DNA from: Gracilaria domingensis
Lineage: Eukaryota; Rhodophyta; Florideophyceae; Gracilariales; Gracilariaceae
Direction: 5' to 3'
Assembly (NCBI GenBank): GCA_022539475.1
Contig: VCMS01000406.1
Location: 47,428 to 86,537 of the forward strand
Length of the DNA: 39,110 nucleotides
The position numbers and the translations under genes were made by a program. How positions within the stretch are numbered: position 1 is the first letter of the stretch; each line of letters opens with the position of its first letter. Below the pieces are notes generated by a model, which was not told the DNA's origin, did no database searches, and saw only the letters and a program-made list of their open reading frames with translations. Shown in pieces: positions 1-39,110 of this stretch.

Positions 1-181
1 GTACGAAAAGATTGCAACGGAAAGACTGCACGGAGAATACAGTCCGTGAGGATACGGTGAGTGTCCGCTTTTATGGGAGGGCGTCAACTTAATTAGGCGG
101 ACAATGAAGCGTACCTCTTCCTCTCCCCGGCACTCTACTTCGTAGCGAGTGCAGCGGAGAAAGGATACGACGGAGCGCCGC

Positions 182-262
182 TCGTGATCCGTGCCATCCA
201 CATCCTCGCGTTCTACTCCGCCGAGTAGAACGCAGAGAGATGTGGATGGCAACGGATCACGA
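182..262. repeat. Subterminal hairpin, left arm
   Basis: A long imperfect palindrome. The outer arms TCGTGATCCG... and ...CGGATCACGA pair with one extra base, and the inner arms GCGTTCTACTC (208-218) and GAGTAGAACGC (223-233) pair perfectly around a four-base loop. The right arm has a different hairpin at the equivalent subterminal place (18021-18082). This suggests that strong foldback near the outer end is a property of the element. Confidence 0.75.
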
Positions 263-603
263 CCCTGTAACGATAGTCGACGGCAGGTAGCGCGGCGCGG
301 CGCGGCGGAGAAAGAGATTTATTTTTTCTGTGCGGAGGATTGGACAGGAGTGTACAGCGTAACAACGTCTGCGCGAAACTCTCAGGTTTATAACCAGTGT
401 AATAATACGAGAAGTACACCCTTGTGTTAGTCGACGGTGTTACCTACTTCCTTTTTGAAAAGAAAGTCACGTGATGTTAACTCAAAATTTATTCTCCATT
501 CTCCAGCTTGACGTCGCATCTTGACTGTCGCGCTGACCTCCTTCCCCTCCAAGACCTTCTTTTGCCGTCTTTGTCGTCGTTACTCCTTCATTTCTTCTTC
601 CCG

Positions 604-1720
604 ATGATCTTACTACTAAAATAAGAAAGCGTGGTGCCGTTCCGTTACTCGCCGAGAGTGCTATCTCTTCAACAGCATGTTAACCGTTGCCCGTTTCGTC
701 TGAAAGCAGCGCTGGAAGATGAAAATAGGCGGCCCATTCGGAGAAGCAAGCGTCTCAAGCTTTCCGCGCCCGCGCCCGCATCTTCCGAAACGGTCACTGC
801 CCTTGTCGCCTTCCCGAGCCTCCGGTGTCCGAGGACATCGTCGACCCCACTCCGTGCGCCCCTCTCATTCCGGACACTTCGCATTGTGTTTCTCCTTCCC
901 CGGGTCCCGCGGCATTAGAGCGAGAACACGGAAGCAGTCCACGCCCAGTGCCTTCTGAGGAGGCCCTCGGTGATTTGCATATGGATTATCTCACGGTTTG
1001 TCTGGCTTCAGTAGCTTCCAACCTTGGTCATCGTGAAGCAGACGAGCTAATTGGGCTACTTCGGGACCCGCGATTCTCGCAAAAGCGATTCAACGAGACC
1101 ATAACAAGTTCTAAGCGCTGTACAGAACTGAAGAACGCCATTTTCGAACGATACGCCTCAAAAGACGGTTTCAATCGAAGAACTGTCTCGCCAGAAGGAT
1201 GTAAGTTCAGCGCCACCCTCTACACGAGAGACCCCCGTTCAGACACTTGTGAAACAGCTCCAGTTGGCTAACAACGAAAACACATTCTTCCACCCTATAC
1301 CTCAGACCCACTCCACGAAAAATATCTCACCCCATGTCCGGCTCTCTCGCAAGAGACGCCACCTCGAAACTTAAGGAAATGGTCATGGGCTCTTTGGATA
1401 GTAGAATAGTGTGGTACTCCCAAGAAATAAGTTACAGTGAATCTTTCGTAGGTATTCTGCATGTATACACCGATAAGTCTTCAACAACTCTAAAGCAAAC
1501 ATCGGTTACCGCCTGTACTCTTCACCTCATATTTCTCAACTTCTCCGACGAGCTACGCCGTAAGCGCATCCGTGATGACCTCACAGTAGTGGCATACTTT
1601 CCTACAACACTGGTAACAGGTTTTCTCATCTGAAGCAGACGCAATGCCATTCGTTTCTAGCAAGTCTCTACGCGATTCCAGGACGCACATCCTTCAAGAA
1701 TCTCTTCGTCAAGTCCTGTA
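604..1720 (+). pseudogene. Broken Plavaka-like transposase N-terminal region (left copy)
   Basis: This is the left-arm counterpart of the open frame at 16482-17654. The same protein is spread over three reading frames: about 631-830 (zinc-finger and RSKRLKLS region), 825-1271 (SEDIVDPTPC to TLYTRD) and 1334-1633 (SLARDATSK to VVAYFP). The equivalent of the right copy's ATG region at 604 is damaged and is followed by a stop. At least three frameshifts make it a pseudogene. Beyond 1633, fragments such as ILQESLRQVL, then FIGEDAVYRVCHP and CHRC (about 1740-1900) continue the similarity past the point where the right copy's frame ends. This supports a longer ancestral transposase. Confidence 0.7.
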
Positions 1721-1876
1721 GCAAATTATACATCTAATGCAGAAAGGTTTTCAGTTCATCGGCGAAGACGCAGTATATCGAGTGTGCCATCCTCAGCAAG
1801 TTTTTGTGCCGATATTCTGAGGCTAAGTACATTCTGTCTACTCTTCATAGGAGCCAACGGAAAGCCCTTGTCATAG

Positions 1877-2960
1877 ATGCAAAGCCCCTCCTCATCTTTA
1901 GGCGGTAATGTTCTTACGTCATTCACTGGACTCTCCCAAAACCACACTAAAAGCGTCAGAAAGACATACTCAGTTATTCTCGAATATGCAAAGAAAGGCG
2001 AAGGAGAAACAAACTTACGTCGTACACGGGAGACGAGATCCAAGTCGGATATTTTCATGCGTTCCAATTCCATATCTCTCATTCTCTCGTCCATCAAAAT
2101 CGCCTTGACCGTAAGATTCATCCAGGGTTATTTCTATGCAGTCTGTTCGAAACAAGGAGAGCTCGCTTCGAACAGTTACGCAACTTGCATCTCGGCATAT
2201 TGAAACTGATTAATATTCCAGAAATCGAGAGACTGTAGTCAGAGACCCTAAGCACTGCAATAGAATCATCATGTTTCTATTGCAGTGCTTAGAGCGGATG
2301 ATCCGCGTCACGTTCATTTCGAACGATACGTACTCAAATCCAGAACTTTACAAACGCAAATCTATCTTCCATGCAATGCAACTTTTCTGTCAGAAGTTTG
2401 CCTTTAGATTTGTCCACGACGAAGAAAGGCAGGTTACTGAATGGAACCTTCACCAAGGCAGATCTCCTTTGAATGATGGAGGCCAAAGCATACAAAGACA
2501 TTGACATATTTTTCCTTTTATGATGGAATTCTTTGAAATCTGATGGGGAGCGCAGGACACGGCCCCAATCAGAAAAATTTTCTCTCAGTACTCGGACGTT
2601 GCTTGGAATAATTATAGGTGCATTAGTGGGCCATTATGTAATGAAAGCTCTATTTCGTCTCTTCGTGGCAGATTGAAGCCTCCAAATGCTGCTCGACAAC
2701 GTAGTCGGCAGCAATTCATAGCTCTGGAAGTGGAACTCTGAAGTTTTATAACGGCTCTTAACAGAAGAAGAACTAACACCTTTGGCAGCATTTTACGGTA
2801 TCTCCACAACACGCCGATTTATATCTTCTCTTGTATTGTTGCTGACAGGCCTTGTTACCGAGAGGCGAAGCGATAGGAGTTCAATATTGGAACTATTGTC
2901 ATGTGCTACAAGCCCAAGCATGCCGGGCTGAAGGGTTTCATAACTACCATATGTTTTGCT
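1877..2960 (+). pseudogene. Decayed coding sequence downstream of the transposase-like gene (left arm)
   Basis: Several short open stretches keep protein-like composition and are conserved with the right arm (14980-16240, minus). Examples are the stretch around 1908-2108, an 81-residue stretch ending at 2504 with the segment VHDEERQVTEWNLH, and a stretch near 2755-2930 reading LLTEEELTPLAAFYG. None is intact, and frames are separated by stops and shifts. They may be the remaining part of the transposase or a second element protein. No family was recognised for this part, so its assignment rests on position and on conservation between the arms. Confidence 0.4.
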
Positions 2961-2969
2961 TTCAACTAC

Positions 2970-3780
2970 CACTCTGGTTGCGTTTTTCTTCCATAGATTT
3001 TTATACTGAATGAATTTAGCATATAGGAGCTGCTACAGCCCCCGTTCTCTAAACCTGTGAGGATCATGTAGTAGTTAGCTGATCAAAACTCCATTTGGTT
3101 CTTTTAGTGTTCCGCAGAGAAATCCACTACCACTATAATTCAGGGATTCTATGATCGTTGAAGGCCTTCTTTGCTGTTTACCAGCCCGTCAGAACGAACC
3201 AATTAAATTTCGATATTAGCGTAAAAAGCCAGAGCCGATGGGCTCATGCTAGACGATATTACCTCATCTACATCATCGGTGAATTTGTATCTTCACCGAA
3301 AACAAGAGTGGCGAGTATTTTAAGTAGCTACCTACTGTCATCACTCTGTTTGTCTGCAGCTCATCCCGGCGCATTACCACTTTCGTGCGTGAGAGTGTTG
3401 AGGCGCTTTCGTAGTTCGTCACCGTGCTGCTCTGAGCAGTGTAAATAGTGTAGTTTGTCAATAAGTACACAACTTGTAGCAAACACATGGTCGTGAGTTT
3501 TTTTACTAGATGAGCATCATTTGGATACGAAAACTAGTTGAGTCTTGTCTAATGAATGTATATTGTGCTTGCAACAAAAAAACTGTGAGTAATGCATCAA
3601 ACTGTGTTTTGGGAGGTTTGGAAACGCTGCAAAACGGTTTAAAAATTTGTCTGTGAACAGGTGGTTGTAGTGGATTTAGACTTATGCGAGTAATCACTGC
3701 GCTCTCGAATTGTGCTTTTTAAGAGCTTATAATACTCGAGATATACTCTCATTGATGTATAGCCGGCGTTGTATATACAG
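2970..3780. other. Arm stretch without a recognisable gene (left)
   Basis: AT-rich sequence with only short chance ORFs. It is conserved in mirrored form in the right arm (about 14520-15290), including blocks that surround the phrase CCTCCCAAAACAC. No domain, RNA gene or promoter could be identified. Confidence 0.5.
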
Positions 3781-3904
3781 CTCTTTTACCTCCCGCCAAT
3801 CCACGTGGCCAGCAGCGTTCACGTGTTGGCGGGCAGGTGCACCGTAATGAGTGCGGGAAGTGTGGAGGAAGGTGTTTTGGGAGGTCTCTGCATGGTGCCA
3901 AAAT

Positions 3905-4225
3905 ATGGCCAGAACGTGCGCGTGGGCGTGGGGGGGGGGTCGGTTGGGTTAGGGTGGCTACCCTAACACAACCGGACCCCCCCGTCCGCGGGCACGTTTT
4001 GGCCGGTTTTCTAAAAAATGTGCTTTTTCATGCCTGCGGGCGGGGGGGGTCGGTCGTGTTAGGGTAGGTACCCTAACACGACCGGACCCCCCCGCCCGCG
4101 GGCACGTTTTGGCCGATTTTTTGAAAAATGTACGATTTTATGCCCGCGGGCGGGGGGTCCGGTCGTGTTAGGGTACCTACCCTAACACGACCGACCCCAT
4201 CCACCCGCGGGCACGTTTTCGCCTC
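3905..4225. repeat. Array of three GC-rich palindromes (left inner end)
   Basis: Three palindromic units are centred near 3957, 4067 and 4176, so the period is about 110 bp. Each has G-rich then C-rich flanks (GGGCGGGGGG / CCCCCCGCCC) around a core with GTTAGGGTA and TACCCTAAC facing each other, and the units are joined by A/T-rich spacers containing TTTTGGCCG. Folding would give long hairpins, and the G runs could form quadruplexes. The array is adjacent to the inner boundary of the arm. Confidence 0.85.
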
Positions 4226-4288
4226 ATTCTGGTAGCGTCCACAGACCTCCTAAAACACACACCGCACGCAACGCCAGCCAAAACGTAG

Positions 4289-4690
4289 CGCATGCTGTTC
4301 GAGCTGAAGCGCCTCGCTGACGCGCGCGAGGGCGCGCATTCCCGTGCGCGGCGCACTCCGCGCGCGGCTGTCTCGCGCCGCAGAGCTGTGCGTCGTCGAT
4401 GTGACGTGGCGCGCGACGCCTTCCAATGTGCGCATGTTGCGCGCTTCAGTCATTTTATGCGCGCTGTACGTGCAGTACAATTGCACTAGGCTCCTTCGCG
4501 CTCCACCCCCGCGTGCACTTCCGCGTGGGGATCGCTGCCGTTGCCCGTCATCACTGGCACCCTGCCATACCGCCCGTAAACCACGCCCTCCGTTCGCTCA
4601 CGGACCTCGCTTCCAGCCTCCCGAACTTTCGCGCGCGCCACTCGTTCACCGTCGCCGCCATCCCGCCGTGAGTCGTCGTCGACGCCGCGT
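4289..4690. other. GC-rich start of the core, no gene assigned
   Basis: A very GC-rich segment with long overlapping open frames in several phases, a composition effect. Nothing recognisable was found. It could include the promoter or 5' end of the lectin pseudogene that follows. Confidence 0.4.
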
Positions 4691-6266
4691 CTCGCGCCGA
4701 TTTGCGTGCTGCTACTGCTGGCTGCCAGAGCCCTCGCGTTGCCGTCGCTGCTGTAGTGACAGCAGCAAAACCCGCAGCTATTCCAGTTTCTCTACCTGGG
4801 CGCGGGAGGCCCGGACCTCTTCTTTCGGCACCCGAACGAGGCCCATCGCCGCCGGTGACCCCGTCTCCGACGGGTTTCAGCTGGGCACGACCATGATCAC
4901 GCGCAGCCGCACCGGTCGCGACGTGGTCCTCCTCATGTCGGCGAGCCAGTCAAATTAAGCGCTGTTCTACAACGACATTGCCACCGATACGCAAAACTTC
5001 AACGGCTACTTCGACGTGGAGTTAGATACCGTGCGCGATTCGCATGACCCTGCCAATGGTATGGACTTCTTCTTTTTGTGGGACCGCCCGAGGTTAGGCT
5101 ATGCCATGGGTATTGCGCATATATTTGTGGGGCTTGGCATCATTATCGACACCTTTTCCAACTCTCGAACGCGAAATGTGGCCCATATGTACGTTTATGT
5201 GTCGGACGGAACCAAGCAATGAAAGCCTGACACCGATGGCGCGGATACCAAGCTTTTCGAGGGCTGCTCGCTTGAGATGAACCACCCAATTCGCGTGTAA
5301 GTCCAGCTGCTCGGTGGCAATCTTCACGTGGGCGTCGCTATGAACCCACGCGCCCCACAACGCTGGCATACGTGCTTCAAGGTTTGGGGTGTGCAGCTGC
5401 CATTCTCTGGTGGTGGCTTCCTCGCACTACCTGCTGAGACCGGCCATTTCTTTGCCAATCATGAGGTCCATGACGCCGTCTTAATTCATGAATCCGCTCA
5501 GGTTGCCCACACTTATCGATCCGACTACTATTCGCAGCAGTATGGCGCCGGTTCTGCTTCCGGAACTACGGACCGACCACCGTGGTCAGTGACAGCAACA
5601 ACAGCGGAAACAGCATCAACAACAGCAGCAGATCGATAATTCGCGCGGCTACGTGCCGCCGGCTTTCAATGGTAGCTCCAGTGGTGTAGCAATGACAGCA
5701 CCGCCCCTGCTCCGCCTCCGCATCGCACCGATCTGAACCCTACCGCGCGCATGCACCGCAGAGAGGACGCCACCTCGTCGATCTCAGGCTCTTCAGACCT
5801 GCAGGTGTACGAGGTGTACAACTCTATGACGTCCATTTTCAAGGGCCTCGGCGACGAGAATGCGCAAGAAAGAAAGCTTCGACTGGAGGGTGTGCGCCAA
5901 ATCATTGCGCAACTCATTCGCGAGATGGAGAAACAAAAGGGCGACATGTGGCAGTTGGTGGCCGTTTTGAAACCTCTTAAGGCTACTGCAGGCGACTTGT
6001 CGCGTGCTTCGGGCAGGTTTTCTAGCCAGTTGCAAGGCCTTCATAACTCGCGGCGTGCGCTTAAGTAGAAGACGCATAACATTTCTGATTCGCATGATGA
6101 TCTGAACGAGGAGTTGGTGGATCATCACGAGAGCATCACCGAGCAGTCTCCTGGCGGAAGTGGTACCCTTATCATGTTCGTAATCATTCAAGCGCTTTTG
6201 AGAGTTGGCGTATACCATGTCAATAAGATGTCGTTGGCCGTGCGGAAAGTGCATCGAATGGTCTAA
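4690..6266 (+). pseudogene. L-type (ERGIC-53/VIP36-like) cargo lectin pseudogene
   Basis: Intact members are type I membrane proteins that carry glycoproteins between ER and Golgi. A signal-peptide-like stretch (ICVLLLLAARALALP, 4700-4744) sits in another frame. From about 4860 one frame runs to 6266. It contains a legume-lectin-like domain (FNGYFDVELD, GLGIIIDTFSNSRTRN, then LFEGCSLEMN, WHTCFKVWGVQLPF and ALPAETGHFFANHE), a probable coiled coil (5800-6060) and a C-terminal membrane segment (TLIMFVIIQALLRVGVY, about 6165-6215) followed by a short basic tail. This is the family's domain order. In-frame stops occur at 4956-4958, 5220-5222, 5297-5302, 5637-5639, about 5673 and 6066-6068, so it is a pseudogene. 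No introns are visible. The family call is from recalled motifs; the stop positions are read directly. Confidence 0.75.
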
Positions 6267-6770
6267 CACCACGAGAAAATCTTACTGCCAGCCTTTGGGC
6301 GACATCATTGGCACGTCGAGGGAAACAAGATTATCCTGAAAAGCCGTCACTGATGCACTCTATCGTCGTCATCAGAATGTGGTCGCCGGTTCCGAGTTCA
6401 GACCATTAGCTTTCTGTTCTTCTTTTATACACATGCACCCCGGGTGATGATGCAGAGTTAACGCGCTTTCATTCGGCATGAACAGATGGAACACATGCGT
6501 CTGGTGCTCACCCAAGGTCTCAAGCACAGCATCCCCCAACGAGTAACTACCGACGCGTACACCGCACGCATGTAAAGGCGATTACAACTAGCTTCAGTTG
6601 CGTTCAAAGCTTACTTGGATTACCTAGAATGAGCTAAAAGGGACCGCGCTTCCAAGTGAGTGGCGCGCGATTGAGTTATTCATAGTCGTTGGACGGTCAC
6701 CAGGTAGATACGTAAACACACAGATTAGCCGAACCTCTTTGCCTAACTGCCTAAGCTCTACTTTTCAACC
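6267..6770. other. Intergenic stretch between convergent pseudogenes
   Basis: About 500 bases between the 3' ends of the lectin and Ecm29 pseudogenes, which converge here. No ORF of note, hairpin or repeat was seen. It presumably holds their former 3' untranslated regions. Confidence 0.4.
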
Positions 6771-9700
6771 TCAAAAGCCCCAGCCTAAACTATGATCACG
6801 AAATGCCAACGCCGTGCATAGTTTAATTGCAACGGATCGCACCCAAGGCTCGGAATCTTCGTTCCGAGACCTCTGGATCGCAATTAGCGTGTCCTCTACA
6901 ATCACACCCTTCATTGCCGTAGAATCCTTGGAAACGTTGACCAAGTGATCAAGAATTGTTAACCCACTATTTCTTAGCACTTTATACTTGGGTTCGTGAA
7001 TGCCGTTTTTGCTGAGGTTTACTAATCGTTTAATCAATGCCTCAGTGCGCTCCAGGGAGTTTCTAAATTGCAGTTCATGTTTGGAGAAACGTTCGGACAA
7101 CTTCTCAATGGCTTGAAGTACAGTTAGTCGAATGTCCCAATCGTTCTGCATCAGTTCTTCAAACACACACAGCAAATTAAGTACGTGTTCTTCTAGCTTC
7201 TCAACGCCCGCCACCCCTGTGATTGAAGATTGCAGGCACTGAATCGCTGCTTTGCACAATAGCTTTTGCGACTTTCGCGCTTTGTTCCAAGCATCAACAG
7301 CATCTGCATCAGACCCAGTTTCCCACACCATCTGTGACACATTTGGTACGCTAGCGTTTACATCCGACGAGTTTGGAGACACGAGCTCTGACAAGTGATC
7401 CCTGACTTTCTCGTACATGCAAACGGTTTCTCGGGTGTTAACCAGCACCTTCCTCGCCGCATCAATTGCTGCAATTCGATAATCCTTCTTCCCTCGATCA
7501 GATTCGGACAGCACAGGCTGCACAACAGCTACGCTCCCTCCGCACGACTCCCACAAAGATGCGCTTGAACAGAAATCTGCCAAAGACCCAATGGCCTCAA
7601 TTGCAACATGCTGTCCTTTCCAAATATGACCTGGAAGCACCGCTAACAACGTTTTTGTGCTTCGCGACATGTACTGTACATCGACAATGTCATTTGAAGC
7701 GTTCGTGAGGTCCCCTAGCGTGGCTGCGGCGTTCCTTTTCACGCGGTACTGAGCAGAAGTAGATAGCCGTTGCTCACATATTTCAACAATCGCCTTTGCG
7801 TACAAACGAAGCCCGGCCTGAGTACTTGGCGCACCTTTATTCCAGGCGTCTTTCCAGTTCTTGCTGTCATCTCCTACGTCGTCGTCTGTTTCAGGGCGCC
7901 CCATGTATGCGAAGGGCCGTATAGAGCTTGCGTGCTGCTGGGTCGTATCGGGCGCCATCCGACACAACCCAGCAGCGAGAGACGAGGCAAGCGCGCGATC
8001 CCGAGGATACTCCGATGTGGCCTTCTTGCTAATTTTGTTTGCAATACTTTGCAACTTCATCGACGCGGCACAACTTTGAACCTCTGCCAGCGGCCTTGCA
8101 CCATGCCTTTCGAAGCATTGCGTTGCGCTCCATGCCCGCAGCGCTTGCCGCTGAAAACTGCAGCTTTGCAGCATATGTTTCCATGCCCACTGCTCTGGAT
8201 TGCAGAACGCTCGACATCAACCTTGCCGTCGCTGCACGCGTAGGAATTCCCACTCCTACGCGAGCCAATCGTGCCAGATTCGGAACCACCTCCGCCGCGA
8301 TTGTCTCGTCAACTTGCCCTATGAGCCTTTCAATCGACTCGATCAAAGAGGACGAGGACATACTCGATGCAGTGACCAGAGCGTTTTGCAGCTCCTCCGG
8401 TGAGGCTACATGATACTCCGCGTAGTTTAAGATTTGCGGCTCGAGCTCTGTCGCAACGTCCAACAGATTCGCGATCAAATCCGGCACAGACGACCGCAAG
8501 GCCGTTCCTCCATGTCGTGTGATCTCGGACAGAGTCTTTGACACGAGCGCTCTCACCTCCTCGGCCCTGTGTGTGAAGGACGTCATAAGCACAGACAGTA
8601 CAACGTCAACGGCTTGAGCCGATTCCTCTTCACCCAAATAGTTTGGATTACGTAGATATATCGAAAGTTCAGAGAGTGCCCTTCCAGTGCCTTGAGCACT
8701 CTTTCGCACACTTTCCTTCATATCATCCATAGCCCTCAGTGTGTAGTACCAGAAATCCTTTAAAGAGTCCTTCACCTCCTCCCATGTGCGGGAGGCAAGA
8801 ACGTCGCGAAGCGCGGCGCACCCCGCTTCTCGCGAACGCCATTGCCGGGAAACGATTGACTTGATGCAGTGGTCCGTCACTGCAAGCAAGTTCGCCTTGA
8901 TCGCCTCGGCCACTGAGCCGTGACCAGAAGCCTTGACCACCGCGGATATAATTGAGCGCATAGCAATGCGAACGCTCTATATCGGGTGATGGCAGTACAC
9001 ATACAAGCGCAGCAAAAGACTCTTCACGTGCAGTCGAAGCTGTTCGGCGGCGATATCATTATTCAAGAGGGAACTGCCAATGCTGCGCGCTTGCGACTGT
9101 TCCAGGTTGACCCATGTCTTGAGCCGGACTACAGAGCTTCTCGTTGGTACCAGAGCGCGCGCCAGCCGTTTTTGATTCCACTTCCACGCCGCTGAACTCG
9201 AGAAACACTCCTTGATTGCCCGGGACGATCACCGCAGCCCGCTCGCCGGCGGTCAGAGACCGGACGAGGTTTCCAACAATATCTTGCTGACCCTTGGGGG
9301 GAAGTATACGATATTGGAGAGCGCGTCGCAGCAGACGGCGACGAGAAGCGCACAAATACATCTCCCAAGGCAGACTGGGGGGCAATGAGCGAGAACAAGT
9401 CTTGCAGCTCATGCCGTAGCGCGCGTGCCACCTGCTCGCCCAGCGAGGGCGCGTTCGAAGCCAGCAGCACCACCGCCAGCGCGGCTGCAGCAGCCGCTGC
9501 TGCGCGGTGCTCAGCGCGGCTCGCAGCGCGTGCAACGCGTCCGCGTCGGCGCGCAACAGCACGTGCAGATTGGCGGCGGGCAGCAGCTGCAACCGGCGTG
9601 CCGGCGCGAGCTGCTGCACTAGGTAGCGCAGCGCAAACAGCAGATATGCTGCCACGGAGCAGCTACGCGGCTAGTGGCGCTCGCAATGCGCTCCGTACAC

Positions 9701-10212
9701 TGCGATAATGGGCGCAAGCGGCGGGGGTGGCTCCCGCGCGCTAGCGCGGCGTGGCGCGCGAGTTTGCGCCGGCGCATCCCGGCAGCGGCGAGTTGCATGA
9801 CGCGTGGGCTGGCGTTGGAGGCGGCGAGGACTTCGATAAGGCGCGCGTGCGTGTCAGCTAAGGAGAAGATGTCTTCAGCCCAGTGTACGGCGGTGGCGCA
9901 CGCCGGCTCTCACAGCGGGCGCGCGTCGAGCATGGCGGGCATGAGCGCGCCCAGCGCGGCGGCGCGAAATGGCGACGAGTCGCGCGTGCTCAGCGACACG
10001 AAAAGCGACAGCGTGACGAGCGCCTACTCGGCGGCGGTGGGCACGGGCGGCGGGGGCGCCAGCGCGCTCGCGCTGGAGGAGAAGCGCGGGGCGGCTGTGG
10101 GGTCGGCCAGCAGCAGCGACGGGATGCGCAGCGCTTGGTAGAACAGCGCGGTGTAGCCGATGGCGCGCAGCGCGTCGCGGAGGAGCGGCGCGCCTTTGGT
10201 GCAGGCACCCAC
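6771..10212 (-). pseudogene. ECM29: Ecm29 proteasome adaptor/scaffold pseudogene (central to C-terminal part)
   Basis: Ecm29 is a HEAT-repeat protein of about 1800 residues that binds the 26S proteasome. Four minus-strand blocks in different frames follow the family's order. 10212-9690 holds HEAT-like helices (RDALRAIGYTALF). 9655-9059 holds LCSPAQDMGQPG, matching the ELC.LA..MGQPDL segment. 8961-8029 holds SRQWRSREAGCAALRDVL, LRAMDDMKESVRKSA and EPQILNYAEYH. 8174-6771 holds the C-terminal part with SKNWKDAWNKGAPSTQAGLRLY. Between 9059 and 8961 a matching stretch is interrupted by a stop and a shift. Frames change near 9660, 9070 and 8100, so it is a pseudogene. The N-terminal half is absent. 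It could extend a little beyond 10212, but the evidence there is weak. No intron-like gaps are needed. Confidence 0.82.
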
Positions 10213-10239
10213 CGCACGCGGCAGCGGACGGCGTAGAGA

Positions 10240-10600
10240 GCGTTGTGACCAGCGCCGGTAGCAGGCGCGCCAGGACGTGAGCTGAGAAGAGTAGCGAAAT
10301 AGAAATAAATGACGTGGAACTGGTCCAAATCATAATTGCGTCGTATGATCTGGGTCCAATGGAGACCATATTTCGTCATCAATATCTCTGCTGCTACATT
10401 TTGTACCAATAACGATCCATAGAATACAATACGGCAAGGCATCCAAATGGCCACTGTACTGTACACGCCCATTATACGGCCAATTAAATCTATTTTGGAA
10501 ATAATTACGGCCACTAATCGGCCATTTATAGCCCGAAATTGATGTTCATATGGGCGAAGTCTTGAAGAGAGCTAAGGAGCACGCATGATGCCCCGTTGGT
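10240..10600. other. Stretch between divergent Ecm29 and LCB2 pseudogenes
   Basis: About 360 bases, markedly less GC-rich than its surroundings, with several copies of CGGCCA/TGGCCA-type words around 10450-10530. The two flanking pseudogenes diverge from here, so it could be a former shared promoter region. No TATA box or other element could be fixed. Confidence 0.3.
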
Positions 10601-10603
10601 TGG

Positions 10604-11706
10604 TTGGTTCATCCAGCGTACACACCCATTCAGGCCGATGTCACTCCCGCGGCCGAGCATTCTTCCATGTCTCCGGACCCTACTGCCAGGGTTACGAGGT
10701 TTCGTAACTTGGGCAGGTGCAATTACCTGGGGTATGCTGAGGTTCTTGAAAGTGTTCACTCGTACGTCACCGATGTCTTAGATCAGTGTGGTGTCGCTTC
10801 GTGCAATGTGTCTGTGTCTACGGGGCGCTCTGAGCTTGTACGCAACCTGGAGCGCACGGTCGCCAAAGATTTTGGTAAGAAAGATGCCATCGTGGTTGGC
10901 ACCGTCCTTACCACCAACTGGCAGATCATCCCAGCTATTGTGGGTAGGGGCGATCTCGCCATCTCCGGCCTGATGAATGACGCGTCTGTCATGGTCGACG
11001 GTCGCTCATTCGGCGCCAGGATTCGCGTGTTTGAACATAATTTGGCAGAATCGTAGGAAAGTAATATTCTTGTTGGCATTGCTACGGGATACCCTGACAA
11101 GAGCCCTCTGTGGAAACGAATCATGACGGTTGTCGAGAGTATGTACTCAGTGGAAGGTCAGATGTGCAATCTTTGCCAGGTTGTCGCAGTCAAAAATAAG
11201 AATGATGCCTGCTTATACGTGGATGAGGCGAATTCCATTGGCGCCCTTGGACCGACCAAACGAGGTGTTTCGGGGCATCATCACTATGATAGTGTAGATA
11301 CGCGTAGTATTGATATTATGATACGTACCTTCACTAAATCGTTCAGGACCGTTGGAGGTTACTTCTCTTCCGAATCTGCTCTAACTGAACGTATTTTCGC
11401 GCTTTCTCCAGCTTCTCTCTATGCGTCGGCATCGTGTCCTCCGAAATCGTGGCAGCAGGTGCATTCGAAGAGGTTAGGACTGAAATAAAGGACGAAAGTG
11501 GATCTGTATCATTCGGGAAGATGAAGGAAGCGTTCCCAAGCTTCTGTGGTGGATGCCGTGCGGATGTTTACGGGGTAACCGACACGGGAGTGATGACTGC
11601 GTACATCGCGCGATGGAGCAACTGCGAGTTGGTGGCAATGAAGCCGAGCCTGACGCTGCTGCGGGAACAGTACCGACACGAAAGGCATCATCTCCAACAG
11701 GGCTAG
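10604..11706 (+). pseudogene. Serine palmitoyltransferase LCB2-type subunit pseudogene
   Basis: Intact LCB2 is a PLP-dependent alpha-oxoamine synthase at the ER that condenses serine with palmitoyl-CoA, the first step of sphingolipid synthesis. One frame carries NLGRCNYLGYAE, the region around STGRSELVRNLE, GARIRVFEHN, VESMYSVEGQMCNL, YVDEANSIGALGPTKRGV and the PLP-lysine motif as TFTKSFRTVGGY. A TAG at 11054-11056 interrupts it. The frame ends near 11488, and a weaker C-terminal match continues in another frame (from about 11434, VYGVTDTGVM). The usual DEAHS motif reads DEANS, losing a conserved histidine. The membrane-anchoring N-terminus is missing. Stop, frameshift and active-site change together indicate a pseudogene. 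AONS relatives such as aminolevulinate synthase fit less well because of the LCB2-like wording of the motifs. Confidence 0.85.
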
Positions 11707-11709
11707 TTT

Positions 11710-12200
11710 GGCGAGAGGATGAAACTGTTCTGGGGTGTGATGAGCGCGCTGCCAATGGTTGTGGCGTCCAACGCGCGGGAGGCGGAGGGCGCGAAGACGG
11801 CACCGGCGATGTGCCGTGAGTACATGGTCGGGCTGTACCTGGAAGCGGCGGGACGCACGACGAAATCGGTAGGCGACAGCGAGTGATAGGTGCAGTCGGC
11901 GGGTCTCTTCTCGCGGCAAAGAGCGCAAAGTAAATAAAATTTGCTTCTAGAATTCTAAGGTGGGGAGCCATGATAGATGAGAATGAATAGCAGGGTGGTT
12001 GACATGAGATGAGTTGCGACTTGCATCGCCACTTGGGAGAAAATGGAAACGCAAACTAGCACGAGCGCAGATTTGAGAGAGGGTCGCGGAAAAGAGTGGA
12101 TGGGGTGGTGCGGCGAAGTAGAACCTCTACAAAAACTAAGAGACTCAAGAATTAAACTGCGCGAGATGGAATTCAATATTCCAAAATTTCATAATTTTTT
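11710..12200. other. Stretch with no assigned gene
   Basis: Follows the LCB2 remnant. Short open frames to 11889 may be the decayed C-terminus, but no motif was recognised. The part around 11930-12200 is AT-richer and lacks notable repeats. Confidence 0.35.
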
Positions 12201-12202
12201 GA

Positions 12203-13020
12203 GTGCCAGCCTCTGCCACCCCCTCGCGCGCCCCAAATAGCCCAAAAACTAGCTTAGTTTCCAAAGCGAACAGACTATATTCCACTTTGCAGAACACAGA
12301 CGTAGCGGCTTCCGCCGCGCGCCAGCTGCACGCGGGCGCGTTATGTGGCAGCGTCGCCGACTTCTCCGCCGCGCTGGCTCGCGCCGTGCCGCGCTTCGTC
12401 AGGCCAAGCGCGGCGACGTTGCCGTCGCCGCTGGCCGTGCTGTCGGCACTGCCACGCCATCGCGCCGGGCGTCTCTTTCTCGCGGCGGCCGCGCTGGGCG
12501 GGCAGCACTGCGTGCGCGACTCGGCGTTGTTCGCCAAGCGCGGCGGCGCGTGGTACGTGGCGACTGCCGCCACCAATGCCAACCCGGGCCTCGGCATGCC
12601 GCCACGCGTGCGCACGTTCGTGAGCGCCTAACTGGACCCGTGGCTGCGCGCGCGCGCTGCAGCGCGACAACGACGCGCCCACAGTGAGCAGCGTGGCCAT
12701 CTTCAAGCTGCCGTTGCTGTTCAACCTCATGCCGGTGGAACTCATCGCAGACGTTGACACGCTAAGCATGTTGCTGTAAAAGATGCTCACTGACGTGCTC
12801 TCTGCCGTTACGCTTCTGATCCAGGGCTTCGAGGTGCTGGTGGTGGGCGCGCAGCCTTCGTAGGCCGCCATCACGCGCGTCATCGGCGCCGACGTGCGCA
12901 CCTGCACTGCGCGCGCCGACAAGGCCGCCATGATGCTTGTGGCGATGTGCGGCTCGCAGCGCTCGTTTCTCATCGCCGCCGTTTGCCGTCGCGCTCGCGT
13001 TCGTGGCCGGCGGCGTGCTC
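12203..13020 (+). pseudogene. Unidentified GC-rich decayed coding stretch
   Basis: A 142-codon open frame (12203-12631) continues in a different frame from about 12640 to 13020, with stops near 12776 and 12861. The second part reads like a protein, not chance sequence: FKLPLLFNLMPVELIADVDT, then VTLLIQGFEVLVVGAQ, alternating hydrophobic helices or strands. Minus-strand frames are also long here because of the high GC, so coding strand is inferred from the hydrophobic pattern only. A weak resemblance to DENN-type domains was considered but not supported. Function unknown. Confidence 0.3.
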
Positions 13021-13029
13021 GCCGAGTTT

Positions 13030-13840
13030 GGCGCCATGCGCTGACGAGCGCGAAACAGCGGCCGCGCAACGCGCAGCGCTGCCTGATGCGTATCGCGGCG
13101 AGGGGCGCACACTTCGCAGCCAGGCGTGCGTGCGCCAAGGGAGAGCGATGCGCGTGCAGCTGTTGCATGAGTTAATACACCATATTGAGCGCGTAAACGA
13201 GCTTCGCCGTTTTCGCCGCAGTTGTTGCTTGAGTCTGATCTCACTTTGTCACCTTCTACTACGGGCCACGTCCGCGCAATTTCTGCGCGCGCCTCGCTCT
13301 CAGCCGCCACGAGGCGCGCGGTGGCTCAGCCTCGTCACCAAAAGGCGCGCCTTCGTCACTACTTCGCGCCTCCAAAGCGAACCAGCTCCGCTACCGCGCC
13401 TTTGAGCGCGGTAATATAACGCATCGCCGCCGCGCGGAATGAGCTCGTCGCCATGACGCGCGCGCTGCACACAAGCGCGGTCGCCGCCGCGCTACTCCTC
13501 GCACTGGCCGCCAGTGCGAGGAGTAACGCGCACAGTGTGCGCGGCGCCCGAATCGTGAGGTTTCCGGTCTCCACTCCATGATAGCGAAGGGCGCTTGGTC
13601 ACGCGCGGTGCACATAAACTGGTGCTGATTCACGTAGCATGATGACGCGCTCACAGCAGCCAAGTCTCGCACGCATGGGCCATCCAGGATGAGCTGGCAC
13701 GCAAACGTCGTTGAACGACGCACCGCCTGCAGGAATGGCGCCGCGCGCTCCGTGGGCGGCGCGGAGGTTTGCTGGCGATGGGTTGTTGCAGACGGGTGTC
13801 ATCAGACATGTCGTAATGTCATTCTGTCGTATTGGCAGCG
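13030..13840. other. GC-rich end of the core, no gene assigned
   Basis: Many overlapping ORFs in all frames reflect GC content. No domain was recognised. It contains one perfect hairpin at 13493-13525, listed separately. Confidence 0.35.
13493..13525. repeat. Perfect hairpin
   Basis: Arms TACTCCTCGCACTGG (13493-13507) and CCAGTGCGAGGAGTA (13511-13525) pair perfectly across a CCG loop. It is 15 base pairs long, isolated within the core, and its role is unknown. Confidence 0.8.
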
Positions 13841-13844
13841 CGCG

Positions 13845-14395
13845 AGATCAAGTTGTGTTAGGGTTGCTACCCTAACACAACTCAACCACCCTGCCCGCCG
13901 GCACGTTACGTTTTGGCTGGATATGCGTGCGGTGTGTGTTTTGGGAGGTCTGTGGACGCTACCAGAATGAGGCGAAAACGAGCCCGCGGCCGGGGGGGGT
14001 CGGTCGTGTTAGGGTAGGTACCCTAACACGACCGGGCCCCCCCGCCCGCGGGCATGAAATCGCACATTTTTGAAAAAATCGGCCAAAACGTGCCCGCGGG
14101 CGGGGGGGTCCGTTCGTGTTAGGGTAGGTACCCTAACACGAACGGACCCCCCCGCCCGAGGGCATAAAAAAAGCACATTTTTTAAAAAACCGGCCAAAAC
14201 GTGCCCGCGGGCGGGGGGGTCCGTTCGTGTTAGGGTAGGTACCCTAACACGAACGGACCCCCCCGCCCGAGGGCATAAAAAAGCACATTTTTTAAAAAGC
14301 CGGCCAAAACGTGCCCGCGGACGGGGGGTGCGGTTGTGTTAGGGTAGCCACCCTAACACAACCGATCCCCCCCACGCCGGTGGGCACGTTCTGGT
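13845..14395. repeat. Array of GC-rich palindromes (right inner end)
   Basis: Units are centred near 13868 (short form), 14017, 14127, 14239 and 14347. The last four are spaced 108-112 bp apart and have the same design as the left array: G-run, CGTTCGTGTTAGGGTA, mirrored, C-run, joined by A/T-rich spacers with GGCCAAAACG. The 14127 and 14239 units are nearly identical neighbours, and by flank alignment the left arm has three units where the right has four. This shows tandem gain or loss after the arms separated. Confidence 0.85.
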
Positions 14396-14979
14396 CACAT
14401 TTTAGCACCATGCCGAGACCTCCCAAAACCCCTTCCTCAACACTTCTTGCACTCATTACCATGCACCCGCCCGCGAACACGTTGGCACCGCTGTCTACGT
14501 GGATTGGCGGGATGGCAAAAAGCTGTACATTAATTAGAGTATATCTTGAGTATTAGGAGCGCTTCAAAACGCACGAATGGAGAGCGCTACCATTGTTCGC
14601 ATAAATCTACGTCCACCAAAACCCTTCGCTAGAAGGAACTTTTTGAGGCCATTCTGTAGCGTTTTGATACCTCCCAAAACACAATCGGTTGCATTCCTTG
14701 CAACGATTTTGTTGCGAGCTCAGTACAGATCTTTTAGAGATAAATCAACTAGTTTTTTCATCCAATTGATGCTCAACCAGTAACATAATACGCGACCTTG
14801 TTACAATTTGTGTAGTGTCTGACACACTACACTATTTAAACTGATCAAAGTGGCGAAGAGACGTACCACCGAAGCGCGCCAACACCCTCACGCACAAAAG
14901 TGGTAATGCGCAGGGATGAGATGCATAAAAAAACAGAGTGACGACAGTATGTAGCAACTTAAATACTCGCCACCACTTT

Positions 14980-16480
14980 TTCCCGTGAAGATACAAATTC
15001 TACCGAGGATGAAGATAAGGTATTATCTAATAGCATGAGCGCTTCCGCTCTAGCGTTCAATTTATATATCTGAATCTAATTTGTTCGTTGTGATGGTCTG
15101 ACAAACAGCGATGAAGGCCTCCAACGACCATATAATACCGGATTTATAGGGGTAATAGAGCGAGCTCTTTGCGAAACACCATAAATAACTAAATGGAGTC
15201 CTGATAGGCTAACTACTACATGATTTTCAGAGGTTTAGAGAACGGGGTTTGTAGCAGCTCTTATATGCTAAATTCATTCAGTATAAAACTCTATGAAACA
15301 GAATGGCGACGAGAGTCGTCGCAGAAAGCAAAACAGATGGTAGGCATGAAAACCGTTCAGCCCTGTGTGCTTGAGCTGGTAGCACATGATTATCGTTCCA
15401 ATTTTGAAATCGTATCGCTTCACCTTCCGTTAACAAAGCCTGTCACCAGCAATACAAGAGAAGACATTAATCGACGTGTTGCGGAGATGCCGTAAAAGGC
15501 TGCCAATGGTGTTAGTTTTTCTTCTGTTGAGAGTCGAGATAGAACCTCAGACTCCCAGTTCTAGAGCTATGAATTCCTGCCCACGACATTGTCGAGGAGC
15601 GTTAAAGGCTTCAATCTGCCACCGAAGGGACGAAATAGAGTTTTCATTAGATCATGCGCCACGATTGCACCTATAACTAGTCCAAGCGACGCCCGAGTAC
15701 TGAGAGAAAACTGTTTTGATTGAAGCCCTGTCCTGCGCTCCCTATCAGATTTCAAAGAATTCCTTTACGAAAGGAAAACCATGTCAAGGTTTTTGTATGC
15801 TTTGGCCTCCATCATTCAAAGGAGATCTGCCTTTGTGAAGGTTCCATTCAGTGACCTGCCTTTCTTCGACGTGGACAAATCTATATGTAAACCTTTGGCA
15901 AAAAAGTTGCATTGCATTGGGGATAGATTTGCGTTTGTAAAGTTGCTGATTTGAGTACGTATCGTTCGAAATGAACGTGACGTGGATGATTCTATTGCAG
16001 TGAGTAGCGTCTCTGACTAGAGGTTTTCGATTTCTGGAGTATTAATCAGCTTCAATTTGTCTGGATGCAAGTTGCGTAACTGTTCGAAGAGAGCTCTCCT
16101 TGTTCCCAACAGACTGCATAGAAACAAACTCTGGATCAATCCTACCGTCAAGGGGGTTTCGATGAACGACGGAATAAGAGATATGTAATCAGAACGCTTG
16201 AGAGTACCGCCTGAGATATACTCTCCCTCGCAAGACATATACTTCTTCCTGCCTCGTCTTTCTTTGCATATTCTAGAATAACTGAGTATGTATCTCTAAC
16301 GCTTTTGCTTTGGTCTTGAGAGGGTCCAGTGAATGAAGTAAGAATACTACTGCATAAAGATGAGAGAGGGGCCTCGAATCTATGACAGGAGCTCCTCTTT
16401 TTGGTCCCGTGAAGAGTTAACAGAATGTCTTTAGCCTCAAAAGTATCCGCACGAAAACTTGCAGAGAATGGCACACTCGA
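14980..16480 (-). pseudogene. Decayed coding sequence downstream of the transposase-like gene (right arm)
   Basis: Mirrors the left-arm stretch 1740-2960. Remnants include a segment in 16148-16474 (SILTSFTGPSQDQSKSV, then a probable AKK helix), one in 16017-16238 and one in 15567-15755 (LGLVIGAIVAHDLMKTLF). A frame lost near 16500 by a small deletion relative to the left arm reads IGEDKLSRVCH, the counterpart of the left arm's IGEDAVYRVCH. These are probably the rest of the element's transposase, but no catalytic residues could be placed. Confidence 0.4.
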
Positions 16481-16481
16481 C

Positions 16482-17654
16482 TTAGTTTGTCTTCGCCGAT
16501 GAACTGAAAACTTTCTGCGTGAGATTTAGAATGGGCTCCAGGACTTGACGAAGAGATTCTTGGAGTATTTGCATCCTGGACTCGCGTAGAGACTTGCTAG
16601 AAACGAATGGAATTGCGTCTGCTTCAGATGCTGAAACCTCGATCAGTGTGATAGGGAAGTATGCCACTACTGTGAGGTCATCACGGATGCACTTACGGCG
16701 TAGCTCGTCGGAGAAGTTGAGAAATATGAGGTGAAGAGGATAGGCGGTAACTGATGTTTGCTTTAGAGTTGTTGAAGACTTATCGGTGTATACCTGCAGA
16801 AGACCTACGAAAGATTCACTGTAACTTATTTCTTGGGAGTACCACACTATTCTACTATCCAAAGAGCCCATGACCATTTCCTTAAGTTTTGAGGTGGCGT
16901 CTCTTGCGAGAGAGGCGGACATGCGGTGGGATATCTTCGTGGAGTGGGTCTGAGGTATAAAGTGGAAGAATGTGTTTTCGTTGTTAGCCAACTGGAGCTG
17001 TTTCAAAAGTGTCTGAACGAGGTCTCTCGTGTAGAGGGTGGCGCTGAACGTACATCCTTCTGGCCAGACAGTTCTTCGATTGAAACCGTCCTTTGAGGCG
17101 TATCGTTCGAAAATGGTGTTCTTCAGTTCTGTACAGCGCTTGGAACTTGTTATGGTCTCGTTGAATCGCTTTTGCGAGAATCGCGGGTCCCGAAGTAGCC
17201 CAATTAGCTCGTCCGCCTCACGATGACCAAGGTTGGAAGCTACTGAAGCCAGACAAACCGTGAGATAATACATATGCAAATCACCAAGGGCCTCCTCAGA
17301 AGGCACTGGGCGGGAACTGCTTCCGTGTTCTCGCTCTAATGAAGCGGGACCCGGGGAAGGAGAAACACAATGCGAAGTGTCCGGAATGGGAGGGGCGCAC
17401 GGAGTGGGGTCGACGATGTCCTCGGACACTGGAGGCTCCGGAAGGCGACAAGGGGCAGTGACCGTTTCGGAAGATGCGGGCGCGGGCGCGGAAAGCTTGA
17501 GACGCTTGCTTCTCCGAATGGGCCGGCTATTGTCGTCTTCCAGCGCTGCTTTCAGACGAAACGGGCAATGGTTGACATGCTGTTGAAGAGATAAGACTCC
17601 TCGGCGAGTAACGAAGGGGCACCCACGCTTCTTATGTGTACAGTAGTAGACCAT
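16482..17654 (-). CDS. Plavaka-like transposase N-terminal ORF (truncated)
   Basis: A 390-residue open frame starting at the first ATG (17652-17654); the frame upstream to 17738 has only a TTG. Residues 5-30 form a zinc-finger-like CX6CX13HX3C motif. Residues 46-54 (RRSKRLKLS) look like a nuclear localisation signal, and 55-120 are proline/serine rich. Residues 289-333 (YTDKSSTTLK, then AYPLHLIFLNFSDELRRK and VVAYFP) match the recurrent Plavaka/CACTA pattern DKT.L....AYP.YL...N....IRRK.....AYLP, and ILQESLRQVLEPI near 363 matches the next helix. Known relatives are much longer, so the catalytic part is missing. A one-base loss relative to the left arm ends the frame. It is probably a non-functional remnant, though the frame is fully open. 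Confidence 0.6.
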   Translation of the reverse strand: MVYYCTHKKRGCPFVTRRGVLSLQQHVNHCPFRLKAALEDDNSRPIRRSKRLKLSAPAPASSETVTAPCRLPEPPVSEDIVDPTPCAPPIPDTSHCVSPSPGPASLEREHGSSSRPVPSEEALGDLHMYYLTVCLASVASNLGHREADELIGLLRDPRFSQKRFNETITSSKRCTELKNTIFERYASKDGFNRRTVWPEGCTFSATLYTRDLVQTLLKQLQLANNENTFFHFIPQTHSTKISHRMSASLARDATSKLKEMVMGSLDSRIVWYSQEISYSESFVGLLQVYTDKSSTTLKQTSVTAYPLHLIFLNFSDELRRKCIRDDLTVVAYFPITLIEVSASEADAIPFVSSKSLRESRMQILQESLRQVLEPILNLTQKVFSSSAKTN

Positions 17655-18020
17655 GGGAAGAAGAAATAAACGAGAAACGACGACAAAGACTGCAAGGGAA
17701 GGGCGTCCGAAGGGAGAAGGAGGTCGAGCGACAGTCAATATCGACGTCTTGCTCAGAACGGAGAATATATTTTGAGTTTAAATCACGTGCTTTCGTTCAA
17801 AAAGGAACGTAGGTACACGTCGACCTCAACACAAGGGTGTATTTCTCGTATTATCTACCACTGGTTATAAACCTGTGGTTTCTCAACGTTGTACGCTGTA
17901 CACTTGTCCAATCTCGCACAGAAAAATAAATCTCTTCCCTCCGCCGCCGCCCCCGGCCGTCCGACGTCCGACCTTTTGTTACCGTCGTGATCCGTGCCAT
18001 CCTCGCGTTGTACTCCGCTC

Positions 18021-18082
18021 CGTCGTACGTTTTTCCGCCCTCGCACTCGCTACGAAGTGCGAGGGCGGAAAAAAGTACGACG
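18021..18082. repeat. Subterminal hairpin, right arm
   Basis: Arms 18021-18047 (begins CGTCGTACG, ends CCTCGCACT) and 18056-18082 pair almost perfectly around an eight-base loop. It lies about 145 bases inside the outer end of the right arm, mirroring the position of the left hairpin at 182-262 though with different sequence. Confidence 0.75.
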
Positions 18083-18332
18083 GATTACGAAGTAGCGTGC
18101 TGAGAATGGATTCCATTAAGCGGACATGAAGCGTACCTCATTCTCTTTCTCCGCCCTCGTCGGACGCCTCCATAAAGCGGACAGCATCCGTATCTCACGG
18201 ATGTATTCCGTGCAGTCTTTTCGTACGTGCTTCCATTTCCTTCTACGTATCTTTGTTCTAAACTAACCAATCCTCACCACGTCTCTTCGCGCTCTGCGAC
18301 ATGTACACGGCAAGAAAACGGCTTTGGGTTAC

Positions 18333-18477
18333 TTTTGCGAGTTACTAGGTCCCTCGACTTTTCTAGCGCAACGTTTCTGTTTTGCTCTTATCAATGGTAC
18401 GTTCTATCGCATTTCAACTGTATCCAACGGAGCATTGACTAACTTATGGATACTTTCTGCTTGCGTATACAGGTAAA
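18333..18477 (+). repeat. 144 bp direct repeat, copy A
   Basis: Runs from TTTTGCGAGTTACTAGG to GCGTATACAGGTAAA and is repeated at 18708-18851 with a handful of substitutions and one single-base indel. The 375 bp offset leaves 230 unique bases between copies. It ends with TATACAG, which resembles a 3' splice site, but no exon could be attached. No coding potential. Confidence 0.85.
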
Positions 18478-18707
18478 CGACCAATTTCATTTCGTCTCTC
18501 AAGATCGATCTCTGCCTGTTCGGGATAGGCGATTCTGGTACTTGGTTGGGACATAGGCTGCTCTCTCGTTTATCGCATCTTGCGGTATGTTTGCTGCATG
18601 GGCATTCTTGGTGTCCTTGCTTGTGAGTTCTCGCTTCGACACCTTTTTGCGCTTTACGATGATGGTGGGCTGGTAATCTAACCGATCCCTTTCCTTTTTC
18701 TTTTTCA

Positions 18708-18851
18708 TTTTGCGAGTTACTAAGTCCCTCGACTTTTCTAGCGCAACGTTTGTGTTTTGCTTTATCAATGGTACGTTCCATCGCATTTCAAATGTATCCA
18801 ACGGATCATTGACTAACTTATGGATACTTTCTGCTTGCGTATACAGGTAAA
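18708..18851 (+). repeat. 144 bp direct repeat, copy B
   Basis: Second copy of the 18333-18477 repeat, about 95% identical by eye. Both copies stop at the same word (CAGGTAAA), after which the sequences are unrelated. The pair could be short LTRs of a degenerate element or a tandem duplication. There is no clear TG...CA border. Confidence 0.85.
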
Positions 18852-18892
18852 TGACTTTTGATGCGGAGGTAGCTCACGAGTTGCAGGTGCAG

Positions 18893-19044
18893 GTTCCTCA
18901 AGTAGGGAACCACGCATCTGGGCATGGTTCCCTACATGAGGAACGGAGAGGATGAGGCGCTTCGCGCCTCATCCTCTCGGAGTGCGTATTTGTTCTACCG
19001 ATACAGCCGATGGTGGACGTGCAGTCTGCGGCATCTGCCGCAGA
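18893..19044. repeat. Cluster of three consecutive hairpins
   Basis: Hairpin 1: GTTCCTCAAGTAGGGAACC (18893-18911) pairs with 18926-18944, one mismatch. Hairpin 2: 18946-18960 (GAGAGGATGAGGCGC) pairs perfectly with 18964-18978 across a TTC loop. Hairpin 3: TCTGCGGCA (19025-19033) pairs perfectly with TGCCGCAGA (19036-19044). Three strong foldbacks in 150 bases are not expected by chance. There is no gene nearby, and the role is unknown. Confidence 0.8.
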
Positions 19045-19475
19045 TTGCGCCTACACCCGCTCCATCATGGGGATATGGTACATGTAATATAGCGAAGTAG
19101 TGGTTAGCAAAAGCGGTCGATAGAAGAATAGATACGAATAAAACGGTATGATTTCATAATGGGCATCATCTGTACTAGCACTAGTATTCCATGCGTTGCA
19201 GGGTATCATTCCGCAGAAGGTATCGTGTAATGTGCACCTTAATGGAAACTGAACCTAGACTTCGCGAAATACAGTTCAGGTAGCCCTCGACTAAAGAACT
19301 AGCACGAGTGGAAAACCCACCAGTATTTACTGCACAGCGATTCTGGACGACCCAAGCAATTATCTGCAAATTTTGAAATAATTGATCTCGATATTTTTTC
19401 AAAAAATTTACTGGACGACTCTTGCCAATTTCTGGACGACCCTCGCCAAAAACTAGCATCTGCAAGAGACAGACG
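19045..19475. other. Stretch with no gene before the first retrotransposon
   Basis: AT-rich, without a recognisable gene. It contains two nearby copies of CTGGACGACnCT(T/C)GCCAA at about 19410-19450, and CTGGACGACCC also occurs at about 19342. This is the outer flank of the 3' repeat of the retrotransposon. Confidence 0.45.
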
Positions 19476-19800
19476 TGGTTCTCCGTTGGCGCCTCCGTTC
19501 GTTTCGCTCACCAACCCGGCTTCTTCAAGCTCTGTCTCCACCTTCCACCTATCGCAAGCCTATTTGGCTGGGTGGCAGGATGCGTACAGATGCGTGGAGG
19601 AGACGATGAACCGTCATCGTCCCTCAGAAATCACGTATGGGGTCCTCTCTAGAACCCTACGGACCATGCGCCGCTTTCTGATGGCCATCAAGGCCCGCTT
19701 GCTAGACTCGTAACCGCTCCTGCCTCCCCGTGGATTAGCTTCAAGTAAATGTATGCTTTTCTTTTTTTTTTTTTCGTTTGTGTCTCTTTCGCTCTTCACA
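19476..19800 (-). repeat. Putative 3' LTR of retrotransposon 1
   Basis: 325 bp. On the minus strand it starts TGTGAAGAGCG and ends GAGAACCA. Compared with 27592-27916 there are eight substitutions and no length change. It follows the purine-rich GCGGGGGAG tract, as expected for a 3' LTR. Oddly, on the plus strand it contains an open coding stretch ending in AIKARLLDS and a stop at 19711-19713, the tail of the protein at 27431-27829. Confidence 0.6.
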
Positions 19801-19801
19801 C

Positions 19802-19812
19802 ACTCCCCCGCT
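19802..19812 (-). promoter_or_regulatory. Putative polypurine tract of retrotransposon 1
   Basis: On the minus strand GCGGGGGAG immediately precedes the TG start of the 3' repeat. Ty3/gypsy elements prime plus-strand DNA synthesis from such a tract. It supports reading the 325 bp repeats as LTRs. Confidence 0.5.
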
Positions 19813-19965
19813 CAGCGGTCGCTTCGCCTGGGCGACCGACAAGTCTTCTTACATCGTAGGCTGCAAAGATCCATTCCTTGAAACTTCTTCCGTAGTGTAC
19901 TGGAATGGGTATGGGGGCTCTGGGTAGTCCCGGTCCGGCTCAAAGTCCACAATGAACTCTTCTCG

Positions 19966-22137
19966 CTAACCAATGAGCCTGATATAGTCCACCACCTGCT
20001 CTTCATGCGTAGCTGCTGGGGGTAGATGACCATACTTCTCAACAACGTAATGATAGAGAAGGAAGATGGTCCCGTCGGCTCCAAGTCTCACCATCTGCGG
20101 GTGTAGTCTTCGTGCCAGTCGTCCGAGCATCTCGTGAGAACGTCCTGTGATATACTGGCCATAAACGTGGTGCACGCTAAGGCATCGGTGGAAACAATTC
20201 CAAACAATCCTGTGCTTCTCCCAGTCTTCACAGTCCAACGGAGAGAGCCAGTCACGCAGGGTGATTCCACCAACTTCCACTTCCAAGTAATTCACTTCGT
20301 GATCGTAGACTTCATAGTCCACCACGATCGGCATGGCGAGAGCACCCTGAGCGTCATTAGTCTCGATCCTCAGGTTATCCGGTCGCTCATGGTAAAGCCG
20401 GAGCCTTCTTGCGTGAATATCTCTTCTGGACATGCAGCGGTGCGGGGACATCAAATAGTAACGCGGGTGACTAGCGTGTATGATGCGACAAGGGCCATAG
20501 AACTTAGAGACAAACGGTGGCCACTTGATCGACGGATTCATAGCTTCACCACGCATGACGAGTACCTGATCTCCAACTGCAAACCGGTGTCCATAACGTT
20601 CGTCATCCCGTCGAACGGCCTGTCTATCGACCCGAGTGGCTCTTCCTATAGTAGCTGCTTCCACTTCTGTGAGACGATTCGCGTCTGTGGAATCGGGAAT
20701 CAGAGGAGGAAATTCCGTACGGTGCATACGAGGACGGGTCCCGTAGAGAAGCTGAAAGGGTGAGTATCCCTCAGACATGCTACGAGTCTTGTATCCGTAC
20801 AGCACGTCATGTAGTGTTTCGTCCCAGTTGATTCCTCTTCCATAGACGATCTTTCGAATGGCTCTCTTAATGGTTCCGACCATTCTTTCTGGGCGTCCAT
20901 TCGAGACAGGAGCATATGCTAGCACCGGCTTCAGTGAAATTCCATGCTTTCTCATGTACTGCTGAACGCTGGCTGCAAGGAAAGAGGTTGCGTTATCAGA
21001 GACGATGGTCCGAGGGCATCTAAAGGAACCGACAATCTCCTGCTTGACAAACCTCAGAACCTCAGAAGCCGTGGCGTTCCTTGTAGCTAAGGCAATCGGC
21101 CATCCGATCAAGTGTTCCACCCCAATCAAAAGAAACCTGTTTCCACTGCTAGTAGGCCGAAAAGGTCCAGCAAAGTCAATAGAAAATGTGTCAAACACAT
21201 TAGTGAGAGGACCCTGCTGACCAGCACGATAAGAGAGAAAAGGTCCCATGAACTGACAACCATGGCAACTCTTGACATATTTGGTGACCTCAACACGCAT
21301 AGTATGCCACCAGAACCTGTCCATAAGATGCCTCATGGTGGCTGCCACCTCCCAGTGTCCAAGATCAATATGGAATGTCCGGATGATTTGGATCCTTTCG
21401 GCTATGTCAGGAACAAGTCTCAGCCACGTGCCGACACGGCGATAGAGGCGTCCATCCAACACATTGAACTTCTTCGCATTGCGCTTCACGGCAGCTCTGA
21501 GCTTCGTGTTAGGTTCGTCGATGGGCATCTGGCTTGGGTGTCGTCCGATATTTGCGTAGTACGGTTCCAGCCCACTAAAGACGTCCGTGACTGGGGCAGC
21601 AACGATCGGCGGAGGCTTCTCTCTCGCCGTCTCCTTCGCGGCTGCATAACGAGAGAGGTAATCAGCGGCGTGGTTCTTATTCCCTGCCCTGTAGACAATC
21701 TCGAACTCGTATTCTGCCAGGAAGTCCAACCACCTTGCCAATCTGCCATGAATGTCCTTCTTCGTGAATGCATATCTTAGGGCTTGATGGTCCGTGACCA
21801 ACTGGAAAGGCTGAGACCCAAGTAGATACATCCTGAAATTTTTCAAGACAAAGATCACAGCCAAGGCTTCTTTTTCGCACACTGAGTACTTTCTTTCTGC
21901 AGCTGTCATGGTCCTGCTTGCGTATTGCACGGGGTGATACATTCCATTTGACTTTCTCTGAGTGAGGACAGGTCCCAGCGCAACTGAAGAAGCGTCGGTC
22001 TCCACACGAAAAGGGGAGTCGAAATCGGGAAATGCCAACACCGGTGGACTCGTGAGCTTTTCCTTCAACTCATTGAAAGCCTTAAGCATGTCGTCAGTAA
22101 ATTCGAGTCTTCCCTTACCCGAGGTGGAGGCATGCAA
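19966..22137 (-). CDS. RNase H-integrase part of retrotransposon 1 pol
   Basis: A 723-codon open frame. The RNase H domain comes first: FRVETDASSVALGPVL, KYSVCEKEALAVIF and LVTDHQALRYAF carry its acidic residues, ending at ADYLSRY. The integrase zinc finger follows (HIDLGHWEVAATMRH ... CHGCQ, an HHCC set). The core has DTFSIDFAGPF, TIVSDNATSF and SNGRPERM, with exactly 35 residues between the second Asp and the Glu (DD35E). A GPY/F-like C-terminal module includes VGDQVLVMRGE and FYGPCRII. No chromodomain was seen in the about 170-residue tail. It is one frame away from the RT block (overlap at 22115-22137), so expression with RT needs a shift; either a lesion or programmed frameshifting is possible. 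Confidence 0.85.
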   Translation of the reverse strand: MHASTSGKGRLEFTDDMLKAFNELKEKLTSPPVLAFPDFDSPFRVETDASSVALGPVLTQRKSNGMYHPVQYASRTMTAAERKYSVCEKEALAVIFVLKNFRMYLLGSQPFQLVTDHQALRYAFTKKDIHGRLARWLDFLAEYEFEIVYRAGNKNHAADYLSRYAAAKETAREKPPPIVAAPVTDVFSGLEPYYANIGRHPSQMPIDEPNTKLRAAVKRNAKKFNVLDGRLYRRVGTWLRLVPDIAERIQIIRTFHIDLGHWEVAATMRHLMDRFWWHTMRVEVTKYVKSCHGCQFMGPFLSYRAGQQGPLTNVFDTFSIDFAGPFRPTSSGNRFLLIGVEHLIGWPIALATRNATASEVLRFVKQEIVGSFRCPRTIVSDNATSFLAASVQQYMRKHGISLKPVLAYAPVSNGRPERMVGTIKRAIRKIVYGRGINWDETLHDVLYGYKTRSMSEGYSPFQLLYGTRPRMHRTEFPPLIPDSTDANRLTEVEAATIGRATRVDRQAVRRDDERYGHRFAVGDQVLVMRGEAMNPSIKWPPFVSKFYGPCRIIHASHPRYYLMSPHRCMSRRDIHARRLRLYHERPDNLRIETNDAQGALAMPIVVDYEVYDHEVNYLEVEVGGITLRDWLSPLDCEDWEKHRIVWNCFHRCLSVHHVYGQYITGRSHEMLGRLARRLHPQMVRLGADGTIFLLYHYVVEKYGHLPPAATHEEQVVDYIRLIG

Positions 22138-22816
22138 GACCGAGGAGGTTTCCGCAAAGTGCGTGATGAACCGACGGTAATATCCTGCAAAGACCCAGGA
22201 AGCTTCTCAACTCAGTGACAGTGGTCGGGACAGGTGCATTGCGAATCGTGTCGATCTTCTTCATGTCTACTGCGACACCAGTCTTGTCCACGACATGTCC
22301 AAGCAGCTCAATCCTAGGCTGTGCGAAGTCACACTTGGAGATCTTCAACTTCAACCCATGCGAGGCTATGGTTCTCAGGACATTTTCCACATGCTCTATA
22401 TGCTCTTCGAGACTCTTAGAATATATGACCACGTCGTCCACATAAACGCGAGCGTAATCACAATGGTTTAGAATTGAGTCCATCATGCGCTGGAATGTAG
22501 AAGGTGCATTCATGAGTCCAAAAGGCATGACTTCGAACTGGTACGTGCCTTGTCTGCAGACAAAAGTGGTCATTTCTTTGCATTTGCGCGACATCCGGAT
22601 CTGCCAATAGCCAGAAAACAGGTCGAGAGTGGTGAAATAGGTGGCACCTCGCAAGTCATCAAAGATCTGGTCCATGTGAGGAAGCGGCCAACGATCAGCC
22701 TTCGTAACCTTATTCAAAGGCCTGTAGTCCACGCAGAACCTCGGTTTTACATCTCTCTTGGTCGCTATGACGACTAGGAAGGACCAAGGGGACGTAAAAG
22801 GCTTGATGATTCCGGC
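22115..22816 (-). CDS. Reverse transcriptase of retrotransposon 1
   Basis: RT motifs run from RFCVDYRPLNKVT and FTTLDLFSGYWQI to EVMPFGLMNAPSTFQRMM, then the catalytic YVDDVVIYS, KLKISKCDFAQ and ELRSFLGLC. The frame is continuous with the protease-linker ORF upstream (24724-22817), separated only by an in-frame TGA at 22817-22819, in a position where relatives have a charged residue before AGII. The first residues of this block, up to VDYRPL, are therefore inferred to follow that stop. The end of the thumb/connection region is lost by a frameshift near 22137. Confidence 0.88.
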   Translation of the reverse strand, partial: AGIIKPFTSPWSFLVVIATKRDVKPRFCVDYRPLNKVTKADRWPLPHMDQIFDDLRGATYFTTLDLFSGYWQIRMSRKCKEMTTFVCRQGTYQFEVMPFGLMNAPSTFQRMMDSILNHCDYARVYVDDVVIYSKSLEEHIEHVENVLRTIASHGLKLKISKCDFAQPRIELLGHVVDKTGVAVDMKKIDTIRNAPVPTTVTELRSFLGLCRILPSVHHALCGNLLGLACLHLG

Positions 22817-24724
22817 TCACAGCATCTTATCGTCTTCTTTCCTAACCACCTCGTCGTGTTTTGGCGGCAGGCGGCGTACTCGCGAATGTATCGGTGTATC
22901 ATCGATAAGAGAGAACTCATGCATAACGAGGACATCCGAAGGGCGGAGATCGTACAATGACCAGGCCACGACATCCAGGTCAAGTAGAGTAGTACGCAGC
23001 CTCTGCTGTGTCTGAGGAGGCAAATGAGAGAGCCTTTCTGAGATGACCTCTTCCTGATCCGTGTCGGGATGGTAGTCTCGTCTGTCGAATGCGCGTCCCG
23101 TAGAGTCTTCAGATATGTGATCCAACAACGAGTACTTGATTTCGTGAGTCGAACAAGCTTCTTCGACATCACCCTGGTAACTTTCGGCCTGTTCTTCGAG
23201 GATCGTCTGAACAGCCGCTGAACTTCCACCTGCGGCCGTAGCAGATGTGTCTCTAGGAGTCGCTTGCACCTGGTAAGGACCCGGTTGAGGCTCAGAGAAT
23301 TCCCCTGGCACTTGCGTCTGGAACTCTTCTTGCGGTAGTTCTTCCTCAAATGCGATCACGTATCGACCGTCATTATCCTCCTCCAGGTGTCCTGTGCGGC
23401 CGAAAGGCATATTATGGACACCCAGGTGAGGTGAATGAGCAGAGGAAGGAACTGTATAAAGAATCTCCACGCGAACGAATAGAAAGTCGCTAACGAGCTC
23501 ACCCTCTTCTAACGGTAGCAGTTTCACCTCGTCCTTAATAGGTATAGGAAGGACAGGGTCACGATAGAGGGGCGTACCGGATATCTCAACTTTTTCTGGA
23601 GAGGAATTATCATCTTCATCATCGTCTTCATCTTCATCTTCATCTTCATAGTCTTCATTCGTAACATCTTCTTCAACGCCCCCACTTTCCTCAATCGGAG
23701 CATCCCCACTAGTGTATTGCTGGACGCTGGTGTCGGTGGAAAAGCTCTGGAATGACGACGAATTTGGGCGGTGGGCATCGAGCGTATCGTGCTTAGAGTG
23801 TCCCTCGAAGCTGATCACTCGAAGCTCCACACAATCATCAGAATCTTCAATTCCAACGTATGTGAAATGCTCTTCAGTTTCTTCTTCTCCAACAGGCTGG
23901 GCGGGAGTTTCTTCGGTACTGGCTTCTGGGATCGGCCATCCTTCACTAAAGCGAGCCACCTGCTCTGTTAGACGGTCGAGTTCTAGGATACCCATCTCTC
24001 CGTATGGTAGCTCAGAAACGTGGGGATGAATCGGATCTCCAGGAGCCAGCTGAGGGTAGCGGCGGTACACTCGGAAGATTAGATAGTCCGGCCGACGCTC
24101 GGGGTACTCAGGTCGGAGCAAGATAACATCACTTCTTATCGGTAGCACGAGAGTTTGCTCAGGTGGCGGAGAGCCTTTGTCTTCTTCTTCACTTGAACTC
24201 TCTTCACTCTCCTCGGCACCTTCGAACCTGCGTCGCTCTTCGTCCATCACTTGGGACTGAGAAACAACCGGCTCGCGTTGATTTTCAGTGACATTAAGTT
24301 CCGCAATAAGTTCCACGGCGTCCTGTTCTGGAAATGCATCTGAAGCGCCCTGCCCAGAGGCTGGAACTTCCCCAGCACCCATTTTAGCCAAGGCGAAAGC
24401 GGAAGTGTCCGGCTTGCTTCTAGATAAGGAGATGCCATTTTCTTCGTCCTCCTCCCCTTCACTGTCAGAGAAAAAGGATTCGGAGGCCGACGTGAAATCT
24501 TTGCTGTCGGTCTGAACCGTGTCATCAATTAGCTTCAGATTAGGGCGATGATGGTCAAGTGGTAAAACAGCTGAATGTCCGTCAAACTGCATGGACACTT
24601 GCTGTGTACCGAGGTCCGGACAAGCTTGAAGAGATTCCAGAGCCGGGAATCCAGTAATCACATGGAAAGGAGGATTCTCAACAACCAAGAAGTCGAGTGG
24701 TACTCGGAGGGTTTCGAAGACCAC
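22817..24724 (-). CDS. Protease C-terminal part and acidic linker of retrotransposon 1 pol
   Basis: A 635-codon open frame. The start continues the retropepsin fold (VVFETLRVPLDFLVVENPP, then HVITGFPAL, the ILG-like segment). About 450 residues of Glu/Ser-rich linker follow, with duplicated modules (VILLRPEYPERRPDYLIFRV versus VKLLPLEEGELVSDFLFVRV) and a long acidic run near 23600-23660. The end (FSLIDDTPIHSRVRRLPPK) is the usual lead-in to RT and runs to the TGA at 22817-22819. Such a long linker between protease and RT is unusual for Ty3/gypsy. The internal similarity suggests an ancient duplication. Confidence 0.7.
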   Translation of the reverse strand: MVFETLRVPLDFLVVENPPFHVITGFPALESLQACPDLGTQQVSMQFDGHSAVLPLDHHRPNLKLIDDTVQTDSKDFTSASESFFSDSEGEEDEENGISLSRSKPDTSAFALAKMGAGEVPASGQGASDAFPEQDAVELIAELNVTENQREPVVSQSQVMDEERRRFEGAEESEESSSEEEDKGSPPPEQTLVLPIRSDVILLRPEYPERRPDYLIFRVYRRYPQLAPGDPIHPHVSELPYGEMGILELDRLTEQVARFSEGWPIPEASTEETPAQPVGEEETEEHFTYVGIEDSDDCVELRVISFEGHSKHDTLDAHRPNSSSFQSFSTDTSVQQYTSGDAPIEESGGVEEDVTNEDYEDEDEDEDDDEDDNSSPEKVEISGTPLYRDPVLPIPIKDEVKLLPLEEGELVSDFLFVRVEILYTVPSSAHSPHLGVHNMPFGRTGHLEEDNDGRYVIAFEEELPQEEFQTQVPGEFSEPQPGPYQVQATPRDTSATAAGGSSAAVQTILEEQAESYQGDVEEACSTHEIKYSLLDHISEDSTGRAFDRRDYHPDTDQEEVISERLSHLPPQTQQRLRTTLLDLDVVAWSLYDLRPSDVLVMHEFSLIDDTPIHSRVRRLPPKHDEVVRKEDDKML

Positions 24725-25074
24725 TGGGATGTTCTGCAGGCTCCTCGAACCAGGGACTTCGTAACGTCTGCAACGATTATCCTCCTGTTTGAAGGCTTCA
24801 GCTCGAGTGAGAGCCTATGGCTGAGGGCCGTTGACATCAGATTAGGGATGGCCCCTGAATCCAACAATGCCTGTGCAATAGTTCCATACACGGCCACATT
24901 GACAACCTTTAGCGCCGGTGGTAGTGCCGGAGCTTGAGCAAAAGCAACTTTCTTCCCAGTGAAGCTGCCAGATAGAATTCTTCGAAGATCCTTCTTCGCT
25001 TCGTCGGCATCACCACGGGCCAACTGTCCGAAGGTAATACCCGACGGGGCTTTGCCAAGTTCCTCGTAGACGTT
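24658..25074 (-). CDS. Protease N-terminal part of retrotransposon 1
   Basis: In frame with gag and directly after its TAA stop: ITFGQLARGDADEAKK, then VYGTIAQALLDSGAIPNLMS, where DSGA is the aspartic protease active-site motif, followed by RIIVADVTKS. A frameshift near 24740 moves the rest of the protease fold to the next ORF. The same-frame arrangement suggests that gag and pol were made by stop-codon readthrough, but a mutated sense codon gives the same picture. Confidence 0.72.
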   Translation of the reverse strand, partial: NVYEELGKAPSGITFGQLARGDADEAKKDLRRILSGSFTGKKVAFAQAPALPPALKVVNVAVYGTIAQALLDSGAIPNLMSTALSHRLSLELKPSNRRIIVADVTKSLVRGACRTSQWSSKPSEYHSTSWLLRILLSM

Positions 25075-26304
25075 TTACTTGCCGATGTGCTCCTGGATCT
25101 TGATCTTCCTAGGCTTGGCCTTTGACTTCGCTGCCGTCGCCTTACGCGGCTTGGACTTGGCCTTTGAGCTTCCCGCTGAAGGCTTAGCGGCCGGTCCAGC
25201 TCCTTGGTTCTGTGGAAACATCACTGGTGAGATACCGGGTAACGCATCCATACGCGACTGCTTCGGTAGAGGAGCACCATCCGCATCTCTCTTCGTTGCA
25301 GTCACAACTTCCTCACCATCGAAGTCATTAACAACAACTGAAACTTGGTTCTCCTCAGCCTTGCTGAGGGCATTCCTTTCTTTCAAGGCCCTCTCAGCGG
25401 CTGACTCTGACTTCACGCCTTCAAAGGACACATTGCGTTCTCCTTCGGCCTTAGGCTTCGACCAACAAGTCACAGCGGAGTGTCCCATCCTTCCACAACG
25501 ACCGCAACGGGTGTTGCGGTGTGAGTTCAACTCACAACGATTCGCGAAGTGACCCGGTTGCTGACAGTACGAACACGTCTGATCCTTGTCTTGCCGAGGT
25601 CCGCCACTCTGGTTGTTCTTCACAAGGAGATGAAGCTGCGCCATTTGCTCAGCCAGTCGCTCAATTATGTCTTCTAGTGGCGCTGCACTCGGGCGTGCAG
25701 TCTTTGACTTCCCCGGCCTCTGCAGTACTTGCTTGGGCGGCGGAAGCGCACTCAATGCTCCATAGGAACCCAGGGCTTTCCTTCCAGCAACGAAGGACTT
25801 GACGAGACGCTTGAGGGCTTCATAACTGTCAGCCCCGCGAAAGATCACAAATTGGGCCAGGTCCGCATATTCCATAGCAGCATTACGGAGAAGGCCAAAC
25901 TTCGCTTTCCCATTTAACCCTGCCAACTCGAAGCACGCGTCCATCTTTTTCAGGGAACCGAGAAGGTCCCCGTAGTCCAGACGAGCAGTGACGGCACAAC
26001 GGATCTGCTCCTCCGGTTCTTCAGCAGCCCCGAAACGGTCAATGAGGGCTTGCTTCACTCCATTGTAATAATGGGCCTCGGTCGTCAGAGACCCATTCAT
26101 GGCATAGGTGTCATAATAGAAGTCGAAGGCTTCTCCTTCCAAGTAACCAAGAAGCCTCAGAGCTCTATCAGCGTCATCCATGCCAGAAGTAGCAACATTC
26201 TCGAAATAGAACAGGAACTTCCTAATCTCAGTGGAAGACCCGTTGAATGACATAGTAGCTTCACGCGGCGCGGTGCCCTGCTGGGGGTACCATGTGGACG
26301 TCAT
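25075..26304 (-). CDS. gag: Gag of retrotransposon 1
   Basis: 409 residues from the ATG at 26302-26304, chosen because the longer frame upstream only translates a tandem repeat. Residues 1-180 form a helical capsid-like region (FLFYFENVATSG, LRLLGYLEGEAFDFYYDTY, the usual Ty3/gypsy Gag layout). Residues 210-230 are a predicted amphipathic helix. Two CCHC zinc knuckles lie at 244-257 (CSYCQQPGHFANRC) and 267-280 (CGRCGRMGHSAVTC), which bind genomic RNA. The C-terminal 70 residues are lysine-rich. It ends at a TAA (25075-25077), with protease continuing in the same frame. Confidence 0.9.
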   Translation of the reverse strand: MTSTWYPQQGTAPREATMSFNGSSTEIRKFLFYFENVATSGMDDADRALRLLGYLEGEAFDFYYDTYAMNGSLTTEAHYYNGVKQALIDRFGAAEEPEEQIRCAVTARLDYGDLLGSLKKMDACFELAGLNGKAKFGLLRNAAMEYADLAQFVIFRGADSYEALKRLVKSFVAGRKALGSYGALSALPPPKQVLQRPGKSKTARPSAAPLEDIIERLAEQMAQLHLLVKNNQSGGPRQDKDQTCSYCQQPGHFANRCELNSHRNTRCGRCGRMGHSAVTCWSKPKAEGERNVSFEGVKSESAAERALKERNALSKAEENQVSVVVNDFDGEEVVTATKRDADGAPLPKQSRMDALPGISPVMFPQNQGAGPAAKPSAGSSKAKSKPRKATAAKSKAKPRKIKIQEHIGK

Positions 26305-26417
26305 TTTTGAACGGAATGACGCGGGTGATGACAAACCCAACAGAAAGCAGAAAATGCCAGGGGGTACCAGCCAAGAATGGCAATGTGCAGTGGTGCACAA
26401 GAAACAATCAAAGTAGT

Positions 26418-26637
26418 AACGGCAGGAGCCCACGCCAACTCCAGACGAAGGCTCGAATAATAAACGGCTAAAGTCTGCGTCAAACTTCAGACACAGACTC
26501 GACACCAAACGGCTAAAGCTCGTGCCAGACTTCAGACACAAGCTCGAAACGGCTAAAGCCCACGCCAACTTCAGACGAGGACTCGAATAAATACGGCAAA
26601 AGCTTGTGTCAAACTTCAGACACAAGCTTGAAAAGAC
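26418..26637. repeat. Tandem leader repeat with internal palindromes
   Basis: Five copies of a roughly 44 bp unit of the form ACGGCTAAAG...CAAACTTCAGACACAAGCTCGA. Most units contain inverted arms around AAACTTCA. The best is AAGCTTGTGTC (26600-26610) with GACACAAGCTT (26619-26629), a perfect 11 bp stem. Other units have compensatory-looking changes, for instance AGTCTG/CAGACT. It lies just upstream of the gag start in the transcript leader, where packaging or dimerisation signals usually sit; that role is inference. Confidence 0.75.
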
Positions 26638-26886
26638 TTAAAAGAAAAGTGGGAGCCAATCCCAAGACGTAGGCAAAAGGTTTGATAGAAGAAAGAAAAA
26701 AGGGGGGAAGGCCAGAACCACCAAGTGGCCAAAGAGGTAATAGTAACGGAAAGCCACCACACTAAAGGGAGAGAAAGGAAAAGGTTGAAGGCAAGGTTGA
26801 CAAGCAGGTGTTGCTGTTTATATGGGGGTGTGGTGGGTGGTGGGTGGTTGGGGCGAGACAAAGAAGGGTCAACTCCGACCCCACCC

Positions 26887-26900
26887 AGATTATATAGACG
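26887..26900 (-). promoter_or_regulatory. TATA-like element upstream of gag
   Basis: Minus-strand TCTATATAATCT lies about 590 bases before the gag ATG, in the expected direction for element transcription. It is the best TATA match between the 5' repeat and gag. That position places a promoter inside the element, not in the 325 bp repeat. Confidence 0.4.
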
Positions 26901-27202
26901 ATTGCCACCCTCGATTCTAGCTTTTCTTTGAGGGTAGCAAATCGTAGAAACCATTTCTACTCATTTCTAATTTCTACTCTATCGCAAGATTAATTCTAAA
27001 CATTTTGTCGCCTTACTATTGCCTTACTAGTTCCTCCTCTGAAGCCCCATCCATTGAACCATTTCTAACATTTTGTTAGGGAGCTTCTAGAACTTCTAGA
27101 TTAGTCTAAAGACTTCTAAAGAAGTCTTTCAGAAACATCTAGAAGCGCCCGTGCTTCTTAAATGTAGAAATCTAACATCACTGATAAGAAGTAAATAGTA
27201 AC

Positions 27203-27285
27203 TTCCAGTGCCTTCTGGAACTTTTCAGAATTTTCTAGAATTTTCTAGAAATTTCTAGGTCACTCCAGAAGGTTCCAGAATTTTC
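27203..27285. promoter_or_regulatory. Phased heat-shock-element-like array
   Basis: GAA and TTC trinucleotides alternate on a strict 5 bp grid. Six contiguous units occupy 27228-27255 and four occupy 27268-27285 (GAAGGTTCCAGAATTTTC), all in one phase, with in-phase TTC/GAA also at 27203, 27213 and 27218. The eukaryotic heat shock factor binds nGAAn repeats in alternating orientation, with three or more units giving strong binding. More TTCTAGAA words and a palindrome AAAGACTTCT/AGAAGTCTTT lie at 27083-27135. The array is about 350 bp upstream of the TATA-like element. Confidence 0.6.
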
Positions 27286-27430
27286 CTGTAATGGGGAGCA
27301 CATGCGCTTTTCTCACTCGCGACCTTTCGTGGCGCGCGTGATGGGTTGTCACTCCAAGCAGTACTGCAGATTTTGCATAACATATTCTGCTTTCTTACTT
27401 CGCCCGCGCCCTTCTGTCCTTGCTACTACC

Positions 27431-27829
27431 ATGCTTCCTCCTAGTCCTGCCTTCGCTGCCGCTCCTGCCGTTGAATCAGATGACCTTGACGAGCCCGACT
27501 CGATCGAGTTCGTCGGCGAGCTCCGTGCTTCTCCTATCGCGCAGCCTCCCGCTCCACCACCTTCCGTCGCGCCGCCTCCAGCTGCACTTTCTGGTTCTCC
27601 GTTGGCGCCTCCGTTCGTTTCGCTCACCAACCCGACTTCTTCAAGCTCTGTATCCACCTTCCACCTATCGCGAGCCTATTTGGCTGGGTGGCAGGATGCG
27701 TACAGATGCGTGGAGGAGACGATGAACCGTCATCGTCCCTCAGGAATCACGTATGGGGTCCTCTATAGAACCCTACGGAGCATGCGCCGCTTTCTGATGG
27801 CCATCAAGGCCCGCTTGCTAGACTCGTAA
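27431..27829 (+). CDS. Small plus-strand ORF overlapping the putative 5' LTR, unknown function
   Basis: 132 residues from the ATG at 27431. The first part is acidic and proline-rich (DDLDEPDSIEFVGELRAS, PPAPPPSVAPPPAA). The second is a compact, probably helical region with GWQDAYRCVEETMNRHR and a basic end, FLMAIKARLLDS. No family recognised. The last 78 codons lie in the 325 bp repeat and recur at 19476-19713, where the frame is also open to the same stop. It is antisense to the retrotransposon. It could be a real gene whose 3' end was duplicated, a short antisense element protein, or chance. Confidence 0.45.
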   Translation: MLPPSPAFAAAPAVESDDLDEPDSIEFVGELRASPIAQPPAPPPSVAPPPAALSGSPLAPPFVSLTNPTSSSSVSTFHLSRAYLAGWQDAYRCVEETMNRHRPSGITYGVLYRTLRSMRRFLMAIKARLLDS

Positions 27830-27916
27830 CCGCTCCTGCCTCCCCGTAGATTAGCTTCAAGTAAATGTATGCTTTTCTTTTTTTTTTTTTCGTTTGTGCC
27901 TCTTTCGCTCTTCACA
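27592..27916 (-). repeat. Putative 5' LTR of retrotransposon 1
   Basis: Partner of 19476-19800 with eight substitutions over 325 bp. Ends TG...CA on the minus strand. No typical tRNA-primer site directly abuts the inner end; a TGGAGGCGGCG word lies about 12 bases inside and is only a weak candidate. The missing adjacent primer site and the overlapping plus-strand ORF are reasons for caution about the LTR interpretation. Confidence 0.5.
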
Positions 27917-29249
27917 CTTTGCTTGGGATTATGGTACATAAGAGGTAGAAACTTCAGGTAGTCGCCGTGTCCAATCTTTAGTTTTGCTACAACGACGAGG
28001 TGCGATTGCCTTAACCTTCCGTTGAGCATTCTTTACAAGGTAGTTTATTTCTATACAATTTCTGATGCGCGAAGTGAGTGGCCTTCTCCAACGGAAATGT
28101 AAACCTCCGTAGCATTTCGGGTATACGCTCGACCGTTGACTGCGCAGTTTCTTGAGAGCTATTTTGCCGGAACCGATGGCGCTCTAATTGAATGCTTCGC
28201 ATCTGAGGAAAGCCGAATGCAACTTGCCTTTTATAATGGCTTCCTTAGCATGATTGGGGTGGCAAAGTTGTTCGTGGGAAGTTCTCCGGCGAAATCATTC
28301 ATGCTGCGTTGAACTATCCAAGCGAGTCGCATGATTTCAGCCCCATTCCAACATGGTGAGATTTTTCCCTCACCTAATGTTTTGGGTGAGGCAGGATGCG
28401 CTAGTTCTCACTCACGCAGCCTGGGAGCAGTAGTCCCGTCGTAAGATGAAATGCGCCCTGGCAAGGTGAACTCACCGTACGAAGACTTAACAAGAGGTGG
28501 CTTCTTTCTTAATCAACTTGGCCTTTTAAAACAGTAATACATATACCGATGCTTCTCCGGCAAAAAATGCCGTCCACCTCTGCGATGGGGCCATGGCGGT
28601 CAAGGCATGTTCCGATAATCACCAAAGAGCTGGTTTTCTCACAATCTTGGGACAAGACACTAATCCAAAGGCTCAATCCTGTATGGATAAGAATGCCACT
28701 CTTGTTTCTGGAATTTTGAAAACATCGACGCTTTGGCCACAAATGTGAGCACTCTGATTATTGCCACGACTTGTGTGTATTTCACAAGAGATTGAAAAGA
28801 TCTGGTGTGCTGTAGAAAAATATATGGGTCTTCATTGCCAAATTTGAATTGGTATTATCTTGTTCACTGATGACATTAAAACGTACGAAACTAATAAGCG
28901 TCATGTGTTCGTTGTCAAAGTTACTTACATCGAGTGACCTGTAAAAGAAAGTGACGGTTGTTAAGGCCATAATCTACAGCAGAATACGACACAAATTAGA
29001 GCGGCAGATTGAATGCTCGACACATGCGTATTGATACCAACGTCGTTGAGGATAATAATTCGCCAATCGGGCTCCCTACTGATAGAAAAGCAAGATATTG
29101 TGCGTTTCCGTGCTTTCTGACTATCAGAAACTGACATGGGCTACGCATTGATAATTTTTTGCTTCTTCTCCTTGACCATTTCCTTGCAAGGTGTTCCCCA
29201 CCACGATTTCTAAGTTCCTGCAGTTCCTCAGAGGAGATTTATGCTCTCA
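27917..29249. other. Stretch without an intact gene
   Basis: AT-richer sequence between the two retrotransposons. A minus-strand frame around 28510-28970 has two stops and no recognised motif (it includes SLVIIGTCLDRHGPIAEVDG); it may be an old gene remnant. No repeats or RNA genes were recognised. Confidence 0.4.
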
Positions 29250-29785
29250 CTAGTATTCTGTTTCTGTTTCACGGATCCTAACACCGGGGAGCAAATTGCC
29301 TGTTTGCAGAGAGAACACCATTGCTTTTGTAGCGCTCTTCCATTTTTTTTGAAATTCTTTCCCTTTTGCTTTATAGTGTGGCTGTAGGAAAATAAAGATC
29401 CGTACGATTCCTTTCATTTCGAGTTCCTGGGAAGCGATGATTGACAATCTTCTTGTTTTGTCTTCAGCTCGATTGTACTTTTCGACAACAAATCGCTTGG
29501 ACAAGGGATCTATCTGCAACACTGGAGAGAATCGCCTTCCATATTGTAGCCAAAGTTCATATATTCCCGAGTCTTCTCTTCCAAGTTCTCTATCTGCAGC
29601 ATCCTTCTGTACTCCTTCGCCAGTTTTCGAGCATAATGCGCAAGTTTAGCACACCAAGACACATCATGGCCTAGCTCACGGTACCCCTCTCTATTCCTGA
29701 CATCGTTCCACGTCTCTGGTAGAGATTCCCTGTTATTTGCCTTTTGATAATCAATATAAGACAGCCGCATTGTTAACTTGGGCAC
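29250..29785 (-). pseudogene. Unidentified broken coding stretch
   Basis: Two open frames abut with a small shift near 29530. The first (29785-29510) holds WCAKLAHYARKLAKEYRRML and FGYNMEGDS, and the second (to 29250) continues PVLQIDPLSKRFVVEKYNR, then TRRLSIIASQELEMKG. Read together they would give about 178 residues of plausible protein with a charged helix. No family was recognised. The frame starts with an ATG at 29785, close to the presumed outer end of the next retrotransposon's LTR, so the gene may have been cut by that insertion. Confidence 0.4.
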
Positions 29786-29789
29786 ATAA

Positions 29790-30656
29790 TAGACTTCCAG
29801 CGATGCTTACGATGGGATTGTCGGAGGTGTTCGTATTGTTGTGCAAAACCCAGCGATGGGGAAAGACACGCAAAGGCGGTTCAGACCCTCTCTCAAGAGG
29901 CGAGCACAGCAGTAGAGCGCTCCGACAGGTACGACACGGCAATGCCGGGTGTAAGACCGGGGTCGACCCTTCCCAAGTAATGGAGGGAGCGAAGCGGCGA
30001 AGAAGACGCGTCCAGCGGTAGAGAACACACGACACAAGTCGGCAGTAGCGTTACGTGCGTAGCACGCTGTACTCACGAGTGTGGCGATGACACGCGAGAG
30101 CGGTAATAGCCCACGCGAGTGTGTTGAGCCACGAACGGTATGCACCGGTACACCAAGCAGTGCTACCTGTATAACAGAGACAGAAATAAAGAAAACACAC
30201 ACAAAGTAAACACGCGAAAGCGGTAATGGTGTTGATGATGCCGCGAGGCGGATAACGTACCCGACACACGGTGGCGACTCCCCGCAAGGAGGCTATCACA
30301 CACCGGGGGTGGTAAGTTAGAGCCGAACACTCGGTTGGGTTCGTTTACTTCCCCAGCAATGGGTGCGACTCAACCTACTAAGTACTGCAGTAGGTTGGCC
30401 CACTGTCAGTGTGGTACAGCAGATATGCTACAAATACCTACTTCAAATACCCCAATGAATGGGTGCAAACCTCCCACACGTGTGTGACTCACCGCCCATG
30501 CCGTGCACCTCATAACACTAATTCTAATATTATAAGTATACCCAAGAATGGGCTGATCCCACCAGTTACTCATACTGTGTGCCACCACCTCCCGGCATCG
30601 CCGTGCATGTTATGAATCGCATCAGCGAAGGAGTCCCGCAATCGCGTTGCACTACA
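29790..30656 (-). repeat. Putative 3' LTR of retrotransposon 2
   Basis: The inner end is well supported: minus-strand TGTAGTGCAACGCG begins at 30656 immediately after the purine tract. A TATA-like stretch (TATACTTATAATATTAG, minus) lies at about 30524-30540, as expected in U3. No protein-coding feature is credible in this interval. The outer end is uncertain. Confidence 0.45.
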
Positions 30657-30669
30657 TTTCCCCCTCCTT
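30657..30669 (-). promoter_or_regulatory. Polypurine tract of retrotransposon 2
   Basis: Minus-strand AAGGAGGGGGAAA directly before the TGTAGTG LTR start, the standard site where plus-strand synthesis begins. The 14-base word CCTAAGGAGGGGGA that contains it recurs twice inside pol (near 34617 and 37760). Confidence 0.65.
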
Positions 30670-30735
30670 AGGGTGCGAGACGACCCCGCGAGAGGTTTCG
30701 ATTTCCTCCTCTGGAGTGTATTTAAGCACGTTGGC

Positions 30736-32811
30736 ATGACGGTCTCCAATCTGGCCTCCCCGGTCTCTTCTAACGGCGACTCCGGTCAACCCCTCTCCAC
30801 GCGTACTGCAGTAGTGTCTCCTCCGATACCTCGGCGCGCTCTCCCTTCTCTCTCGCTTCCAGCGCTTTCGTCTCTTCCTCGCGCGCTTCCTGCGATGCCG
30901 AACCCGAATCAGGGTAGCAACCAACCGCCTGGCAGGTCTCAGAACCAATACGTTGGTGGTTTCGCTGGGCCTTCACACCCTTCCTTCTCTGGAGTGCCTC
31001 TCTCACAGCCGTCTTCCACTGGCGTTCGGTTTCCGCAACCGGTCAATCCGGGATTTCACACGGCGCCTCTTCCCCAAACGGGTGGTCAACTTCCGCCCCC
31101 GGCGTCTGTACCGCAGTGGAACTGGATCGCTCCTGCTGTCCCGGTCCAACCGGTAGTCAACCCGCATGCGGGCGCGTGGGCGTCGTATGAAGAACTCGAC
31201 AACGTCGAGCCTCGCAGCAATCCCACACCCTTCTTACGGGCTCCGTGGTTTCATCCGCAAGGCGTGACCAATCGTTCCCTCGTCGAGGCGTATGCCGATG
31301 GCAGTGGTCACCTCCCAGGAGGCGTGCACGTCTGGATGACGGTGACGTTCGACTGGCATTACCGGATTACCGTGCCTACCAACGCGCTCGTCCACCATCG
31401 TGGTTAGTCGCACAACTCCGCCCGGGCGGCCATGGTTCGCGTAGCGCACATGCGAATGTTTTGCACGTACTCAGAGCGCCCGATTCCGGCGAACTTCCGT
31501 TTCGACGTGGCCTTCTTCCGAACACTCGGCGAAATCCAATATGGAGAGAATCTGGCCCGGCTCGCCGGTGTGGTGGAGCGTTACCAGAACGTCCCCGTTC
31601 ACCAGGATCTCCTGTGCTGGACCCGTCCGTGTCTGCGTGCAGAATTTCGATATCTCCCACGCGTGCCGCGGTCCAACTACCTTCAAACAATGATCCGTCC
31701 CGAACGACGTGTCCGCTCCCGATGGGGTTACCTTATCCCGTACCAAAACACAGAGTCAAACCGGATTCGTCTGCGCCACATGCGTGGGAGATATGTTCCT
31801 CTCCCCTTTTTGTGGGCGTCCGTGGAGGTCTGCCGTGGCTGCTACGTGGAACTCCCCCCCTGTCTCACGTATGTGGTTAGTAGGCTCGTGACAAACCCGT
31901 TTACGGGATGGTGGAGCGTTGTCCTCACGGAGTGGGCGGCGCGAACAGCGGTGTATCTCCTCAACAAGGTATATGACCAGTATCGACTGTGGTTCATTCC
32001 CCCGCGCTTGCGGCAACTCATCCGAGCCTTGGATCTCACCATCCCGCTTGGCGGTAATGGAAACTTCTCGGAAGTCATATGCCTCTTGCGAGTGGTCGAT
32101 GGCGTCGACTGGAGTCAGGTTCCTCTTTCGCAGAGCGCGCGGGACCAAGGCGATTCCGCTATTGATCGGTCTCTGGGTCGCCGGTCCCCACTGTCGGGTG
32201 ATTACATCTAATACGACCCCTGGACACGGGTGCCGACTACCAACGCCGAGGCGGAGCTCCTTCGGAACGCCGAGCGAATCATCCCTCCGGGGCACCCTAC
32301 GGGCTTCATCATAACTGATGAGTTCTTCCACCCTGTTGGGGACCAGAACATCATGGTTGACGACACTCCCGATGACGGTGACGAGTACGGCGACGACGAC
32401 TTCGCGGCAGCTCCGGTGGAGGGAACAGTGCCTGCTTCAGCAGTGCCAGGTCCCCAAGCGGGTGCTAACGCGGCCTTGTCGAGCCCAGTGAATGTTCCTT
32501 CTGCGCCTCAAGCGGTTCCTGTACCCACACCAGTGGTTGTCTCGACTCTAGAGGAGAGTGCTGCCCATTCTGCGATGGCGGCGTCGGCTGCGCCGAACGA
32601 AGCCGCGAACGCGGGTATCTCTGATGAAGTACGGGCTGCCGTGATTGCTCAGTTCCTCAGCGAGGCTGGTGCTCCGACGCGGCTTTGGGGGACGTTTCGC
32701 AAATGCGCGATGCTCTCCTCGCGCAGCTCGCGATTGCGAACAATCAGCCTGGTTCCCAGTAACTCGTGCAACTTCTCCTCCATGGAGTCCCCCCTGGGTA
32801 ATACCCATTAG
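30736..32811 (+). pseudogene. Antisense ORF of retrotransposon 2, unknown function
   Basis: One plus-strand frame runs from the ATG at 30736 to 32811 (691 codons), interrupted only by a TAG (31405-31407) and a TAA (32209-32211). A later start at 30895 (MPNPNQGSNQPPG) is also possible. The first 150 residues are Pro/Gln/Ser rich. The middle is globular and rich in Trp/Arg (TVTFDWHYRITVP, FRFDVAFFRTLGEIQYGENL, PPRLRQLIRALDLTIPLGG). An acidic patch (DDTPDDGDEYGDDDF) and an Ala/Pro-rich tail follow. No family recognised. It lies between the chromodomain and the 3' LTR, opposite to pol, where antisense ORFs occur in some plant Ty3/gypsy elements such as Grande. The stops could be decay or readthrough. 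Confidence 0.5.
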
Positions 32812-32861
32812 CTAGGCAGTGCCGGGCTCGAGTAGCGAGCCGCAACATAGTTACGATAACC

Positions 32862-32867
32862 AATAAA
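32862..32867 (+). terminator. AATAAA polyadenylation signal after the antisense ORF
   Basis: AATAAA lies 51 bases after the final stop of the plus-strand ORF. A correctly placed poly(A) signal on that strand supports its being a transcription unit. Confidence 0.45.
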
Positions 32868-32875
32868 ACTGTGAC

Positions 32876-33062
32876 TTCTCTTAACTTCAAGGCTTCTTTC
32901 CTTTCTCAAGGTACATACTTCATAACTTCTCCCTTTCGGGGTAATCTTCCTCTTACGAGTTTCCATTTCCTCTTCATAGAGTTCTTCTTTCTCTTCTGAG
33001 CTTCATTTCCTCTTCATAGAGTCTTCTTCCTCTTTCGAGTGTATCTATCTTCTCCTCTTCCT
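32876..33062. repeat. CT-rich tract with short direct repeats
   Basis: A pyrimidine-rich stretch built on CTTC/TCTT words. CATTTCCTCTTCATAGAG occurs at 32964-32981 and again at 33004-33021, exactly 40 bases apart. On the element strand this is a purine-rich tract between the chromodomain and the antisense ORF. Confidence 0.7.
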
Positions 33063-33317
33063 GAGGGCATGACTGTTCGAACTTCAACTGTCCTCTCCAT
33101 AGAGTGTCTCCTCACCACGCGAGTAGCGGTACAGTACTTCTCTGGAGGTTGTCGCAGTGTTCCTCGATTGATTGTTGTGGTTCGTAGGACCGTTCGTGCG
33201 CGGTACGCGATAAGCCTCCGTCTCCAACGACGTGTGTTATCCGACTATCGCTTGATGTAGGTTAGCCGGCAACGCCGTGTTAGTTCGACGATGGTACTGC
33301 ACGATCTTCGATCGGGG

Positions 33318-34322
33318 TCAGTGCTCCACGGGTTCGTCCGAATCCCGCGACGGCGGATAGCCATACCAGCGTACCTGGTACTGAACATACCCCTTCGAGT
33401 TCCACCTGTGTCCCACGATGTGGTCTACGACGAACTCTTTCGAGTATACGCCCCGCTCGAGCTCTTCCTGCGAAGGGTCGTCAGCGCGCTGCGGCGGTGC
33501 CGTAACTTCGTCATCAGCAGTGCTGTGAGTCTCGACTGACGCCTTCGGCGGTGAACTTGTCCTCTGTTGAGTGTTCGCTTCCCGTTTCCGGGTTTCTTCA
33601 AGCAGCTTCGTCGTTTCGGCGGTTCCGCGAACGGCTAGTTCACGCGGTAGTTCCCGTCTTGACAGTGAAGGCGGACGCGGAGGCGGATTGTTCACCACGG
33701 CACGTGCCGGTTCACGTGACGACACGCGACGGTTCGCGCTGGTGGCACTGACACGAGCTGTGATTGGCCCACTGTGTGGCGCGCGTTGCGCGCCCCAAGA
33801 TTTGTGGTGCGCAAGCGCTCCTGCAGCTGCAGTGTGCGTTTTCCCTAAATCAGGGCTGTAATCCATATCTCCAACGAGCGGTGCGCCGTCATGACTTATC
33901 GAAACGTCATGACGTGCGACTTGCGACTTCCCCACGGCTGGGTGCAACGGTGCACTACCATTACCCGAACCGGGGTGTGTGATCTTCGCTTCAGCGAGCG
34001 TCTTCTCTTCCTCCTGCTCTGCAGTGTCTAAGGTACCGGGATCTGCCGTGACTTCCTTAGCGCGCGCCCGTGAAAGCGGTATGTGGCGGTCGTCAGCGAC
34101 GGTTTGCGGCGATTGCGCCTCCGGAATACTCCGTGGTACAGTATCCAGCTTTGCTGTAGCCTCACTCTGCCGAGCATTGGAGTGTTCTTGATCAACTTCC
34201 GGCCTTGCCGTGGTAACGTCGCGAACGAGAGCATGCTCCGCGTCCTGCGCCGACGAGGCGATGGGCGCGTGTTCTGGCGACAATTCCCCAAGCGGGTGAG
34301 CGATACCAGTATCCTGGGACAA
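33318..34322 (-). pseudogene. Linker and chromodomain of retrotransposon 2
   Basis: The frame encodes a long Ala/Ser/Glu-rich linker and then a chromodomain (EFVVDHIVGHRWNSKGYVQYQ, continuing VRWYGYPPSRDSDEPVEH). A TGA at 33318-33320 cuts the domain before its C-terminal helix, which remains readable after the stop (RSKIVQYHRR). Chromodomains target integration to marked chromatin by gripping methyl-lysine with an aromatic cage. The cage Trp usually in TWEP is replaced here (SDEP). The block is one frame off the integrase ORF. Confidence 0.75.
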
Positions 34323-35548
34323 CCTCGAGTGCGTTCGTTGCGTGCGGTATCCTTCAGAGAGGTCGCGATCCTCCTAAAAGGTTGTGTATCCTCCGCGGAG
34401 TTCTGCGCGACAGCGGCCGACTGCAGCGCGTCCTTCGCGGCCTCAACACGCGACAGCCGGTGATCCTTCCCACTGACAGTGGTGTCCGTAGCAACCACGT
34501 CTTCGACGGTGTCCTGAGGCGACTCCGCCTCCTCTTCATTATCTTCCCGTGAATCACGGTGCTGCGACGGTAGCGACACCGGTGACTCACTCTCCGCGAC
34601 GACGCGTGAATCCTCCTCCCCCTCCTTAGGTGGAGCGTTACGGGGAGCGGTCATCACGTCTGTTGACGGTGTAATAGACGCTGTGAAACGCGATTTCACC
34701 AGCGGTGTATGTTCCGATATCTCGGCTTGCGACGATATAATCGGTACCTCTGCGAGACCCCTTGCAGGGTGGCGAAGCCCCAGAGTAGGTTTAGTGTTCT
34801 GCGACGAGATTTCTCGGTTCTGTGTCTGTCCAGCTTCTTGCTGTGAATCCGAAACTACTTCCGTGTGCACGGTTGGGCCCTGCACAACGCGATCGCGGGA
34901 GAAACGCTCATGAGCGTCGCCAACTTCCAGTACGACTGTGTCCGTATTCACGCTAATAACGCGGTATGGACCATCAGCGATGGGTGAAAGCTTGTGGCGC
35001 CGCTCCTTTTCAGGGTTGTAGTACTCCTTCCTGACAAAGGCGAGGTTTCCCACTTTCAGTGGCGGTAGTGGTCTCCGTACCCGGGCATCAAAGTTCCGCT
35101 TGTAAGCGTGTTGTGCTTTCGCCATTGACGACCTGGCGACAGGTACCATGGCAGATGACCACTGCTTCCATTGCAAGTAGTGATCCCGTATTGACGGTGA
35201 CGTATCCAGCTTTGCTGATCGTTCAACCGCAACTGGCGGTGGTGTCCGTGAGAGCACGAGCTCAAAGGGCGATAAACCAGTTACTCTGTGAACTTGCGTA
35301 TTATACGCATACGTCACGGTATCCGTGTAGAGATCCCAAGTTTTCGGGTGTTCAACAGTATAAGCCCGCAACGCGGAGAGCATTGTCCGGTTAAACCGTT
35401 CGACTTGCCCATTGCATTGGGGATGATACGTCGTCGTGAAGAGATTTTTCACGTCGAGTATCCGACAGACATCCTGGAAGAAACGTGCGGTAAACTGCGG
35501 ACCATTATCCGAGAGAAATTGACCGGGGGACCGTAGACCATAACCCAA
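34028..35548 (-). pseudogene. Integrase catalytic end, C-terminal domain and linker of retrotransposon 2
   Basis: Begins with FLSDNGPQFTARFF and YHPQCNGQVERFNR. The Asp and Glu are 35 residues apart, the Ty3/gypsy integrase spacing. Next come YAYNTQVHRVTGLSPFELV, the GPY/F-type region (LKVGNLAFVRKEYYNP, IADGPYRVISV) and about 250 residues of low-complexity linker. The first catalytic Asp lies in the separate block 35610-35960. Overlap with the chromodomain frame at 34028-34322 marks a frameshift. Confidence 0.82.
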
Positions 35549-35960
35549 TGGCGAACGAATGCCTCCGCAACACTGCGTGCTGTAATCGACTTCAACGGAA
35601 CTGTCCGGACTAGATTACTGAATCTATCCGTAATAACGAGTAGGAACCGATTCTCTCGGGAAGTACGCAAGAACTACCGAGTATATCGATGGCAATAAAC
35701 TCCAACGGCGCCCTTGCGGGGAAAACTGTTAGGTTCTTCGCATTGCGACGCTGTTTAACTCGCTCGCGAGCACAATGTGTACACGCCTTCACGGTGGTGT
35801 AGCAGTCCAACGCTAACGCGGGCCAGTAGAAATCCCGACGCAGTGTCGTGTATAACCGCTTAGCACCCGGATGGGAAGCCATCCGCGAGTGATGCGAGAG
35901 ATGCAGTACCCTTGTTTGTAAGGAGTGAGGAACCACAATCTGTGGGGTAGAACGAACCAC
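35449..35960 (-). pseudogene. Integrase zinc-binding domain and core start of retrotransposon 2
   Basis: Two blocks in different frames. 35960-35610 carries LHLSHHSRMASHPGAKRLY and CTHCAR (HHCC zinc finger) and then EFIAIDILG with the first catalytic Asp. 35670-35449 carries FLLVITDRFSNLVRTVPL and VMVYGPP. A frameshift near 35640 separates them and another near 35530 leads into the next block. Confidence 0.8.
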
Positions 35961-36705
35961 TCTGACGAGGTACCTTGTGTGTTGACCCCGAACGGGATGT
36001 TAGCACCACCATTAATTTGGGCGCGTATTCTCGTACAGAACGGGTCAGATTGCTGTTCCCGCACGAGCTCTTCTGGACTAATGGGGACGAATGTACCGGA
36101 TTCCGGGTCTTCACCGTCTGGGACGAGCAAATCATCACAGATGTCGTCCGACACGATGTCGTAGTCTTCATCACCCTCCTCCATGAGGAAACAGGGGATG
36201 TCTTCATCCTCGTCATCGACGGGTAAAGCTTCAACTTCCGTTCCTAAACGTGAAAGAGCATCCGCTTGCGCGTTCAAACAACCCTTCTTATAGGTGACCT
36301 CGTAGTCAAACTCGGCAAGCGGAAGACGCCAGCGCATTAGGCGTCCGGAAGGCTCCGTGACTGAAATTAACCAACGCAAAGCGGAATGATCCGTATTGAC
36401 GGTAAAGTGGACCCTCATAAGATATGGTCGTAGAGTCTGCAAAGCCCATACCATGGCGAGACACTCCTTCTCGGATACCGAGTAATTACGCTCGTGCACG
36501 TTAAGTGTACGAGACCAATATCCAATTGGTTTGCGTTCCCCTTCGGGTGTAGTATGAAAAGAGCACAGCCAATCTGGTAATCGCTCGAATCCGTATCCAC
36601 GGTGTACGGCAACTCGTTCTTCGGCAACGCTAACACGGGTGCCGTAGTAACAGCCTGTTTAAGAGAGTTGAAAGCCTCCACTTGCGTGGGGGTAAGTGGT
36701 CCCAA
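35813..36705 (-). pseudogene. RNase H region of retrotransposon 2
   Basis: 36705-36415 gives PLTPTQVEAFNSLKQAV and YTVDTDSSDYQIGCALF, with the first RNase H Asp. After a frameshift near 36520, 36499-35813 gives NYSVSEKECLAMVWALQ, FTVNTDHSALRWL and AQADALSRL, the remaining RNase H motifs. An acidic spacer (DDEDEDIP) leads towards the integrase zinc finger. Together the two frames cover a complete but broken domain. Confidence 0.82.
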
Positions 36706-36725
36706 TTTGGGCGGTTGTCCCTTCC

Positions 36726-37639
36726 TCAGGAGTTCGTTGAGCGGTCCCGCGATCTACGCGAAGCGGGAAATGAACCGTGTATAAACGTTTCATAGCCCCA
36801 GAAAGGAGCGTAGCTCTGTCTGTGTAGTGGGGTGCTTCGCCTTTTGAGGGACTTCACGCGAGCTTCCTCGATCAGTACCCGTCCTGGACGTATGACATGG
36901 CCCAGATACTTCATTGAGTCAGTGAAAAACTCACACTTCCTCAATTTGAGAGTAGTTCCAGCATCCCGCAAAGCGGTCATTATCTCCCGAACATGTTCGA
37001 GGTGATCGTCCAAACTGTTGGAAAACAAGATGATGTCATCGAGGTATACCAAGCAACTCCGCCATTTGAAGCGAGCTAACAAAATGTCCAGAGCACGCTG
37101 AAACGTAGCGGGGGCGTTCTTTAACCCGAACGGCCTACGCTTAAAGCGGTATAATCCTGAATGACAGGTAAACGCGGTCTTGTCATGGTCTTCCGGTCTA
37201 ACGGGTACTTGCCAGTAACCCCAGTTTGCATCCAAAGTGGAGAACACAGTAGCATCGCCAAGCGAGTCGATATACTCGTCCATACGAGGTATAGGGTACA
37301 CGTCTTTGACGGTGACATCGTTCAAGCGACGATAGTCGATACAAAAGCGCCAGGACCCATCGGGTTTCGGAGCCAGTACAACTGGAGATGCCCACGGCGA
37401 CTGAGCCGGTTCTATCACGCCAGCGCGGAGCATTTTGTTGATCTGAAACTCTTCCTCTTCCCGTGCTTTCGGGCCTGCCCTGTAAGGGTGCTGAGCAATC
37501 GGCTTGGTCTCCGGCAGGAGGTCAATCCGTGTTTCGTAGTTGGAACCTCTCCGAGGGAACCATCCCACATTGGTGTAAACTCTCGCAACATGTTGCGCAA
37601 CTTCTCACGGTGTGAAACCGGTACATGACCGAGATTCAA
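36726..37639 (-). pseudogene. Reverse transcriptase of retrotransposon 2
   Basis: The main frame 37568-36726 has MLRAGVIEPAQSPWASPVVL, WRFCIDYRRLNDVT, FSTLDANWGYWQ, RPFGLKNAPATFQRALD, the catalytic YLDDIILFS and YLGHVIRPG. The lead-in (VPVSHREKLRNMLREF) sits in another frame at 37639-37560. A frameshift near 36860 ends the RT frame before the usual SFLGL motif. RT core residues are intact although the gene is broken. The small YLDD variation is common in the family. Confidence 0.88.
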
Positions 37640-37644
37640 TTCTT

Positions 37645-38741
37645 CTAACCCTTGATAGGTTCAATCTTGTCATAACTCGTAGGAACGGTCCTAACTTCCG
37701 AGTCATTCGTGTGTTCAACCGTCTGAGACCGGTCCGGTGCAGACGAGCGAGACGATTCTCCCTCCCCCTCCTTAGGTGGAAGCACACCAGTGCGTTCTTC
37801 AGCAATCCCGAGCATCTCGGTGGCAGTCACCTTTGTAGGGATAAGCGGCGTAGGGTGGGGTAAGACAGTACCAATTACTTGGTTCTTCACCAGATACTGG
37901 GGCTTCTTGCCAAAGTTGGCCAACATAACCCGAGAGGTGTGTTCGCTGTTGATTTGAACAACTCCATTCGCCAACGCGACCTGATACTTCTCGTATAACG
38001 AGTTCAATGGTTGAACAACCCGCAAACCACGCGGTGCGGCAGTAACATCAACCCAAACCTGCGATTCTGGCGGAATAGAAATTGAACGCGCTACGCGGAG
38101 CTTCGGCGACTCCTTCGGAGGCGAGGAATCCTGTAGAGGAGCGGGTATTGGTACCAGCTTAGCTGACGCTCGGCGTAATGAGCGACGAACAATCGGTACA
38201 ACCCAACCATCTTCCATTTCCACTTCACGCGCACGCGGTCGGATGGCTTCGACATATCTGTTGCAAAAGTCGCACCCTAGAATGACAGGGGCAACGAGCG
38301 TCTTGCAGAAGATGAATTCTACCTGCTCGATGCAGTTACCAATCCTGACAATCAGTGAAACCATTCCAGCCGTTTTTAACGGGTTATGTTAGCATCTGCC
38401 ACGTCCATGACGGGTCCATGGCGGATTCGACAACGGACTTCCGGCGGTAGTAACGACTCAATAATGAAGTTGGGGCCAGCACCTGTATCCAAGACAGAGA
38501 GATGACGCACCCTATACCGGGTGGATAGGCCAAGGTCAGCAAATATCTTGTAGTTTCGCTTGGCCATTACCATGACTCGATCCGGGATCCGGTTGTTCCT
38601 AAACCGTATCCACGGGCGACGTAACACACCGATGGTGGTAGAGTCCACGTCTAAGACGGTCTGTTTCCTCGAAAGGATTTTGACCTGGGAGCGAGGCGGT
38701 GACGCCTGGGCGCCGTAGACCTCGACTCGGGCGCCTCTCAT
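37645..38741 (-). pseudogene. Protease region of retrotransposon 2
   Basis: 38741-38376 ends with LSVLDTGAGPNFI, the retropepsin active-site DTGA. A one-base shift near 38378 moves the fold to 38364-37645, which has FIFCKTLVAPVILGCDFCNR (the ILG segment). A linker follows, ending in LPPKEGEGESSRS and YDKIEPIKG. The linker DNA contains a second copy of the element's polypurine-tract word near 37760. This block shares its frame with the Gag-like piece upstream, separated by a TGA. Confidence 0.75.
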
Positions 38742-38756
38742 TGGAGACTCCCATAC

Positions 38757-39110
38757 TCAGTTTAACTGAGTTCCATCCGTTCTAACGGGAACGGCGTCCT
38801 GTGCAGCAGGCATCTTCACAGATTCCTGTGGAACGGCGACAGAACTACCCGCGCAGCGGTTGCCGCCACGGCTTGAGCCGGTGAAACATTGACCTGGGTC
38901 GAACCAGAGTGCAGTAACGCACCAATTCTGCGGCAGACACCCTACGGGGGTAATCAGCCTTCGCACGCAGATATGCGGTTACCGGCACTGACGCCTGTTC
39001 GGCGGGGGTCAGCGCTTCAAATTCGCCACAACCGTGGGCATTTCCCTCATCGAGAGGTTGCAGTTCGGAGCTGCATGGACCCGTAGTTGTAAACACGTGA
39101 ACAGATCAGG
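38757..39110 (-). pseudogene. Probable Gag C-terminal fragment of retrotransposon 2
   Basis: Two overlapping frames (39096-38845 and 38966-38757) contain EFEALTPAEQASVPVTAYLR and then VAVPQESVKMPAAQDAVPV. There are no CCHC knuckles or other diagnostic motifs in this piece, so Gag identity rests on its place before the protease. It ends in a TGA at 38757-38759 that sits inside the palindrome ACTCAGTTTAACTGAGT, with the protease continuing in the same frame. The element runs out of the window. Confidence 0.4.

Follow-up and report, generated by a model that had tools for sequence, protein, structure and literature searches.

By definition, Pack-TYPE elements contain no transposase sequence. Plavaka elements have termini of the form TGT..ACA (PlavakaA) or CATCA..TGATG (PlavakaB), according to the sections of Kojima 2025 (PMC12730594) drawn on here. 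Judging by title, the listed papers that name Plavaka deal with fungi, a relative of animals and a green alga. In Amoebidium, the Plavaka-flanked giant repeats are described, in the portion of the account used here, as gene clusters of up to 50 kb with many tyrosine recombinases that have dinoflagellate or red algal hits (PMC11244446).

The window considered here, a stretch of 39,110 nucleotides from the red alga Gracilaria domingensis, very probably holds three mobile elements nested within one another: a Gypsy LTR retroelement, an element within it (R) and an element within R (L), with R and L being members of a single Plavaka-type family. The features, in order along the window, are:

1..12302, plus strand: element L, the inner and younger insertion, whose leftmost 1.5 kb or so falls beyond the window
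182..262, no strand: small palindrome of the left arm, about 1.7 kb from the terminus
600..2749, plus strand: broken Plavaka transposase gene of L; the longest open frame on that strand of the arm is 180 aa
3872..4290, no strand: array of hairpins that closes the L arm on its inner side, in units of about 110 bp (GTGTTAGGGTA..TACCCTAACAC), after which the cargo starts
6526..9308, minus strand: captured ECM29, its 3′ half and at least 270 bp past the stop codon, 93% to the host gene on contig C113
9351..10276, minus strand: additional 5′ parts of this ECM29 copy, internally deleted
10555..11443, plus strand: captured piece of an aminotransferase gene, 80% to an open-frame gene on contig C131
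11977..12302, plus strand: right-end segment of the family in L, shared with C27 and C64 copies at 90%, ending ..AACACAGACG at 12302
12303..12304, no strand: TA, the putative target-site duplication of L in R (L-free copies of R read ..GCGCTAGCGG..)
12303..19475, minus strand: element R, the outer insertion, placed by matches to R copies and by terminus reads
13852..14429, no strand: hairpin array of R
15589..17777, minus strand: broken Plavaka transposase gene of R, with a 431-aa frame matching PF18759 at E 3.9e-7
18019..18084, no strand: small palindrome of the R arm
18333..18855, no strand: a repeat unit that occurs twice, at a spacing of about 375 bp, within the family's left-end region
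19456..19475, minus strand: left terminus of R, reading CGTCTGTCTCTTGCAGATGC on the minus strand
19476..27917, minus strand: Gypsy-type retroelement with R in one of its LTRs; LTR parts at 19476-19801 and 27592-27917 (97.5%)

L would have inserted into R in the opposite orientation. The left-arm sequence common to both (left-end region, transposase gene and hairpin array) would then read as a long inverted repeat, because one element is nested in reverse within a relative, and the cargo of L would read as an apparent ‘core’. The remaining 2 kb or so of R, its right-end part, is expected to the left of L, beyond the window. One junction of L and one of R fall within the window, and the two-sided reads of target-site duplications given below come from other loci. 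The copy of L at C5 measures 13,844 bp between its termini.

The first-pass annotation had seen a single 18 kb element here, with terminal inverted repeats of 4.3 kb and ends at 1 and 18226. The mirror-image arms are real, 244-4223 matching 18002-14081 with 83.8% identity over 4018 aligned positions, and host-gene sequence does lie between them, but the single element is wrong, the boundary at 12302/12303 inside it having been overlooked. Its ends fall as well: position 1 is the edge of the window and the visible end of R is at 19475. At all 18 of the other arm loci retrieved (L011-L028) a mirror-image piece of 18226-19475 is present upstream of the equivalent of position 1 (at L028 it is one piece only, adjoining a run of N), and the terminus of the arm loci is the equivalent of 19475. 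Subterminal hairpins had been placed at the start of each arm. Small palindromes are present near the outer visible ends, at 182-262 and 18019-18084, but the larger array marks the inner end of each arm. Folded as single-stranded DNA, 13845-14395 gives −231.6 kcal/mol, a z score of −22 relative to 100 shuffles.

A composite element, whose inverted arms and core move together, would account for arms that are mirror images and for a core that is repeated elsewhere, but it is very improbable given what happens at 12302. With 19 of 870 candidate loci scored, the window included, matches to L end at window 12302-12308 in 16 of the 18 other loci and are partial in two; none of the 18 continues across 12302, and only the window does. 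Copies of R match from 12303 rightwards at six of 19 scored loci (C116, C65, C27, C185, C180 and C216; 1685 candidates), and both of the R-type copies without L that were read continue through the point of L insertion. Each half has, at other loci, its own termini and 2-bp duplications. The boundary and the L-free copies of R thus reject, at the loci scored, an arm-core-arm unit bounded by target-site duplications. Recurrence of the arms as separate elements had been put forward as one of two signs of separate insertions, and in substance this is what was found, matches to L stopping at 12302 and those to R beginning at 12303.

The alternative offered in the same annotation, two inverted insertions, survives in one form, though what lies between the arms is the cargo of the inner element L and part of the outer element R, not a segment of host DNA. 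In its original form, with two separate insertions around an ordinary stretch of host DNA, it agrees with the location of host-like genes between the arms and yet is hardly tenable. The host-like sequence is within L and recurs with L at 16 of the 18 other scored loci, 43 of 112 match rows (window included) are near-full-length at 94% or more, and the open-frame genes are elsewhere, on C113 and C131. That the copies of L arose by segmental duplication of a single locus, and not by transposition, is scarcely credible, since C171 and C312 do have an identical right flank but the eight right ends of L have seven different flanks after ..ACAGACG, and 2-bp duplications are present at all three L copies with both ends read.

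The family to which the nested elements L and R belong has short inverted ends, CGTCTGT...ACAGACG, and duplicates 2 bp of target, with various dinucleotides, at 13 of the 15 insertions read (the three L copies, C27 and C6, and eight of ten further elements); the other two, C53 and C41, have no duplication. Allowing up to two mismatches, the 78 Mb red algal genome has 563 matches to the left end and 576 to the right end, and a reversed-pattern control gave 0. For 42 of 91 left ends there was no partner among the right ends listed, and the stretch expected to hold the left end of the L copy at C324 (L040) had no match to window 1-20000. Members of the family begin with a left end, followed by the transposase gene and the hairpin array, then by cargo that varies, and they finish with a right end spanning about 140-330 bp; the position of the cargo slot, between array and right end, is apparent when L is compared with the copies at C6, C27 and C64.

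The Plavaka/CACTA affinity proposed for the arms is borne out by matches to PF18759 in the R arm (30.1 bits, with a cut-off of 26.3) and in an open frame of 1100 aa in a relative at C60 (E 2.8e-19, 70 bits). The L frame alone scores 16.3 bits (L013), under the cut-off. Open frames of 1100 aa contain 21 of the 123 scored Plavaka matches, and the same three short transposase frames are present in 10 of the 19 arm copies read. Because the transposase gene of L is broken, its movement was most likely in trans, driven by relatives whose 1100-aa transposase frame is open. A protein search limited to sequences of similar length with 5-residue words in common found no relatives of the R-arm fragment or of the C60 transposase at E 0.001. 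Read by eye, the C60 protein has CHRC and HLLDH as candidates for the motifs of the Plavaka/CACTA clade, in which a C(2)C and an H(3-4)H precede the last catalytic E. A target-site duplication of 2 bp agrees with the 2 bp of class A or 2-3 bp of class B. The termini fit neither class, TGT and ACA starting four bases inside. By its transposase the family is placed as Plavaka-related, outside class A and class B.

Capture of host genes holds up, the cargo of L being a decayed copy of most of ECM29 together with an older piece of an aminotransferase gene (presumably serine palmitoyltransferase-like). Three unrelated host genes had been supposed in the core and two were found, ECM29 being in several pieces. 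A third was sought as a separate gene and not found, 9351-10276 being mostly ECM29; no gene was assigned to 4290-6500 or 12303-13850. The host ECM29 on C113 is an open frame of 1884 aa, to which the captured 6526..9308 is 94.8% identical over gap-free columns; the closest match to its protein is a EukProt transcript (87%), others being Chondrus (54%) and Gracilariopsis chorda (73%, covering 38% of the query). These matches led to a fungal host, suggested at first by the Plavaka match, being set aside. The host aminotransferase on C131 has an open frame of 670 aa. L would have taken up the aminotransferase piece first, and most or all of ECM29 with downstream DNA later, an order suggested by how close each is to its host gene (80% identity for the aminotransferase, 93-95% for ECM29) and by elements with the aminotransferase only: the paired-end elements at C2 (12,472 bp) and C54 (12,893 bp) have that piece and no ECM29 among the matches listed. 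Both captured copies would then have decayed as passengers. Ectopic gap repair, at the DNA level, is proposed as the likeliest mechanism of capture.

A nearly complete ECM29 is also present in a related lineage (C105, C439, C384 and C248, with two pieces at C481 and a partial one at C510). This C105-type ECM29 is about 16% different from the host gene. Most of its changes fall at third codon positions, and the aligned stretch contains only a single frameshift and 3-4 stops. At C439 the changes at codon positions 1/2/3 number 100/64/323 over 1067 codons; in L's own ECM29 copies they are 44/30/57 and 45/48/77. The C105-type pattern is unlike that of a copy decaying since capture. This ECM29 may lie inside the C105 element, given the left terminus there and the similar distances from Plavaka gene to ECM29 at two loci (7,020 bp at C105 and 6,896 bp at C510); a right end of that element with CG, the dinucleotide of its left flank, was absent among 19 exact matches. 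A single capture common to L and the C105 type found no support, L being near the host gene and the C105 type not, and no conversion boundary between the two was found in 150-base windows. The duller explanation is that the C105-type ECM29 is a lost paralogue of this genome. It is conceivable, though we hold it doubtful, that a transposon brought this ECM29 horizontally from another red algal species, or that the gene was long functional on a transposon and has recently died.

If the nested reading is true, a Plavaka-type family with more than 550 end matches is present in a small red algal genome, with members carrying decayed copies of host genes. Such a system would be useful for studying gene uptake by cut-and-paste transposons, and possible carriage of genes between species, because the host genes are still in open frames, their copies have decayed to different extents and near-identical copies are numerous.

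Set against Plavaka as described in the available part of PMC12730594, the family is alike in a PF18759 transposase match over the cut-off and in 2-bp target-site duplications as in PlavakaA, and differs in its CGTCTGT..ACAGACG termini, its red algal host and its cargo, which is host genes here and TET/JBP there. With the Amoebidium repeats it has in common large repeats and a Plavaka transposase outside fungi, though the portion of PMC11244446 used describes no capture of housekeeping genes. Transduplication of histone H3 by a hAT element in Pseudocercospora, as far as the section used of PMC6710886 goes, is similar in that a housekeeping gene was copied and amplified while the original stayed intact; it involves another superfamily and kingdom, whereas L has a multi-kilobase gene, downstream DNA and a second gene. 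Plant Pack-TYPE and Pack-CACTA elements, in the part of PMC8903248 drawn on, likewise have gene fragments between DNA transposon ends. L has pieces of host genes between both its ends and would be non-autonomous, judging by its broken transposase. Unlike the plant elements, it keeps that broken transposase gene in recognisable form, and has a cargo slot that follows the hairpin array and precedes the right end.

Judged by where matching copies begin and end elsewhere in the Gracilaria domingensis genome (77.9 Mb in 680 contigs; the window is contig C406:47428-86537), the mirrored structure is made up of two elements and not, as the first-pass annotation proposed, a single 18 kb composite. The features concerned are:

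1-12302, plus strand, L, the inner Plavaka-type transposon, its left end beyond the window
12303-19475, minus strand, R, its outer relative
19476-27917, read as a Gypsy-type element, with R in its LTR
182-262, small hairpin, left arm
18019-18084, small hairpin, R arm

When the core was the query (19 of 870 candidates scored, the window and 18 other loci), the match stopped at window 12302-12308 in 16 of the 18, the remaining two (C245:50605-55956 and C562) being partial; among those scored, the core match continues beyond this point in the window only. With 9000-19475 as query (19 of 1685 candidates scored), matches run rightwards from 12303 at six loci and several others start within the hairpin array, at about 14081. 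Seven different flanks follow the terminal ..ACAGACG among eight L right ends, the equivalent of 19475 is the outer terminus of a family element at other loci, and R-type copies at C27 and C64 are uninterrupted across the insertion point of L, where they read TA. The L copies of C312 and C171 have a right flank in common, which may reflect a duplicated region, allelic contigs or insertion inside a repeat. At C516:1-9500 two family arms lie head to head, their left-end regions meeting near 5908, and on C169 the equivalent of window 1951 adjoins right-end piece 11993-12303 in reverse, perhaps another nested insertion.

The mirrored arms themselves stand: 244-4223 and 14081-18002 mirror each other (83.8% identity), and the hairpins ascribed to them are present, a small one in each and a strong array at each inner end. 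The array units of ~110 bp (3872-4290, 13852-14429) have a telomere-repeat-like palindrome, GTTAGGGTA..TACCCTAAC, inside. Position 1, which had been taken as an element end, is no boundary, since the 10,000 bases to its left read N; upstream of its equivalent in all 18 other arm loci is a mirror-image piece of 18226-19475.

The sequence right of 19475 corresponds to the interior of a repeat at 27592, and between the two repeats is a minus-strand frame with RNase H and integrase matches, so that the repeats from 19476 and from 27592 are read as LTRs of a Gypsy-type element. This match and the uninterrupted R copies point to the insertion order Gypsy, then R, then L, as drawn from right-hand junctions and copies elsewhere. 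The minus strand at 34031-38388 carries another retroelement, matching reverse transcriptase and, weakly, integrase. In 30616-32808 three plus-strand frames (263, 267 and 199 aa) lie next to each other with single stops between; the middle one, the sole frame scanned, had no Pfam match.

Matches to the family ends (CGTCTGT..ACAGACG) with at most 2 mismatches number 563 left and 576 right genome-wide, the reversed-pattern control giving 0. Pairing drew on 91 of the 100 left ends listed (those on contigs as far as C64) and on all 100 right ends listed: 49 left ends have a right end on the same strand within 45 kb, the nearest being taken as partner, 42 are without a partner among the right ends listed, and the median length of the 35 pairs of 16 kb or less is 11,671 bp. 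If most ends belong to elements of about that length, the family is estimated at 6-7 Mb, 8% of the genome. Two-bp target duplications are found in 13 of 15 insertions with both ends read: L copies at C5 (TT), C161 (AA) and C378 (AA), elements at C27 (TA) and C6 (TT), and eight of ten further elements (GG, AT, TG, AA, AT, AA, AC, TT), the two without being C53 and C41. The expected left-end stretch of the C324 L copy gave no match.

Frames of exactly 1100 aa make up 21 of 123 scored Plavaka matches (672 candidates). Family membership was read from the left terminus for three of the 21 (C23, C49, C60, on contigs covered by the left-end listing), and in each the terminus is 2.4-2.8 kb upstream. 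The C60 protein matches PF18759 (E 2.8e-19), and ~2.3 kb of its gene aligns at 87% to the R arm, where a Plavaka-matching frame of 431 aa survives, and at 83% to the L arm. Frames of 224, 195 and 167 aa are common to 10 of 19 listed arm copies, the window's among the 19, and the other nine are cut or have one or more frames different; in the stretch tested no frame exceeds 373 aa in any of the 19. L is therefore probably mobilised in trans. Another Plavaka group, apparently separate from this family, has open frames of 1110 aa (6 rows, matching the profile from 106 or 110 to 317).

The C6 copy is just 6,378 bp, with hairpins ~0.6 kb from the right end. Longer copies (R at C27, 9,160 bp; C64, 11,671 bp; L at C5, 13,844 bp) have their extra DNA in the stretch from the hairpins to the right end. 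The cargo of L there includes ECM29, antisense to the transposase. The piece at 6526-9308 is 93% identical to the C113 host gene including gaps (94.8% without) and extends at least 270 bp beyond the stop codon, so was probably copied from genomic DNA. At 10555-11443 there is 80% identity to a gene on C131, which we take to be serine palmitoyltransferase-like, a PF00155 match being the sole test of its identity. Of the three unrelated host genes claimed for the core these two hold. Additional ECM29 sequence at 9351-10276 matches the 5' half of the gene, with internal deletions. In the aminotransferase search 43 of 112 match rows, the window among them, are near-full-length at ≥94% identity; C2 and C54 elements carry a piece (90-91% over ~100 aa), with no ECM29 match among the matches listed. 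Counted by codon position, the captures differ from the host genes at 44/30/57 sites (ECM29) and 45/48/77 sites (aminotransferase), near what would be expected of unselected decay after capture, with the aminotransferase capture probably the older in L. Literature searches found nothing joining Plavaka with 'gene capture', or on captured gene fragments in a Rhodophyta DNA transposon; none of the matches listed joined Plavaka with red alga, Rhodophyta or Gracilaria, which does not exclude such a paper.

Other ECM29 copies (25 of 370 candidates scored) are nearly full at C248, C439, C105 and C384 (query 28-1575, 4-5 stops), in two pieces at C481 (28-627 and 623-1575) and cover 28-1236 at C510. 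The four diverged copies have few stops, and changes in the two tested, C439 and C105, are mostly at third positions. These two share 99.6% identity, and each is 84% identical to C113; by codon position C439 has differences of 100/64/323 over 1067 codons, with one 1-bp gap and 3 stops (4 in C105), and its third:second position ratio is 5, versus 1.6-1.9 for the captures in L. A family left terminus is on C105 at 141161, and the Plavaka match is similarly distant from the ECM29 domain at C105 (7,020 bp) and C510 (6,896 bp). A search of C105 for a family right end followed by the expected CG was negative, which argues against ECM29 being inside an element there. The best match to the host ECM29 among 7993 candidates scored is a EukProt transcript (87%), followed by Gracilariopsis chorda (73% over 38%) and, lower down, by other proteins (51-57%) and Chondrus (54%), a ranking that fits a florideophyte red alga, probably close to Gracilariales. 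Over 782 residues the C439 protein has 89.8% identity to C113 and 85.6% to the EukProt relative P0004, and so gives no pointer to a very distant donor. The diverged ECM29 may have come from another species or from a lost paralogue, or may be a long-functional copy on a transposon.
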